Assembly (NCBI GenBank): GCA_023663345.1 | Contig: JAMPHR010000001.1 | Location: forward strand, 512,719 to 572,831 | Direction: 5' to 3' | DNA: 60,113 nucleotides | Source of the DNA: Paenibacillus sp. | Lineage (GTDB): Bacteria > Bacteroidota > Bacteroidia > Bacteroidales > Muribaculaceae | Shown here: one piece after another, positions 1 through 60,113 of the stretch | How the letters are laid out: each line of letters starts with the position of its first letter | Position numbering within the stretch: position 1 is the stretch's first letter | Position numbers and translations under genes: made by a program | Notes under the pieces: generated by a model | What the model was told of the DNA's origin: nothing | The model's database searches: none | What the model saw: the letters and a program-made list of their open reading frames with translations, nothing else

Positions 1-1046
1 ACGGCTCCCTCGGCGGCGTCGGCATTGTTGCCGGCCACGGCCCATATCACGTCGGCGGGGACCGACGAGCTGTCGATGGCCGAGCGGATGTCGCTGACTA
101 TCTGGGGGGTGAACGAGGTGGACGGGTCGATGAGCGCTACCACGGTGGGGGCGGCGAAGTGATCGCCCTTGTGATGGGTGTAGCGTTCGCCGGTGGCGGT
201 GGGGAGGGCAAATGTGGGTAACGGGGTGCCTTGCATGTTCTCGATGCTGAAATTGCTCTCGCGGTATTTTTCGAAATGCTCGGGGAAGAGTGCTATGAGC
301 GCCTCCTCGGTAAACGGCACGGCCTGGCTGTCGGCTGTCGCTGTGGCCTCGGGCTTCATGGGGGTGTAGCGCACGGTGATGGTCTGCTCGGTGATCGAGG
401 CAGGGTTGCTCTCGGTGTCGATGCGCAGGGGTGCGCTGGTCTTGCTGTCAAACCAGTAGTTTTTCTCCTGTACGGTCTCACCGCCCACGGTCATTACCGC
501 GTCGACCCTCAGAGCTGGGATGCCGTCGCAAGTGGTCTCCCTCGGGTCGCTCACGGTGTAGAGCGTGTCGCGGGTCATGGCGGCTATCTCCTCGGCCAGA
601 AATGAGGGGAGGAGCGAGGTGAACTGGGCGGTGCGTTGCACGCCCTTGTCGGTCGACGAGGCGGTGGCGCTCCGCTGTGAGGCCACGCCAAACGGCACGG
701 GATCCCACGAGGTGTGATATTCCCTCAGGCGGTGGTCACGGTAGGCATACATGTTGCCCTGGAAATAGGAGGTCCATCCTTGGGCCGGGCCCGAGGGGGT
801 GTCGAGTTCCCAGCGTATCAGGTAGGCGCACGGGGCGAGTGAGTCGGAGGGCGTGGGGGTCTGGGCCAGGCGTAGCCTGTAGGTCACGTCGTCCTCACGC
901 GATGGGAGGGTGACGGTGAATGTGGCATCCGTGTCGAATGTCTGCGCCGATTTCAGGCCCTCCAATATGTCAGCAATCCCCCGGGCCTGAAGGCACAGGG
1001 GACTTAACGCTGCTAACACCATTAACAATCTTGCTTTCCCTTTCAT
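1..1046 (-). CDS. Secreted thioredoxin-fold-like protein, partial (C-terminus off the left edge)
   Basis: An open frame runs from ATG at 1046 to the left edge without a stop, about 348 residues. It begins with a signal peptide (MKGKARLLMVLAALSPLCLQA). Residues about 25-245 resemble the LolA-like lipoprotein-carrier fold seen in Bacteroidales proteins that join such a domain to a redoxin domain: a substrate-binding beta sheet with motifs such as WTSYFQGNMYAYRD and NYWFDSKTSAPLRID. The last visible part (LPTFALPTATGER followed by APTVVALIDPSTSF) looks like the start of a thioredoxin or AhpC/TSA fold. The redox-active cysteines would lie outside the window, so activity cannot be judged. The gene stands alone downstream of rplS on the same strand; no clear -7 box was seen upstream. 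Confidence 0.7.
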   Translation of the reverse strand, partial: MKGKARLLMVLAALSPLCLQARGIADILEGLKSAQTFDTDATFTVTLPSREDDVTYRLRLAQTPTPSDSLAPCAYLIRWELDTPSGPAQGWTSYFQGNMYAYRDHRLREYHTSWDPVPFGVASQRSATASSTDKGVQRTAQFTSLLPSFLAEEIAAMTRDTLYTVSDPRETTCDGIPALRVDAVMTVGGETVQEKNYWFDSKTSAPLRIDTESNPASITEQTITVRYTPMKPEATATADSQAVPFTEEALIALFPEHFEKYRESNFSIENMQGTPLPTFALPTATGERYTHHKGDHFAAPTVVALIDPSTSFTPQIVSDIRSAIDSSSVPADVIWAVAGNNADAAEGA

Positions 1047-1164
1047 AAACAATAGTTAGTACGTTCGATTATATAACGGCCCGTGTCGGAGATTTGTTCG
1101 TGGGGCGGTAAAAATTTTTTTCGTCCGCCTGTCGGCATGGCTCCGACGGCTATCCGGTAGAATG

Positions 1165-1217
1165 AAAAAAGCCTCAAAAAAAGGAGGCAGTGATGCCATG
1201 CTTCTTTCTGAGGCTTT
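1165..1217 (-). terminator. Rho-independent terminator of rplS
   Basis: On the minus strand AAAGCCTCA (1217-1209) pairs with TGAGGCTTTTTT (1176-1165), a 9-bp stem ending in a T6 run. It lies about 55 bases after the rplS stop. Confidence 0.7.
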
Positions 1218-1272
1218 GATCCTTCCGGAGTTTCCCTGCAGGGGAGATGGAGTGGGGAAGAAGGGGGAAGTA

Positions 1273-1632
1273 TTAGTCCTTCTTCGCAACGCGGCGCTCC
1301 TTGATACGGGCTTTCTTGCCTGTGAGGCCACGGAGGTAGTAAAGCTTGGCGCGACGCACCTTGCCATACTTGTTGATGGTGATCGAGTCGATGAAGGGAG
1401 ACTCGATGGGGAAGATACGCTCAACGCCGATGTTGTCGGAGATCTTGCGTACAGTGAAGCGCTTCTTCTCACCCTCACCCGAGATGCGGATTACCACACC
1501 GCGGTACTGCTGGATACGCTCCTTGTTGCCTTCCTTGATGCGGTAAGCGACTGTGATGGTGTCGCCGGGCTGGAAATCGGGGTGCTGTTTGCCGGTGGCA
1601 AATGCCTCGTTGACAACTTTAATTAAGTCCAT
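1273..1632 (-). CDS. rplS: 50S ribosomal protein L19
   Basis: This 119-residue protein matches bacterial L19 over its full length: the [20 protein letters not shown] start, the VVIRISGEG core, [16 protein letters not shown], and the basic tail [21 protein letters not shown]19 sits at the 30S-50S interface of the ribosome. In many bacteria it follows rimM-trmD; here it is monocistronic with its own -7 box (1717-1724) and a strong terminator (1165-1217). The start is fixed by the conserved MDLI N-terminus. Confidence 0.97.
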
Positions 1633-1716
1633 TTTTCTATACGTATATTAAAATGTTAACAATCCCCGCAATGTAGCGGGCTGCTTGTCCCGTCCAGAGA
1701 TTGCGGTTTCAGGGCG

Positions 1717-1724
1717 CAAAGGTA
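1717..1724 (-). promoter_or_regulatory. Bacteroidota -7 box for rplS
   Basis: TACCTTTG on the minus strand fits TAnnTTTG. The leader to the rplS start would be about 80 bases. No good TTTG was found at the right spacing for a -33 box. Confidence 0.5.
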
Positions 1725-1893
1725 GTAATTTCCCGCCGATAAAAAAAATATTGCCAATGAATTATGGAGAATTATGGTGATCGGGTTTCGCAAAAGCGGG
1801 ATTTTGGTTCGATGCGGTGTTAAAAATAAATAAACGATGTTAATTTATAAGGCGCTTGCGAGGCGTATTATAGTAAAATACACATATTATTAG

Positions 1894-1901
1894 TAACTTT
1901 G
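1894..1901 (+). promoter_or_regulatory. Bacteroidota -7 box for the rimP-nusA-infB operon
   Basis: TAACTTTG fits TAnnTTTG and lies about 62 bases before the rimP ATG. No clear -33 element. Confidence 0.5.
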
Positions 1902-1963
1902 CAACTGCTAAGTCACGGAGGAGGCCATCGAGCTTCCTCCTCGCTTTTATATATAGGCCCGAT

Positions 1964-2437
1964 ATGATTGAAAAGCAGAAGATAGCCGAGCTCGTGGAGC
2001 AGGCCATAGAGAATACCGATGCCTGCGTGGTGGATATCACCGTGTCGGGCGACAATGACATTGTGGTGGAACTTGACTCCCTCACCGGGGTTGACCTTGA
2101 CTTCTGTGCCGAGGTCAACCGCCGTCTCAACGAGGCTCTCGACCGCGAAGCCGAGGACTACTCTCTCGAGGTGGGTTCGGCATCGCTTTCAGCTCCCTTC
2201 AAGGTGAGGATGCAGTATGAGAAGCATCTCGGCGACGAGGTGGACGTGCTCACCCGCGACGGGCGCAAGCTCAAGGGCACGCTCACAGCCGTGAGCGAGG
2301 ACGGGGCCGAGTTTACCATCGAGGTGACCCGCAAGGTCAAGGAGCCGGGCGCCAAGCGCCCCGTGATGGTGGCCGAGCCTGTGACCCTCGCTGTGGCCGA
2401 CTGCAAGCAGGTGACCTATCACTTTGATTTCAAGTAA
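1964..2437 (+). CDS. rimP: Ribosome maturation factor RimP
   Basis: 157 residues, the usual RimP length. The N-terminal alpha/beta domain shows the family pattern VELDSLTGVDLDFCAEVNRRL followed by YSLEVGSASLSAPF, and the C-terminal SH3-like barrel contains GDEVDVLTRDGRKLKGTL. RimP helps assemble the 30S subunit. It is the first gene of the canonical rimP-nusA-infB operon, 41 bases ahead of nusA. Confidence 0.95.
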   Translation: MIEKQKIAELVEQAIENTDACVVDITVSGDNDIVVELDSLTGVDLDFCAEVNRRLNEALDREAEDYSLEVGSASLSAPFKVRMQYEKHLGDEVDVLTRDGRKLKGTLTAVSEDGAEFTIEVTRKVKEPGAKRPVMVAEPVTLAVADCKQVTYHFDFK

Positions 2438-2478
2438 AATAATTCAACAACACTTAAAAATATAAATACCACTCGATA

Positions 2479-3738
2479 ATGGCCAAGAAAGAGGAAGCTC
2501 CCAACATGGTGGAGCGTTTTGCCGAGTTTAAGGAATTGAAGAACATCGACAAGACCACTATGATCAGTGTTCTTGAAGAGTCGTTCAGGAATGTGCTGGC
2601 CAAGATGTTTGGCACCGACGAGAATCTCGACGTGATCATGAACCCCGACAAGGGCGACGTGCAGATATTCCAGAACCTTGAGGTAGTGCCCGACGGTGAG
2701 GTGACCAACCCCAACCTCCAGATCTCTCTCAGCGATGCCCGTGCCGACGAGGATCCCGATGTAGAGATAGGCGAGGAGCACACCAAGGAGATATTCTTTG
2801 CTGACTTTGGCCGCCGCGCCATCCTCAACCTGCGCCAGACCCTCCAGTCCAAGATCCTCGACCTGCAGAAGGAGGCCATCTATGCCAAGTTCAAGGAGAT
2901 GGAGGGCGAGCTCGTGTCGGGCGAGGTGTACCAGACCTGGTCGCGCGAGACACTCCTCATGGACGACGAGAAGAATGAGCTTCTCCTCCCCAAGCATGAG
3001 TCGATCCCCGGCGATTTCTTCCGCAAGGGCGAGACTGTGCTGGCCGTGATCTCCAATGTGGACAATAAGAACAACAATCCCAAGATCACCGTGTCGCGTA
3101 CAAGCGACGTGTTCCTCCGCCGCCTGTTTGAGCGCGAGGTGCCCGAGATTCTCGACGGCCTCATCAGCATCAAGGCCGTGGCCCGCATCCCGGGCGAGCG
3201 CGCCAAGATCGCCGTTGAGAGCTTCGACGACCGCATCGACCCTGTGGGCGCATGTGTGGGCGTGAAGGGATCGCGTATCCACGGTATTGTGCGCGAGCTC
3301 CACAACGAGAATATTGACGTGATCAACTATACAGCCAACCCCTCGCTCTTCATCCAGCGCGCTCTCAGCCCCGCCAAGGTATCGTCGATCCATCTCGACG
3401 AGGAGGAGAAGAAAGCCGAGGTATTCCTCCGTCCCGAGGAGGTATCGCTCGCCATCGGTAAGGGCGGTATGAACATCAAGCTCGCCTCGATGCTCACCGG
3501 CTATACCATCGACGTGTACCGCGACACCCCCGACCAGGTTGACGAGGATATCTACCTCGACGAGTTCAAGGATGAGATCGACGGATGGGTTATCGACTCG
3601 CTCAAGAATATCGGTTGCATCACCGCGAAGAATGTACTCAACACTCCGCGCCAGCAGCTCATTGACCAGGCCGACCTCGAGGAGGACACCGTGGACAATG
3701 TGATCGCTATCCTTAAGGCCGAGTTTGAGGAGGAGTAA
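2479..3738 (+). CDS. nusA: Transcription termination/antitermination factor NusA
   Basis: 419 residues, shorter than the E. coli protein (about 495) because the C-terminal acidic repeats are reduced; this is normal in Bacteroidota. Domain order is an N-terminal RNA-polymerase-binding domain (1-about 130), an S1 domain (about 140-210, GELVSGEVYQTW), and two KH domains with the motifs GACVGVKGSRI and LAIGKGGMNIKLA. A short helix-hairpin-helix-like end follows. NusA binds RNA polymerase and nascent RNA to control pausing and termination. It is co-transcribed with rimP and infB. Confidence 0.96.
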   Translation: MAKKEEAPNMVERFAEFKELKNIDKTTMISVLEESFRNVLAKMFGTDENLDVIMNPDKGDVQIFQNLEVVPDGEVTNPNLQISLSDARADEDPDVEIGEEHTKEIFFADFGRRAILNLRQTLQSKILDLQKEAIYAKFKEMEGELVSGEVYQTWSRETLLMDDEKNELLLPKHESIPGDFFRKGETVLAVISNVDNKNNNPKITVSRTSDVFLRRLFEREVPEILDGLISIKAVARIPGERAKIAVESFDDRIDPVGACVGVKGSRIHGIVRELHNENIDVINYTANPSLFIQRALSPAKVSSIHLDEEEKKAEVFLRPEEVSLAIGKGGMNIKLASMLTGYTIDVYRDTPDQVDEDIYLDEFKDEIDGWVIDSLKNIGCITAKNVLNTPRQQLIDQADLEEDTVDNVIAILKAEFEEE

Positions 3739-3873
3739 TCCCAATCCCATACTCGCTCTCTCCTCACTGTTCCCGCCCCATTGTCAGGGCTACATATTAA
3801 TTTAACCTTTTTCCCACCAACAACAATCAACAGCCTCGCGTCTCAGCACTGCAGGCTTCGTTCAGAATAATAT

Positions 3874-6861
3874 ATGCCGAGAAAAAAAATTAGTCAAGCC
3901 GCCAAAGAATTCAATGTCTCCATCCCCACCGTGGTGGAGCAATTGCAGAAAAAGGGGATCACTATTGATGCCGCCAGCCCCAATACACGCCTCGACGAAG
4001 CCGCCTATGAGATTCTTGTAGAGGCTTTCCAGCCCGACCGCAAGGTGCGCCAGGACATCGACCAGATGCGTCACGAGAAGGAAAAGGAGAAAGAGAAGCC
4101 CGAACCCGCCCCCAAGGCCGAAACCCCGGCCGAGGCTACAGTGTCGGTGCCCGTGACTCCCGGACCCAAGGTGCTGGGCAAGATCGAGCTTGACTCCAAG
4201 AATAATCCGGTGACAGTGAAGCCCGAACCCGTCAAGGCCGAGGCTCCCAAACCCGCAGAGGCACCCAAGCCCGCCGAGCCTGCCCTCGCCCCCAAGGCTG
4301 AGCCCGTCAAGGCCGAGGCTCCGAAGCCTGTTGTGGAAGCTCCCAAACCCATGGAGACCCCCAAGGCCGCCGAGGCTCCCAAGGTTGTGGAACCTGCCCC
4401 CGCTCCCAAGGTGGAGGCCAAGCCCGAACCCGTGAAGGCAGAGGCACCCAAGCCCGCCGAGGCCCCGAAGCCGGTGGAAACCGCCAAGTCCGAGCCCGTG
4501 AAGGCCGAGGCTCCCAAACCTGCCGAAGCACCCAAGGCCGCCGAGCCTGCTCCCGCCCCCAAGGCTGAAGCTCCCGCCGAGCCCGAGGTGTTCCGCTACA
4601 GCTCCGAGCCCCAGGTGACCGGTCCCAAGGTGATCGGCCACATCGACCTGGCCACACTCAACCAGTCGACCCGTCCCAAGAAGAAGACCAAGGAGGAGCG
4701 CCGTGCCGGCGGTCGTCCCGGTCAGCAGGGAGCCCAGGGCGCACAGGGTGCCGGAGGCAACAACAATAACCGCAAAAAGCGCCAGCGCATAGGCGGAAAA
4801 GAAAAGATTGATATAGAAAAGGCCGGCAACCAGCCCGCCGACGGTGGCAACCGCGGTGGTGGCGGTGGCCAGGGCGGTCACAACCGTGGCGGCCAGGGTG
4901 GCAATGACCGTGGCCGTGGCAAGGACCGCAACAAGCGTCCCGTACACACCGAAGTCAACGAGGAGGATGTACAGAAGCAGGTGCGCGAGACTCTCGCCCG
5001 CCTCACCTCCAAGGATAAGGGCCAGAAGAAGGGCGTGAAGTGGCGTAAGGAGAAGCGCGAGGCATTCGCATCGCGTGCCCATGAGGCGGCAGCCGAGGCA
5101 GCAGCCGAAAGCCGTGTTCTCCAGATTACCGAATTCGTGACCGCCAACGACCTTGCCGTGATGATGGATGTGCCCATCAACAATGTAATCGCCACATGTA
5201 TGAACCTCGGTGTGATGGTGTCGATCAACCAGCGCCTCGATGCTGAGACCATCAATATCGTGGCCGAGGAGTTTGGCTTCACCACCGAATATGTATCGGC
5301 TGAGGTTTCCGACGCCATACAGCAGGAGGAGGATACCGAGGACGAGCTCACTACCCGTCCGCCTATCGTGACTGTGATGGGCCACGTGGACCACGGTAAG
5401 ACATCACTTCTCGACTATATACGTAACGCCAACGTAATCGCCGGAGAGGCCGGAGGCATCACCCAGCATATCGGTGCCTACAACGTGAAGCTCTCCGACG
5501 GACGCCATATCACATTCCTCGACACCCCCGGTCACGAAGCGTTCACCGCCATGCGTGCCCGTGGTGCCAAGGTGACCGACCTCTGTATCATTATCGTTGC
5601 CGCCGACGACAACGTGATGCCCCAGACCATCGAGGCTATCAACCATGCTTCGGCAGCCGGTGTACCCATAGTGTTTGCGATCAACAAGATCGACAAGCCC
5701 ACTGCCAACCCCGACAAGATCAAGGAGGAGCTTGCCCAGATGAACTACCTCGTAGAGGAGTGGGGCGGTAAGTACCAGAGCCAGGACATCTCGGCCAAGA
5801 AGGGCATAGGTGTAGACGAGCTCATGGAGAAAGTGCTCCTCGAGGCCGAGATGCTCGACCTCAAGGCCAACCCCGACCGCCGTGCCGTAGGCTCGATCAT
5901 CGAGTCGTCGCTCGACAAGGGTCGTGGCTACGTTGCCACCGTGCTCGTGCAGAACGGTACGCTCCATGTGGGCGACGTGATCCTCGCCGGAACTCACTTC
6001 GGCAAGGTGAAGGCTATGTTCAACGAGCGTAACCAGCGCATCAAGGAGGCAGGACCGGCCGAACCGGCTCTTATCCTCGGCCTTGACGGCGCTCCCACCG
6101 CAGGCGATACATTCAATGTGCTCGAGACCGAGCAGGAGGCCCGCGAGATCGCCGGCAAGCGTCTCCAGCTCCAGCGTGAGCAGGGATTGCGCACCGCCAA
6201 GCGTACAACTCTCGAGGAGATCGGCCGTCGCCGTGCCATCGGCAACTTCCACGAGCTCAACATCATTGTCAAGGGCGACGTGGACGGCTCGATCGAGGCT
6301 CTTTCCGACTCGCTCATCAAGCTCTCGACCGAGGAGGTCAAGGTCAATGTGCTCCACAAGGCTGTGGGTGCCATCTCAGAGAGCGATGTGACACTCGCCG
6401 CCGCATCCGACGCCGTGATCATCGGCTTCCAGGTGCGTCCCTCGCAGGCCGCACGCCGTGCCGCCGAGCGCGACGGTGTGGAGATCCGCCTCTACTCGGT
6501 GATCTACCAGGCCATCGAGGAGGTGAAGGACGCTATGGCAGGTATGCTCGCCCCCGAAATCAAGGAGGAGGTTACCGGTACAGCCGAAGTGCTCCAGACA
6601 TTCCACATCTCCAAGGTGGGTACCATCGCCGGTGCCATCGTGCGTGAGGGCAAGATCAAGCGCGGAAGCAAGGTGCGCCTTATCCGCGACGGTATTGTCC
6701 GCTACACAGGCGATCTGGGCTCGCTCAAGCGCATGAAGGATGATGTCAAGGAGGTGACCTCGGGTTACGATTGCGGTCTCTCCATCGCCGGATACAACGA
6801 TATCCAGGAGGGCGATATCATCGAAGGATTCGAGGAAGTGGAGGTTAAGAAGACCCTCTGA
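3874..6861 (+). CDS. infB: Translation initiation factor IF-2
   Basis: 995 residues. The first 60 residues form the N-terminal helix domain ([20 protein letters not shown]). Residues about 70-245 are a low-complexity Lys/Pro/Ala/Glu region built from repeated [17 protein letters not shown]-like units, and residues about 320-356 are Gly/Arg/Asn-rich. The GTPase domain starts near 495, with GHVDHGKT (about 502), DTPGHEAF (about 549) and NKID (about 605). The IF2 core and C-terminal initiator-tRNA domains follow. IF-2 delivers fMet-tRNA to the 30S subunit. It is the last gene of the operon and is followed by a strong bidirectional terminator. The disordered N-terminus is longer and more repetitive than in E. 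coli. Confidence 0.97.
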
Positions 6862-6905
6862 TCCCGGTCCTGACCATACGACTGAGAAAAGTATAACAGA
6901 AAAAG

Positions 6906-6948
6906 CAGAACAGCCATTCTTCCGGAGACCGGGAGAATGGCTGTTCTG
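6906..6948. terminator. Bidirectional terminator between infB and folK
   Basis: A perfect 15-bp stem, CAGAACAGCCATTCT (6906-6920) with AGAATGGCTGTTCTG (6934-6948). T-rich sequence follows on both strands. It serves the convergent genes infB (+) and folK (-). Confidence 0.85.
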
Positions 6949-6996
6949 TTTGTGGAGGTATGTGACCGCTGTCGGCCAGAAAATTGCCTCAAAGCG

Positions 6997-7500
6997 TCAG
7001 CGGAGAGATGCAAGCATCTCGGCGGGAGTGAGGTGAAGAAGAGGGTGGCGCCACGATGGTGCGGTCTCCGAGAGAGGGATGAGGACGAAATCGCGCAGGT
7101 GCATACGCGGATGAGGCAGTGTAAGTTCGGGAGTGTCGATCACGAGCGGTGATGCTGACGTGGATCCGTCGGTCACGCTGTCGATAGCGATCAGGTCGAT
7201 GTCGAGCGGACGGTCGATATACGCTCCCCCGCTGTCGCGGTGGGGAGCCGTGACTATGCCCCGTTCCACTCGCTGGAGGGTGTGCAGTATCTCTATCGGG
7301 TCGGGGAGCTGCGTATCGCGCAGGGTGATGCTCACGCCGATGTTTAGAAACGGATTGTCCGACTCATATCCCCACGCCTCAGTCTCGATAGTGCGCGATA
7401 CCCGTGCCTCGCCCGGAAAGGCCTTCAACAGCTCGCTGACGGCCTTTCTGAGCAACGCTTCCCGCTCGCCGAGATTGCTACCTATATTAATATGTAGGAT
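6997..7500 (-). CDS. folK: 2-amino-4-hydroxy-6-hydroxymethyldihydropteridine diphosphokinase, non-ATG start
   Basis: HPPK transfers pyrophosphate to the pterin in folate synthesis. The family N-terminal motif (HINIGSNLGEREALL) is encoded from about 7494 downward, but no ATG precedes it. The first ATG, at 7455, would remove that strand and loop. The frame is open only up to a TAA at 7525-7527, so the start must be ATC (7500), ATT (7491), ATA (7512) or similar; 7500 was chosen because the product (about 167 residues) then fits the family length. The core is complete: RVERGIVTAPHRDSGGAYIDRPLDIDLIAID holds the RxxxxxxxRxLDxDL signature and LTLPHPRMHLRDFVL holds the PHPR motif. A TTTAGGG-like repeat directly upstream, after mrp, may have eroded the original start. 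It is the last gene of the pyrG-to-folK run. Confidence 0.85.
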   Translation of the reverse strand: MLHINIGSNLGEREALLRKAVSELLKAFPGEARVSRTIETEAWGYESDNPFLNIGVSITLRDTQLPDPIEILHTLQRVERGIVTAPHRDSGGAYIDRPLDIDLIAIDSVTDGSTSASPLVIDTPELTLPHPRMHLRDFVLIPLSETAPSWRHPLLHLTPAEMLASLR

Positions 7501-7512
7501 GGGGGAGGTTAT

Positions 7513-7558
7513 GGGGTTAAGAGTTTAGGGGTTTATAAGTTTAAGGGTTTAGGGGTTT
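7513..7558 (-). repeat. Short tandem array (GTTTARGG-like 8-mers) after mrp
   Basis: On the plus strand, units of the type GTTTAGGG, GTTTATAA, GTTTAAGG, GTTTAGGG and GTTTAG follow each other. On the coding strand this reads as repeated CCTAAAC starting in the TAA stop of mrp, so the array supplies stops in several frames. It fills the whole gap to folK. Confidence 0.75.
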
Positions 7559-8654
7559 AGTGCTTGAGCTCTACTTTGGTAGTGGGGGGAAGGGTCTCGT
7601 TGCGGCGTGCTACGGCATCGACCACTTCGTGGGCCAGATGATTGAACGCCTGGCCGGTGATGGTGTCAGTGAGGGCTACGGGGACACCGCTGTCGCCACT
7701 GTCGGCAATGTTGCCCACGAGGGGTATCTGGGCGAGCAGGGGCACACCGAGCGTCTCGGCGAGCTTCACGCCACCCTCCTTGCCGAATATGTAGTAGCGC
7801 TCCTCGGGGTGAGGGGCGGGGGTGAACCATGCCATATTCTCCACAAGGCCGAGGATGGGCACGTTGACCTTCTCGTCGCTGAACATGGATATACCCTTGC
7901 GGGCATCGGCGAGGGCCACCTCCTGGGGAGTGGTCACGATCACCATGCCTGTCATGGCGAGGGTCTGTACGAGGGTGAGGTGGATATCGCTGGTGCCGGG
8001 AGGCATGTCGATGAGGAAGTAGTCGAGTTCGCCCCAGTCAGCATCGGTGATGAGCTGCTTGAGGGCGTTGGAGGCCATTGAACCGCGCCACATCACGGCC
8101 TTGTTCTTGTCGACGAGGAAGCCGATGGAGAGTATCTTCACGCCGTAGCGCTCCACGGGAATTATCATCTGACGGCCATCGACATCGTGGATGAAGAGCT
8201 GTTCATCCTCTATGCCATACATTTTGGGCACCGAGGGACCGAATATGTCGGCATCGAGAAGACCCACCTTGTAGCCGTCCTGGGCGAGCGAGGCCGCGAG
8301 GTTGGCGGCCACGGTGGATTTGCCCACACCGCCCTTGCCTGAGAACACTCCGATGATGTTCTTTACATGCGGAAGCACGGGTGCGGGAGCCACGGGAGCG
8401 GCCTGGCGGGTCACGGCGTGTACAGTGACCTTGACCTCGGGCGAGATGTAGGTGTGGATGGAGGCCTCGGCTGCCTTGAGCATCGATTTAAGGAACGGAT
8501 CAGTGGGCTTGTCGAAGATCAGCGAGAAGCTCACAGTGTCGCCGTCGATGCGGATATCGTCGGCCACCATTGAGTTCTCGATGAGGTTCTTGCCATTGCC
8601 CGGATAGCGCACTTTAGCGAGCGCATCGGTTATGAGTGAAGGATATAGTGTCAT
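7557..8654 (-). CDS. mrp: Mrp/NBP35 family iron-sulfur cluster carrier ATPase
   Basis: 365 residues. Residues 1-about 85 are a DUF59 (MIP18-like) domain. The P-loop ATPase follows, with the deviant Walker A GKGGVGKS at 106-113 and the MinD/Mrp motifs LLDADIFGPSVPKMYG and DYFLIDMPPGTSDIHLT. This family carries Fe-S clusters to apoproteins. The C-terminal CxxC of E. coli Mrp is absent (the region reads VENMAWFTPAPHPEERYYIFG), as seems usual for Bacteroidales relatives. It lies between trmB and folK on the same strand, and its stop codon lies inside the downstream tandem array. Confidence 0.93.
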   Translation of the reverse strand: MTLYPSLITDALAKVRYPGNGKNLIENSMVADDIRIDGDTVSFSLIFDKPTDPFLKSMLKAAEASIHTYISPEVKVTVHAVTRQAAPVAPAPVLPHVKNIIGVFSGKGGVGKSTVAANLAASLAQDGYKVGLLDADIFGPSVPKMYGIEDEQLFIHDVDGRQMIIPVERYGVKILSIGFLVDKNKAVMWRGSMASNALKQLITDADWGELDYFLIDMPPGTSDIHLTLVQTLAMTGMVIVTTPQEVALADARKGISMFSDEKVNVPILGLVENMAWFTPAPHPEERYYIFGKEGGVKLAETLGVPLLAQIPLVGNIADSGDSGVPVALTDTITGQAFNHLAHEVVDAVARRNETLPPTTKVELKH

Positions 8655-8708
8655 TATATTATTACAACTTATTGAAGTTATGGGTTCATATCGGTTTTTG
8701 CGGATGGG

Positions 8709-9470
8709 TCAGAATCCCTGGAGCGTGCCACGACCGAATGAGCGGTAGGTGTCGGGCTCGATCTCCACCTCGGGCTCACTCAGTGAGGCCACACCCTCGG
8801 GGGTGGAGGGGAGGCGCCAGGCTATGTATTTGCTCGGGATGCCACGCGAGAGCCACTGCTCCTCATAGTATGTGGTGATGGGGGGGACGACCTCGGCCAA
8901 CGGGGAGGCATAGAGATCATCGGTGGCCGCGATGAGTTCGAGGCCGTTGTGCCTGATCATCTCGAGCGTGTAGGTGTACAGAAACGGTGAGTCGGTCTTG
9001 AGATGGATCACTCCGTCGGGTGCCAGCACGTGGCTGTAGATCTTCAGGAAGTGGGTGCCGGTGAGGCGCTTGTTCACCTTTTTCATCTGCGGGTCGGGAA
9101 ACGTGATCCATATCTCGGATACCTCGCCCGGAGCGAAAAATTCGGGGAGCAGATGGATGGATGTGCGCAGAAAGGCCACATTGTCCATGCCGTTGTCGGC
9201 CACCTGGCGCGCTCCGGTCCACATGCGTGCGCCCTTTATGTCGATGCCTATGAAATTGCGGTGAGGATATGTGCGCCCCATGCCTACGGCATACTCACCC
9301 TTTCCGCAACCCAGTTCGAGCGTGATGGGACGGTCGTTGTGAAACACGTCACGGCCCCAGTGGCCGCGCAGGGGGCATGAGCCCGAGGCCTTGAGTTCGG
9401 CAAAGGGGTATTGGTAGACGCAATCGAGCGTTTCCATTTCGGCAAACTTCTTAAGCTTGTTCTTTCCCAT
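8709..9470 (-). CDS. trmB: tRNA (guanine-N7-)-methyltransferase
   Basis: 253 residues. The SAM-binding motif LELGCGKGEYAVGM is near residue 52, followed by NFIGIDIKGARMW. The TrmB-specific motif ITFPDPQMKKVNKRLTGTHF and a late HLKTDSPFLYTYTLEMI segment match the family. The enzyme methylates G46 of tRNAs. It lies 54 bases before mrp and 22 bases after the LRR protein on the same strand, so co-transcription is likely. Confidence 0.95.
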   Translation of the reverse strand: MGKNKLKKFAEMETLDCVYQYPFAELKASGSCPLRGHWGRDVFHNDRPITLELGCGKGEYAVGMGRTYPHRNFIGIDIKGARMWTGARQVADNGMDNVAFLRTSIHLLPEFFAPGEVSEIWITFPDPQMKKVNKRLTGTHFLKIYSHVLAPDGVIHLKTDSPFLYTYTLEMIRHNGLELIAATDDLYASPLAEVVPPITTYYEEQWLSRGIPSKYIAWRLPSTPEGVASLSEPEVEIEPDTYRSFGRGTLQGF

Positions 9471-9492
9471 AGGTCAATGCGAGTTGATGGTA

Positions 9493-10941
9493 TCAGTTGC
9501 GGAGTAATTTGAATGTAGCGGTGGTGTCGTTTCCGGCTGTCACCTTTACTATGAATAGATGGCCCTGTAGCGCCGAGGTGTCGGTGCTGAGTTCCATGAG
9601 CTGTTGTGGCGGGGTAATGCTCCGGAGCATACGTCCGTCGATGCCGTAGAGCGTCACGCGGGTGATGGCTCCGGCTGACGAGGATATGAGCAGCACCCTG
9701 TCGCTGAACATGGCCTTGATGTCCGGGTCGGTCTCCCCGTCGGGCAATATGCCCGGAATCCATGAGCGGATGATGTTGAAATCCTGCCATTGGGGAGCGG
9801 CCGAGAAGAGGTTCTCGAGGTCGGGACTCACTGTGAGGCTCACTTTGGATGGATCAATCCCGTCCCACACGGCGAGGCCGGTGGCGGGAACAGCGTCGAG
9901 CGTCACGCCGTCGAGTGTAGCGAGCCCTTCCCATCTCTCCATGGCATAGTCGCCGATATAGCGCAGAGATGAGGGGAACGACAGATTTTCCACTCCTGAC
10001 ATACCTGCCAGGGCGAACGCGGCGATGCTGTCGGTGCCGGCGGGGAGTGTCAGCGAGGTGATATTATGCGCCCCGCCGAGGGTGAGAGCCGGGAGCACGG
10101 TGGCCGAGGCCGGAAGCGATACCGAGGTGAGGCCTGTACATTCATGGAACACCCCTTCGCCCAGATCTACAGCCGATGCGGGGAGCGATGCCGAGGTGAG
10201 ATGGATGCACCGGGCAAATGCCCGGTCGCCCATTGATTTCAACCCCTTGCAAGAGTCCAATGCCACGCTTTCGAGCCCGCTCATGGCAAATGTCTCGTCC
10301 CCTATCGCGGTCAATGAGGCCGGCAACGGAAGCGAGGCGAGGGAAGAGCATCCGAAAAATGCCCTTGTCCCGATGGCTGTGATCCCCGAGGGGAGCTCCA
10401 CGCGGGAAAGCGAGGTGCAACCGTCGAATGTGCGGCCCGGAATGGCTGAGACCGTGGCTGTACCTGCCGACAGCGGGGTGAGGTCGACCTCAATGAGTGA
10501 CGTGCATCCCGAGAAAACGGCTTCGCCCATGGTGCTGACCCTGGCCGGGAGGGTCACTTCCTTGACGGTGGAACCGAGCAGGGCACCGTCGCCGATGGCG
10601 GTCGCGCCGAGGGGGAGAATGAGTTTGTCGGCCCGTAGTCCGGCCAGTGAATAGGGGGGCAACATGCCTGCCGGAGATGCGGTGACGTTGGCACCGACCG
10701 GCTTGCCGTTGTAGGGCAGAATCTCGATGCCTGAGAGGTCGATGGTGCCGGCTTCACGTATCACTGTGGCCAGACGGTCGAGATCGGAAGCGTCAAGCGA
10801 TCCGCGCAAGATGAGGCTGACAGGACTGCCGGGGATGGAGATTTTTCCGCCCGCTATCTCCCCGGCATGTACACTGAGCTCCTGACCGCGCATAGGCACG
10901 GCCAGGAGCATCAATATGAGGGGGAGCAGAGTGCGGATCAC
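9493..10941 (-). CDS. BspA-type leucine-rich-repeat surface protein with T9SS-like C-terminal tail
   Basis: 482 residues. The signal peptide is MIRTLLPLILMLLAVPMRG. From about residue 95 to 360 run treponemal/BspA-type LRR units of about 23 residues, e.g. LPSGITAIGTRAFFGCSSLA and LPASAVDLGEGVFHECTGLT. The last 70 residues (VTLYGIDGRMLRSI, then ALQGHLFIVKVTAGNDTTATFKLLRN) resemble the type IX secretion sorting domain, ending in KLLRN. Such proteins usually act in binding to host, other bacteria or matrix; the ligand here is unknown. It is inserted in a housekeeping run, 29 bases after yidC and 22 before trmB. Confidence 0.8.
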   Translation of the reverse strand: MIRTLLPLILMLLAVPMRGQELSVHAGEIAGGKISIPGSPVSLILRGSLDASDLDRLATVIREAGTIDLSGIEILPYNGKPVGANVTASPAGMLPPYSLAGLRADKLILPLGATAIGDGALLGSTVKEVTLPARVSTMGEAVFSGCTSLIEVDLTPLSAGTATVSAIPGRTFDGCTSLSRVELPSGITAIGTRAFFGCSSLASLPLPASLTAIGDETFAMSGLESVALDSCKGLKSMGDRAFARCIHLTSASLPASAVDLGEGVFHECTGLTSVSLPASATVLPALTLGGAHNITSLTLPAGTDSIAAFALAGMSGVENLSFPSSLRYIGDYAMERWEGLATLDGVTLDAVPATGLAVWDGIDPSKVSLTVSPDLENLFSAAPQWQDFNIIRSWIPGILPDGETDPDIKAMFSDRVLLISSSAGAITRVTLYGIDGRMLRSITPPQQLMELSTDTSALQGHLFIVKVTAGNDTTATFKLLRN

Positions 10942-10970
10942 TTCAGAAGAGTGTCTAAGAGAGGGGGAGA

Positions 10971-13061
10971 TTACTTGCGGCGGTTGCGGCGCTGCTGTTC
11001 ACGCAACATAGCCTCCTGCTGTTTCTGAGCCTCCTCGAGCTTGGTGGCCATCCAGCCTTTTTTCTTGGGCTTTTTGGCATTCTCGGCCATCTTGGCACGC
11101 ATCTTGTCCTCGGATACAACCTTGCGGAAGATGAATGTCATGATGATGGTGATGATCAGCGAGAGGAAATAGTAGTAGCTGAGGCCGGCGGCGTAGTTGT
11201 TGAAGATGAAGAGGAACATCAGCGGCATCAGGTACATCATCCACTTCATGCCGGGCATACCTGAGGAGGCCTGGGTCTGCATGTTGAGGTAGGTGTAGGC
11301 GATGTTGGTCACTGTCATGAGCAGACAGAAGAGGCTGATGTGGTTGCCGAAAGTCGAGGAGATGAAGGGGATGTTGGCGGTCCAGGACACGATAGCGTCG
11401 GGCGCCGCGAGGTCGTGGGCCCAAAGGAACGACTCACCTCTCAGCTCGATGGCCGAGGGGAAGAACCAGAACATGGCCACAAGCACGGGCATCTGGAGCA
11501 ACATGGGGAGACAGCCCGACATGGGGTTGGCTCCGGCACGCGAGTAGAGTGCCATGGATTCCTGCTGGCGCTTCATGGCGTTCTCGTTGCCGGGATATTT
11601 GTCGTTGATGGCCTTGATCTCGGGAGCGAGCAGGCGCATCTTGGCCTGGGAGATGAGGCTCTTGTAGGTGAAGGGGTAGAGGATGATCTTGATGAAGAGG
11701 GTGAGCAGGAGGATGATGATACCGTAGTTGGAGATGAACGATCCGAGAAAGCTGAACACGGGAATGATGATGAGCGTGTTGATCCAGCGGAATATGGGCC
11801 ATCCGAGGGGAATGAGCTTGGTGAGGTTCATGTCCTCGCCGGGGAACACATTCTTCTCCACCTCCTTCATCACGGGATAGGAGTTGGGGCCGAGGTACAT
11901 CACGAATGATGCGGGATTGGCGAGCTGAGCCGAGTAGTCGAGCGTCAGGGCTATGTCCATCTGCTTGATAAAGTCGGGGTCATCCTTGAGGATGCGACTG
12001 TTGAGGTTGGCGGCGGCAAAGTTGGTGCGGGCCATGAGCACGGCCGAGAAGAACTGGTTCTTGCAGCTCACCCACTTGAGGCGCTGGTTGATCTCCTCGT
12101 CGTCGTCGCTTCCCTCGCTCAGATTGTCGACATCACCGTCGGGGTACATGTAGTAGAGGGCCGAGTTGCGCTCCTCAAACACGCGGCCTGCCTCGAGGCG
12201 ACGCATCTTCTGATTCCAGGTGAAGTCCATAGAAGCCACCGACGAGGGGATGATGGACTGCATTCCGGTCTGCACCACGTCGATGCCTACGAGGTAGCTG
12301 TCGGGGCGCAGGGTGTAGCGGATGCCCCACGATGCACCGTCGCCGAGGTCGAGCATCATGCACACGGTGGTGTCGCTCTCAGCCACAGGCTGGAAGAAAA
12401 ACTCGCTGGTCTCGAAGCGCTGTGTGGCCGAGGTGAGGGTGAACGAGTAGGAATCGGTGGAGGGGTCGAGGAGTGTCACCTGGGTGGAGTCGTAGCTCTT
12501 GTAGTCGTTGAGCGATGCACGCGAGATGACGCCACCCTTGTTGGAGATCTCGAGGGTGAGCAGGTTGTTGGCCAGCTTCACGGTGGTGCTGTCGCCCGAG
12601 AGGTGACGTGCGAATCCGCGGTAGCGGGCGGCGGTGGCGAGACCCTCGCGCAGAGCCTTGACAGCCGATGCTGCGAGCGAGGTTTTCATTCCGTCGGTCT
12701 CGTTGGCGAGGAGGGGAGCCACGGGCACGGCCTGGCCGTCGGCTTCGACGGTACCGGTGACGTTGCCGTCGGCATCGAGGACAAGGTTCACCTTATCGAC
12801 ATGGAGGCGGGTGGTACCGGCCACGGTGTCCTGCTGTCCGAGTTCACGTATTGTGGCGGCTACCGATGCCACTTCGGCGGGAGTGATAGAGTCGAGCGTG
12901 AGCAGACCCGGGTCGGCTGCTTTCTGCGAGGCTTCGGCCTCCATGCGGGCGCGTTCCTGTCGTTCACGTTCCAGTTGCTCGGCCGATGGCTTGTTGAGCC
13001 ACATGAATCCGAATATCACGAGGCCCATCAGCAACAGGCCTGTAAGGGTGTTCTTGTCCAT
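10971..13061 (-). CDS. yidC: Membrane protein insertase YidC
   Basis: 696 residues, typical of the long Bacteroidota form. An N-terminal membrane anchor (LTGLLLMGLVIFGFMWL, residues about 5-22) is followed by a large periplasmic beta-sandwich domain (about 60-410). The conserved insertase core comes next (TLFIKIILYPFTYKSLISQAKM, then GANPMSGCLPMLLQMPVLVAMF and later helices), then a basic tail rich in Lys and Arg (KKPKKKGW to the end). YidC inserts inner-membrane proteins alone or with SecYEG. It starts 9 bases after the pyrG stop, so the two are translated from one message. Confidence 0.97.
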   Translation of the reverse strand: MDKNTLTGLLLMGLVIFGFMWLNKPSAEQLERERQERARMEAEASQKAADPGLLTLDSITPAEVASVAATIRELGQQDTVAGTTRLHVDKVNLVLDADGNVTGTVEADGQAVPVAPLLANETDGMKTSLAASAVKALREGLATAARYRGFARHLSGDSTTVKLANNLLTLEISNKGGVISRASLNDYKSYDSTQVTLLDPSTDSYSFTLTSATQRFETSEFFFQPVAESDTTVCMMLDLGDGASWGIRYTLRPDSYLVGIDVVQTGMQSIIPSSVASMDFTWNQKMRRLEAGRVFEERNSALYYMYPDGDVDNLSEGSDDDEEINQRLKWVSCKNQFFSAVLMARTNFAAANLNSRILKDDPDFIKQMDIALTLDYSAQLANPASFVMYLGPNSYPVMKEVEKNVFPGEDMNLTKLIPLGWPIFRWINTLIIIPVFSFLGSFISNYGIIILLLTLFIKIILYPFTYKSLISQAKMRLLAPEIKAINDKYPGNENAMKRQQESMALYSRAGANPMSGCLPMLLQMPVLVAMFWFFPSAIELRGESFLWAHDLAAPDAIVSWTANIPFISSTFGNHISLFCLLMTVTNIAYTYLNMQTQASSGMPGMKWMMYLMPLMFLFIFNNYAAGLSYYYFLSLIITIIMTFIFRKVVSEDKMRAKMAENAKKPKKKGWMATKLEEAQKQQEAMLREQQRRNRRK

Positions 13062-13070
13062 TCGTCTATT

Positions 13071-14735
<1,665 letters not shown>

Positions 14736-14779
14736 CAAAAAAATGCAGAAGTGGCGATAATCAAGTGAGATGAATTTAG

Positions 14780-14787
14780 TATCTTTG
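14780..14787 (+). promoter_or_regulatory. -7 box for the HAD phosphatase and ribF
   Basis: TATCTTTG fits TAnnTTTG, 47 bases before the ATG at 14835. Confidence 0.5.
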
Positions 14788-14834
14788 CCAAAAATAAAGA
14801 GTGCGATTCATGACACACTCTTAAATACCCGGAT

Positions 14835-15443
14835 ATGATAAAGAATCTGCTTTTTGACTTGGGCGGCGTGATCATGAACCTTGACCGCGACCGTTGTGTG
14901 AGGGCCTTTGAGGCCCTGGGGATGAAGGATGCCGATGATTTTCTGGGCGTGTATGGCCAGAAAGGGGCTTTCCTTGCCCTCGAGAGGGGGGAGATAGGAG
15001 CTGAGGAGTTCCGTGATGCGATACGCCCGATGTTTGACCACCCGGTGACCGATGCCGAGATCGACCATGCCTTCAACCAGTTTCTGCTCGGTATCCCCGT
15101 GGAGCGCCTCAAGGCTCTGCGTCAGCTGAGACGGCGCTACAAGGTGTATCTGCTCTCCAATACCAATCCCATAATGATGGACGGATTCATCGCCGAGCAG
15201 TTCCGCCAGGAGGGTATGGAGATGAAGGATTATTTCGACGGGGTGGTCAAGAGCTACGAGGCGCGATGCTATAAGCCCGACCGCGAGATATTTGACTACA
15301 CGTGTGAGCATTGCGGGATAGCGCCTGAGGAGACCCTGTTTTTCGACGATTCGCAGGCCAACGTGGATGCCGCCCGGGCTCTCGGATTCTATGCCGAGCT
15401 GGTGCCCGTGGGGACGGAATTCACCGACATACTGTCGCGCTAA
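14835..15443 (+). CDS. HAD-superfamily (IA, YihX-like) hydrolase
   Basis: 202 residues. HAD motif I reads LLFDLGGVIMNLD, the DLG form found in YihX-like sugar phosphatases. Motif II is YLLSNTNP, the motif III lysine is in KSYEARCYKPDREIF, and motif IV is LFFDDSQANVDAA. These enzymes remove phosphate from small phosphorylated metabolites; the substrate cannot be read from the sequence. It lies 30 bases ahead of ribF, so it may act on FMN or another phosphate ester, but that is only suggested by the neighbour. Confidence 0.85.
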   Translation: MIKNLLFDLGGVIMNLDRDRCVRAFEALGMKDADDFLGVYGQKGAFLALERGEIGAEEFRDAIRPMFDHPVTDAEIDHAFNQFLLGIPVERLKALRQLRRRYKVYLLSNTNPIMMDGFIAEQFRQEGMEMKDYFDGVVKSYEARCYKPDREIFDYTCEHCGIAPEETLFFDDSQANVDAARALGFYAELVPVGTEFTDILSR

Positions 15444-15473
15444 CAAAACACTCCGTAAAATTGTTTCCCAATC

Positions 15474-16442
15474 ATGAATCTGATAACAAAACATGATACA
15501 TCGGCCCGGCGCATCGCCGCTGTGGGGATGTATGACGGTGTGCATCTGGGCCACCGTTTCCTCATAGACTATCTCGGAGTAGAGGCCCGCAGCCGCGGGC
15601 TGGTTCCGGCGGTGGTCACCTTCTCTCGGCATCCGCTGTCGCTGGTGCGCCCGTTGCAGGCTCCGGCTCTGCTCAACACTCTCGAGGACCGCGTGACCAT
15701 GATAGGCGAGGCGGGCGCACGGGATGTGATATTGCTGAGTTTCAACGACTCGCTCCGCCACATGAGCGCCGAGGAGTTCCTGAGGGAGCTTAAGAGCAAG
15801 TTTGGTATCGTGGCCCTGGTGCTGGGATTCAACAACCGTTTCGGACACGACCGCATGGAGAGCATGGATCAGTATCGCGCCGTGGGCGAGAAGGTGGGGG
15901 TCGAGGTGATACCCGCGCCCGAGTACCGTGGCGGATCGTCGCCGGTGAGCTCGTCGATCATACGCCGTTATCTGAGCGAGGGGCGTCCCGAGGATGCCGC
16001 CCGCGCCCTGGGCCGTCCTTACTCACTGAGGGGCAAGGTGATCAACGGCAAGAGGCTGGGCCGTACACTCGGATTCCCGACGGCCAACCTGAGCCTGCCC
16101 GATTATCAGGCGCTTATACCCAAGACCGGCGCTTATGCGGCCTATGTGACCACGCCCGACGGGGTGAGGCGCAAGGCTGTGGTGAACGTGGGCTACCGTC
16201 CCACGGTTGACTCGCCCGACGCTTCGGCCGAGTACAGCCACGCGGCCTCTTCGGCCCCGGGGGCCGGAGCGGAGCTGAGTATCGAGGCTCATATCCTTGA
16301 TTTTGTGGGATATATCTACGATGAGGAGATCAAGGTGGAGTTTGTGAAATATCTCCGGCCCGAGCGCCGGTTTGCCGACACCGCCAAGCTCTCGGCCCAG
16401 GTCAAGGAGGACATCGCTACGGCGAGGAAATCATTAGTATAG
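15474..16442 (+). CDS. ribF: Bifunctional riboflavin kinase/FAD synthetase
   Basis: 322 residues. The N-terminal FAD synthetase (nucleotidyltransferase) domain has GMYDGVHLGHRFLIDYL near residue 18 and GFNNRFGHDR. The C-terminal riboflavin kinase domain has LGRTLGFPTANLSLP and KTGAYAAYV. Between RPTVDSP and ELSIEAHILDF, where homologues have a short turn, there is an extra Ala/Ser-rich stretch of about 20 residues (DASAEYSHAASSAPGAGA). The last two codons and the stop (TTA GTA TAG) are the first bases of an AGTATAGAG array, so the repeat determines the C-terminus. Confidence 0.95.
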   Translation: MNLITKHDTSARRIAAVGMYDGVHLGHRFLIDYLGVEARSRGLVPAVVTFSRHPLSLVRPLQAPALLNTLEDRVTMIGEAGARDVILLSFNDSLRHMSAEEFLRELKSKFGIVALVLGFNNRFGHDRMESMDQYRAVGEKVGVEVIPAPEYRGGSSPVSSSIIRRYLSEGRPEDAARALGRPYSLRGKVINGKRLGRTLGFPTANLSLPDYQALIPKTGAYAAYVTTPDGVRRKAVVNVGYRPTVDSPDASAEYSHAASSAPGAGAELSIEAHILDFVGYIYDEEIKVEFVKYLRPERRFADTAKLSAQVKEDIATARKSLV

Positions 16443-16510
16443 AGTGTTTTAGTATAGAGTATAGAGTACTTTAGTATAGAGTACTTTAGTATAGAGTGCT
16501 CAGTATAGAG
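16436..16510 (+). repeat. AGTATAGAG array at the end of ribF
   Basis: Six copies of (G)TATAGAG, partly organised as a 15-base unit TTTAGTATAGAGTAC, begin inside the ribF stop codon and run about 70 bases. The orientation is that of ribF. Related arrays follow msbA-like, proA, proB and the ABC ATPase gene in this window. Confidence 0.85.
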
Positions 16511-16551
16511 GGGCTTGCTATCTACAGCGGGCTTGCTCGGTATAAAGAATA

Positions 16552-16597
16552 AAATCATAGGGAACAGTCTCCTGGCGGGGATTGTTCCCTATGATTT
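16552..16597. terminator. Bidirectional terminator between ribF and the sigma factor
   Basis: A perfect 15-bp stem: AAATCATAGGGAACA (16552-16566) with TGTTCCCTATGATTT (16583-16597). It separates two convergent genes. Confidence 0.75.
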
Positions 16598-16649
16598 ATG
16601 TGTCAGTTGTGCTATTTTTATTCAACAGCGGTGATCAGGTACTTCTTTC

Positions 16650-17246
16650 TCATGCCGAGATGAGGATGAGGTGGCTTGTCATTTCGCTTCCGAGTAGCAT
16701 TATTATAGTGGTGCTGTCCATGTTGTTGCCGAGTTTCATGCGGAGCATTTCTATCAGTCGGGCCTTGCGTTTCCTCACGGCTACCTCGGTTATGTGAAGT
16801 ATCTCGGCTACTTCGGTGTTTTTGAGACCTTGCCTGAAACTCAGCTCCACGATTTCGCGGTAACGGTCGGGCAGAGACCTCACGGCCTCGAAGAAAGCGT
16901 CCATGGTCTCCTGCTCTATCATGTCGGCCTCGACGGCGGCCTGAATCTCGTCGGGGCGCATGTTTCCGAGGTAATTTCTTGCCGATCCGGCCTTGCGTAA
17001 CAGCTCGATGGCGCGGTTGCGTATGGCTGTGAATATCCATGCGCGCCACTGGTCGGCACTCTCCATAGAGTCACGGTTCTCGTAGGCGGCCAGCACTATA
17101 TCCTGCAGGCAATCCTCGGCGAGCCATGCCAGGTCGCCACCGAGTATGCGGGCCGTGTAGCGTAGCAGGCCGGGATAGTAGGATGTGTAGAATGGCTCCA
17201 GCTCCCCTGAGATAAAAGACTTATATATGTAGGTATAGTCGATCAT
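16650..17246 (-). CDS. ECF RNA polymerase sigma factor (FecI-like)
   Basis: About 198 residues from ATG 17246; an upstream in-frame ATG at 17276 would add ten residues but would overlap the likely promoter. Sigma region 2 covers about residues 15-85 (SYYPGLLRYTARILGGD, DCLQDIVLAAYENRD, QWRAWIFTAIRNRAIELLRK). Region 4 covers about 120-175 (SLPDRYREIVELSFRQGLKN, TEVAEILHITEVAVRKRKAR). A short hydrophobic tail (TTIIMLLGSEMTSHLILIS) follows. It should direct transcription of the neighbouring fecR-susC-susD genes when the SusC STN domain signals through FecR. It faces away from fecR, while in most such loci sigma and anti-sigma lie in line. Confidence 0.9.
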   Translation of the reverse strand: MIDYTYIYKSFISGELEPFYTSYYPGLLRYTARILGGDLAWLAEDCLQDIVLAAYENRDSMESADQWRAWIFTAIRNRAIELLRKAGSARNYLGNMRPDEIQAAVEADMIEQETMDAFFEAVRSLPDRYREIVELSFRQGLKNTEVAEILHITEVAVRKRKARLIEMLRMKLGNNMDSTTIIMLLGSEMTSHLILISA

Positions 17247-17265
17247 TGTGGCTGTGAATATACGG

Positions 17266-17295
17266 TAAAGGTACAAGATTTTTATGTAAATTCAA
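17266..17295 (-). promoter_or_regulatory. Candidate promoter of the ECF sigma gene
   Basis: On the minus strand TTG (17295-17293), 19 bases, then TACCTTTA (17273-17266), one base off TAnnTTTG. It supports the start at 17246. Confidence 0.4.
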
Positions 17296-17378
17296 TATAT
17301 TGTATATTTTTTTACTAAAAAAGTATCGTTTTTGCTACCTATCACGTGTATTGTACAAACGATCGTTAAATAAGGCTC

Positions 17379-18560
17379 ATGGACAGAATAAGCATACTGT
17401 TATATAAGCGTCTCACCCGGGGACTCACGGATGAGGAGACCGCTCTGCTCGAGGAGTGGGTGGCCTCCAACCGCTATAATGCCGAGACTGCCGGACGACT
17501 GGCCGATTTCGAGCACCTCGAGCACGAATACCGCATGAGAGAGCTTGTGGATCCGGCCAAGGCCCGGGTCGACATGGAGCGACGCATCGCCACTCTTCCC
17601 CACGCGCATCGCCACCGTGGATGGCGGTTGGCCGGAATCGCGGCCGCTATCGGAGCAGTGGTCGTGGCCGGAGCGGTGTATCTCGGCCACGTCACCGATC
17701 CCGGCTCGATGTATGCCGACAGCGTTGAGCCCACGGTGACGGTCACCGACTCGGTGGCTGGATTCGAAGCCATCAAGCCTGGACAGATGAAAGCCATCCT
17801 CACGGATCAATCGGGCGTGGCTCATAAACTCGATATCGGAGATATGGACCGGCCCGGTACCGGATTACTTGGTGTTGCCGCTCCGGGCGTGAGGAAAATA
17901 GAAGATCTGAAACTCGAGGTGCCACGTGGCGGGGAGTTCAGGATCATACTTGAGGACTCCACCGAGGTGTGGCTCAACTCGGAATCAACCTTGCGTTATC
18001 CCGAGAAATTCGGGCCCGACGAGCGCCGGGTCGAGGTGACCGGCGAGGCTTATTTCTCGGTAAAGCCCGATAAGGACAGGCCATTCTATGTGATGAGCGG
18101 AGGGCAACAGATACGCGTGTACGGCACCACATTCAATGTGCGCGGATACGCCGACGATGCCTCGATAAGCACCACACTCGAGAGCGGATCCATAGCGCTG
18201 ACGAGCCGTCACGTAACAGGCGGTGAGGTGATGCTGTCGCCGGGAAATCAGGCTGTGTTCGACAAGGAACAGCAGACAGTGGTGCTCCGCTCGGTCAACC
18301 CACAGATATTCACCGGATGGCGACACGGGCGATTCGTATTCGAGGATCAGACGTTGGCCCAGATCATGCGCGACCTGAGCCGATGGTATGATTTCGAGTA
18401 TGAGTTCAAGGACCGCCGGGCAGCTGAGGTGATGTTCAAAGGGAGCATACCGCGTTACAGCGACCTCTCCACGGCGATACTGATACTGGAGGCCAGCGGG
18501 GGTATCACTTTCGCGCTTGATGAGGGCAATAAGATAATAATAAGCTCAAAATTATCATAA
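17379..18560 (+). CDS. FecR-family anti-sigma factor
   Basis: 393 residues. A short cytoplasmic anti-sigma part (1-about 80) precedes one membrane helix (GWRLAGIAAAIGAVVVAGAV, about 81-102). The periplasmic FecR domain follows (about 175-290: VPRGGEFRIILEDSTEVWLN, VEVTGEAYFSV, IRVYGTTFNVRGY). The C-terminal DUF4974 part, TLAQIMRDLSRWYDFEYEF to the end, likely contacts the STN domain of the partner SusC. It would hold the divergent sigma factor inactive until the receptor binds substrate. susC starts 70 bases downstream with no terminator between. Confidence 0.92.
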   Translation: MDRISILLYKRLTRGLTDEETALLEEWVASNRYNAETAGRLADFEHLEHEYRMRELVDPAKARVDMERRIATLPHAHRHRGWRLAGIAAAIGAVVVAGAVYLGHVTDPGSMYADSVEPTVTVTDSVAGFEAIKPGQMKAILTDQSGVAHKLDIGDMDRPGTGLLGVAAPGVRKIEDLKLEVPRGGEFRIILEDSTEVWLNSESTLRYPEKFGPDERRVEVTGEAYFSVKPDKDRPFYVMSGGQQIRVYGTTFNVRGYADDASISTTLESGSIALTSRHVTGGEVMLSPGNQAVFDKEQQTVVLRSVNPQIFTGWRHGRFVFEDQTLAQIMRDLSRWYDFEYEFKDRRAAEVMFKGSIPRYSDLSTAILILEASGGITFALDEGNKIIISSKLS

Positions 18561-18630
18561 TCAACTGTTTATAACGTCAAGTGACAATCTTGTAATTATT
18601 TAATCAATCATTTCATTATCTCTAAAATCT

Positions 18631-21600
18631 ATGGCAAGAAGAATTCTGGCTTTATTGATTGTGCTGCTGGCAGTGCCCTTGGTCATGTCGGCCCGCAATT
18701 ACGACATCTCGCTGAAACATGCGGATGCCGAGACCTCATTGGCCCGGCTGCAACAGGTGACCGGATATGACTTCGTGTATCAGAGCGAGTTGCTCAAGGG
18801 CTCGGATGTGTTCATCACTGCCGATTTCAAGGATGCGAGCCTCGAGTCTATCCTCGACAATGTGGTCACTGCCCGGCTCGGCCTCTCATGGAAGCTGGTG
18901 AAGAATACAATTGTGCTGAGCAGACCCACTGCTGTAAAAGGCGCTCCCGTCACTGTCAACGGCACGGTGAGAGATCATGAGGGGGAGCCGGTGGTGGGAG
19001 CATCGGTCAAGGTTGTGGGCGAGACACTCGGCGTGGCCACCAATGTGGACGGCGAGTTCTCGATCTCCGCACCCATAGGGTCTTCGCTGTCAATATCATA
19101 CATAGGTATGAATCCCCAGGTGGTGAAGGTGACTTCCGATAAGAAAATCAAGGTGGAGATGCAGCAGTCTGCCACAATGCTGTCGGAGGTGGTGATCACC
19201 GGATACCAGGAGATCAAGAAAGAGAAAATGACCGGCTCGGTAGCGACTATCAGCGCCGACAAGCTCCAGGAGCGCTATACTCAGAATCTTCTTTCCAATC
19301 TTGAAGGTCATGTGGCCGGTCTGTCCACCTACGGAGGCAAGCCGGTGATACGCGGAGCCGGCACCTTGCATGGGTCCACGGCTCCTCTGCTGGTGGTTGA
19401 CGGTATGCCTATCGAGGGTAGCATCGAGGATCTTAACCCCTATGATATAGAGTCGGTCAATGTGCTGAAAGATGCGGCCGCTGCCGCTATCTATGGAGCG
19501 CGAGCCGCTAACGGTATTATCGTGGTCACCACAAAGGATGCCAAGAAAAGCGGCAAGATAGATATTGATTTTGCGTCCAATATAACGTGGTATGAGAAGA
19601 CCAATGTCGATTACGCTGATAATTACTATATGACCCCGGCCCAGCAGATAGGTGTGGAAAGCAATTATTATGATTATTTCTTTTTCAGTGGAGAAGAGGT
19701 GAATCCTATAGGCGATTTTGAGAGCGAACTGTCGGACGGATATAGCATATCGCCACTGAAATATGCTTATTACCAGTTGGCTAAAGGGCAGATATCCAAT
19801 GATCAGCTTGAGGCTGTCAAGCGCAACCTTTCAAATAATAACTTAGCCAAGGCTCTTGCCGATAATATGCTTCATCGCCGTGTGATACAGCAATATAATC
19901 TCTCGTTGCGAAACAGGACGGAAAATTCTCGTAATAATGTGGTAATGAACTACAAGCATGATAATGTGGGGAAATTCAATCATAAGGATGAATGGCTCAA
20001 CATATCATACAAAGGTAGCTTTGACCTGGCCAGATGGCTTACAGCTACCGTCAGCATCAATGGATTATATGCGAATACAAGAGAGTATGGAGGACGATAC
20101 GAAACTGAGGACATATATAACCCGTTTGCATACACTCCATATATGCAGTATAGAAATGCTGATGGATCCATACGTCCATACTATTATGGCGGCTATGGAA
20201 ATGAGTACACACAATATTGGGAACTTCAGGACGGTATCGCCGACATGATAGTGAATCCGCGTCAGGAAGCCACCGATAATGTGCAGACCACCCGCCGTCA
20301 GGAAATGCGCTATCATGCCGACCTGCTGTTCAGGATATTGCCGGGCCTTACCGCCAACGCCCAGTTCATATATGAGGTCACGACACAGCGCATGAGAAAT
20401 TATGCAAATGAAAACAGCTGGGCGGCCCGTAATATGAAAAACGGATTCGCTGATTATGAAAATGGGAAAGTGGTATATCTGACTCCGGAAAACGGCGGAA
20501 TACTGAAGACATCCAATATAGATGGTAATTATTACACTGTGCGCGGACAGCTCAACTACAGCCGTACATTCTTTGACAAACACGAGATTTCGGCGATAGC
20601 GGGAACGGAATTCCGACAGACAAAAATGTGGGGCGAGAAACAGTTGATACTCGGCTACGATGATCAGCTCCAGTCATCATCGACCCATACCGTTGATTTC
20701 AACGAACTGAAGAATCTCGGTTGGGCGGCTCCATACTGGTGTATCGGGAGCCAGTCGGGGTTGATCGACACGGATCAGTTTGAGGACGACAATACGGTAA
20801 TCCCGGAAGTCCTTCACCGATATGCGTCAGGTTATTTTAACGCCACTTATACCTATGATAACCGGTATAATGTATTCGGTTCATTCCGTAAGGATTACGC
20901 TGATGTGTATGGCCTGAACTCCAAGTTCAGAGGTAAACCTCTGTGGTCGGTAGGTGCCGGATGGAATATTCACAATGAAGATTTCATCCGTGGCATCACA
21001 TGGATAAATTTCCTGAAGTTGCGCTATTCCTATGGCGTTACCGGAAACATATATCAGGGAGCGACTTCATTCATGACCGCGTCCTCAGGTTTCACAAATG
21101 ATGTCACCAACACGATATATGGAAAAATTGAGTCTCCTGCCAATCCTAATCTGAGATGGGAACAATCCCGCACACACAATATTGGCGCCGATTTCAGCCT
21201 CATGGATTATCGGTTGCGAGGCAATATAGATTATTACCGTAAGGAGGGCCGCGATATTTTCGGAAACAAGCTGCTTGACGCCACTACCGGATTCAGCTCC
21301 ATGAATGCCAATATCGCTTCGGTGCTCAACCAGGGAATAGAGTTCTCGGTAGGATATGACTGGTTCCGTCCCAACCGGAATCATGACCTGTCATGGAGCA
21401 CCAACATAACGTTCTCCTACAACAAGAATAAGGTGACGTATGTGGAGAATCCTCAGACCTCGGCATTAGGATTGATCAACACACCTTACAAGATCGGGTA
21501 TCCGATCAACGCTCTTTGGGTTCTGAAATTTGCGGGGATCGACGATACTCCAGGGTCGGAAGGCCAGTCTCTTTATGATGATGGACATGGAGGCGTGTCT

Positions 21601-22131
21601 CATGATGTGTACTTTAGCGGCGATGCTTCTGCGCTGTATTTCGGCGGACAAACCGATCCTAAATATATAGTTGGTATAGACAACCAGATAAGGTGGCGTA
21701 ATTTCTCTTTAGGTTTTCTGTTGTCATATTATGGCGGACATAAGATATTGTGTCTCCCATACGAAGATCAGTTCGAGGGATTATTTGAGGGACCGGCCAA
21801 ATCTTATTACCTGAATGCCTGGACTCCTGATAATCCATCGGATGTCCCGGCTATAGGAGAGTGGGCCCATGCCACATCTCTTGATCAGGCTCCCAGCTAC
21901 TCCGACAGGGCTTTGCATGATGCTGATTTCATAAAGTTCCGCAATATAGTGTTGGGATATGATGTCCCGGTGAAAATCATGCGCCATATAGGTATAAACA
22001 ATTGTTCAATACGGTTCCAGATCAATGATCCTAAAGCGATATGGACTAAAGATAAGACGGATTTTGATCCTGAGACCGGAGGCATACGTGTCCCTTCAAG
22101 CTACGTATTCGGTATAAATCTTAACCTCTAA
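18631..22131 (+). CDS. SusC/RagA-family TonB-dependent receptor with STN domain
   Basis: 1,166 residues. After the signal peptide (MARRILALLIVLLAVPLVMSA) come an STN signalling domain (about 25-98, ISLKHADAETSLARLQQVTG), a CarboxypepD_reg-like domain (about 110-185) and the plug (ending SVNVLKDAAAAAIYGARAANG). A 22-strand barrel follows, ending in a typical aromatic/hydrophobic last strand (SYVFGINLNL). It imports a nutrient bound by the SusD partner using TonB energy, and the STN domain reports occupancy to FecR. From about 19600 onward the gene is clearly more AT-rich than its first kilobase. The cargo is unknown: no degradative enzyme is adjacent. Confidence 0.93.
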   Translation: MARRILALLIVLLAVPLVMSARNYDISLKHADAETSLARLQQVTGYDFVYQSELLKGSDVFITADFKDASLESILDNVVTARLGLSWKLVKNTIVLSRPTAVKGAPVTVNGTVRDHEGEPVVGASVKVVGETLGVATNVDGEFSISAPIGSSLSISYIGMNPQVVKVTSDKKIKVEMQQSATMLSEVVITGYQEIKKEKMTGSVATISADKLQERYTQNLLSNLEGHVAGLSTYGGKPVIRGAGTLHGSTAPLLVVDGMPIEGSIEDLNPYDIESVNVLKDAAAAAIYGARAANGIIVVTTKDAKKSGKIDIDFASNITWYEKTNVDYADNYYMTPAQQIGVESNYYDYFFFSGEEVNPIGDFESELSDGYSISPLKYAYYQLAKGQISNDQLEAVKRNLSNNNLAKALADNMLHRRVIQQYNLSLRNRTENSRNNVVMNYKHDNVGKFNHKDEWLNISYKGSFDLARWLTATVSINGLYANTREYGGRYETEDIYNPFAYTPYMQYRNADGSIRPYYYGGYGNEYTQYWELQDGIADMIVNPRQEATDNVQTTRRQEMRYHADLLFRILPGLTANAQFIYEVTTQRMRNYANENSWAARNMKNGFADYENGKVVYLTPENGGILKTSNIDGNYYTVRGQLNYSRTFFDKHEISAIAGTEFRQTKMWGEKQLILGYDDQLQSSSTHTVDFNELKNLGWAAPYWCIGSQSGLIDTDQFEDDNTVIPEVLHRYASGYFNATYTYDNRYNVFGSFRKDYADVYGLNSKFRGKPLWSVGAGWNIHNEDFIRGITWINFLKLRYSYGVTGNIYQGATSFMTASSGFTNDVTNTIYGKIESPANPNLRWEQSRTHNIGADFSLMDYRLRGNIDYYRKEGRDIFGNKLLDATTGFSSMNANIASVLNQGIEFSVGYDWFRPNRNHDLSWSTNITFSYNKNKVTYVENPQTSALGLINTPYKIGYPINALWVLKFAGIDDTPGSEGQSLYDDGHGGVSHDVYFSGDASALYFGGQTDPKYIVGIDNQIRWRNFSLGFLLSYYGGHKILCLPYEDQFEGLFEGPAKSYYLNAWTPDNPSDVPAIGEWAHATSLDQAPSYSDRALHDADFIKFRNIVLGYDVPVKIMRHIGINNCSIRFQINDPKAIWTKDKTDFDPETGGIRVPSSYVFGINLNL

Positions 22132-22143
22132 TATTCCTCATCC

Positions 22144-23646
22144 ATGATATTAAAAATTTTCAATAGAATGACTGTTATGGCAGTGGCATCGGCTATGGCT
22201 CTGGGCTCATGCGAGAGCTATACCGACATTGACCAGAAAGGAATGAATCTGCTTACGAAGACTTCAGATCTTGAGTTGCTTCTCAATACTCAATATTCAG
22301 GCCCGATTGATGATCTCGGCACTGTGAGTGGCGATATAATATCTCGCTCGGACTGCGGTTATCTACCTCAGACCCTCACGAATTCAGTGAAGACTTATGG
22401 CTCAATCCTTATAAGCTGGGATGAGGAGGCCCATGCATCCCGACTCCCCCAGCTCACGGAACAGGACGGATTATATGAGGCGTGCTATAATTATATCGGC
22501 AGGATTGCCAATCCGATCCTTCAGCGTGTGGATGATGCGGATGGTACTCAGGATCATAAAGATCGTTTACGTGCCGAAGCATATGCCATGAGGGCTTTCT
22601 TTCATTTTATCGTAGCTCAGAAGTATGCCAAAGCCTATGATCCTTCGGTAGCGTCATCCGAGCCGTGTATTCCGTATATGACTGAGGATTGCGACATACA
22701 ACAGCCTACATCACAGGCTACCCAAAAGGAGGTCTATGAGTTGATACTCAGGGATCTCGACCGGGCTATCGAGCTTAACAGTCTGCCGGAATCGGCCATC
22801 AACCGTATGCGCTTCTGTGCTGCAATGCCTTATGCCATAAAGGCTCATGTGTTGTTGGTGATGCGAGATCTTGACGGTGCTGAGATTGCCGCAAAGGAGG
22901 CTTTAAAGCATGGAGACATGATTGATGATTATGCGGATTATATCGCCACCGGTTATTCATACGGAGGTTTCCCGATAGAATCCTTTACGCCCGGGACATC
23001 ACTTAATCTGGAGGAGGACTATTTCGCTTCCGCCGAGCAAAATATATTCAAGCTCATCACGCCGTTCTGTGAAAGCATGTTTGAGGATGGTTCCTACAGG
23101 AAAGATAATCTGGTCACTAATGCCTTGAGATATCGGGGTGCATACGACCCTGATGATCTTGACAACGACTTGCTGATCATAAAGGCCAATAATGAAAAAT
23201 CATACGGTGTCCCTTATATCATGACTTATGATATGAGATCTTATCATAACACCATAGGTATAAAAACTACCCACATGTATCTGATATTGGCTGAATGTGC
23301 TATCGGGCGTGGCGATATCGGATCGGCTATGGAGTATCTTGACATGATCAGGGTAAAGAGAATAGCTCCATCCCATTATCAGGATCTAAAGGGGCGTGTA
23401 CAGGATAAGGCTGAGGCCATCAGGTGTCTTAAGAAGACATGTCATGGGGAATATGCCTACACAATATGGAATTTCTTCTGCCGTAAGAGATGGACCAAAC
23501 TCGATGATTACAAGGAGACATTCACCCGTGTATTGTGTGGCAACACCTATACCCTGACACCCGAGTCGGACTTGTGGGTATTTCCGTTCCCGGTATCGGT
23601 AATGGCATTGAATCCTAACCTGAAACATAATTATGATACTAAGTAA
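22144..23646 (+). CDS. SusD/RagB-family nutrient-binding outer-membrane lipoprotein
   Basis: 500 residues. The lipoprotein signal ends at ALGSC (Cys near residue 27). The TPR-like SusD helices are visible, e.g. DRLRAEAYAMRAFFHFIVAQKYAKAY, a family hallmark (here split as RAEAYAMRAFFHF and KYAKAYDPS), and the C-terminal ESDLWVFPFPVSVMALNPN is the usual SusD ending. It caps the SusC barrel encoded 12 bases upstream and binds the ligand. Codon use is AT-rich, like the barrel part of its SusC partner. Confidence 0.92.
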   Translation: MILKIFNRMTVMAVASAMALGSCESYTDIDQKGMNLLTKTSDLELLLNTQYSGPIDDLGTVSGDIISRSDCGYLPQTLTNSVKTYGSILISWDEEAHASRLPQLTEQDGLYEACYNYIGRIANPILQRVDDADGTQDHKDRLRAEAYAMRAFFHFIVAQKYAKAYDPSVASSEPCIPYMTEDCDIQQPTSQATQKEVYELILRDLDRAIELNSLPESAINRMRFCAAMPYAIKAHVLLVMRDLDGAEIAAKEALKHGDMIDDYADYIATGYSYGGFPIESFTPGTSLNLEEDYFASAEQNIFKLITPFCESMFEDGSYRKDNLVTNALRYRGAYDPDDLDNDLLIIKANNEKSYGVPYIMTYDMRSYHNTIGIKTTHMYLILAECAIGRGDIGSAMEYLDMIRVKRIAPSHYQDLKGRVQDKAEAIRCLKKTCHGEYAYTIWNFFCRKRWTKLDDYKETFTRVLCGNTYTLTPESDLWVFPFPVSVMALNPNLKHNYDTK

Positions 23647-23688
23647 TCCCGTGTGATTAGAATGGTACTTGACTGATAGATTTTTCCG

Positions 23689-23724
23689 GGACCGCATGTA
23701 TAGTGATATACGTGCGGTTCTCTT
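23689..23724 (+). terminator. Terminator after the first SusCD pair
   Basis: An imperfect hairpin: GGACCGCATGTATA pairs with TATACGTGCGGTTC (G-U pairs allowed) around GTGA, followed by TCTT. Confidence 0.6.
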
Positions 23725-23774
23725 ATATGAGGTTAATGATGGCCGGGGATGGATGTTACTTGAATTTTTTGTTG

Positions 23775-23782
23775 TAATTTTG
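23775..23782 (+). promoter_or_regulatory. -7 box for rlmN
   Basis: TAATTTTG fits TAnnTTTG. It lies only 14-20 bases before the candidate start codons, so the leader would be very short. Confidence 0.5.
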
Positions 23783-23796
23783 CGGGCGAAAATTGA

Positions 23797-24867
23797 ATGT
23801 ATATGACTGATATTGCCAAGAAATTACCGCTTATAGGTATGACCCTCAAGGAGCTTGAGTCGGTGGCCTCGGAGGCGGGGCTGCGCCCGTTTGCCGCCAA
23901 GCAGATGGCGCGCCGTCTCTACGTGGGGCGCGTGAGGGAGATTGCCGAGATGACCGAGCTTCCCAAAAATGCCCGCGCGTGGCTCGAGGAGCGCTACACG
24001 GTGGGACGCACTGCCCCACGCCTGGAATCGCGCTCAACCGACGGGACGGTGAAGTATCTTTTCGAGACCCGCACCGGCGAGGTGGACTATCTGACCCACG
24101 GCAAGGGTGGACGTGACGTTGAGACGGTATATATCCCCGACAAGGAGAGGGCCACGCTGTGTGTGTCGTCCCAGGCGGGGTGCCGGATGGGATGCCGTTT
24201 CTGCATGACCGGTCAGCAGGGCTATCACGGCGATCTGAGCTCGGCGGGCATTATCAACCAGATATTGTCGATACCCGAGTCGGAGACGCTCACCAATATC
24301 GTGTTCATGGGTATGGGCGAGCCGATGGATAATGTGGCCGAGGTGCTCAAGGCTGTTGAGGTGCTCACCGCTCCGTGGGGCCTGGCGTGGAGTCCGAAGC
24401 GCATCACGGTGTCGAGCATCGGCAAGATGGACGGACTGAAACGTCTGCTTGACGAGACCAAGGTGCATGTGGCAATAAGCGTCCACGCGCCGTTCCCGTC
24501 GGAGCGCGAGGGGATAATGCCCGTGGAGCGTGCGTTTCCGGTGGTGAAGGTGATGGAGCTGATGAGGAAGTATGATTTCGCCCATCAGAGACGCCTGTCG
24601 GCCGAATATATAATGTGGCGCGGAGTGAACGATGACATGCGCCATGCCGATGCTTTGGCCCGGTTGCTCAAGGGGGTGGACTGCAGGGTGAACCTGATAC
24701 GTTTCCATGCCATACCGGGATTTGAGGGCCGACCGTCGGAACAGGCCGCGATGGAGCGTTTCCGCGACAGGCTCAACGCCCTCGGGGTGACGGCTACCAT
24801 ACGTGCGTCGCGTGGCGAGGATATCGAGGCGGCGTGCGGAATGTTGAGTGGCGAGGTCGCCAAATGA
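23797..24867 (+). CDS. rlmN: Dual-specificity 23S rRNA/tRNA adenine-C2 methyltransferase
   Basis: 356 residues from ATG 23797; the ATG at 23803 is an equally possible start. The radical-SAM motif CxxxCxxC is CRMGCRFC at residues 129-136. Other family motifs are MGMGEPMDN, ITVSSIG and HVAISVHAPFPSERE. The second catalytic cysteine is C347 in EAACGMLSG. The enzyme methylates A2503 of 23S rRNA and A37 of some tRNAs. It is probably co-transcribed with the downstream efflux gene (49-base gap). Confidence 0.95.
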   Translation: MYMTDIAKKLPLIGMTLKELESVASEAGLRPFAAKQMARRLYVGRVREIAEMTELPKNARAWLEERYTVGRTAPRLESRSTDGTVKYLFETRTGEVDYLTHGKGGRDVETVYIPDKERATLCVSSQAGCRMGCRFCMTGQQGYHGDLSSAGIINQILSIPESETLTNIVFMGMGEPMDNVAEVLKAVEVLTAPWGLAWSPKRITVSSIGKMDGLKRLLDETKVHVAISVHAPFPSEREGIMPVERAFPVVKVMELMRKYDFAHQRRLSAEYIMWRGVNDDMRHADALARLLKGVDCRVNLIRFHAIPGFEGRPSEQAAMERFRDRLNALGVTATIRASRGEDIEAACGMLSGEVAK

Positions 24868-24916
24868 ACCGGGAAGTTCTGAGAATACAAGTTTTCAATA
24901 GGTTTTAAGGTAAGAA

Positions 24917-26095
24917 ATGGGTAAAGAAAGGTTTTGGTTATCGTTGTGGATACTGACGGTGGCCGGATTTACGTTCAACACGTCGGAACTGATACCTATA
25001 GGTCTGCTAAGCGATATAGCCGGGTCATTTGGTGTAAGCGAGGCACGCGCCGGGCTCCTGATCACTGTGTATGCGTGGGTGGTGGCGCTGATGTCGCTCC
25101 CGCTGATGCTGCTTTTTGCCCGGGTGGAGTTCCGTAGGCTGATGATAGGGGTTGTGAGCGTGTTTTTTCTGAGCCATGTGGCTACGGTGATGTCCACCGG
25201 GTATTATTCGCTCATGTGTGCCCGCATAGGGGTGGCACTTGCCCACTCGCTGTTCTGGTCGATAGCTCCCGTGATGGGTGTGGCTGTTGTGCCCAAGGAG
25301 AAACGCGCTACGGCTCTGAGCGCACTGGTCGCAGGCGGTGGCATAGCCATGGTTGCAGGATTGCCGTTGGGCAGGGCGCTCGGCATCGTCGCGGGATGGA
25401 GGATGGCTTTTGCCGTGCTGGGTGCGCTGTCGGGCCTCGTGCTCATAGGGCTGTGGCTCAGATTCCCCACATTGCCCAAGAAGGATGCTCATGAGTCGCG
25501 CCGTGACATGCTGATGAGCCTCGTGAGATGTCCGCAGCTGATATGTATCTATCTGATCACAGCCGTGATAGTCACGGGGCATTACACGGGCTACAGCTAT
25601 GTGGAGCCGTTCATGCTCAAGGTGGCCGGGATGCCCGAGGGGGCGGTGACGTTGACACTGTCGCTGTTTGGCGTGGCCGGATTGGGTGGAAGTTATCTGA
25701 TGTCGAGATACTTCTACCGCTATTCGCGGGTGCTGATACTCTCGGCATGTTTCGGGCTCCCGTTGATGATGGCTCTCCTGCTCCCTGCGGCCGGAGTGTC
25801 GCCGGTGCTTATCGCGATGCTGTGCGTGGGGTGGGGCCTGTGCATGACGGTTTATAATATCGCGTTTCAGAACGAGATAGTCACCCTGTTTCCCCGCGAC
25901 TCATCGGTGCCCATGAGCTTCTATTCGGGCATCTTCAATCTCGGCATTGGTGCCGGAGCATTTGTGGGCGGTATCGTGACCGACCACGGACTCATGGCCG
26001 AGATAGGCTACATAGGCGGAGGGATCTCCCTCGCCGCCGCCATCTACTGCCTCCTCCGCTACATGCCCATCCGAAAACCCCGCGAGGTGGTGTGA
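24917..26095 (+). CDS. sotB: Major-facilitator sugar efflux transporter, SotB-like
   Basis: 392 residues with about 12 membrane helices. The sequence closely follows SotB-type efflux pumps: FNTSELIPIGLLSDIAGSFG, TVYAWVVALMSLPLMLL, HYTGYSYVEPFMLKVAG, and YSGIFNLGIGAGAFVGG near the end. SotB exports arabinose and IPTG-like sugars in E. coli; the substrate here is not certain. It is followed by a strong bidirectional terminator. Confidence 0.85.
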   Translation: MGKERFWLSLWILTVAGFTFNTSELIPIGLLSDIAGSFGVSEARAGLLITVYAWVVALMSLPLMLLFARVEFRRLMIGVVSVFFLSHVATVMSTGYYSLMCARIGVALAHSLFWSIAPVMGVAVVPKEKRATALSALVAGGGIAMVAGLPLGRALGIVAGWRMAFAVLGALSGLVLIGLWLRFPTLPKKDAHESRRDMLMSLVRCPQLICIYLITAVIVTGHYTGYSYVEPFMLKVAGMPEGAVTLTLSLFGVAGLGGSYLMSRYFYRYSRVLILSACFGLPLMMALLLPAAGVSPVLIAMLCVGWGLCMTVYNIAFQNEIVTLFPRDSSVPMSFYSGIFNLGIGAGAFVGGIVTDHGLMAEIGYIGGGISLAAAIYCLLRYMPIRKPREVV

Positions 26096-26117
26096 CATGT
26101 TCGGGTATTGAAAATAT

Positions 26118-26155
26118 AGTGGAGGCGGATTCCTAAGCAGGGATCCGCCTCCACT
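26118..26155. terminator. Bidirectional terminator
   Basis: A perfect 13-bp stem, AGTGGAGGCGGAT (26118-26130) with ATCCGCCTCCACT (26143-26155). It lies between the convergent efflux gene and the TlpA-like gene. Confidence 0.8.
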
Positions 26156-26180
26156 GTCAGTCTATGGGGGACCTAATCAA

Positions 26181-27365
26181 TCAATTGTCAGCAAGAATTT
26201 CATCAATCCTGGTGGCGAGTTCCTCGCCCCGTAGATTTTCGGCGACGAGGCATCCGTTGCCGTCAACTATGTACATCGTGGGGACAGATGTCACCTTGTA
26301 GAGATCGGCAATGGATTTGTCGGTATCACGGATATTGGTCCATGAGAGTTTTTCCTCATCGACAGCCTTCTTCCACGGGGCATCGTCGGTGTCGATCGAC
26401 ACGCTCACGATCTCGAAATCGTCGCCGGCATGGCGCTTGTATATTTCCTTGAGATTGGGTATCTCACGGCGGCACGGACCGCACCATGAGGCCCAGAAGT
26501 CGAGAAGCACGCATTTGCGGTCCTTGCAGAGCGATGCGAGCGAGATCTCCTTGCCGTCGATGGTGGTGGCTGTGAAATCGGGCATCTTGTCGCCGGGACG
26601 GCCTACGGGATACAGCTCCTGGGCCACCAATTGGCCGTGGAACGAATCCTTGATGCTGTCGGAGAACGACTCGTACACCTCGCGGTATTCGGGGGTAAGG
26701 TAGGAGAGTTGCGAGAGGAGCGCGATGGGGCCCCATATAGTGTTGCGGTTCTGCTCTACTGTGGCGTGGATCACCGAGTCAAAGGCTTGGAAGCAATATT
26801 TCTCGACCTCGCCATAGGCCTTGTATTCATCAGTGGCCTGTATCGAGTCAATGATGAGATTGTTTTTATCGGCCCGGGCCTTGTTGATCAGCTTCCACAT
26901 GTCGGCTCCACGGCTCTGGTTGTCGAGGAAAATGGAGTCGAGCCGGTGGCGCGGAGCCATCATAGCATAATATTCATCGGTGAGGGGTGAACCTGATAGG
27001 GTGATACCCGAGAAGTCGTAACGGTATTTCCCTCCGTCGAGCTCATCGCCTGTCACCGAGCCCGAGATGGTCATGTCCACATTGTCGAGCATCAGTGTCT
27101 TGGCACCGTAATGGTCCTTGACCGACAGCATCACGGCAATTGGCTCGTCGGCCTTGCCGGTCAACTCGAATTTGCCGTTCATCACCATAGCCTCGGCCAC
27201 AGGGTCGAGCGAGCGGTGGGCAAGCGGAGTCAGTATTATCACGGTACTGTCGGGGAGGCCTTCGATCTCGCCGACGATGCGGTAGGAATCCTTGTCTTTT
27301 ATCCCGCCGGTACAGGCTGTAAGCATGACAGCCGATGACAGGCATATACTGTTGAACAGATTCAT
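26181..27365 (-). CDS. TlpA-like thioredoxin-fold lipoprotein with N-terminal DUF4369-type domain
   Basis: 394 residues. The lipobox is VMLTAC (Cys near residue 19). Residues about 28-130 resemble DUF4369 (IVGEIEGLPDSTVIILTPL). A helical linker leads to a TlpA/ResA thioredoxin domain with FWASWCGPCRREIPNLKEIY (CGPC near 297) and VTSVPTMYIVDGNG (cis-Pro). It is expected in the periplasm or outer membrane as a thiol-disulfide reductase. It is the last gene of the second SusCD locus, 24 bases after susD, so it may serve cargo or proteins of that uptake system; this is inferred from position. Confidence 0.88.
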   Translation of the reverse strand: MNLFNSICLSSAVMLTACTGGIKDKDSYRIVGEIEGLPDSTVIILTPLAHRSLDPVAEAMVMNGKFELTGKADEPIAVMLSVKDHYGAKTLMLDNVDMTISGSVTGDELDGGKYRYDFSGITLSGSPLTDEYYAMMAPRHRLDSIFLDNQSRGADMWKLINKARADKNNLIIDSIQATDEYKAYGEVEKYCFQAFDSVIHATVEQNRNTIWGPIALLSQLSYLTPEYREVYESFSDSIKDSFHGQLVAQELYPVGRPGDKMPDFTATTIDGKEISLASLCKDRKCVLLDFWASWCGPCRREIPNLKEIYKRHAGDDFEIVSVSIDTDDAPWKKAVDEEKLSWTNIRDTDKSIADLYKVTSVPTMYIVDGNGCLVAENLRGEELATRIDEILADN

Positions 27366-27389
27366 ATAGGTGTGGGGTTGTAAGGGTCG

Positions 27390-28799
27390 TTACTTGGAGT
27401 TTTGTGTGAGGGTACCGTTGCCGGGACGGTTGATGGCATTGGCGGGGAATACCATGGTCCAGAGATGTGACTCGGGACGTAGCGAGTAGGTCTTTCCGTC
27501 AAATTCCTTGGTGAGAGTGCGGGGGTATTTTCCCTCGGCATTGTAGCGCTTCAGGTCGATGAACGGTATTATGGTGTTGATCAGCTCATTGTCCTTGGTG
27601 AGACGTATCTTCTCGATTGCCTCGGCCTCGGTGGTTGCTGTAGCCGCCTGGTAGAGGTCGGGATGTATGCGTGACTCACGCACCTTGTTGAGCGATTTCA
27701 TGGCCTCGTCGATCTTGCCGGTGCGGGCATAACATTCGGCCTGGATCAGATACACCTCGGGGGTGGCTATGCCCGAGAAATTGTAGTAGCCGTTGAGGAG
27801 TCCGCGGAAATAGGTATCGGTCGAGGATTGATATTTCTTGAAGCGGACAAGGAATTTCATGTCGCCCTCCTCAAAGCGGGATGCACGCTCCTCGGATATG
27901 TCAATGTCGGCACATGGATAGTTGGGGTTGCCCTGTCCCGAGCAGAACCATAGATTCTCGACACATGTGTGGGACATCGGGGAGGTGATGTTGTTGTAAT
28001 TGTCGGGATCCTTGATGCGCGATTCGTACTCGTTGTAGTATCCGAGCCAGTCAAAGAGGTCGCTGTGGCGGTCGAGCGCCTGGGTGGCGTGGGTGAGGGC
28101 CTTGTCATACTCGCGCATCGAGAGATATACGCGGGCCAGTCCGGCCTCGACGGCTGCACGGTTGGGGTGGATCACGGTCATGGCCTGTTCAGGCACCCCG
28201 AGCTCGAGAGCCTTGTTGAAGTCGGCTATGATCTGATCGTAGACTTCCTGCACGGATCCCTGATGATAGGGCGCACCGAGATCTCCGCTATATATAAGAG
28301 GTATGCCGGGAGTGGAAGCGGCCTTGGCCGGATCGTAGGCATCAGCGTAGAAGTTGACTATATAGTGATAGACAAACGCACGGATGGCGTAGGCATAGGC
28401 CATCACCTCGTTCTTCTCCTCCTGGGTTGCCTGGGTGGTGGAGGGGGCTGCCTGGATAATTGTGTTCATGATGCTTATTATGCCGTAACCGTTGTCGAAC
28501 ATGTCCTCGGTGGAGCTGTTGAGCGATGTGCGGTCGCGGTCCTCTTTCCACATATAGTTGGCGGTGCGCAGGTCGTCGACATTACGGCAGTTGTTGGCAC
28601 CTACGAATTTGTCATTTATGAGATACAGGGCCTGGAGTGACGGCAGATAGTTGGCTGAATATTCACTTCGCATGAAAGCCTCGTAGTCGGCCAGCGTTGC
28701 AGGGACACGTTGTCCCTTGGGCATCACGTCGATGTAGTCGTTGCACGCCGTGAGGAGTGCCATTACCGCGAGGAGGGCGATTGATATATATTTTTTCAT
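27390..28799 (-). CDS. SusD/RagB-family outer-membrane lipoprotein
   Basis: 469 residues. The lipobox is MALLTAC (Cys about 19), followed by the common NDYIDVMPKG. The SusD TPR hallmark is AYAIRAFVYHYIVNFYADAYDP, which is at the family position (AYAIRAFVYHYIVNFYAD). The C-terminus reads RPESHLWTMVFPANAINRPG. It starts 12 bases after its SusC partner and precedes the TlpA-like gene. Ligand unknown. Confidence 0.92.
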   Translation of the reverse strand: MKKYISIALLAVMALLTACNDYIDVMPKGQRVPATLADYEAFMRSEYSANYLPSLQALYLINDKFVGANNCRNVDDLRTANYMWKEDRDRTSLNSSTEDMFDNGYGIISIMNTIIQAAPSTTQATQEEKNEVMAYAYAIRAFVYHYIVNFYADAYDPAKAASTPGIPLIYSGDLGAPYHQGSVQEVYDQIIADFNKALELGVPEQAMTVIHPNRAAVEAGLARVYLSMREYDKALTHATQALDRHSDLFDWLGYYNEYESRIKDPDNYNNITSPMSHTCVENLWFCSGQGNPNYPCADIDISEERASRFEEGDMKFLVRFKKYQSSTDTYFRGLLNGYYNFSGIATPEVYLIQAECYARTGKIDEAMKSLNKVRESRIHPDLYQAATATTEAEAIEKIRLTKDNELINTIIPFIDLKRYNAEGKYPRTLTKEFDGKTYSLRPESHLWTMVFPANAINRPGNGTLTQNSK

Positions 28800-28811
28800 T
28801 GTGGATGCTTG

Positions 28812-31800
28812 TTAGAAGTTAAGATTGAGCGACACCATGTAGGTGGGTTTCTGGTATCCGCCGAGGGCGTATTTCATGTTTTTGGACTTGGCAAATGTTG
28901 CCACGTTCTCGACACCGGCCATCAGGCGGGCTTCCTGGGCGAAGAACTTGGAGCATATATTGCGCGGTAGCCTGTAGGTGAGCGAGATGTTGCGCAGGCG
29001 TATGTTGGATGCGTCAAACACGGCTGCCGATGAGTTATTGTATAGGTCCATATTGCAATAAAGATCGGGATTCTCGTTGACTACGTAGCGGGGAATATCG
29101 GTGAACGCTTCGTCGCCGGGATTCTTCCAGCGGTCGTAGTAGGAGAAGTTTGTGTCGCGCATCTTGTGGCCTCCCTCGTAGAGCATCATGGCCGAGAGGG
29201 TGAGGTCGCGCCAGCGCAGTGAGGTGGATACCGATCCGCTGTAGGTGGGGGTGTAGCTGCCGAGATATACAATGTCGGAGAGTTCGGTGGGCGAGGATTG
29301 GGAGCAGATGTTGCCGTTGGCATCATAGACCTGAGGGAGACCCTCGGCGCTCAGGCCGGCCCACTCATAACCGTAGATGGCGGTGAAGGGGTTGCCCACG
29401 CGGGGGAAAGCTCCGGGTTGGTCGATCTGGAGGAAGTAGACGGGAGCCTCAACGTTTACGTAATCTACATTGGAATGGTTGTAGCCGAGCACACCCTGGA
29501 GGTTCCATGCCCAGTCGCGGTTGGAGATGAGGATGCCGTTGATGTTAAGTTCCACGCCACGGTTGGTCATCTCGCCGTTGTTGATGGTTGTGGTGGAGAA
29601 TCCCATGCCCTCGACCGACACACCGTTGGAGGAGGCGAGAAGATCGGTGCCTTTCTTGTTGTAGAACTCCACGCTACCGTTGAGGCGGTTGTTGAACATT
29701 GCGAAGTCAACACCCACGTTGAATGTAGTGGTTTTTTCCCAACGCAGATTGGGGTTTGGACGGGAGGAGATAGTGCCTGAAATTCCACCCACGCCCGGAT
29801 GGGTGTTGGTGCCGTAGTAGGCCACAAGATAGGGCCATGTATCCTTGGCGATGTTGCCGCCGATACCGTAGCTTGTGCGGAGTTTCAGCATATTGACCCA
29901 TGTAGCGGAGAAGAATTTTTCCTGGTCAATGCGCCATGCGGCACCTACCGACCAGATGGGTTTTCCCTGGTATTCACCGCTTGTGCCGAACAGGTTGGTG
30001 CGGTCGGTGCGGATCGAGGCGTTGAGCATGTAGCGGTCATCGAAGGCATAGGCCGCATTGGCGTAGAAAGATATGAACCTGTTGGTGAGTTCGCGGACGC
30101 TTGCGAAGTCTGACGAACTTATCCATGGGCGCGAGAATATGGCTCCCTGTATCGAGGAGAGTGCCGACTGGTTGATCATGGTCCAGGAGGTGAGCTGCTC
30201 GTCGTAACCGTAGAGAGTGGAGGATTCGGCGCGGTTCTTGTTGTGGCGCATTTCCATGCCCGCGATTGCTGTGACATCGTGCACACCACCGAAGGTCTTG
30301 TTGAAATCGAGCTGGTTGCGGAAGTTGTAGGCCCGCTGTGTATTGGCGAGATGAGAGTAGATATCGCCGTAGGGCAGGTTGTAGATCGGTGTCACGCCAT
30401 CGGTCGTGGAGGAGAAATTATTGATCTTGTTGCGTATGGCGTATGTCTCCTTTTCCTGTATCTGTTTGGTGTGGAATTCGCCGAACTCGTATTGGAATTG
30501 GGTTGTGAATCTGAGCCAGTCGGTGATCTTGAAGTTGAGGCGTGCGTAGAGACGGGTGAGGAGGTCGCTCTGATTGGTGTTGGAGCGGCCGAGCTCATCC
30601 ATGGGGTCGATATCCTCGCTGTAGAGTCCGTACTTGGTGAGCGCGGCGAGGCGTGAAGCGTTGACGCGATCCTCCTGGCGGCTGATGATAGTGGAGCCGT
30701 CGGTGTTATAGAAACTCATGTAGGGAGCGACTGCAAATCCGGGAGCCGATACCGAGTAGGAGGCGGTTGAACTGTTGGTGTAGATCACCGATGCGCCGAG
30801 GTCGAGCGATACCCAGTCGGTCATCTGTATGGAGTTACGCAGTGATGCGTCGAGACCGTCGCGGTGAGAGTTGATGGAGTTGTAGTTGTCGCGGGTGTAA
30901 GCGATGGTTGCCACGATGCTGTTGCGTTCGCCCGATGAGGATACCGAGAGGTTGTAGCGCTGGGTGGTGGCGTCGCGCTTGTCGATGGCATCGGTCTCAT
31001 CATACCAGCGGTAGCCCTGCGAGGCCCAGGAATCGAGCATGGAGTTGAGCTGCTGCTCGCTGATGATTCCGGCATAGCGCTGATACACGGCTTTGTAGTG
31101 GGGTGCGAGATCAGATGAGGTCTTCAGCATATTCTCGGCGTAGGACTTGGCGTTTTCGCCCGAGAAGTTGGGATTCTGCGAGATCCAGCTGCGGGTGGCA
31201 TCGATCACGGCGCGGGAGTCGGACGTGAAGGTGTTGTCGCGCTTGTAGGGATTGATTGAGAATGTGGCCGAGGCAGATACATTGATCTTGCCTTTCTGCG
31301 CTTTCTTTGTTGTGATCACGATTACGCCGTTGGCAGCGCGGGCACCATATATAGATGTGGCGGCCGCATCCTTAAGCACGGTAATGCTCTCCACGTCGTC
31401 GATGTTGATATCGGGGGCCTGGTCCTGGAATCCGCCTCCGGCCCATCCCACCTGGGTGCGCTCGACGGGGAAACCGTCGACCACGTAGAGCGGAGTGGTT
31501 ACACCGTTCATCGAGGTTATGCCTCGGATCTTTCCATCGGTGTATCCGGCCACATGGCCTTCGAGCATATCCTCTACTGAATTGATGCGCATGGATTCGA
31601 GCTGCTTGCGGTCGACCTTGGCGAATGATCCGGTGACGCGTTCCTTGGAGATGGTCTGGTAGCCGGTCACCACCACTTCATCGAGTTGCTCGGTGTTGGG
31701 GCGCATCTCTATGCGGAGGTTATTCATCTGAGATGGCGTGATCTTCACTCGTTCCGGATGATATCCTATGAAGAAAGCTTCTATCTCATCACATCCGTCG

Positions 31801-32030
31801 GGAAGATTAAGGGAGAAGTGTCCGTTATGGTCGGTAATGACCATGGTGACTGATCGATCTTTAGACTTTGTGATTTCGCGCACGGTCGCTCCTGGCAGAG
31901 GTTCGCCGGTCTCGTCGACCACGATGCCCGAGATTTCTGTCGGACCGGTTGCTGAGGCTAATCCTACAGCAAGGGCGAGCATGGCCAGCATTATGGCCAC
32001 CCTGCGGGAGAGTAATCTGAAAAAGGTCAT
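28812..32030 (-). CDS. SusC/RagA-family TonB-dependent receptor
   Basis: 1,072 residues. A signal peptide is followed directly by a CarboxypepD_reg-like domain (EISGIVVDETGEPLPGATVR); there is no STN domain, so this copy is not of the sigma-signalling kind. The TonB-box region (EQLDEVVVTGYQTISKERV), the plug with ESITVLKDAAATSIYGARAA, and a barrel ending in TYMVSLNLNF are all present. It pairs with the SusD just downstream and has a TPR/AraC-type regulator gene upstream on the same strand. Confidence 0.93.
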   Translation of the reverse strand: MTFFRLLSRRVAIMLAMLALAVGLASATGPTEISGIVVDETGEPLPGATVREITKSKDRSVTMVITDHNGHFSLNLPDGCDEIEAFFIGYHPERVKITPSQMNNLRIEMRPNTEQLDEVVVTGYQTISKERVTGSFAKVDRKQLESMRINSVEDMLEGHVAGYTDGKIRGITSMNGVTTPLYVVDGFPVERTQVGWAGGGFQDQAPDINIDDVESITVLKDAAATSIYGARAANGVIVITTKKAQKGKINVSASATFSINPYKRDNTFTSDSRAVIDATRSWISQNPNFSGENAKSYAENMLKTSSDLAPHYKAVYQRYAGIISEQQLNSMLDSWASQGYRWYDETDAIDKRDATTQRYNLSVSSSGERNSIVATIAYTRDNYNSINSHRDGLDASLRNSIQMTDWVSLDLGASVIYTNSSTASYSVSAPGFAVAPYMSFYNTDGSTIISRQEDRVNASRLAALTKYGLYSEDIDPMDELGRSNTNQSDLLTRLYARLNFKITDWLRFTTQFQYEFGEFHTKQIQEKETYAIRNKINNFSSTTDGVTPIYNLPYGDIYSHLANTQRAYNFRNQLDFNKTFGGVHDVTAIAGMEMRHNKNRAESSTLYGYDEQLTSWTMINQSALSSIQGAIFSRPWISSSDFASVRELTNRFISFYANAAYAFDDRYMLNASIRTDRTNLFGTSGEYQGKPIWSVGAAWRIDQEKFFSATWVNMLKLRTSYGIGGNIAKDTWPYLVAYYGTNTHPGVGGISGTISSRPNPNLRWEKTTTFNVGVDFAMFNNRLNGSVEFYNKKGTDLLASSNGVSVEGMGFSTTTINNGEMTNRGVELNINGILISNRDWAWNLQGVLGYNHSNVDYVNVEAPVYFLQIDQPGAFPRVGNPFTAIYGYEWAGLSAEGLPQVYDANGNICSQSSPTELSDIVYLGSYTPTYSGSVSTSLRWRDLTLSAMMLYEGGHKMRDTNFSYYDRWKNPGDEAFTDIPRYVVNENPDLYCNMDLYNNSSAAVFDASNIRLRNISLTYRLPRNICSKFFAQEARLMAGVENVATFAKSKNMKYALGGYQKPTYMVSLNLNF

Positions 32031-32248
32031 GATGTATTGGTTTATTATGTGTATATTCTGCTTGTGGAATGGAGTGATAATGTGTGAATCTTTGGCCGAT
32101 TCAAGGTGGATGGCCCGGGATGATAGGTTATGGCCTCCGGTTGCAAATTACGATAATAATTGGCTAAAAGGCAATCATATTGAGTTGTGATTGCGACAAA
32201 TTGCTATATTTGAAAGTTTTTTTATGGAAAAAGTGGAGGGACACCTGA
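32031..32248 (-). promoter_or_regulatory. Upstream region of the second susC
   Basis: 218 bases between the regulator gene and susC. On the minus strand TTGC (32174-32171) is followed after about 20 bases by GTAATTTG (32151-32144), which is close to a -33/-7 pair but lacks a correct TAnnTTTG. Probable control region; the exact promoter is uncertain. Confidence 0.3.
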
Positions 32249-34093
32249 TCAGTCGTCATCCTCGGTGATTGGAGCGGATGAGCGTTCGCTCAGTTGCCTG
32301 GCCTCGGAGCGGTAAGTGGCGGGAGTCATGCCTGTCTCGGCGGCGAACCGGGAGTAGAACGTGGACATGGAATTGAACCCGAGCTGATGGCTTATGGCTT
32401 TCAAAGGAGTATCATCGGAGGTGTCGGACAGTCGGCGTATGGCCTCCTTTATCCTGAGGCTGTTGATGAACTGAGTGAAGGTCATGCCGTAATGATCGTT
32501 GATGATGCGCGACAGATAGGTGCGGTTGGTGCCGATGAGGCGTGCCACCTTGTCCTTGGTTATGTCATTGTCGGTGTAGACGCTCACGTCGAGCATCAGA
32601 CTTTCGAGACGGCTTATAATCTCGTCCTGCTTTTCGGGAGTTATGGAAGTCGATGGCTGGGATGAGTCGGAGTCGTGGGTATCCGTGTCAGCCGACGGTG
32701 CGGGCGACTGTGAAGTCCCGAGCCTGCGCTCCAGGTCCCTTATGGTCTCTCTCAGCAGTTTCTCGTTTCTCACGGCATCGGCGGTCTGTTTTACTATTGC
32801 AGAGTAAAGCCGGCTCTTGCGACGGTAGAGTATCACGAGAGTTGCTGTGATGCAGATGGCGATAAGTATTATGGTGATCAGCCAGTTGAGGGTGCGGTCC
32901 TTCTGGAGGATATCAATTTTCTGCCGCATCAGGGCGTTCTCGGCCCGCTCGTAATCGTAACGTATGCGTGACTCGGCCAGATTCATCTCCTTTTCGGCTG
33001 TCTCGATGGAATCCTTTTCCTGATTGTAGAGAGTGCTGTAATACAGTGCCTTGTCGGTGTTCCCGAGATGGCGGTAGGATCGGGACAGCAGGTTGAGGAT
33101 ATCGGTGCGCCTGATTTCGTAGCCACTCTTGGCAGTGGTTGCCAGTGCAGAGTCGAGATGCGCTATGGCTTCGTTGAAGCGGTTTTGTCCGGTGAGTAAT
33201 TGGGCGTAGCTCAGGTATATTTCTATTCTTGACTCGTGCATACCTGCCGATTCATCAAGGGCCTTGACGTATAGCTCCTCGGCCCCGGCATCGTCGCCAC
33301 GCGAATAGAGGATGTCGGCGTAAGTGCAGTAGAGATCGGCTGTCATATTGTAGAGCCCTTTTTTGTGGAGCAGTGTCTCGGCTTCGCGTATGAACCTCAG
33401 GGCAAGGTCGGTATCGTTGTTTATCTTGTGAAAGTTGGCCGAAGTCATCGCGCCGATAAAGGTACACATGTCATTGTGATTATCCTTACCGTAATAATAA
33501 CATTCCTGGGAATAGTGCAATCCTACAGGATCGTTGCGCAGGTAATATACCACAGCTATATTGGTCAGGAGCAGGGCGTGCATACCGCTCATGTTGTGCT
33601 TTTTGGCAATGTCGAGACCCTTGAAGAGATAGGATAATGCGCCGGCGTTGTCCCTGCCACGGTTAAGGGAATAGAGCCCGAGTCCGTTGTAGACCGAGAC
33701 AAGAGCCTCATCGTCGCCCGAGCTTATGGCCATAGTCTCGGCTTCGGACAGAGCCGGATAACATTCGGCTGAGCGTTCGGGGATGAATATGCACGACTGG
33801 CCGATGATGATGCGTCCATAGATGGCCGATTTTATGTCGGAGGGGTGTTGCGAGGCTATCGCTATCAAGCGGTCGCCACATCGGGCAGCCTCTCGGAATG
33901 AAGCCATGCTGAGTAGAAGCATCCCGGTCTCGCGCAGGATTGCGGCACTGTCGCTGTCGTCGTGCCCCCGGCCCGAACCGTGGCCCGCCTGTTGAGCACA
34001 CGCGCATAGAATCATCAGGCCCAGAAGCATGGCCATGGCTGTGGCCCGGATGGAGCGGGATGAGACGACGTGACGTGTACCTAATAGTTCCAT
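32249..34093 (-). CDS. TPR-membrane-AraC-type transcriptional regulator
   Basis: 614 residues. A signal or lipoprotein-like N-terminus (LLGLMILCACAQQ) is followed by TPR-like helical repeats (about 45-390), then a coiled stretch and one membrane helix (NWLITIILIAICITATLVIL, about 400-422). A second coiled/linker region follows, then a C-terminal AraC HTH domain (about 505-605: KVARLIGTNRTYLSRIINDH, YGMTFTQFINSLRIKEAIRR, AISHQLGFNSMSTFYSRFAA). This is the design of Bacteroidota one-protein regulators that sense in the periplasm and bind DNA in the cytoplasm. Its position suggests control of the adjacent SusCD genes. No histidine kinase domain is present. Confidence 0.87.
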   Translation of the reverse strand: MELLGTRHVVSSRSIRATAMAMLLGLMILCACAQQAGHGSGRGHDDSDSAAILRETGMLLLSMASFREAARCGDRLIAIASQHPSDIKSAIYGRIIIGQSCIFIPERSAECYPALSEAETMAISSGDDEALVSVYNGLGLYSLNRGRDNAGALSYLFKGLDIAKKHNMSGMHALLLTNIAVVYYLRNDPVGLHYSQECYYYGKDNHNDMCTFIGAMTSANFHKINNDTDLALRFIREAETLLHKKGLYNMTADLYCTYADILYSRGDDAGAEELYVKALDESAGMHESRIEIYLSYAQLLTGQNRFNEAIAHLDSALATTAKSGYEIRRTDILNLLSRSYRHLGNTDKALYYSTLYNQEKDSIETAEKEMNLAESRIRYDYERAENALMRQKIDILQKDRTLNWLITIILIAICITATLVILYRRKSRLYSAIVKQTADAVRNEKLLRETIRDLERRLGTSQSPAPSADTDTHDSDSSQPSTSITPEKQDEIISRLESLMLDVSVYTDNDITKDKVARLIGTNRTYLSRIINDHYGMTFTQFINSLRIKEAIRRLSDTSDDTPLKAISHQLGFNSMSTFYSRFAAETGMTPATYRSEARQLSERSSAPITEDDD

Positions 34094-34249
34094 GTTGCAA
34101 ATTTAAAATAAAAAGTTAAAAATGGTGTCCGCCCGATTGTAAAATGGTTACAAAATCGGCAAATTTGTGACCTTTGTCGATTTTGGTCTGCTTTGGGCAA
34201 GATTCTTATATAATAAGTGTAAAGGTCGCTGGCGGTGGTGCATACGGAT

Positions 34250-34280
34250 TTTGGGGATTGGGGAATTTTTCGTATTTTTG
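34250..34280 (+). promoter_or_regulatory. Bacteroidota promoter of the lptE-like operon
   Basis: TTTG (34250-34253), 19 bases, then TATTTTTG (34273-34280), a full match to the -33/-7 pattern, about 69 bases before the ATG at 34349. Confidence 0.65.
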
Positions 34281-34348
34281 CGAGGAATACGTGTCGATGG
34301 ATGCGTTGGATGAGACTCTCCAAAATGACACTCTCTAAGAATTGAATC

Positions 34349-34870
34349 ATGAAATCACTACAGTGCATCATACGTCCGCTCGTCATGGTGATGCTCCTGC
34401 TCATAACGTCGGGGTGTACCATAAGCTATAAGCTCAACGGTGCGGCGATAGATTATAATGTGTACAAGACCATATACGTCTCCCAGTTCCCGATACGTGC
34501 GGCGCTGGTGTATCCGCCGTTGCAACAGACGTTTGAGAACGAGCTTCTCGACTATATCTCGCGCAACACGCGCCTGCGCACAGTGGATTCGGGCGGAGAC
34601 CTGCAGCTCGAGGGTGAGATCACGGGCTATTCGCTTTCGCCCCAGGCTGTTACCGAGAATGCCTATGCTTCGAAAACCCGCCTTACGATACAGGTGCGCG
34701 TGAAGTATATCGACAATAAGCAGGAGGGAAAGGATGTGGACCAGACTTTCAGCGCTTACCGCGATTTCGATTCGAGCGAGATGCTCACCGATGTGCAGGA
34801 CGAGCTGTGTAACCAGATCTCCAAGGAGCTTGTCGATCTGATATTCAACGCCACTCTCGGCAACTGGTAA
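34349..34870 (+). CDS. lptE: LptE-like LPS-assembly lipoprotein
   Basis: 173 residues. The lipobox is LLITSGC (Cys about 22), followed by TISYKLNGAAIDYN, a start typical of Bacteroidota LptE (YKLNGASIDY). The rest shows the LptE pattern: QTFENELLDYISRNTRLRTV, LQLEGEITGYSLSPQAV, and a C-terminal NQISKELVDLIFNATLGNW. LptE plugs the LptD barrel that inserts lipopolysaccharide. The next gene starts 24 bases downstream. Confidence 0.85.
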   Translation: MKSLQCIIRPLVMVMLLLITSGCTISYKLNGAAIDYNVYKTIYVSQFPIRAALVYPPLQQTFENELLDYISRNTRLRTVDSGGDLQLEGEITGYSLSPQAVTENAYASKTRLTIQVRVKYIDNKQEGKDVDQTFSAYRDFDSSEMLTDVQDELCNQISKELVDLIFNATLGNW

Positions 34871-34894
34871 TGACCTGACCATTCCGATAATACG

Positions 34895-35695
34895 ATGGAT
34901 GAGAATCTTAACCGCATATTGACCGCCCTGAAGTCGGGAGAGCCTGTCGGGGATCCCGACGAGCTGAGAGAATTGCTGAAGGAATATCCGTTCTTTGTGC
35001 TTCCGGCTGTGCTGGCCCTCAAGCATCAGGGAGCGGGGATGGATGCCTCGCTGAAGCGTGAACTGATGGAGCAGATAGCTCTCAATTCGCCCGATCCGCA
35101 ACGGGCTTTCATGCTGGCCGATGTGGATTACGAGGAGTGGGTGAATTTCTACCCCCGCCGTGGTGCCGAGGTGTCGACCAACGATGCCATCACCAAGTTT
35201 CTCGAGACCTACGGACATTCCGATCCGCGTGAGGAGGCTCTGCTGGAGAGGCTCATTTTCAATCCCACACCCGACTACTCGTCGATGCTGGCACGCGAGG
35301 AGGAGACCGACCTGCCGTCGGAGCCGGTGAATCCCGACGACAATTCGCAGGATGCGCTGATCAATGCTTTCATCCTCAAGCACCGCGATGACGAGGCCGG
35401 ACTGTTGCCCCGCGAGGATGCCCAGCCGTCACAGGCAGAGGAGGCTGATAAGAAGGAGCCTGAGAAGGCCGAGGAGCGCCACACTCCCTCCCACGCGTCA
35501 AGCCCTGCCTACGATACTTCGCTGAGTGAGAGCCTGGCAAAAATATATATCAGGCAGAAGCGTTATGACAAGGCATTTGAAATAATTCACACTCTAAGTT
35601 TGAATAATCCAAAAAAAAGTGCTTACTTTGCAGACCAATTGCGGTTTCTTAAGAAGCTGATGCTCAACCGCGGTATGGCAAATAATAGTAAATAA
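34895..35695 (+). CDS. Conserved Bacteroidales protein with C-terminal TPR
   Basis: 266 residues, no signal peptide. An N-terminal helical part (RELLKEYPFFVLPAVLALKH, VDYEEWVNFYPRRG) is followed by a Glu/Ala-rich linker (about 150-205) and a C-terminal TPR-like hairpin (LAKIYIRQKRYDKAFEIIHT, then LNNPKKSAYFADQLRFLKKL). The function is unknown. It lies between lptE and secG, an order I recall as common in Bacteroidales, which hints at a role in envelope biogenesis. Confidence 0.8.
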   Translation: MDENLNRILTALKSGEPVGDPDELRELLKEYPFFVLPAVLALKHQGAGMDASLKRELMEQIALNSPDPQRAFMLADVDYEEWVNFYPRRGAEVSTNDAITKFLETYGHSDPREEALLERLIFNPTPDYSSMLAREEETDLPSEPVNPDDNSQDALINAFILKHRDDEAGLLPREDAQPSQAEEADKKEPEKAEERHTPSHASSPAYDTSLSESLAKIYIRQKRYDKAFEIIHTLSLNNPKKSAYFADQLRFLKKLMLNRGMANNSK

Positions 35696-35723
35696 TTAAT
35701 ACACAATACATTTCACAATAATT

Positions 35724-36131
35724 ATGTACATTGTACTGATCATCCTGACCCTCATCTGTGCCGTGCTTCTCATCTGTGTAGTACTCGTGCAGAAGTCCAA
35801 GGGAGGAGGCCTCTCATCATCATTTGCCGGAAGCAACCAGATCATGGGCGTGCGCCGTACCAACAGTTTCATCGAGAAATTGACCTGGGGTCTCGCCGGA
35901 GCCATCTGTGTACTCGCAGTGCTCTCAACATTCTGTATGCCCAAGGCAATCGTAGGCAATTCGCGTGTATCAGCTCCCGCAGCCACCGAGCAGACAGTAC
36001 CGGGCGACTTCAACACTCCCGCACCTGCCACAGCTCCCGCAGCCACACCTGCTGAGGCTCCTGCCGAGCCCGCCGCCGGAGAATCTGTCCCCGCAGTACC
36101 CGCAACTCCCATCGCCCCCGTCGCAGAATAA
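35724..36131 (+). CDS. secG: Preprotein translocase subunit SecG
   Basis: 135 residues. Two membrane helices (YIVLIILTLICAVLLICVVL and a second at about 52-75) flank the conserved VQKSKGGGLSSSFAGSNQIMG segment. The C-terminal 50 residues are an Ala/Pro-rich tail of the kind seen in Bacteroidota SecG. It is part of the SecYEG channel and is followed by a hairpin at 36187-36225. Confidence 0.93.
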   Translation: MYIVLIILTLICAVLLICVVLVQKSKGGGLSSSFAGSNQIMGVRRTNSFIEKLTWGLAGAICVLAVLSTFCMPKAIVGNSRVSAPAATEQTVPGDFNTPAPATAPAATPAEAPAEPAAGESVPAVPATPIAPVAE

Positions 36132-36186
36132 TCTGCTTGACGCCGACCGGCAGACACACTCATAATAGCCCGCACTGACACGACGT

Positions 36187-36225
36187 GCCCCCACGCGCGA
36201 GTCGGCGTGGGCTGTAAGTGTTTTT
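36187..36225 (+). terminator. Terminator after secG
   Basis: CCCACGC (36190-36196) pairs with GCGTGGG (36205-36211), with weaker pairing outside and TTTTT a few bases downstream. Confidence 0.5.
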
Positions 36226-36277
36226 GACTATCTCAGACACACATACTCTTAGATCATACTCTCTTAGACGCCCGTAC

Positions 36278-38110
36278 ATGAAAGAACTTTGGACCCTGTT
36301 CAGAAGATTTGTCCCGCCATATAGAAAATACCTGTTCCTGAACATCTTCTTCAATATACTCGCGGCCTTCCTCACTCTGTTCTCGTTTGCCGTGATCATC
36401 CCCATCCTCGAGATCCTGTTCAAGATCAGGGAGGCCAATTACGCCTACATGGATTGGGGGAGCGGATCGGTAAAGGATGTGGTGATAAACAATTTCTATT
36501 ACTATACCCAGGAGTGCATCAATGAGTGGGGCCCGATAGGCACGCTCACCGCCATGGCCGGACTGCTCGTGGTGATGACCATGCTAAAGACCGGAGCCAC
36601 CTATCTGAGCAGCTATTTCGTGATACCGATGCGTGCCGGCATCGTGAGGGATATACGCAATTATGTGTATGACAAGATTGTACGTCTCCCCATAGGATTC
36701 TTCACTACCGAGCGCAAGGGCGATGTGATGGCCCGCATGACGGGCGACGTGGCCGAGATCGAGAACTCTATCATGTCGACACTCGACATGATATTCAAGG
36801 ATCCCATCATGATCATCGTGTGTCTGTCGATGATGCTGTTTCTGTCGTGGCAGCTCACGGTGTTTGTGCTATTGTTGTTGCCCATCGCCGGCTCGCTTAT
36901 GGGGCGTGTGGGCAAGAGGCTGAAAAGAGCCTCGTTTGAGGGTCAGCAACAGTGGGGCTTGCTCATGAGCAACATCGAGGAGACCCTCGGTGGACTGCGT
37001 ATCATCAAGGCTTTCAATGCCGAGCAGAAGGTGCAGGACCGTTTCCATGACGGCAACCAGGAGTTTTTCCGCATCACCCGTAACGTGCAGCGCCGTCAGT
37101 CGCTCGCCCACCCGATGAGCGAGTTTCTCGGCACCGTCACCATCGCCATAGTGCTGGTGTTCGGTGGCACACTCATTATTAAAGGTGTATCGGGCATGAC
37201 CGCCGCGTCATTCATATATTATATGGTGATGTTCTACTCGATCATCAACCCGGCCAAGGATCTGACCAAAGCCATGTACAGCATACAGAAGGGTCTGGCC
37301 TCGATGGAGCGAGTGGATGCGATACTCAACGCCCAGAATCCTATCCAGGATCCCGCAAAGCCCGAGAAGATCGAGGATCTGAAAGGGGAGATACAGTATA
37401 AGAATGTGACATTCGGATATGACCCCGACGTGCCCGTGGTGAAGAACGCAAATATCACCATCCGCCCGGGCGAGACTGTGGCTCTGGTGGGGCAGAGCGG
37501 TAGTGGAAAGTCCACGATGGCCGATCTGTTGCCCCGATTCTACGACGTGAATTCGGGCAAGATCATGATTGACGGCCATGATATACGCGACCTGAAGGTA
37601 CACGACTTGCGTTCACTCATGGGAAATGTGAATCAGGAGGCGATCCTGTTCAACGACACGATATTCAACAATATAGCATTTGGTGTAAAGAATGCCACTA
37701 TGGAGCAGGTGATCCAGGCGGCCAAGATTGCCAATGCGCATGATTTCATCATGGCTACCGAGGATGGTTACAACACTAATATCGGTGACCGCGGTTGCCG
37801 ATTGTCGGGCGGTCAGCGCCAGCGACTCTCCATAGCCCGCGCCATTCTTAAGAATCCCCCGATACTCATTCTCGACGAGGCCACCTCGGCTCTTGACAGC
37901 GAGAGTGAGAAACTGGTACAGGAGGCATTGGAACGACTGATGAAAAACCGCACTACGCTTGTCATAGCCCACCGTCTCTCCACCATCAAGAACGCATCGC
38001 AGATATGCGTGATGCACGAGGGCGAGATTGTGGAGCATGGCACTCATGACGAGCTCCTTGCCCTCAATGGCTACTATACCCGACTCGTGGAAATGCAGTC
38101 AATGAAGTAA
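36278..38110 (+). CDS. ABC exporter (MsbA-like), fused membrane and ATPase domains
   Basis: 610 residues from ATG 36278 (MKELWTLFRRFVPPYRKYLF). An upstream in-frame ATG exists but the added 20 residues look unrelated. Six membrane helices fill residues about 15-330. The ATPase domain has Walker A GQSGSGKST near 405, the signature LSGGQRQRLSIARAI, Walker B ILILDEATSALD and the H-loop VIAHRLSTI. Related exporters flip lipid A-core or other lipids; the lptE neighbourhood fits that, but the substrate is inferred. An AGTATAGAG array begins 2 bases after the stop. Confidence 0.9.
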   Translation: MKELWTLFRRFVPPYRKYLFLNIFFNILAAFLTLFSFAVIIPILEILFKIREANYAYMDWGSGSVKDVVINNFYYYTQECINEWGPIGTLTAMAGLLVVMTMLKTGATYLSSYFVIPMRAGIVRDIRNYVYDKIVRLPIGFFTTERKGDVMARMTGDVAEIENSIMSTLDMIFKDPIMIIVCLSMMLFLSWQLTVFVLLLLPIAGSLMGRVGKRLKRASFEGQQQWGLLMSNIEETLGGLRIIKAFNAEQKVQDRFHDGNQEFFRITRNVQRRQSLAHPMSEFLGTVTIAIVLVFGGTLIIKGVSGMTAASFIYYMVMFYSIINPAKDLTKAMYSIQKGLASMERVDAILNAQNPIQDPAKPEKIEDLKGEIQYKNVTFGYDPDVPVVKNANITIRPGETVALVGQSGSGKSTMADLLPRFYDVNSGKIMIDGHDIRDLKVHDLRSLMGNVNQEAILFNDTIFNNIAFGVKNATMEQVIQAAKIANAHDFIMATEDGYNTNIGDRGCRLSGGQRQRLSIARAILKNPPILILDEATSALDSESEKLVQEALERLMKNRTTLVIAHRLSTIKNASQICVMHEGEIVEHGTHDELLALNGYYTRLVEMQSMK

Positions 38111-38222
38111 TTCAGTATAGAGTATAAAGTATAGAGTATAGGGATTAGCGAGGTCGCAAAATCAGCGCACAAACTAATCCCTATACTCTATACTGAAAGA
38201 ATCTCTATACTGAAAATTCTCT
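38111..38222. repeat. Paired AGTATAGAG arrays forming a palindrome between convergent genes
   Basis: The left array (38113-38148) reads AGTATAGAG on the plus strand after the msbA-like stop. The right array (38174-38222) reads it on the minus strand after the proA stop. The inner parts, 38128-38148 and 38174-38194, are perfect 21-base inverted copies with a 25-base loop. The region could act as a bidirectional terminator. Confidence 0.85.
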
Positions 38223-39462
38223 ACGAACGCGTCTGGCCGGTGCCGGTGAGGAGGTAGCGGTAGGTGGTGATTTCGCGTAAACCCATAGGTCCGCGGGGGC
38301 CGAGTTTCTGGGTGCTGATACCGATTTCAGCTCCGAGTCCAAACTGCGCGCCATCGGTGAAACTGGTCGGCGCATTGACATATACACATGATGCGTCAAC
38401 CTCGGCCTGGAATCGGTCGGCCACCTCATCCGAGCCGGTGATTATACACTCGCTATGCCCCGAGCCATGTTCCGCGATATGAGATATGGCCTCGCTGACT
38501 GATGCTATCGTGCGTAGCCCCATCTTATAGTCCATCCATTCGCGGTCCCAATCCTCCGGAACAGCCGGGATCAACAGATGCTCAGGATAATGGCCCGCAA
38601 GAGCCATCAGGCTCTCAGGATCGGCATGTATCTCCACATTTTTCTTGGCGAGCGGTTCACACAGAGCAGGAAGATCGCTGAGGCGGTCGCGGTGGATCAG
38701 CAGGGTATCGAGGGCGTTGCATACGCTCACACGGCGGGTCTTGGCATTGGTTATGATGTCGCGTCCCATGGCCGTGTCACCGTCGAGATCAAAGTAGGCA
38801 TGTACAACTCCCGCACCGGTCTCGATCACCGGGATGCGGGCATTGTCGCGCACGAAATCTATGAGCCGTCGGCCACCGCGCGGGATGCACACGTCGACAT
38901 ATCCCACGGCGTTGAGCAACTGTGCCGTTGCCTCATGTGTTGCCGGGAGCATCACAGCCACATCGGGATTTATGCCATGACTCCGAAGCGCCTCATGGAT
39001 AATGGACATGGCGGCGATATTGGACTGCTCGGCATCCTTTCCTCCCTTGAGGATGCAGGCGTTTCCACTCTTGAAGCAGAGTGAGAACACATCGAATGTG
39101 ACATTGGGCCGGGCCTCGTATATGACACCTATCACTCCAAACGGCACGCGTACTCTGCGAAGGAGTATGCCGTTGGGCAGAGTGCGCCTCTCTATTTCTT
39201 CCCCTACGGGAGAGGGGAGCGAGGCAACGTTGCGGATATCTGAGGCTATGGCCGATATGCGTGCCGGAGTGAGCTGCAAACGGTCGTAGAGCGGATTGGC
39301 AGGATCCATCAGCGCCAGGTCGCGGGCGTTGGCTTCAAGAATCGAGGCCGAGCCGGATTCGAGAAGATCGGCGAGGGTGAGGAGCACCTCATTGCGCTCC
39401 CGGTCGCTTATATTTGCTATGGTGCGTGATGCCTCGCGCACCTTCTTGAAAATTTCTGTCAT
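38221..39462 (-). CDS. proA: Gamma-glutamyl phosphate reductase
   Basis: 413 residues, normal length. The ALDH-like family motifs are GVIGVIYEARPNVTFDVFSL, FKSGNACILKGGKDA and the catalytic cysteine in RRVSVCNALDTLLIH (C248). The C-terminus reads GPMGLREITTYRYLLTGTGQ. It makes glutamate-5-semialdehyde for proline synthesis. It is the last gene of proC-proB-proA and is separated from proB by an AGTATAGAG array instead of a tight junction. Confidence 0.96.
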   Translation of the reverse strand: MTEIFKKVREASRTIANISDRERNEVLLTLADLLESGSASILEANARDLALMDPANPLYDRLQLTPARISAIASDIRNVASLPSPVGEEIERRTLPNGILLRRVRVPFGVIGVIYEARPNVTFDVFSLCFKSGNACILKGGKDAEQSNIAAMSIIHEALRSHGINPDVAVMLPATHEATAQLLNAVGYVDVCIPRGGRRLIDFVRDNARIPVIETGAGVVHAYFDLDGDTAMGRDIITNAKTRRVSVCNALDTLLIHRDRLSDLPALCEPLAKKNVEIHADPESLMALAGHYPEHLLIPAVPEDWDREWMDYKMGLRTIASVSEAISHIAEHGSGHSECIITGSDEVADRFQAEVDASCVYVNAPTSFTDGAQFGLGAEIGISTQKLGPRGPMGLREITTYRYLLTGTGQTRS

Positions 39463-39530
39463 TGGGTTGGTTTCTTAAATTATTAAAGATACAACAAATT
39501 CACCGCCCTAAAGCCGAGTCAGCCATAAGG

Positions 39531-39617
39531 CCCTCTATACTCTATACTTCCCCCTCTATACTAAAATCCTCTATACTAAAAAGCCCTCTATACTCTATAC
39601 TTTCCTCTCTATACTCT
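39531..39617 (-). repeat. AGTATAGAG array between proB and proA
   Basis: Seven or so copies of CTCTATAC on the plus strand, i.e. GTATAGAG in the direction of proB, start 5-6 bases after the proB TGA. They fill half of the 159-base gap to proA. Confidence 0.85.
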
Positions 39618-39621
39618 CAAA

Positions 39622-40689
39622 TCAGTCGATATAAAGATAATCGTAATGCACTATGGGGCGCTGGCCTCGCTGGCCGATGGCTAAGGCCGTGTCGGAGCTC
39701 GACATTGACGCACGTCCCACACCTATGTGGCTACCGTCGGGGCCGATGATGGACACTATGTCCCCCTCTTCCCATTCGCCGTCCACCGAGGTTATGCCTA
39801 CAGGGAGCAGGCTCACGGCCCGGTCGCTACGCAGGGCCTCCTCGGCCCGCGCGTTTACACGGATCATCCCTTTGGCAAACGATGCGCTGTGGGCTATCCA
39901 CCGTTTCACATTGCTGAGAGGTTGGGGAGAGGGGAGGAATGTGGTGTGGGGAACCTCCTCGGGAGTCTCGATGAGCCCCACAAGGACTCCGGGACGGTCG
40001 CCACGTGCTATCATAACTGTGATACCTTCGTCGCTCACTTTTCCGGCGATTCCGCATTTTGTTCCCATACCTCCGCGTCCGAAACCGCTTTTGGAAGCCA
40101 CCACATATTCGCTAAGGTCACGCCCGGGGGCTACCTCGGGAATGAGGCGAGAGGAGGGATCAGCCGGCGAGCCGGTGTATATGCCGTCGACATTGGAGAG
40201 TATCACTAAGGTGTCGGCATCGACCATCGTGGCGATGAGTCCCGACAGTTCATCGTTGTCGGTGAACATCAGTTCGGTGAGGCTCGCCGTGTCGTTCTCG
40301 TTCACGATGGGTATCACGCCGTTTTCGATCATGGTGAGCATACAGGCACGCTGGTTGAGATATGAGGTTCGCGATGCAAAATTCTCTTTTTGGGTAAGCA
40401 CCTGGCCCACTACCAGTCCGTAACCCGAGAACAGCTGATTGTAGAGATTTATGAGACGAATCTGGCCCACGGAGGAATACAGCTGTCGGGCCGATACGCT
40501 GTCGAGTTGCCGGGTAGGGGTGACGGCTCCGCGACCGCAGGCCACCGCACCGCTCGATACCAGTATCACCTCATGGCCGAGCGACCTCAGGGTGGCTATC
40601 TGATCGACAAGCGACGACATATTTGTCACATTAGGCATTCCGTCGGAGCGGGTGAGCACGTTGCTCCCCACTTTCACTACTATTCTCAT
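39622..40689 (-). CDS. proB: Glutamate 5-kinase with PUA domain
   Basis: 355 residues. The amino-acid kinase domain has IVVKVGSNVLTR at the start, VILVSSGAVACGRG, the NENDTASLTELMFTDNDELS substrate loop and GRGGMGTKCGIAGKVSDEGI. A C-terminal PUA domain follows from about 275 (INARAEEALRSDRAVSLLPV-like segment). It phosphorylates glutamate as the first step of proline synthesis and is normally inhibited by proline. Its ATG overlaps the proC stop by 4 bases, which indicates translational coupling. Confidence 0.95.
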   Translation of the reverse strand: MRIVVKVGSNVLTRSDGMPNVTNMSSLVDQIATLRSLGHEVILVSSGAVACGRGAVTPTRQLDSVSARQLYSSVGQIRLINLYNQLFSGYGLVVGQVLTQKENFASRTSYLNQRACMLTMIENGVIPIVNENDTASLTELMFTDNDELSGLIATMVDADTLVILSNVDGIYTGSPADPSSRLIPEVAPGRDLSEYVVASKSGFGRGGMGTKCGIAGKVSDEGITVMIARGDRPGVLVGLIETPEEVPHTTFLPSPQPLSNVKRWIAHSASFAKGMIRVNARAEEALRSDRAVSLLPVGITSVDGEWEEGDIVSIIGPDGSHIGVGRASMSSSDTALAIGQRGQRPIVHYDYLYID

Positions 40690-41477
40690 TGCGGTGTCGA
40701 GGCTTTAAGGCCGTTTATCACAGCCGAGGTGAATCCTGATTGCTCCATGGCGTTGAGTCCCTTGATGGTGATACCGCCGGGAGTCGTCACCTTGTCAATC
40801 TCGGTTTCGGGATGTGAGCCGGGCTGGGCGAGGAGTCCGGCAGCCCCTATGAGGGTCTGTACCACTATCTCCTGGGCAAGCGATGCGCGTATGCCAAGCT
40901 CTACACCGCCCTCCATGGCCGCGCGCACATAGCGCATGGCGTAGGCTATGCCACACGAGGCGAGCGAGGTTGCCGCTCCGAGTTGCCGCTCCTCGATGAC
41001 CATGACCGAGCCGAGTTGCGAGAAGAGAGATTGTGACGCGGGGCATGTGCCGAATCCGTTGACCTGAAATGTCATGGATTGACATAGCGATACTGCGGTG
41101 TTGGGCATCTCGATACAGAAAGGAGGCAATGCCACCTCATCCTCGATCTTTCCCAACCACACGGCCAGAGTCTTGGTGGGGATTCCGGCGGCGACCACGG
41201 CTATTTCTGTGCGCGAGTAGTCGATGTGATCCTTTATCTCGTCGATCACCTGCTCCACAAACCAGGGTTTCACGCAGAGTATCACCACATCGGCTCCGGT
41301 CACAGCCTCGACATTGGATGCCGTGGTGATGGCTCCAAGCCGGGCGAGCGGATGGAGCTTATCGGTCGATGGGTTGGAAACGGTTATATCGTTAGGGCAG
41401 GACTTGTAAGTTGTGTTGAGAAGTCCGCGGGCGATAGCTCCGCCCATCGCACCGGCACCTATAATGGAAACTTTCAT
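40686..41477 (-). CDS. proC: Pyrroline-5-carboxylate reductase
   Basis: 263 residues. An N-terminal Rossmann fold (VSIIGAGAMGGAIARGLL) is followed by VILCVKPWFVEQVIDEI and IPTKTLAVWLG. The conserved C-terminal signature is present as KVTTPGGITIKGLNAMEQSG. It carries out the last step of proline synthesis. It heads the proC-proB-proA operon with a -7 box at 41505-41512. Confidence 0.94.
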   Translation of the reverse strand: MKVSIIGAGAMGGAIARGLLNTTYKSCPNDITVSNPSTDKLHPLARLGAITTASNVEAVTGADVVILCVKPWFVEQVIDEIKDHIDYSRTEIAVVAAGIPTKTLAVWLGKIEDEVALPPFCIEMPNTAVSLCQSMTFQVNGFGTCPASQSLFSQLGSVMVIEERQLGAATSLASCGIAYAMRYVRAAMEGGVELGIRASLAQEIVVQTLIGAAGLLAQPGSHPETEIDKVTTPGGITIKGLNAMEQSGFTSAVINGLKASTPQ

Positions 41478-41504
41478 TTGTCAATTATTGAGGGGTTGTA
41501 TTAA

Positions 41505-41512
41505 CAAAATTA
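41505..41512 (-). promoter_or_regulatory. -7 box for the proC-proB-proA operon
   Basis: TAATTTTG on the minus strand, 27 bases before the proC start. Confidence 0.5.
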
Positions 41513-41625
41513 CCGCATTTTAGCGAGAAATACAAGAAATATGTTGGATTAGTGTATGATGTGGCTATGTGCCTCTAATTTTTTTGAAAAAAATCAAAAT
41601 TGATTGAGTGGCTTTGTTTGGAGGC

Positions 41626-41640
41626 ACGTATATTATACGT
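41626..41640. promoter_or_regulatory. Small perfect dyad upstream of the beta-helix protein
   Basis: ACGTATA-T-TATACGT, seven base pairs about one central base, 22 bases before the ATG at 41662. It could be an operator; no TAnnTTTG box was found nearby. Confidence 0.3.
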
Positions 41641-41661
41641 ATAACCATAAAAATATACTGC

Positions 41662-43320
41662 ATGAAAAAACTTTACTCAATTATCGCCATGCTCTTTGTG
41701 GGCCTGGCAACCCTCTCAGCCCAGAACACAGTGTTCATTGGGGAAACCGGCTACGGCTCGTTGGCCGAAGCTGTCGAAGCCGCCACAGACGGCGCGACCA
41801 TCACTATCAAGGGTGATCAGTCTTTTACCGGCAATCGTATCAACATTACAGGGAAAACTTTGAATTTCAAAGGTGAAGACGGAGCTAAGATTATCCGTGG
41901 AGATAAGAATAAAACAAATCTGCTCTTCCTGCTTGATAAGGCCTCTTGTAAGTTTGAAAATTTGACTTTCGATGGAAACAATGTGGAGGGAGTCACTCAG
42001 AAAATGATTGAAGCCAAGAACGGTTCAAATCTTACTGTTTCTGACTGCTCGTTTATTAATTGTTGCCAGGCAGTCGTACAGGTGAAGTCCAATGTGACTC
42101 TGAATAATGTTTCTGTGACAGGAACACTTCCTGATGGGAAAGGTGCTATTTTTGTTGGACAGAACAATGCGCTGACAGTTTCGGGTACTGCTTCTTACTC
42201 AGTAGAAATCGAAAAAGGATATCGAATCAAGCAAGGCGAGAATCTTTCAGGATCGATTGGAATTTATCTTAACGGTGATGTCTCGTTATGGAGCACTATT
42301 GTAACTGGTGGTACCAGCGTATCCGTTTTCAAATTAATGAATGCTCCGGAAGGATATAGCCTTGGGGTAAGTGGCAATGATATCAATATTATGAATATTG
42401 ATAATGCCGTGGTAAAGAATCTTACCACTAATGCTTCCTATGGTAGTTTCAAGGATGCCATGTCATCCCTCGAGGAAGGAGTGCTCAACGAGCTTGAGAT
42501 ACTTGACAATATAACTACCGAAGAGCGTTATATTCCCGCAAATACCCAGAATGTAACTATTTCAGGAACAGCCGGCAAAGATATCGTAATCACACGAGGC
42601 GGTTATAACAAGGGGCAGACAATGTTCGAGGCCAATAAAGGGGAGAAATTGACATTCAAGAATCTTACCTTGTCGGGCAAAGGGGTGGATGGAATAACCC
42701 AATCCATAATCTCATGTGACGGCAATGGCCTTTTCTTTGAGAACGTGACACTTGCTGATTTTGCAACATCTGCTCAAGGAGTGATTGTTGTGAAGAGAAA
42801 CGGTCATGCCTATTTCAACGGAACCACGTTTGCCAATGCCGAAGGTAATAAGAGTGACGTGTATGTATTTGCCGGAGGCGTGATGCATATTACAGGCGAT
42901 AATGTGATCGGAACAATTACGCTCAACAAGGAGAATGATTCAGCTACAGGAATCAGCAAGATTGTAATGGACGTAGCTTCCCAGGCTAATGCCCAGGCCG
43001 AAAATCCATCGAAGATAATTCTTGAGGGACCTTGGGCTATCGGCAATACCATTGTTGAGGGTTGTACAGATCCATCGATGTTTACGCTTGACTATCAGAT
43101 CAACGGAAAACCCACATCGCTGGTAGTAAAGGATGGAAATCTGATGCTTGACGATTCCACCGGCATCGAGGATATCTTTGTCGGGGAGGAGAATGGTCCT
43201 GTGGATGTGTACAATATGCAGGGCGTCCTCCTTAAGTCCAACGTGGATCCCGCCAACGCCACCGAGGGGCTCGCCAAGGGCGTGTATATCATCGGAGGTA
43301 AGAAAGTTGCCGTCTATTAA
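41662..43320 (+). CDS. Secreted beta-helix-like protein with internal duplication and sorting-like tail
   Basis: 552 residues from ATG 41662; the upstream in-frame ATG at 41608 would precede the signal peptide (MKKLYSIIAMLFVGLATLSA) and is unlikely. Two similar modules start at residues about 31 (YGSLAEAVEAATDGATITIK) and about 260 (YGSFKDAMSSLEEGVLNELE). Each is followed by a run of short beta strands as in right-handed parallel beta helices (KFENLTFDGNNVEGVTQKMI versus TFKNLTLSGKGVDGITQSII). The last 45 residues (VDVYNMQGVLLKS, then GLAKGVYIIGGKKVAVY) look like a Bacteroidales C-terminal sorting domain. No catalytic motif was recognised. Codon use is AT-richer in 41850-42500 than in the ends. 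Confidence 0.75.
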   Translation: MKKLYSIIAMLFVGLATLSAQNTVFIGETGYGSLAEAVEAATDGATITIKGDQSFTGNRINITGKTLNFKGEDGAKIIRGDKNKTNLLFLLDKASCKFENLTFDGNNVEGVTQKMIEAKNGSNLTVSDCSFINCCQAVVQVKSNVTLNNVSVTGTLPDGKGAIFVGQNNALTVSGTASYSVEIEKGYRIKQGENLSGSIGIYLNGDVSLWSTIVTGGTSVSVFKLMNAPEGYSLGVSGNDINIMNIDNAVVKNLTTNASYGSFKDAMSSLEEGVLNELEILDNITTEERYIPANTQNVTISGTAGKDIVITRGGYNKGQTMFEANKGEKLTFKNLTLSGKGVDGITQSIISCDGNGLFFENVTLADFATSAQGVIVVKRNGHAYFNGTTFANAEGNKSDVYVFAGGVMHITGDNVIGTITLNKENDSATGISKIVMDVASQANAQAENPSKIILEGPWAIGNTIVEGCTDPSMFTLDYQINGKPTSLVVKDGNLMLDDSTGIEDIFVGEENGPVDVYNMQGVLLKSNVDPANATEGLAKGVYIIGGKKVAVY

Positions 43321-43325
43321 TCTCC

Positions 43326-43347
43326 TCGGGGGGGTCCCCCCGGTTTT
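43326..43347 (+). terminator. GC-rich hairpin after the beta-helix gene
   Basis: A run of seven G and a run of six C around one T form a compact stem, followed by GGTTTT. Confidence 0.55.
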
Positions 43348-43401
43348 ACCAGAAACAATTCAAATAATTCTTTTTATACATTAAGGTAATACAGGTAATG
43401 G

Positions 43402-43440
43402 TCCTCCTCTCGCCGTGGTGGCGGGGGGAGGATGTTTCTT
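43402..43440 (+). terminator. Second terminator-like hairpin
   Basis: TCCTCCTCTCGCC (43402-43414) pairs with GGCGGGGGGAGGA (43420-43432), with one mismatch, followed by TGTTTCTT. Confidence 0.65.
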
Positions 43441-43466
43441 TGTGGCAGATGTTGTCACACGATGGA

Positions 43467-43498
43467 TTTGTATGGGAACGATAGTTTTAGTAAGTTTG
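43467..43498 (+). promoter_or_regulatory. Bacteroidota promoter of the lipoprotein-ABC operon
   Basis: TTTG (43467-43470), 20 bases, TAAGTTTG (43491-43498), a full -33/-7 match, 38 bases before the ATG at 43537. Confidence 0.65.
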
Positions 43499-43536
43499 CA
43501 TATTGAAACAACATTATTCATAATATATTCATACTC

Positions 43537-44937
43537 ATGAATCTCCGACACTTATCGCTGTTATTCCTCATTACATTGTTCGTGGGGATAGCCACCACCT
43601 CCTGCTCCCGTCAGGGAGAACTCCTCGACACCGTTCCGGCCGATGTTTCGGCTGTGGCTACTGTCGATCTCAAGAAATTGTGTGAAGCCTCGGGCATCAC
43701 GTTCTCAGCCGACGGAATCAAGGCCGACGGCAAGATCAACTCAGGTCTGCGCGGCGATCTCCGCGAGATGCTCGACCGCATGGCGCGTCTCGACAGCGAC
43801 GGTGTTGCCGATTTCAGCCATGTAGCAGTGGCAGTCGACGGTGACGGTGCGCAATATGTCACCTTTTCCATAAGCGATTACGATAAGTTGAAGGAACAGT
43901 CGGACCAATGGATAGAGTGGCAGGCCGATGCCGACGGCTATCATGTAGCCGACATGGGTGACGGTTGCACGCTTCTGTGTTCATCCTCTCAGGCATGGCT
44001 CGTGAACGATGTTCGCGGATCGGCCACCAAGGCTCTGGAGGGATTGCTCAAGAGGGCCGACAATATGCCGGTGTCGAAACTCGACGGCATAATGCAGGCG
44101 TTGGGACGTGACAATATAGCGAATATAGCAGTGGCCTCGGGCTTCATATCCTTTGCCACCGACAAGAAATCCGACACCGAGATCCCGGCGCAGGACAAGG
44201 AGTGGAATGTGGCTTCGCTCAACACTGGAGCCGACAACAGCCTGGTGGCCGAGTGGGAGACTATGCAGTCGACAGGCCGTACAGTCAAGGTGAAAGGTCT
44301 GCAGAATATCAATCCTGCTCTCCTTGCCTATGTGCCCGAGGACTACAATCTGACATTTGCCGTTGGGCTTACTCCCGAATTTAATTGGAAGCCGGTGGAG
44401 CAGTTGGCGCTCGCCGTGGGCGGATTTCAGGCCGGAGCGTTCATGGCCGTGGTCAATCCTTTCCTGGAGTCGATCAACGGGTCGGTGCTGATAGCGGCCA
44501 AGCCTCTCACTGCCGAAGCTATTGCCGACGGTGATCCGTCAGACTGGGATTTCATCGTGCTTGCCCACATGCCTCAGGACAAGATCAACCGTCTCATGAC
44601 CATGATCGCATCCATGATGTCGACTGCCGGCATCGCGCCGAGTGTCAACGAGCAGGGGATGATGGTGGTGCCGCAGTATGGCAAGAATCTCTATATAGGA
44701 AATGTCGACGGCTATCTCGGTATATCCACCAAGGAGTTTGACAATTCACGTAACAATTCGCTCGCCCCGACATTTGTGAACAAGGAGCTGGCATTTTCCA
44801 CTGTTTTCCCCATGGGTGATGATGGCGTCTCGCTCGATGCGTCGGTGTCGATGGCCGGGAGCAAGGGGCAGGCTAAAATGAAGATAAAGGGGACTGAGGT
44901 ATCGACCCTCATGTATCTCCTCTCGATGGTGCTATGA
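43537..44937 (+). CDS. Uncharacterised lipoprotein, possibly DUF4836-like
   Basis: 466 residues. The lipobox is ATTSC (Cys about 23). The start of the mature protein (LLDTVPADVSAVATVDLKKL) resembles Bacteroidales lipoproteins of the DUF4836 kind, which begin with a VPxDAxxVxxxDLKxL pattern; I am not certain of the family. The rest alternates beta strands and helices without a catalytic motif I recognise. Its stop overlaps the ATPase start by 4 bases (ATGA), so it is translationally coupled to an ABC transporter and may be its periplasmic or outer-membrane partner. Confidence 0.65.
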   Translation: MNLRHLSLLFLITLFVGIATTSCSRQGELLDTVPADVSAVATVDLKKLCEASGITFSADGIKADGKINSGLRGDLREMLDRMARLDSDGVADFSHVAVAVDGDGAQYVTFSISDYDKLKEQSDQWIEWQADADGYHVADMGDGCTLLCSSSQAWLVNDVRGSATKALEGLLKRADNMPVSKLDGIMQALGRDNIANIAVASGFISFATDKKSDTEIPAQDKEWNVASLNTGADNSLVAEWETMQSTGRTVKVKGLQNINPALLAYVPEDYNLTFAVGLTPEFNWKPVEQLALAVGGFQAGAFMAVVNPFLESINGSVLIAAKPLTAEAIADGDPSDWDFIVLAHMPQDKINRLMTMIASMMSTAGIAPSVNEQGMMVVPQYGKNLYIGNVDGYLGISTKEFDNSRNNSLAPTFVNKELAFSTVFPMGDDGVSLDASVSMAGSKGQAKMKIKGTEVSTLMYLLSMVL

Positions 44938-45596
44938 TAAGTGAGATAACATTGCATAACGCGCTCCCCCGTGTGTTCCGGGGGAGCGAGAATGAGGCTC
45001 CGGTCAAGGACAGCGAGGTGTGGTTGCGTCCCGGGCTGACTTTCCGCCGTCCTGAGGCGTATATCATAGAGGCCGAGAGCGGAACGGGAAAATCGTCGCT
45101 GTGCTCGTATATATATGGTGCGCGCACTGACTATGACGGCGATATTACGTTTGACGGCGTTTCGGTAAGGGACTTTTCAGTCGAAAAGTGGTGTGAGTTG
45201 CGCCGTGAGGCTCTGGCTTATCTGCCACAGGAGATGCGGCTGTTTGCCGAACTGTCGGTCATGGATAATATTCTGGTCAAAAACCGCCTCACCGATTACC
45301 GCACCGGTGAGCAGATACTGGCAATGCTCGAGCGCATGGAGCTAAAGCATAAGGCCGGGGAACCTGCCGGACGGCTGAGTGTTGGTCAGCAGCAGAGGGT
45401 GGCTATAGTGAGGGCTCTGTGTCAGCCGTTTGATTTTCTTCTGGTCGATGAGCCGGTGAGTCATCTCGATGCGAGAAACAATGCTACCGTGGCCCGGATG
45501 ATAGCCGAGGAGGCCCGAGCCCGCTCGGCCTCGGTCATAGCCACGTCGGTAGGCAATAAACTCACCCTAAGCGAATACACCCTCCTGCATCTTTGA
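44934..45596 (+). CDS. ABC transporter ATP-binding protein, LolD/FtsE-like, with degenerate motifs
   Basis: 220 residues. Walker A is ESGTGKSS, lacking the usual first glycine. The Q-loop region is AYLPQEMRLFAELSVMDNI and Walker B is FLLVDEPVSHLD. The signature reads LSVGQQQRVAIVRAL instead of LSGGQ. The H-loop position reads VIATSVGNK with Ser where His is normal. Size and order place it with LolD/FtsE/MacB-type ATPases. It is coupled to the preceding lipoprotein and lies 90 bases before an FtsX-like permease. Altered motifs suggest low or specialised ATPase activity. Confidence 0.85.
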   Translation: MISEITLHNALPRVFRGSENEAPVKDSEVWLRPGLTFRRPEAYIIEAESGTGKSSLCSYIYGARTDYDGDITFDGVSVRDFSVEKWCELRREALAYLPQEMRLFAELSVMDNILVKNRLTDYRTGEQILAMLERMELKHKAGEPAGRLSVGQQQRVAIVRALCQPFDFLLVDEPVSHLDARNNATVARMIAEEARARSASVIATSVGNKLTLSEYTLLHL

Positions 45597-45603
45597 GATT
45601 TAA

Positions 45604-45623
45604 AGGTTGTCTTTTGACAACCT
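45604..45623 (+). terminator. Hairpin after the ABC ATPase gene
   Basis: AGGTTGTC-TTTT-GACAACCT, a perfect 8-bp stem with a T4 loop. No U-run follows, so it may be an attenuator or an RNA-stability element inside the operon. Confidence 0.5.
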
Positions 45624-45626
45624 CTG

Positions 45627-45661
45627 AGTATAGAGTGGAAAGTATAGAGTATAGCGATTAG
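45627..45661 (+). repeat. AGTATAGAG array between the ABC ATPase and permease genes
   Basis: Three copies of GTATAGAG-like units in the direction of the ATPase gene. The final 21 bases (45641-45661) match those at 38128-38148 except for one base (C for G). It is followed by TTTTTT. Confidence 0.8.
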
Positions 45662-45686
45662 TTTTTTAGATCAAAGAAATGATATT

Positions 45687-46889
45687 ATGTCTAATCCGAT
45701 AAGGCGGCTGTTGCGCCGCAATATAAGTGCCGGGCAGATTGCCGGATATGCCGTGGCCAATCTCGTGGGATTGCTGATTGTGCTCACAGCCATACAGTTT
45801 TACCGCGATGTCACCTCAGTGAGCCAGGCCGAGGACTCGTTCGTCTCCGACGACTATCTCATTATCTCGAAGCGTGTCGAGGGTTTGCAGGGACTTGCCG
45901 GACCCTCGGGATCGGCCACCACATTCACCCGTGACGAACGCTCGGATATCGCCTCGCAACCGTGGGCTTCAGGCGTGGGGGAATTTACCTCGGCCGACTT
46001 CAATGTGAGCGCCCAGGTGAATGTGGCCGGTGCCAATCTGTCCACAGCCCTGTTTCTGGAGTCAATTCCCGATGAGTTTTTCGACATTTCACCGCGTGGC
46101 TGGGATTATCGTCCCGGTTCGGGCGATCCGGTGCCTGTGATCATCTCCAAGGATTATCTTACGCTGTATAATTTCGGGTTCGCGGCCTCGCGGGGAATGC
46201 CTCAGATCTCCGAGGAGTTGATAGGGATGCTCCCGCTCAAACTCTCGCTCAGCGGCAATGGCCGTCAGCAGTGGGTGGATGCCCGTATCGTGGGATTCTC
46301 GTCGCGCCTCAACACCATAGCTGTGCCGGCCGACTTCCTTGTGTGGGCCAACGGAGTGTTTGGCGAGGGGAAAGGAGAGACGGATCCGTCGCGCCTGATC
46401 GTGCGCCTGAGCCGTGCCGGAGATCCCGAGGCGACGGCCTATATGGAGGCGCATGGCTATGAGATAGCCGGCGACAAGGCTGCCGGTGGCAAAGCGGCTT
46501 ATTTCCTGTCGGTGGTCACGACCGTAGTGGTGGCTATCGGGGCTATCATCAGTATTCTTGCGTTCTTTATCCTGTTGCTCAGCATCTATCTGCTCCTGCA
46601 GAAAAACCGTGGCAAGATCCACGATCTCATGCTTTTAGGCTATACTCCCTCCCAGGTGGCCCGCTATTACGAGGCTATCGTGGCGAGTGTCAATGCCGGT
46701 GTGCTGTTGCTCGCGTTGGCCGGGATGCTCATGGCATCGGCTATGTGGCAGGGTAGCATCGAAGCGCTTGGTGCCGAGGGGGCGTCATGCTGGCCCACAG
46801 TGCTTATCGGCGTGGTGATAATTCTTGTCATAACGACCGGTAATGTGATGGCCATACGCCGCAATGTGAGAAGCAGTTTCAGGAATTGA
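45687..46889 (+). CDS. ABC transporter permease, FtsX/MacB-like
   Basis: 400 residues. One membrane helix near the N-terminus (IAGYAVANLVGLLIVLTAIQ, about 19-38) is followed by a long extracytoplasmic domain (about 40-265). Three C-terminal helices follow (about 272-305, VAIGAIISILAFFILLLSIY; about 330-355; about 370-390). This is the four-helix layout of FtsX, LolC/E and MacB permeases. It pairs with the ATPase upstream. The three-gene unit could export or extract lipoproteins, act as an FtsEX-like mechanotransmission device, or expel a toxic compound; sequence alone does not decide. Confidence 0.82.
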   Translation: MSNPIRRLLRRNISAGQIAGYAVANLVGLLIVLTAIQFYRDVTSVSQAEDSFVSDDYLIISKRVEGLQGLAGPSGSATTFTRDERSDIASQPWASGVGEFTSADFNVSAQVNVAGANLSTALFLESIPDEFFDISPRGWDYRPGSGDPVPVIISKDYLTLYNFGFAASRGMPQISEELIGMLPLKLSLSGNGRQQWVDARIVGFSSRLNTIAVPADFLVWANGVFGEGKGETDPSRLIVRLSRAGDPEATAYMEAHGYEIAGDKAAGGKAAYFLSVVTTVVVAIGAIISILAFFILLLSIYLLLQKNRGKIHDLMLLGYTPSQVARYYEAIVASVNAGVLLLALAGMLMASAMWQGSIEALGAEGASCWPTVLIGVVIILVITTGNVMAIRRNVRSSFRN

Positions 46890-46940
46890 GAGGAAACACA
46901 CTCTGAGAAGTCGTTTTAAAATAGGCTTTTAAATATATAG

Positions 46941-46976
46941 GAAACGGGATGCCGGCGCTCCGGCATCCCGTTTCTT
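46941..46976. terminator. Bidirectional terminator
   Basis: A perfect 15-bp stem, GAAACGGGATGCCGG (46941-46955) with CCGGCATCCCGTTTC (46960-46974), loop CGCT. It lies between the permease gene and the converging GH2 remnant. Confidence 0.85.
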
Positions 46977-47008
46977 GAAAATAAGTGTCATGTAAATCAA
47001 ATTCCTTG

Positions 47009-47609
47009 TTACCGTGATCTGAGCGATACTCGGGCTGTGGGTAGGCCTGTGGCTTTGGCTGAGAGGTTGATACGTCCGGGTTTATGGGAGGATTTCACCA
47101 CAGCCATGGCACGGCCTTTCCATGTGGAATGGCGCGGAGAGGTATATTTTACCTTGTCGGTGAGGTCGGCACTGCCCGATGCGATTATCGAGCCCGGTCC
47201 TGAGATGCTGAACTCGATCTCACGGTCATCAACCGGCACTACATTGCCGTCGGCATCGATCAGCTCGGCAGTGATATATATGAGAGACTGATTGTCGGCA
47301 TCAGTTTCGGTGCGGTCGGTAGTCAGGCGTATTTTCTTTATCTTCCCGGCAGTGTTTATCACGGCCTCATCCCCGAGGCTGGCACCGTCCTTGCCACAGG
47401 CCACGGCCTGTGCGGACATATCCGCCGTCGTTGCCCGACGGGTATATGCTGTCGAAGTCGAAAGTCGTGCTCCAGTCATGAGGCAGGTCGACGGTTTCCC
47501 AGGCGTCGGAGCCGTCGAGCGAGAACTGCCAACCGTCGTCAAGCGGTCGCTTGTCACCGGCTGAGACGATGAGGGGCGATAGCAGGAGCGGTATTGCGAG
47601 TAGTCTCAT
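47009..47609 (-). pseudogene. Collapsed GH2 glycosidase: N-terminus and C-terminus only, out of frame
   Basis: The 5' part (47609 to about 47405) encodes a signal peptide and the start of a GH2 sugar-binding domain (RPLDDGWQFSLDGSDAWETV, LPHDWSTTFDFDSIYPSGND). The 3' part (about 47415 to 47009), one frame away, encodes the C-terminal Ig-like domain usual in Bacteroidales GH2 beta-galactosidases (AVACGKDGASLGDEAVI, TAELIDADGNVVPVDDREIE). The catalytic TIM barrel, several hundred residues, is missing. The junction lies around 47395-47420, where the sequence fits both halves. An internal deletion explains this best. It follows the GH30 gene by 14 bases on the same strand and was probably its operon partner. 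Confidence 0.85.
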
Positions 47610-47623
47610 TGTGTAATGCTAAA

Positions 47624-49153
47624 TCAGAGGGTAAATGTGTTGAACGAGTGGGGAGCGAGGGTGTTGTTGAGGTATTTGCCCTTCACTTTGAGTGAGATAT
47701 CGCGGGGAATATCCTCAAAGTTTCCTGTGACAATCACGGTCTTTCCCTCGGGAGTGACAAATGCAGTGGCCATCACGTTGTTGCCCTCGGAGCGGGGTGA
47801 GTAGCCAATCATGCGGCTTCCGGCGGGTATGAGGTTGGAGAAATGCTTCACGGCATAGTATTCGGGGGTGTAGCGTATGGAGCGAGTCTTGGAGTCGACC
47901 TGTATCAAGGCGTTCTGCTTCCAGCCCCAGGGACTTTCGCCGTTGTCGGGGAGGAGGAAGTTCCAGTTGTACCATTCGTCACACCCGTTGCCCATGTTGT
48001 CGGAGATGAGGAAGAATGTGTGTTCGCCTGCTTTCCAGTCCATGGATCCGTTGCCACATTCGCTTTCCGAGCAGATATAGTGGAAGTCGGGATACTGGGC
48101 ACGTATGGCAGGGAGGATCTCGCGGCCTTCCCACTGGAATGCCACGCCGTCGATACATGAGCGCAACCCCTCGTCACCGAGCACTTTCTCCACATGGTCC
48201 TGACGGTTGGTGTTGAAGGTGCCTATGTAGAGCTTCACGTCGGGATGGTTGGCCTTAAGGGCAGGTGCGAGATAGTCGCGGTTGAAACGTATGGTACCCT
48301 CGGCTGTCCAGGGGCAACCGGGATAAGGGGTGTAGCTGTAGGCCTCGTTCTGATATATCACCATGTCGATGGGGATTCCCTGCTCGCGATACATGTCGAT
48401 GAACCGGCAGAAATAGTTGGCATAGGCTTTCAGGTAACGCGGATCCTGGATGAAATAGTCCTGTGTAGCGAGACGGCGGGGGAACTGTCCCTTGCGTTCG
48501 CCGAGGAATTTCATCTCGTCCTCGTCGATATCGTCGGTGGAGCCGAAGAGCAGATAGTCCACTCCGGGATTGGCATTGTTGTGCTTGCTGCTCACCACGG
48601 GGTAGTCATGATTGATCTTCATCCAGTGGGGCGGGCTCCAGGGCGAGATCCAGAATGTGAGGTCGGGATTATAGCGCTGGGCCGAACGGATCAAGGGGAT
48701 TATACCGCGCTTGTCGCGCTCGATATTGAAGTGGCGTAGTTCGAAATCGCCGGGCACGTCGTCACAGCTGTACCATGAGCGTCCATAGTCGTTGCAGTTC
48801 ATGGATATGCGTCCGCGGGTGAAACGCAGATCACCGTCGGGGGCGAACAGCCGGCTCATAATCTCCTCCTGGGTGGCGCGGTCGAGGGTCATGAGCGCAT
48901 CCCAGTCGAGCTCGTTGAACGTGGTGCCCCAGGCCTTGAGCTCGGTGCCTGAGGCCGAGGGATCAACCTCGAGCATCACTCCCGACGCGGAGGGTGAGGA
49001 CTGGAGGCGCACTGTGGACTGACACCAAGGCTCAGACTCCGTAGTGGTGTATTTGCGGACTGTCTGAGCCTGGGATGAGAGAGCCGACATGGCGACTGTT
49101 GCCACAGTGAGCAACATGAGATGAATTTTTTTCGGATCAGTGAGCAGTTTCAT
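47624..49153 (-). CDS. GH30 family glycoside hydrolase (glucosylceramidase/beta-1,6-glucanase-like)
   Basis: 509 residues with an N-terminal signal (LMLLTVATVAMSALSSQAQ). The GH30 (beta/alpha)8 barrel shows SPWSPPHWMK, the acid/base in VIYQNEAYS (E270) and the nucleophile in ICSESECG (E363 most likely). A C-terminal beta domain (about 420-509) packs on the barrel as in the family. Substrates in the family include glucosylceramide, beta-1,6-glucan and xylan; the exact one cannot be read here. It was probably co-expressed with the GH2 gene that is now a remnant, downstream. Confidence 0.88.
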   Translation of the reverse strand: MKLLTDPKKIHLMLLTVATVAMSALSSQAQTVRKYTTTESEPWCQSTVRLQSSPSASGVMLEVDPSASGTELKAWGTTFNELDWDALMTLDRATQEEIMSRLFAPDGDLRFTRGRISMNCNDYGRSWYSCDDVPGDFELRHFNIERDKRGIIPLIRSAQRYNPDLTFWISPWSPPHWMKINHDYPVVSSKHNNANPGVDYLLFGSTDDIDEDEMKFLGERKGQFPRRLATQDYFIQDPRYLKAYANYFCRFIDMYREQGIPIDMVIYQNEAYSYTPYPGCPWTAEGTIRFNRDYLAPALKANHPDVKLYIGTFNTNRQDHVEKVLGDEGLRSCIDGVAFQWEGREILPAIRAQYPDFHYICSESECGNGSMDWKAGEHTFFLISDNMGNGCDEWYNWNFLLPDNGESPWGWKQNALIQVDSKTRSIRYTPEYYAVKHFSNLIPAGSRMIGYSPRSEGNNVMATAFVTPEGKTVIVTGNFEDIPRDISLKVKGKYLNNTLAPHSFNTFTL

Positions 49154-49595
49154 GATAGAAATATGATCGTGGGTTATATTTTAGACAGCTTCTGAGAAAT
49201 GCCTGTTACCGGGTATGGGGCGGATCGAATCTACGGATGTAAAATTACTCATAATTATGTCAATCCTTATCCCTGCGATGTGATTAATCCATATATATGT
49301 GCCACATCATCCCTGCCGGATGTCTCAAAAAAAATATGATTTTATCTCATCTGCCATTGCCTCGTTCCGATATCATCAAAGTTTACCCGGAAGATAAGTC
49401 ATGAGGCATATCGGAATGTATGAGATGGGGGAATTATTGGATATTACTGAATAAAAAGGAACCCTAAACAATCTTTTACCATTAACCTAAATAAAAACCT
49501 AAAAGAGTGTGTTTTTCAAAGTTATGAAGAAATCTTATATTACCGAATACTGTAACAAAAGTAAATAGTGTGTGTCTCTCGCAATAAGTGTACTG

Positions 49596-49603
49596 CAAAG
49601 GTA
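49596..49603 (-). promoter_or_regulatory. Distal -7 box pointing toward GH30
   Basis: TACCTTTG on the minus strand fits TAnnTTTG, 443 bases before the GH30 start. If used, it gives a long leader that includes the dyad at 49344-49426, or a separate small RNA. No -33 box was seen. Confidence 0.35.
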
Positions 49604-49632
49604 ATATGAGATCCTCGTAGTCATATAGCATA

Positions 49633-49704
49633 TTTTGGTCAAAAAAAGGATGGAATCATTCAATTGTGCATCGGTTGAATAATTCCACCCTTTTTTGACC
49701 AAAA
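49633..49704. repeat. Long inverted repeat (about 30-base arms)
   Basis: Arms 49633-49663 and 49675-49704 pair with one bulge and two mismatches around an 11-base loop. The ends are TTTTGGTC and GACCAAAA. It could be a terminator for the operon upstream on the minus strand, or a miniature mobile-element remnant. Confidence 0.7.
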
Positions 49705-49727
49705 AAGTATCTTATATATATAGAATA

Positions 49728-49761
49728 GTCCCGCCATAACCGGTCGCGGTCGGGGCGGGAC
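49728..49761 (-). terminator. Hairpin after the BACON lipoprotein operon
   Basis: GTCCCGCC (49728-49735) pairs with GGCGGGAC (49754-49761), about 70 bases after the last stop of the minus-strand operon. AT-rich sequence follows. Confidence 0.6.
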
Positions 49762-49831
49762 ATTCCAATCGTCAGGTTTATCGCAGTTTTAAAAAAGCAT
49801 AAGCATTACGATTAATATAGATAGAGTGTGA

Positions 49832-51040
49832 TCAATTGGCAACTTTTACATTACTGTCGTCTTTCAGCACGGAGAGCGATCCTATCTCAAAGGGCATGAG
49901 CTTAGGCATGGGAGAGGCTGAGCGTGAAGCCGATCTTGCACGGAGCATAGCCGGAGCCACAGCGTGGGGATGCACCTTCTGGAGGAAAGGATAAGCCATG
50001 TTCAGTATTGAGCCCTTGCGAGTGCTTGACGAAATACTTTTGGAAGAAAATGCTTCAAGTCTCAGGCAATTCACCACATAGCCACCCCATGAACCATTGT
50101 CCTCAAAGTCGGCCTCAAGGATGCAATAGTCATCGGTGCCCTCCTCAGGATAATAGACATAATTGGCTGTTATGGATACTGAGGATGACCATGTGAGGTA
50201 ACCTTCATCCATATCCCACATCACCGTGTGGATATACATGTTTTGGTAATCGCCGATATAGTTTCCGGCAGCCAATGATAATGATACTTCCTTGGAATCG
50301 AAAGTGACAGGAATAGAGAAATCGAGCGCGGGAATCTTGATCCAGTAGGATGAACCTGTGCGTCCCACCTCGGCATCAAAATAATTGATTTTTCCAGTGG
50401 AGGTGTTCACGAAAGCAAACATGTAATCATCACCGGCTATATCCTGGTCAAAATCAACCTGGGTTATAGGCAGGGTGCTTTCATATTCACCGGCCTTGAA
50501 TGTGACTGTGCCTTTACGGAAATGACCGGTGTTGTTAGCCTCAATCTTGATATTGAGCTTGCCATCAACGAGGGAGGCTTTTATCCATTCGGCATCGGTT
50601 GATATTTCCGGCTCGACGTTGGTCTTGACGTCGTAGGAATAGTTGGCTTCATCGTTTCCGGTGAGTATATTTATTACTCCGTGGAGGTCCACGATCACGC
50701 CGGCCTGGATAATTGCGATCTGAGAAGATGCGTCACCCGATGTGATAGTCAATGTGGATGAACGTCCGTCATATGAGGTATTTGCCTCGACATTTACGGT
50801 GATTACATTACCGTCGACCGAAGTGGTGACCCAGCCGGTATCGGAAGTTGACACCGAAACGGGAGCGTCGGTGTCGACCACGATCTTGCCGGATGAGGCT
50901 GATGCCGGGAATGAAGTCTCACGGCTCAGAATGGTTACTTTGGCGGGCATTACCGATACGATCTCATCATCATTGTCGCATGACGTGAAAGACGGACCAA
51001 TGAGCATGAATGCCAACAGTATGTTATATATCTTTTTCAT
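49832..51040 (-). CDS. BACON-domain outer-membrane lipoprotein
   Basis: 402 residues. The lipobox is SFTSC (Cys about 21), followed by DNDDE. Two BACON-like Ig domains are visible at about 35-115 (FPASASSGKIVVDTDAPVSV, WVTTSVDGNVITVNVEANTS, TLTITSGDASSQIAIIQAG) and about 125-215. A C-terminal beta-rich part follows, then an unusual basic, Ser/Ala/Arg-rich tail (VAPAMLRARSASRSASPMPK). BACON domains often bind carbohydrate or mucin. It is the last gene of the SusCD/metallohydrolase operon and likely an accessory surface lipoprotein. Confidence 0.82.
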   Translation of the reverse strand: MKKIYNILLAFMLIGPSFTSCDNDDEIVSVMPAKVTILSRETSFPASASSGKIVVDTDAPVSVSTSDTGWVTTSVDGNVITVNVEANTSYDGRSSTLTITSGDASSQIAIIQAGVIVDLHGVINILTGNDEANYSYDVKTNVEPEISTDAEWIKASLVDGKLNIKIEANNTGHFRKGTVTFKAGEYESTLPITQVDFDQDIAGDDYMFAFVNTSTGKINYFDAEVGRTGSSYWIKIPALDFSIPVTFDSKEVSLSLAAGNYIGDYQNMYIHTVMWDMDEGYLTWSSSVSITANYVYYPEEGTDDYCILEADFEDNGSWGGYVVNCLRLEAFSSKSISSSTRKGSILNMAYPFLQKVHPHAVAPAMLRARSASRSASPMPKLMPFEIGSLSVLKDDSNVKVAN

Positions 51041-51055
51041 TGTTCAAGCGGGTTA

Positions 51056-52342
51056 TTATTTTTTGACAAGAGTCTCGAGATAGGGTATCTGATAACTGCC
51101 GTTTACATACCATTTGCTTGCAGGATTACCTGCGGTATCGCCGGAAACGCTTCCTGCGAAAGCTCTTACCATGAAGGAGTCGGCAGGAGTGGATACATAG
51201 TCATTTGTAACAAATTTATATGTTCCGGGATTCTTGGTATCCTTTATCAGATACATTCCACAGGAGGTTGACCAGGAATAATATCCGGTTTCGGCTGACC
51301 ATCCACAGAGCCATATATAATTTGAACCATCGACGGCTAATTCCTGAGATGTAATCTCAAGGCTACCCTGCACTTTGTCAAATGTTGCTACAACGTCAAA
51401 GTTCTGATTCAGGCCTCGGATGAGGTATCTCTTATTGGCATTGTCAGGTACAAGTGTTACATTCAGTGCTCCAAAATAGTAGTTCATAGTGTACTCGCCT
51501 GCGAAGTCATCGAAGAATGTGTATGTCTCGGGCAGTACACCGGAGAGGGATATAGGATTACCGGCGGTATCATTTCCTGTATAGGTGAGAGTGTTGACAT
51601 CGAATGAGAGTTCGGTAATTGTTGATCCATTGACCTCAACCGGCTGTATGAACCTTAAGCCTGTAGCTGTGGGCAGGAAGTATTCACCGGCGGTGTTTCC
51701 GTCGCCTTCACCCCAGCTGAACTCCACGTATCTTACATTCTGGTCAAAATCGGCCGATACTTGATTGGAACCGATAGTGCCGTCGGCGCTGGTGAGGAAG
51801 AAGTTGTCCGACATATTGGATACCTCATCTATAAGAGTGGCTGCATCCTCGTTGAGACGGCGCATGTACATGATATTGCTTGTGCGTTTGCCCATGAGGG
51901 TGATGAGATCGTCGGTGACTTCCATAATCATGAATTCGAAATCACCATCGTAGGCCTCATAGTTACCGCTCGACGGGGTGGCGAAGAAGTGCATGAGCGA
52001 GTTGTAGGTGTCAAACGAGAGTGTAGGGCCGTTATCGTCGGTAAGACGGTAGTAGCTGGTCTCGAAATTACCCGGGTCAAGCTCGCAACCTACGGTGACT
52101 TTCGAAGCGTCAAACTTCACGGTGTAGAGAAAACCTCCATAACTCAGATATCTGTCGGGGAAATAATCGAAAACCCAACCGTTTTCCGAACTTGTGAGTA
52201 CCTCCTTGGCATTGTCGAGAGCGGCCTGGAGACGAGTCGACGACGGCTCGTCGAATATCTCCTCCTGATCCTTCAGACATGACTGCATCATCATGGCTGA
52301 CAATGCAAGCAGTGTGGCTAAGAATAATTTATTTAGACGCAT
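51056..52342 (-). CDS. DUF4302-type lipoprotein
   Basis: 428 residues. The lipobox is MMMQSC (Cys about 22), followed by LKDQEEIFDEPSSTRLQAAL, a start typical of DUF4302 proteins. The pattern NAKEVLTSSENGWVFDYFPD, then GGFLYTVKFDASKVTVGCEL also matches that family. The function is unknown; in other Bacteroidales it sits in the same SusCD-metallohydrolase clusters. It lies 18 bases after the metallohydrolase gene and 15 bases before the BACON gene. Confidence 0.82.
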   Translation of the reverse strand: MRLNKLFLATLLALSAMMMQSCLKDQEEIFDEPSSTRLQAALDNAKEVLTSSENGWVFDYFPDRYLSYGGFLYTVKFDASKVTVGCELDPGNFETSYYRLTDDNGPTLSFDTYNSLMHFFATPSSGNYEAYDGDFEFMIMEVTDDLITLMGKRTSNIMYMRRLNEDAATLIDEVSNMSDNFFLTSADGTIGSNQVSADFDQNVRYVEFSWGEGDGNTAGEYFLPTATGLRFIQPVEVNGSTITELSFDVNTLTYTGNDTAGNPISLSGVLPETYTFFDDFAGEYTMNYYFGALNVTLVPDNANKRYLIRGLNQNFDVVATFDKVQGSLEITSQELAVDGSNYIWLCGWSAETGYYSWSTSCGMYLIKDTKNPGTYKFVTNDYVSTPADSFMVRAFAGSVSGDTAGNPASKWYVNGSYQIPYLETLVKK

Positions 52343-52360
52343 GATTTTTATTCGTTAAGA

Positions 52361-53263
52361 TTATTTTACGGTGAGATCGGAGAGGTCAATACGGCCTGAG
52401 GCTATGTCGTTCTGACGGCGTTGTACCACGTCGCGTAGCTCATCGATGTCGATATTGAAGCCTGAGAGCAGATAATCGCGCACATAGTCGAGCTTGAGTA
52501 AGATAAGTGTGGCTCCGTCCTTGCCGGCTTCATTGAGATATGCCTGCCATGTGGCTGCATCGTTGGTGATGTAGATCGACATCATTTCAGCGAAATCCTC
52601 CTGATAGGAGTGCTGGGCGTAGGAGGAGATGAATCCGCGCTGCAGATAATTGGCGTTGAAAGGTTCCTCGCTCCATGAGTCTGCCACATAACCGGTGGAG
52701 GTTACCGTCTGGAAGTCGGATGGCATCGCCTTGGTCTGGTTGAGGATGTGGGTGAACTCGTGGTGGATTGTCTTGATGTAGTAGTGATTGAGCATCGCCG
52801 GATTATTCACGATCTCGGGCAGATAGTTGAGGCCGGCAAGGAAAATCTTGAGACCGCCCTCGGCTGTACCGAGAATGAATGTTCCGTTGTTCTTGTACTC
52901 CCACTCGCCTACGGTGAAGAACATCTTGGGGAAGTAACGGCAGGTGAAGTCGGTACCGGCAACCTCGTTGTAGGTCTCCACGCAGAGGTATTTCACAAGA
53001 TGGGCCATGGTGACTGCATCCTCGTAGCGGGCCGGTACGAGATAATAGTTAAAGTCACCCTCGATATCTTCGTAGCGGTATTTGAAAGCGATGTTGTAAG
53101 GCTCATTATAGTTGGCCGAGATCCAGCGGTCGAAATCGTTCTGCTCGGTGTTGCCGGTCGTGATGACCGAGAAGGATGTATCGGGATCGTCGTCCGAGCA
53201 TGACGTGAATGTCATGAGCGGAGCGGCAAGCATCAGGAGTCCGAATATATGTTTGGTTTTCAT
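52361..53263 (-). CDS. Substrate-import-associated zinc metallohydrolase lipoprotein
   Basis: 300 residues. The lipobox is TFTSC (Cys about 22), followed by SDDDPD. The zinc motif HExxH is in YYIKTIHHEFTHILNQ. This matches the family of SusCD-linked HExxH lipoproteins (LP_HExxH_w_tonB type). It is expected on the cell surface, where it may cleave a peptide or glycopeptide before uptake by the SusCD pair encoded just upstream in the operon. The true substrate is unknown. Confidence 0.87.
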   Translation of the reverse strand: MKTKHIFGLLMLAAPLMTFTSCSDDDPDTSFSVITTGNTEQNDFDRWISANYNEPYNIAFKYRYEDIEGDFNYYLVPARYEDAVTMAHLVKYLCVETYNEVAGTDFTCRYFPKMFFTVGEWEYKNNGTFILGTAEGGLKIFLAGLNYLPEIVNNPAMLNHYYIKTIHHEFTHILNQTKAMPSDFQTVTSTGYVADSWSEEPFNANYLQRGFISSYAQHSYQEDFAEMMSIYITNDAATWQAYLNEAGKDGATLILLKLDYVRDYLLSGFNIDIDELRDVVQRRQNDIASGRIDLSDLTVK

Positions 53264-53321
53264 TGTGTGATAATGCTATGAAAAATGTACTGAAAAAAGT
53301 AATATTGATTCACTGCAAGCA

Positions 53322-54923
53322 TCAGCGGGGGTTGGCCTGCATACCGGCATCGCGCACAAGCATAGGTATCTGGAACGCACGGCGGGGGTCATCCTTGGTG
53401 AGGATAGTCCCGACCTTGGCGACAGGCTTGCCTGCCGAGTTGAGAACACGGCGGGGAATCTCGATACCGTAACGCTTGATGTCAAACCAGCGGTTACCGA
53501 AATGGAGTGTCTCGATGCGGTGGAAGGCGAGTACACACTGGAGCATACACTCCTGGGTAGAGCCTTCGGCATCGATGGCAAATGCCGGATTGAGATGCTT
53601 CTTCAGACCCGACTCAAGTCCCTCGCCACTCTCCTCGGAGTAGCAGTAGGTGGCCTGATTGTAGTAGTCGGTGAGATTCTGGGGGGTAAGCACCGGGCAG
53701 TCGGTGGTGAAATTCTGAGCCCAGAGGGTGAGGTCGGCGGCAGCCTTGTCAAACTCGCGGAGCATGATGTAGGCCTCGGCACGTCCCAGGAGAGTCTCAT
53801 CGGCGGTGAATGTGGGGACTACAGAGTGGGTATAACCGATCTGTGCCACGATGTCGGAGTATTCAAATGTGGCCAGGACCTTGCGCATAAGCACCTTGTT
53901 TATGTTGGTACCTTGGTATGAACCGTATATCCTCCTGACATTGCCGTAGGGCTGGGAGGCGAGGAATGTCTCGTTGTTGGCAATATATGCGTTGTGGTTG
54001 AAACGGGCTCCTGTGTATGAACGGTTGAATACGACACCCAAACGGGAAGTTACCGCTGTGAGCATGAAGTTGCATGCGTTGGTGACCTTGGTGTACTCCA
54101 CTGCCTGGGGTTCGTTGTATATACCATTATTTCCGTCGACCTGAAGCAGTGCCTGTGTTGTGTAGTCGCGGAGCATGGCTATAGGCTGTGATCCGAGGCA
54201 ACGTGTGGCCATATCGGCTGCTTTCTGCCACTCCTCGATGGTGAGATAGAAGCGTGAAGCGAAAGCATAGGCGGCCTTGGTATTGAAATGATACTTGGGC
54301 ACGTCGAGATGCGAGTCGCCTACATATTTCAGACCTTCGTTGAGGTCGGCCTCGATATTGGTGTAGAAATCAGCAAGGTTTCCACGCTCGTAGTGGGGGT
54401 GGAGGGTGGTCTCAGGCTCGGTGTTGTAAGGCAGGCCGAGGTTCTTGGCCGCATCCTGGGTCCAAGGCATACAGAAAAGCTGGGCCAGCATGAAGTGGTT
54501 GTAGGCACGGCAGAGCATGGCCTCGCCATATAGTTCCTGGAGGTTGGGGGTGACAGGACCTCCGCGCTTCTCTATGGCCTGAAGAGCCTCATTGGCCGCA
54601 CCGATGGCAAGATATGCACCTTCCCAATAGTCGGCGAGTGAGCCTGTGAAGTCCTCGATCTCATCTTTCCAGAGGAATGCGTCTTCGTAGTAACGCTCGG
54701 AGTAGGGGTTGTTGGGGCCGCTGTCGTCGCAGTTGTCCGACGAGAGTTCGGCTATGAGGTTGAAATCGGCGGTGGGGTAGGCCGAGACGAGCAGACTCTT
54801 GATGTTGTCCTCGCTGTCGAGAGAGGTACGGTTGTCGGGCATTGTGTCCAGGAAGTCGTCACAGCCGGTGAGGGCTATGGTCGAGAGTGCGAGGGCAAGT
54901 GCCGGATATATATATTGTTTCAT
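53322..54923 (-). CDS. SusD/RagB-family outer-membrane lipoprotein
   Basis: 533 residues. The lipobox is IALTGC (Cys about 21), followed by DDFLDTMPDNRTSLDSEDNI, a classic SusD start. The hallmark helix is ELYGEAMLCRAYNHFMLAQL, and the C-terminus carries RIETLHFGNRWFDIKRYGIE. It forms the lid of the SusC receptor encoded 27 bases upstream. Given the linked metallohydrolase, the ligand may be a peptide or glycopeptide (inference). Confidence 0.93.
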   Translation of the reverse strand: MKQYIYPALALALSTIALTGCDDFLDTMPDNRTSLDSEDNIKSLLVSAYPTADFNLIAELSSDNCDDSGPNNPYSERYYEDAFLWKDEIEDFTGSLADYWEGAYLAIGAANEALQAIEKRGGPVTPNLQELYGEAMLCRAYNHFMLAQLFCMPWTQDAAKNLGLPYNTEPETTLHPHYERGNLADFYTNIEADLNEGLKYVGDSHLDVPKYHFNTKAAYAFASRFYLTIEEWQKAADMATRCLGSQPIAMLRDYTTQALLQVDGNNGIYNEPQAVEYTKVTNACNFMLTAVTSRLGVVFNRSYTGARFNHNAYIANNETFLASQPYGNVRRIYGSYQGTNINKVLMRKVLATFEYSDIVAQIGYTHSVVPTFTADETLLGRAEAYIMLREFDKAAADLTLWAQNFTTDCPVLTPQNLTDYYNQATYCYSEESGEGLESGLKKHLNPAFAIDAEGSTQECMLQCVLAFHRIETLHFGNRWFDIKRYGIEIPRRVLNSAGKPVAKVGTILTKDDPRRAFQIPMLVRDAGMQANPR

Positions 54924-54950
54924 GAGTTGAAATCTTTATGGTGGTGGAGA

Positions 54951-57900
54951 TTAGAATCCGAGGTTGACGGTGAGCGTGAACTGCTTGGGGGTAGGAGCGG
55001 CCACACCGCCGGTGTTGAAGAACTCGGGATCCTGACCGTTGAGCTTCTTGTCGGCGTAGATGAGGAAGAGGTTGGTGGCCTGGAGCTTCACCTGGGCATT
55101 GGAGATGCGCATGGCGTTGGTGACCTTCTGCGGGAACTGGTAGGCAACCGAAATCTCCTTCATACGTATGAAGTCGCCCTTGGCAATGCGGGCATCGGAG
55201 TAGTTGTAGGCATTGTAAGCGTAGTCCAGGTGGCTGTCGTTCTGGTTCTGACGCTTCGAGGCGATGACAGGGATGTTGGTGATCTTCTCGTCGCCGGGCA
55301 CTGTCCAGCGGTTGGCAAATTCCTTTGGAGTGGCGGTGAGGTCGTTGTACTCATCCTTGAACACGGGATCGAGACGTATCACGTTGCCGAACGAGTAGGT
55401 GAGATACACGTTGAGTGTCACATTCTTGTAGCGGAATATATTGCCGAGTGAGCCTACATCGGTGGGATCAACGCTGCCCGAGTATTTCAGGAATTTGAGC
55501 TTCTCGGCATCGGATGTCTGGAAGTAAATGCCCGAGGTGGTGATCTCGCCATCCTCGTTTAGGAATGTGGGGAGACCTTCCTCATTCAGTCCCATGAAGG
55601 GGATGGAGAAGAGCGAGCGCACAGGATAGCCTTCCTGAGCAAAACCGTTGCCCGACACGAGGTCGATGATGTTTTTGCTTGTGCGGAGCTCGGTCACCTT
55701 ATTCTTATTGTAGGAGTAGATGAGGTTGGTGGTCCAGGTGAAGTCGGGGGTGACGATATTCCTGGTGGTCAACGAGAGCTCCACACCGTGAGAGCGCATT
55801 GATGCGATGTTACCGTATTTCCTTATCTGACCGCCGACACCCTCGGTGTTGGTGAGGCCGATGAGGTCGAAGTTGTTACGGCGGTACCAGTCAAACTCCA
55901 GGTTGATGCGGTTGTCGATGAATCCGGTCGAGAGGCCGAGGTTCACCTCATGCTTCTTCTCATAGGTAAGCCCGTCGTTGGCGAGCTCGCTGATGTAGAG
56001 CGAACTTTCGGTGGCGTTGGTCGAGGGGCGCCAAGGTGTAGTGGACTTGATGATGGAGTATGCGTTGCTTACCGAGGGACGGTCGCCGGTGAGGGAGTAG
56101 GATGCCTTGAGGGTGAGGTGGCTCCATGTGGGGTTGAGGTCGCGGAACCATGATTCTTCGTGCATGTTCCATGAACCCGAGATGTTCCATGTGGGGAGCC
56201 AGCGAGACGAACGGCTCTTGCCGAGCGAGTTGGTACCCTCGTAGCGGAGAGTTCCGTTGAGGTTGTATTTACCCTTGTAGGAATAAGTGGCGTTGCCGAA
56301 GAAGGCCACGCTACGGTCGCTTGTATTGGTGATGGTGAAATAGTCGGTATTCTCTTCCTGGCCACGCTTGAACACCTGATAGGCGTAGCTGGCGATATCA
56401 CCCTTGGAGTACTGCTCGCCCCATCCGCGGAACCATGTGGCGTGACGGTCGACCGAGTTGGTCTCCATACCGGCATATACATTCACGATGTGGTCCTCGG
56501 CAAATACATCGTTGTATCGGGCGGCGGCGCGGATGTCCCACTTGAACATGTCGCGGTCGGCACGCTCATAGATACCTCCGTTGGGGAGGACGGAGACGGG
56601 GAGTGCATAAGGATTGTCAGGATCGGTGTACAGGAGCGGGTTTTTGTCGCGGATGGTCGATGTTGGCATTGCGCGGTAAGCCTGGGCCTGGTTGGAGTCG
56701 TCGAGGATGAAGTGCTCCTGGCGGGTGGCTGTGCTCTGCATACCGGCGAGAAGTGACAGCTCGATCTTGCGGATGGGCTTGTAAGTGAGAAGGCCCGAGA
56801 GACGGAAGTCGTTCACGCCGAGCTTCATATAGTTCTGGTTGAGCTCGTGGAGAATGTTGAAGGGAGCGTAGCTGCGGGTATAGAATTCGGTGGGGTCGAG
56901 CGTGCGAGAGGTATTCATCGAGTAGGAGTAGGGGTTGATGTCGAAGTCGCGCTTCACTTCACCCGACACGGGATCGATCTCGCTTCCGAGGGTTCCGGGA
57001 GCTTTCTGCTTACGGAACGATGCGTTGGAGATGAGGTTGAACGAAACCTTGTCGGAGAGATTGAATGTGGAGTTGAGGTTGGCAGTGTAACGCTGTACGT
57101 TGCTCTGCTTGTACCATCCCGGATCATTCATGACCGAGGCCGATACATAGTGCTGGGCCTTTTCGGTACCGGAGGAAAGGCTGATGGAGTGGGTCTGCAT
57201 CACTGAGTTGGAGAACAGTTGGTCAAACCAATCGGTGTTGCGGTACTCGGCATCGCGCAGATATTGGGCTTTGGCTATATCGGTGTTGGGCAGACCGAAT
57301 TGTCCGGTCGTCTCGTCATACTGGTTGATGAGCTGATACATCTTGCCATACACACCGCTTGAGGATTCGTTGGCGATCTCGGCATAGTTGAGGTAGCCTT
57401 TCTTGGCAAGTTCCTGATATACGCTCATCTGGTCCTGCGAGTTCATGATGTTGAAGTCGCCGTAGCGAGGCTTGAGGCGCATGGTGAATTCGCCGGTGTA
57501 GCTGATGGAGTTGCGGCCTACCTTACCTTTCTTGGTGGTCACAACGATCACACCCGCCATCGCACGGGCACCGTAGATAGATGTGGCCGAGCCGTCCTTG
57601 AGGATGTCGAAGCTCTCGATGTCGTCGGCGTTGAGGCCGGCGATGGCCGATGATATGAGGGTCTCGGCGTTACCTGACGAGAGGTCGTCGGCCGAAACGT
57701 TCATCACGTCCTCCATGATCACACCATCCACAACCCACAGGGGCTTGGAGCTACCGAAGATTGAGGTGGCACCGCGCACACGGATCTTGGGGGCGGTACC
57801 GAATGTACCGGATACGTTCTGCACCGACACACCGGCTGCGCGGCCCTCAAGGCTGCGGCTGATGTCGGCCATACCGCTGATGCGGGCATCCTGGGCATCG

Positions 57901-58285
57901 ATCTTGGTGGCGGCTCCGGTGAAGAGGCGCTTGTCCATCTTGTGCATACCGGTCACCACAACTTCCTCCAGCTGTTCGGAGTTGGATTGCAGTTTGATGG
58001 TCATTTTGCCGGGCTGGATGGGCACCTCGGCAGTCTTCATGCCTATGTAGCTTACTACGAGCGTCTTGGCGCTGGCAGGGAGATTGGTTATGGTGAACAA
58101 GCCATCGAGGTCGGTGGCTGTGCCGGTCTTGGATCCTTTCACCATAACGCTGGCACCGACGATAGGCTCGTCGTCGTCAGCTGACAGTACAACACCGCTT
58201 ACCCCCCCCCTTAGTAGTCTGGGAGACAATTAGTTGGGTGCTGCAAAGCATCAGGACTAAAAGCATTAATAAACTTTTCCTCATA
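54951..58285 (-). pseudogene. SusC/RagA-family TonB-dependent receptor, signal peptide out of frame (phase-variable or decayed)
   Basis: The receptor body is intact from about 58210 to 54951 (about 1,085 residues): CarboxypepD_reg-like domain (SGVVLSADDDEPIVGASVMV), TonB-box region (SEQLEEVVVTGMHKMDKRLF), plug (FDILKDGSATSIYGARAMAG) and a barrel ending KQFTLTVNLGF. Upstream, ATG 58285 follows a good promoter and begins a signal peptide (MRKSLLML, then LVLMLCSTQLIVSQTTK in the next frame). Two homopolymers break the frame: T5 at about 58262 and G9 at 58202-58210. Removing one T and one G would join everything. As written, translation from 58285 stops after about 24 codons, and the only in-frame start for the body is TTG 58229 without a signal peptide. 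It pairs with the SusD downstream. Confidence 0.85.
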
Positions 58286-58366
58286 ATGAAATGATTGATA
58301 TGATAATGTGATATATGTTATTGCGATAAGCAGCAAAAAGGATATATTACGATCGGTTAGATTCTG

Positions 58367-58398
58367 CAAAAGTAGAAATATGTTATTAAAAATACAAA
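58367..58398 (-). promoter_or_regulatory. Bacteroidota promoter of the third SusCD operon
   Basis: On the minus strand TTTG (58398-58395), 20 bases, TACTTTTG (58374-58367), a full match. The leader to ATG 58285 is about 75 bases, which supports that ATG as the real start. Confidence 0.7.
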
Positions 58399-58575
58399 TT
58401 TTATGATAATTATTATTTAGATTGGTTATAAAAATTAAAAAGTGTCATATATGCAATAGTATATATAACGCACTGAGTCATAGACATTAAGATACGTTGC
58501 GTTACCTTAATGAAAGATTTGGATAATTTATGGTGTCTATTTGTAAATTTAAGGGGATTTAATGAGGAAATTTGC

Positions 58576-58583
58576 TACCTTTG
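58576..58583 (+). promoter_or_regulatory. -7 box for msrA
   Basis: TACCTTTG fits TAnnTTTG, 60 bases before the start at 58643; no -33 box at good spacing. Confidence 0.5.
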
Positions 58584-58642
58584 CAAAAATCCATTCTGGG
58601 ATGGCTGAAATTTTGATATGTTAATTTCTAAAATTATACGAT

Positions 58643-59167
58643 ATGATGAATGACGCGACTATCCGTGAAACCATCTGCCTTGCCGGCGGATGTTTCTGGG
58701 GAACACAGCATTTTTTGAAACAGATCGACGGTGTGGTCTCTACCGAGGTGGGCTATGCCAACAGCGTGGTGCCCTCGCCTACTTACAAGGAGGTATGTAC
58801 CGGCCTAACCCATGCGGCCGAGACGGTGAGAGTGGTTTATGATCCCGCCAAGGTGGATCTTGCGTTTCTGCTGAAGCTTTATTTCATGACCATCGACCCC
58901 ACGTCGGTCAACCGTCAGGGTGGCGACTGCGGCACCCAGTACCGCACGGGCATCTATTATTCATCGCCCGAGCAGCGCCCTGTGATCGACCGCGAGATCA
59001 GTGAGCTTGCCCGGGAATATGACGCGCCCATAGCAATAGAGGTGTTGCCGCTTGAGAATTTCTATCCGGCCGAGGAGTACCATCAGGACTACCTGGACAA
59101 GAATCCCGGCGGATATTGCCACGTGGATCCGCGCCTCTTTGAGCTCGCCCGCAACGCCCGCCGGTAG
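58643..59167 (+). CDS. msrA: Peptide methionine-S-sulfoxide reductase MsrA
   Basis: 174 residues. The catalytic motif GGCFWGTQH has Cys 17. The family motifs GVVSTEVGYANSVVPSPTYK, HAAETVRVVYDP, DPTSVNRQGGDCGTQYRTGI and FYPAEEYHQDYLDKNPGGYC follow; the late Cys in GGYC may be the resolving one. It reduces Met-S-sulfoxide in oxidised proteins. It has no signal peptide, so it is cytoplasmic. ATG 58646 is an equally possible start. A single-gene unit. Confidence 0.96.
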   Translation: MMNDATIRETICLAGGCFWGTQHFLKQIDGVVSTEVGYANSVVPSPTYKEVCTGLTHAAETVRVVYDPAKVDLAFLLKLYFMTIDPTSVNRQGGDCGTQYRTGIYYSSPEQRPVIDREISELAREYDAPIAIEVLPLENFYPAEEYHQDYLDKNPGGYCHVDPRLFELARNARR

Positions 59168-59452
59168 ATCCGCCTTCGGCGAAGGTTATGGGGGAAGGTG
59201 TTATAAGGTTATCAGGACCGGTGTTTCTCAGCAATTGCCGCAACCCGAGCATCCGTTGCACGTCATGCGCGAGCCACATGTGGCTCAATGCTCGCACCCC
59301 TCGCTAATCCCTGCATCCATGCCACGGATTCCAAATAATCATCCGGTCTGCTTTATGAGACGTTATTGAACGTTCTTTTTATCCATGCCCAAACATTTAT
59401 CTCGCATAAACACTCTAATGTGTCGCTCTTAATGTTTAAATTAAACAACTCC
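59168..59452. other. Gene-free gap after msrA where base composition changes
   Basis: 285 bases. The first half is GC-rich with a small hairpin (CGCCTTCGGCG) and a perfect 16-base palindrome GAGCCACATGTGGCTC (59271-59286). From about 59340 the sequence becomes strongly AT-rich up to the right edge. Confidence 0.5.
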
Positions 59453-60113
59453 TTAGCGAATTGTAATTTTACATTCCTGATCGAAATTTATCTCGAATAT
59501 CCTATTTTCGTGGACATAATCGATTTGCTTAAAGTGAGGACAATTCATAGCTTTTGATAGCGCTGGGAATTGTTTAGTCCCTTTTGATTTGTATAGTATG
59601 CACATAGACCTCATATAATAATCATTTAACTTATAAAATTTGCACATTGTACAATATTTTATGTCTAATTTTGACTCCGCTAATTTATGAAATGCTAAAT
59701 CCCATCCAATATGAAACATTGATTCAATACGAAATATGGAGTTTTCAATATCATGAGGATTGGGACTTAGGCATTTTCTCGATCCATCATAATCTTCCAT
59801 TTCATCAAAATGAAAATAACCTTTCGAGTCTATCCAAAATCTGAATTTATATGATTGATGATTTTCGTCGGGTATCTCATATGAGTCTGCTTTAAAATTA
59901 TAAAAACGGATTTTATTATTTGAATTTTTGTCTAATCTAACGACGTTTGAATTACTCTCTTTAAGGGTTGCTGTGGTTACTATCTGGTTTATATCATCTT
60001 CCGATTCAATATTTATTTCAATGACACGATAGTCAGAATTAAGTTTTTCTTCAGAAGATTTAGGGTCAGCGGATTTTTCCGGTTGGCAAAGAGGTGGATC
60101 GGATATAAAGTGT
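59453..60113 (-). CDS. AT-rich protein with a four-cysteine motif, partial (N-terminus off the right edge)
   Basis: An open frame without a stop runs from the right edge to TGA-less stop codon at 59455-59453; 219 C-terminal residues are visible. An ATG at 59800 exists, but the frame continues well above it with ordinary protein sequence, so the real start lies outside. The visible part has an acidic/Ser-rich linker (CQPEKSADPKSSEEKLN), a beta-rich stretch, and then a C-terminal cysteine motif CX2CX13CX19C (CTMCKFYKLNDYY, SMCILYKSKG, NCPHFK) that may bind zinc. I do not recognise the family. The codon use is far more AT-rich than in any neighbour, which suggests horizontal transfer. Confidence 0.7.
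   Translation of the reverse strand, partial: HFISDPPLCQPEKSADPKSSEEKLNSDYRVIEINIESEDDINQIVTTATLKESNSNVVRLDKNSNNKIRFYNFKADSYEIPDENHQSYKFRFWIDSKGYFHFDEMEDYDGSRKCLSPNPHDIENSIFRIESMFHIGWDLAFHKLAESKLDIKYCTMCKFYKLNDYYMRSMCILYKSKGTKQFPALSKAMNCPHFKQIDYVHENRIFEINFDQECKITIR

Follow-up and report, generated by a model that had tools for sequence, protein, structure and literature searches.

Strand-polar arrays of the heptamer AGTATAG at gene edges in a genus of Muribaculaceae

Arrays of the heptamer AGTATAG are dispersed between genes in several genomes of one genus of Muribaculaceae, and in the samples described below they lie with their 5' ends toward a gene edge, avoid the gaps between divergent genes and often face one another across a gap; species of the same genus carry different heptamers. 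The arrays form, as the original prediction had it, a dispersed family that is intergenic, TAG-rich and palindromic where two arrays face. They are not a new kind of element, and the placement that had been put forward as possibly novel belongs to a kind that Rehm et al. (2015; PMC4692102) describe for other heptamers. Our preferred reading, which we hold tentatively and would place a little short of an even chance, is that the arrays belong to a dispersed intergenic heptamer family that is restricted to the genus, mainly non-adaptive, or selfish, and copied with strand polarity.

The five arrays of the window and the heptad unit

The window, the whole 60,113-nucleotide stretch that was analyzed (G000:C11:512719-572831), belongs to a source genome, G000, of 2.64 Mb that is 87% complete. 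The five arrays predicted in it are all present, and the names proposed for the adjoining genes are consistent with NCBIfam. On the plus strand, six exact AGTATAG units (16436..16508) lie at the end of ribF (15474..16442, plus strand; TIGR00083, over the curated cut-off), and the stop codon of ribF (TAG, 16440-16442) is the TAG of the first unit. Behind the stop of an msbA-like ABC transporter gene (36218..38110, plus strand; MsbA match below the curated cut-off), the heptads AGTATAG, AGTATAA, AGTATAG, AGTATAG and GGATTAG succeed one another (38114..38148, plus strand), with three exact units at 38114-38141. This left arm faces a right arm on the minus strand (38174..38211, three exact units at 38181-38211) behind the stop of proA (38221..39462, minus strand; over the curated cut-off). 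We confirmed the perfect inverted repeat between the two, in which 38174-38194 is the reverse complement of the 21 bases at 38128-38148, as well as the copy at 45641-45661 that differs from this repeat by one base. In the proB-proA gap, seven units (39535..39615, minus strand) begin 7 bp past the stop of proB (39622..40689, minus strand; over the curated cut-off). The fifth array (45627..45661, plus strand) consists of three units (45627-45654) followed by CGATTAG; it is unpaired and starts 30 bases past the stop of an ABC ATPase gene (44934..45596, plus strand; match below the curated cut-off), beyond a small hairpin. That arrays begin 0 to 30 bases past a stop holds in part: they are often flush with stops, but the ribF stop lies within the first unit. 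Allowing at most one mismatch, GTATAGAG matches the window 62 times, against a mean of 32.2 and a maximum of 48 in 100 shuffles.

The unit is best described as the heptad AGTATAG, and the commonest unit spacings are 7 and 14. Many arrays carry, often at their 3' end, a split-heptad core module, AGTATAG-AGNNNAA-AGTATAG-AGTATAG; among arrays of three or more exact units, a spacing of 14 followed by one of 7 closes the array in 26 of 52 cases in G000 and in 41 of 46 in a second genome, G026. Farther 5' of the module the units are mostly spaced by 14 to 18 bp. The search pattern itself makes most of the core invariant, though not the NNN positions, which are near-free, or the tail. In 24 of 52 arrays of G000 the heptad after the last unit is GGATTAG, TGATTAG or CGATTAG, and at least 24 of the 46 in G026 have ATAATNN there. 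The outer border of repetitiveness is sharp in G026, where repeated 12-mers (those present in at least four stretches) make up 2% at 20 to 30 bp outside an array versus about 70% within it, and less sharp in G000 (4-13% outside versus 43-56% within). Every AGTATAG contains TAG, and the unit lacks the G runs that form quadruplexes.

Placement relative to genes

Genes were called with a simple hexamer-based caller over 818 kb of G000 and 380 kb of G026, and distances to start codons are approximate, since gene starts come from this caller. Most of the stretches were picked for containing arrays; 18, from contigs C16 and C17, were picked by place, two of which were already known to hold arrays. 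Taking an array to be at least two exact units, and skipping the arrays of one stretch (L187) that overlap the window, we found 116 arrays, none of which lies within an ORF. Setting aside four with no called neighbor on one side leaves 112: 40 in convergent gaps, 38 in tandem gaps and co-oriented with the genes, 32 in tandem gaps and anti-oriented, and 2 in divergent gaps.

The original prediction held that the motif reads in the direction of the upstream gene. All five arrays of the window fit this rule, but it fails more widely, given that co-oriented and anti-oriented arrays are nearly balanced in tandem gaps (38 versus 32; p=0.55); convergent gaps cannot test it, because either orientation satisfies it by definition. 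Equal frequency upstream of genes, which had been named as evidence against the prediction, is thus largely what we see for orientation. It is not what we see for position, and neither is the random position that had been named alongside it. That is, of the 70 tandem arrays, 62 have the 5' end as the one closer to a gene edge (p=2e-11); of all 112 arrays, 64 have their 5' end no more than 30 bp from an edge and 7 their 3' end. This near edge is a stop codon for co-oriented arrays and a start codon for anti-oriented ones; half of the latter (16/32) start within 30 bp of a START codon, which speaks against a 3'-end or stop-codon element as such.

By class, the 5' end is nearer the edge in 36/38 co-oriented, 26/32 anti-oriented, 30/40 convergent and 2/2 divergent arrays. 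For arrays alone in their gap, the corresponding counts are 20/20, 15/19, 11/14 and 2/2. The convergent arrays of G000 taken by themselves give 18/28 (p=0.18), and the single anti-oriented arrays of that genome give 7/9.

The choice of gap is also nonrandom. Divergent gaps make up 2 of 80 array-bearing gaps versus 15% expected (p=0.0005), whereas convergent gaps make up 25 of 80 versus 13% expected (p=1e-5). In the C16 and C17 stretches together with the window, arrays occupy 7 of 27 convergent, 3 of 145 tandem and 0 of 37 divergent gaps. When the 5' neighbor is on the opposite strand, none of 34 arrays reaches into the start of that ORF.

Distribution in the genus, other heptamers and known repeats

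Six of the 27 genomes of the genus carry the exact 28-bp module (G000, G026, G006, G008, G010 and G014; 28 copies in G000 and 74 in G026), as do none of 220 genomes sampled from the rest of the family. Genome-wide counts of AGTATAGAG clearly exceed those of the reversed word in G000 (209 versus 29), G026 (229 versus 31), G008 (102 versus 23) and G010 (61 versus 28). The excess is slight in G006 (39 versus 26) and lacking in G003 (44 versus 58), and both of these genomes nonetheless contain clustered and facing arrays.

Two loci bear on gain and loss. Measured between the ends of tblastn matches, the proB-proA gap of G000 is 159 bp long and includes an 81-bp array; among the 23 of 24 loci that were compared (a partial locus in G022 was omitted), proB lies nearby in 20 including G000, and in all 19 others the gap is about 5 to 107 bp and without AGTATAG arrays. 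Because the gap is short and array-free in these 19, the array of G000 is probably an addition made in that lineage. Behind ribF, where 25 of 26 loci were compared (a truncated locus in G021 was omitted), AGTATAG arrays are present in G000 and G026 and not in the 23 other genomes inspected. At these two loci, species within the genus thus seem to have gained or lost arrays. As a separate matter, a gene for an ECF-type sigma factor (window 16650-17276) adjoins ribF, and the syntenic stretch of G002 has the flanking orthologues but lacks the window genes at 16650-23646 that would lie between them.

The proB-proA gaps of G018 and G024 hold different short repeats in an inverted arrangement. Tandem triplets of GAATTNN number 139 in G024 and 27 in G018, with 1 to 9 in each of seven other genomes and zero in the other 18. 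The backward control of this search turned up TTAAGNN arrays in G012 (48 matches), including, at L436 5338-5447, a long array of 110 bp from this third heptamer family of the genus. For both words the purine-rich strand was set as forward before distances were computed, but after facing pairs had been noticed. In G024 (57% complete) 30 of 35 arrays have the 5' end closer to the gene edge (p=2e-5), after 3 of 38 with no neighbor on one side were dropped, and all 13 neighboring pairs face. In G012 the corresponding figure is 14 of 18 (p=0.03; 1 of 19 dropped), with two neighboring pairs facing and two in the same direction.

Beyond the genus, none of 80 named ProA loci, mostly Prevotella-like, has four or more AGTATAG units, and many of these loci have other intergenic arrays of 7- and 8-mers. 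With those whose purine share is within 0.1 of one half excluded, the set comprises 67 arrays, and by the orientation of the purine strand 37 are co-oriented and 15 anti-oriented in tandem gaps. The 5' end is nearer the edge in 29/37 co-oriented, 9/15 anti-oriented, 5/12 divergent and 3/3 convergent arrays; since the rule is clear only for the co-oriented arrays, its extension to Prevotella-like relatives is incomplete. Several short operon gaps in these relatives (L046-L100) consist almost entirely, from stop to next start, of locus-specific purine-rich 7- or 8-mer arrays.

Intergenic repeats with a heptameric unit are on record from several phyla, and the two papers considered here, Rehm et al. 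(2015; PMC4692102) and MacGregor (2015; PMC4679880), give no settled cause. The GGGNATC and GGGGA(C/T)T heptamers of Xanthomonas and Nostoc are described as intergenic, scarce in coding regions and between divergent ORFs, and as preferring, on the sense strand, the 50 bp next to a stop and, on the antisense strand, the 50 bp ahead of an ORF; they lie nearer their 5' neighbor whatever the strand of the ORF, and facing pairs number 70 in Xcc and 75 in Xac, with few in Nostoc (PMC4692102). On that description the AGTATAG arrays share with them the 7-bp unit, the intergenic location, the avoidance of divergent gaps, the 5' side nearer the ORF and the facing pairs. The published heptamers are G-rich and were studied as G-quadruplexes (PMC4692102), whereas AGTATAG, GAATTNN and TTAAGNN have no fixed G-tracts; therefore, quadruplexes are unlikely as a general cause. 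The AGTATAG arrays further differ from that account in their split 14+7 module and in the turnover of words between sister species. One genus thus has three unrelated heptamers in much the same geometry, which is the geometry published for G-quadruplex heptamers. That geometry, being shared across unrelated words, argues against quadruplexes and toward a common copying process or constraint, and the difference in words between close relatives makes the mechanism testable.

Two other systems are close. MacGregor (2015; PMC4679880) reports TAACTGA as direct intergenic heptamer repeats of limited phylogenetic distribution, in Beggiatoaceae, cyanobacteria and some Bacteroidetes. The repeats, of which the BOGUAY genome has 169 sets, bring stops in all three frames, include "split" sets that have a related heptamer between them, and in some cases overlap ORF ends. 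The AGTATAG arrays resemble these in being intergenic heptamer repeats with split sets, a limited distribution and some overlap with ORF ends. Most BOGUAY TAACTGA sets are said there to read toward a nearby start codon, and only one inverted repeat is listed (PMC4679880); if TAACTGA is the forward strand, this polarity is opposite to that of AGTATAG. The BrickBuilt MITE of Porphyromonas gingivalis, as outlined by Klein et al. (2015; PMC4596501), has a 23-nt unit, 19 copies in ATCC 33277, and a leader and tail with inverted-repeat ends; like AGTATAG arrays, it is an intergenic element of Bacteroidales in which tandem repeats are joined with inverted repeats, but it lies 49 to 591 nt from the closest genes and not flush with gene edges. 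In the open-licence literature, which leaves subscription papers mostly outside, no description was found of the AGTATAG family or of a placement rule independent of the word.

Origin of the arrays

What process could place arrays in this way? We posit that DNA copying would lengthen arrays with a fixed polarity, the purine-rich strand growing 3'-ward and away from the gene edge, and that a growing array would sometimes fold back or be copied inverted, with purifying selection clearing copies from genes and promoters. The hairpins would then be a by-product of paired copies, which may happen to shield the 3' ends of mRNAs where genes converge. A copy running into a gene end would be tolerated because its TAGs close the reading frame at once. 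We infer the polarity of growth from array position alone, and the neutrality of the arrays is likewise posited; neither a copying event nor a copying enzyme was seen, the two candidate enzymes tested being Y1 transposase and reverse transcriptase. Three observations count against this account: the 14+7 spacing and recurring tail resemble a defined module, which pure slippage need not give; the strong hairpins of facing pairs could be selected; and the position rule is weaker in subsets, namely, the convergent and the single anti-oriented arrays of G000, the arrays of G012 and those of Prevotella-like relatives.

The Y1 transposase (PF01797) has no match in G000, G026 (99% complete), G008 or G012, one copy each in array-bearing G003, G006 and G010, and three in G024; a RAYT/Y1 transposase does not track the arrays, being missing in G000, G026 and G008, and was rejected as the copier. 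Reverse transcriptases (RVT_1) have no match in G000, G008, G010, G014 or G024, an absence that is not certain because G000 is 87% and G008 77% complete. Those of G026, G006 and the first match of G003 are over the TIGR04416 cut-off and hence of the group II intron type; G003 also has a second fragment, and G012 has one match below the cut-off. A telomerase-like enzyme was rejected for the same reason, in that the reverse transcriptases do not track the arrays and those classified are of the group II intron type. DRT10, a UG17 reverse transcriptase, is described as making tandem-repeat DNA (PMC12632851, a preprint); on the matches just listed, DRT10/UG17 was not found in the array-bearing genomes, several of which are incomplete.

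An alternative that we consider unlikely is an element of the MITE or REP/BIME type mobilized by a transposase, with facing arrays as its inverted ends, the interior as cargo and single arrays as remnants. Among 32 neighboring pairs of arrays that share a gap, 21 face, 8 run in the same direction and 3 are back to back, and this excess of facing pairs is what such an element would give. The sharp outer border at the first unit in G026, the recurring composite interiors, the 28 and 74 exact modules of G000 and G026, the array added between proB and proA and the Y1 transposase copies in G003, G006 and G010 also favor it. So do weak traces of a partner downstream of unpaired arrays, a search for which 111 of the 116 arrays had enough downstream sequence: the best opposite-strand score exceeds all 20 shuffles in 8 of 43 unpaired arrays of G000 and 10 of 27 of G026, the same-strand figures being 16/43 and 5/27. 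However, clear missed partners are rare, with an opposite-strand score of at least 15 bits in 1/43 and 0/27, respectively, and a symmetric MITE with lost arms is a weak candidate given that unpaired arrays yield only such traces. A single array is all that 59 of 84 array-bearing gaps contain, which does not amount to terminal inverted repeats at both ends; the interiors vary between species and loci, and PF01797 is absent from three array-bearing genomes, as set out above. REP/BIME elements are extragenic palindromes that avoid divergent promoter regions and are paired with RAYT transposases. The AGTATAG arrays differ from these in being tandem heptads and not single imperfect palindromes, and in the lack of a PF01797 match in G000, G026 and G008.

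A selected RNA element is, in our judgment, improbable to a similar degree. Facing arrays would be bidirectional 3'-end hairpins that stabilize or bound transcripts, and single arrays would bind a protein on RNA or DNA. About one-third of arrays face a partner, and such pairs mostly give a long hairpin on either strand. The convergent palindrome between the msbA-like gene and proA (38111..38220, both strands) is predicted to fold as RNA at -53.8 kcal/mol (plus strand) and -54.1 kcal/mol (minus strand), with z of -11.6 and -10.3, an outer stem of about 12 bp and an inner stem of 21 to 22 bp; of the 15 of 20 facing pairs that were short and N-free enough to fold, 12 on the plus strand and 13 on the minus strand reach z <= -5. 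These folds and the enrichment in convergent gaps are what an RNA element would predict. Against it, the unpaired arrays are unfolded (median z -0.58, with z <= -5 in 1 of the 75 folded out of 76), anti-oriented arrays beside start codons would present the complementary sequence in RNA, and no Rfam family matches in the window at the gathering threshold. Terminator-like signals are also not enriched (1/53 genes with arrays versus 23/482 without, for gaps of at least 60 bp), and no hairpin with a T-tract was reported at the four arrays in 38000-46000. With anti-oriented arrays about as common as co-oriented ones and unpaired arrays unfolded, the roles originally suggested in stopping readthrough or terminating transcripts find no support here. 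Co-evolution of the two arms within a locus is only partly upheld: the arm from the same locus is the best match in 1 of 11 pairs of G000 and 5 of 9 of G026.

More speculatively, one may ask whether heptamer arrays of unrelated words, that is, AGTATAG, GAATTNN, TTAAGNN and the GGGNATC of Xanthomonas and Nostoc, could all be products of one strand-polar process in which exposed DNA ends in a gap between two genes gain tandem repeats on their 3' strands before being joined, the word being set by the current template of the species. Were this so, arrays would begin at gene edges, point inward and lie face to face, and the word would change with the template while the geometry stayed. Eukaryotes have interstitial or fused telomere repeats, and it is on the analogy with these and on the geometry that this proposal, a long shot in our estimation, is based.

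Binding sites for a nucleoid or chromosome-organizing protein seem a slightly more doubtful proposition still. Placement independent of transcription direction and a recurring module whose NNN positions are near-free (the search pattern fixes the other positions of the core) would suit such sites, but the distribution in the genus is patchy and other species use other words. The least probable account, and a very improbable one, is a cassette that would shut every reading frame behind a gene through the TAG present in each AGTATAG. Of 11 arrays that overlap or touch the end of an ORF, 5 provide the stop from the unit's own TAG, and the stop codon is TAG in 17 of 53 genes that have arrays versus 65 of 482 that lack them (p=0.001). 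However, tandem gaps contain co- and anti-oriented arrays in about equal numbers, and with the overlapping arrays set aside TAG is not significantly enriched (10/45; p=0.12).

Several further repeats accompany the arrays. Some facing arrays in G000 surround nested repeats of up to about 800 bp in total. At L110 (12223-13060) and L224 (6032-7600) of that genome, nested inverted repeats of about 500 to 800 bp have heptamer arrays as their outer layer, with inner layers (TAGGACGTCTTCGACGCCC) that recur and no gene called within; at L111 (16400-17560), a further repeat family (GTCCAATAGTG / CACTATTGGAC) is interleaved with heptamer arrays. A separate short palindromic repeat (GTAGGGACGCGC...GCGCGTATGCC) often lies just inside AGTATAG arrays in G026 (L205, L216, L240, L203 and L220), and a variant of it stands, without an array, behind ribF at G010 L272, so that the repeats make up composite mosaics. 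Some facing pairs in G026 are near-perfect long palindromes that include locus-specific sequence (72/76 and 108/109 aligned bases). In the same genome, near 6029 and 6354 of L219 and near 6012 of L240, perfect palindromes are centered at or near a stop codon, and there the last 12 to 23 nt or so of the gene seem to be inverted directly behind the stop.
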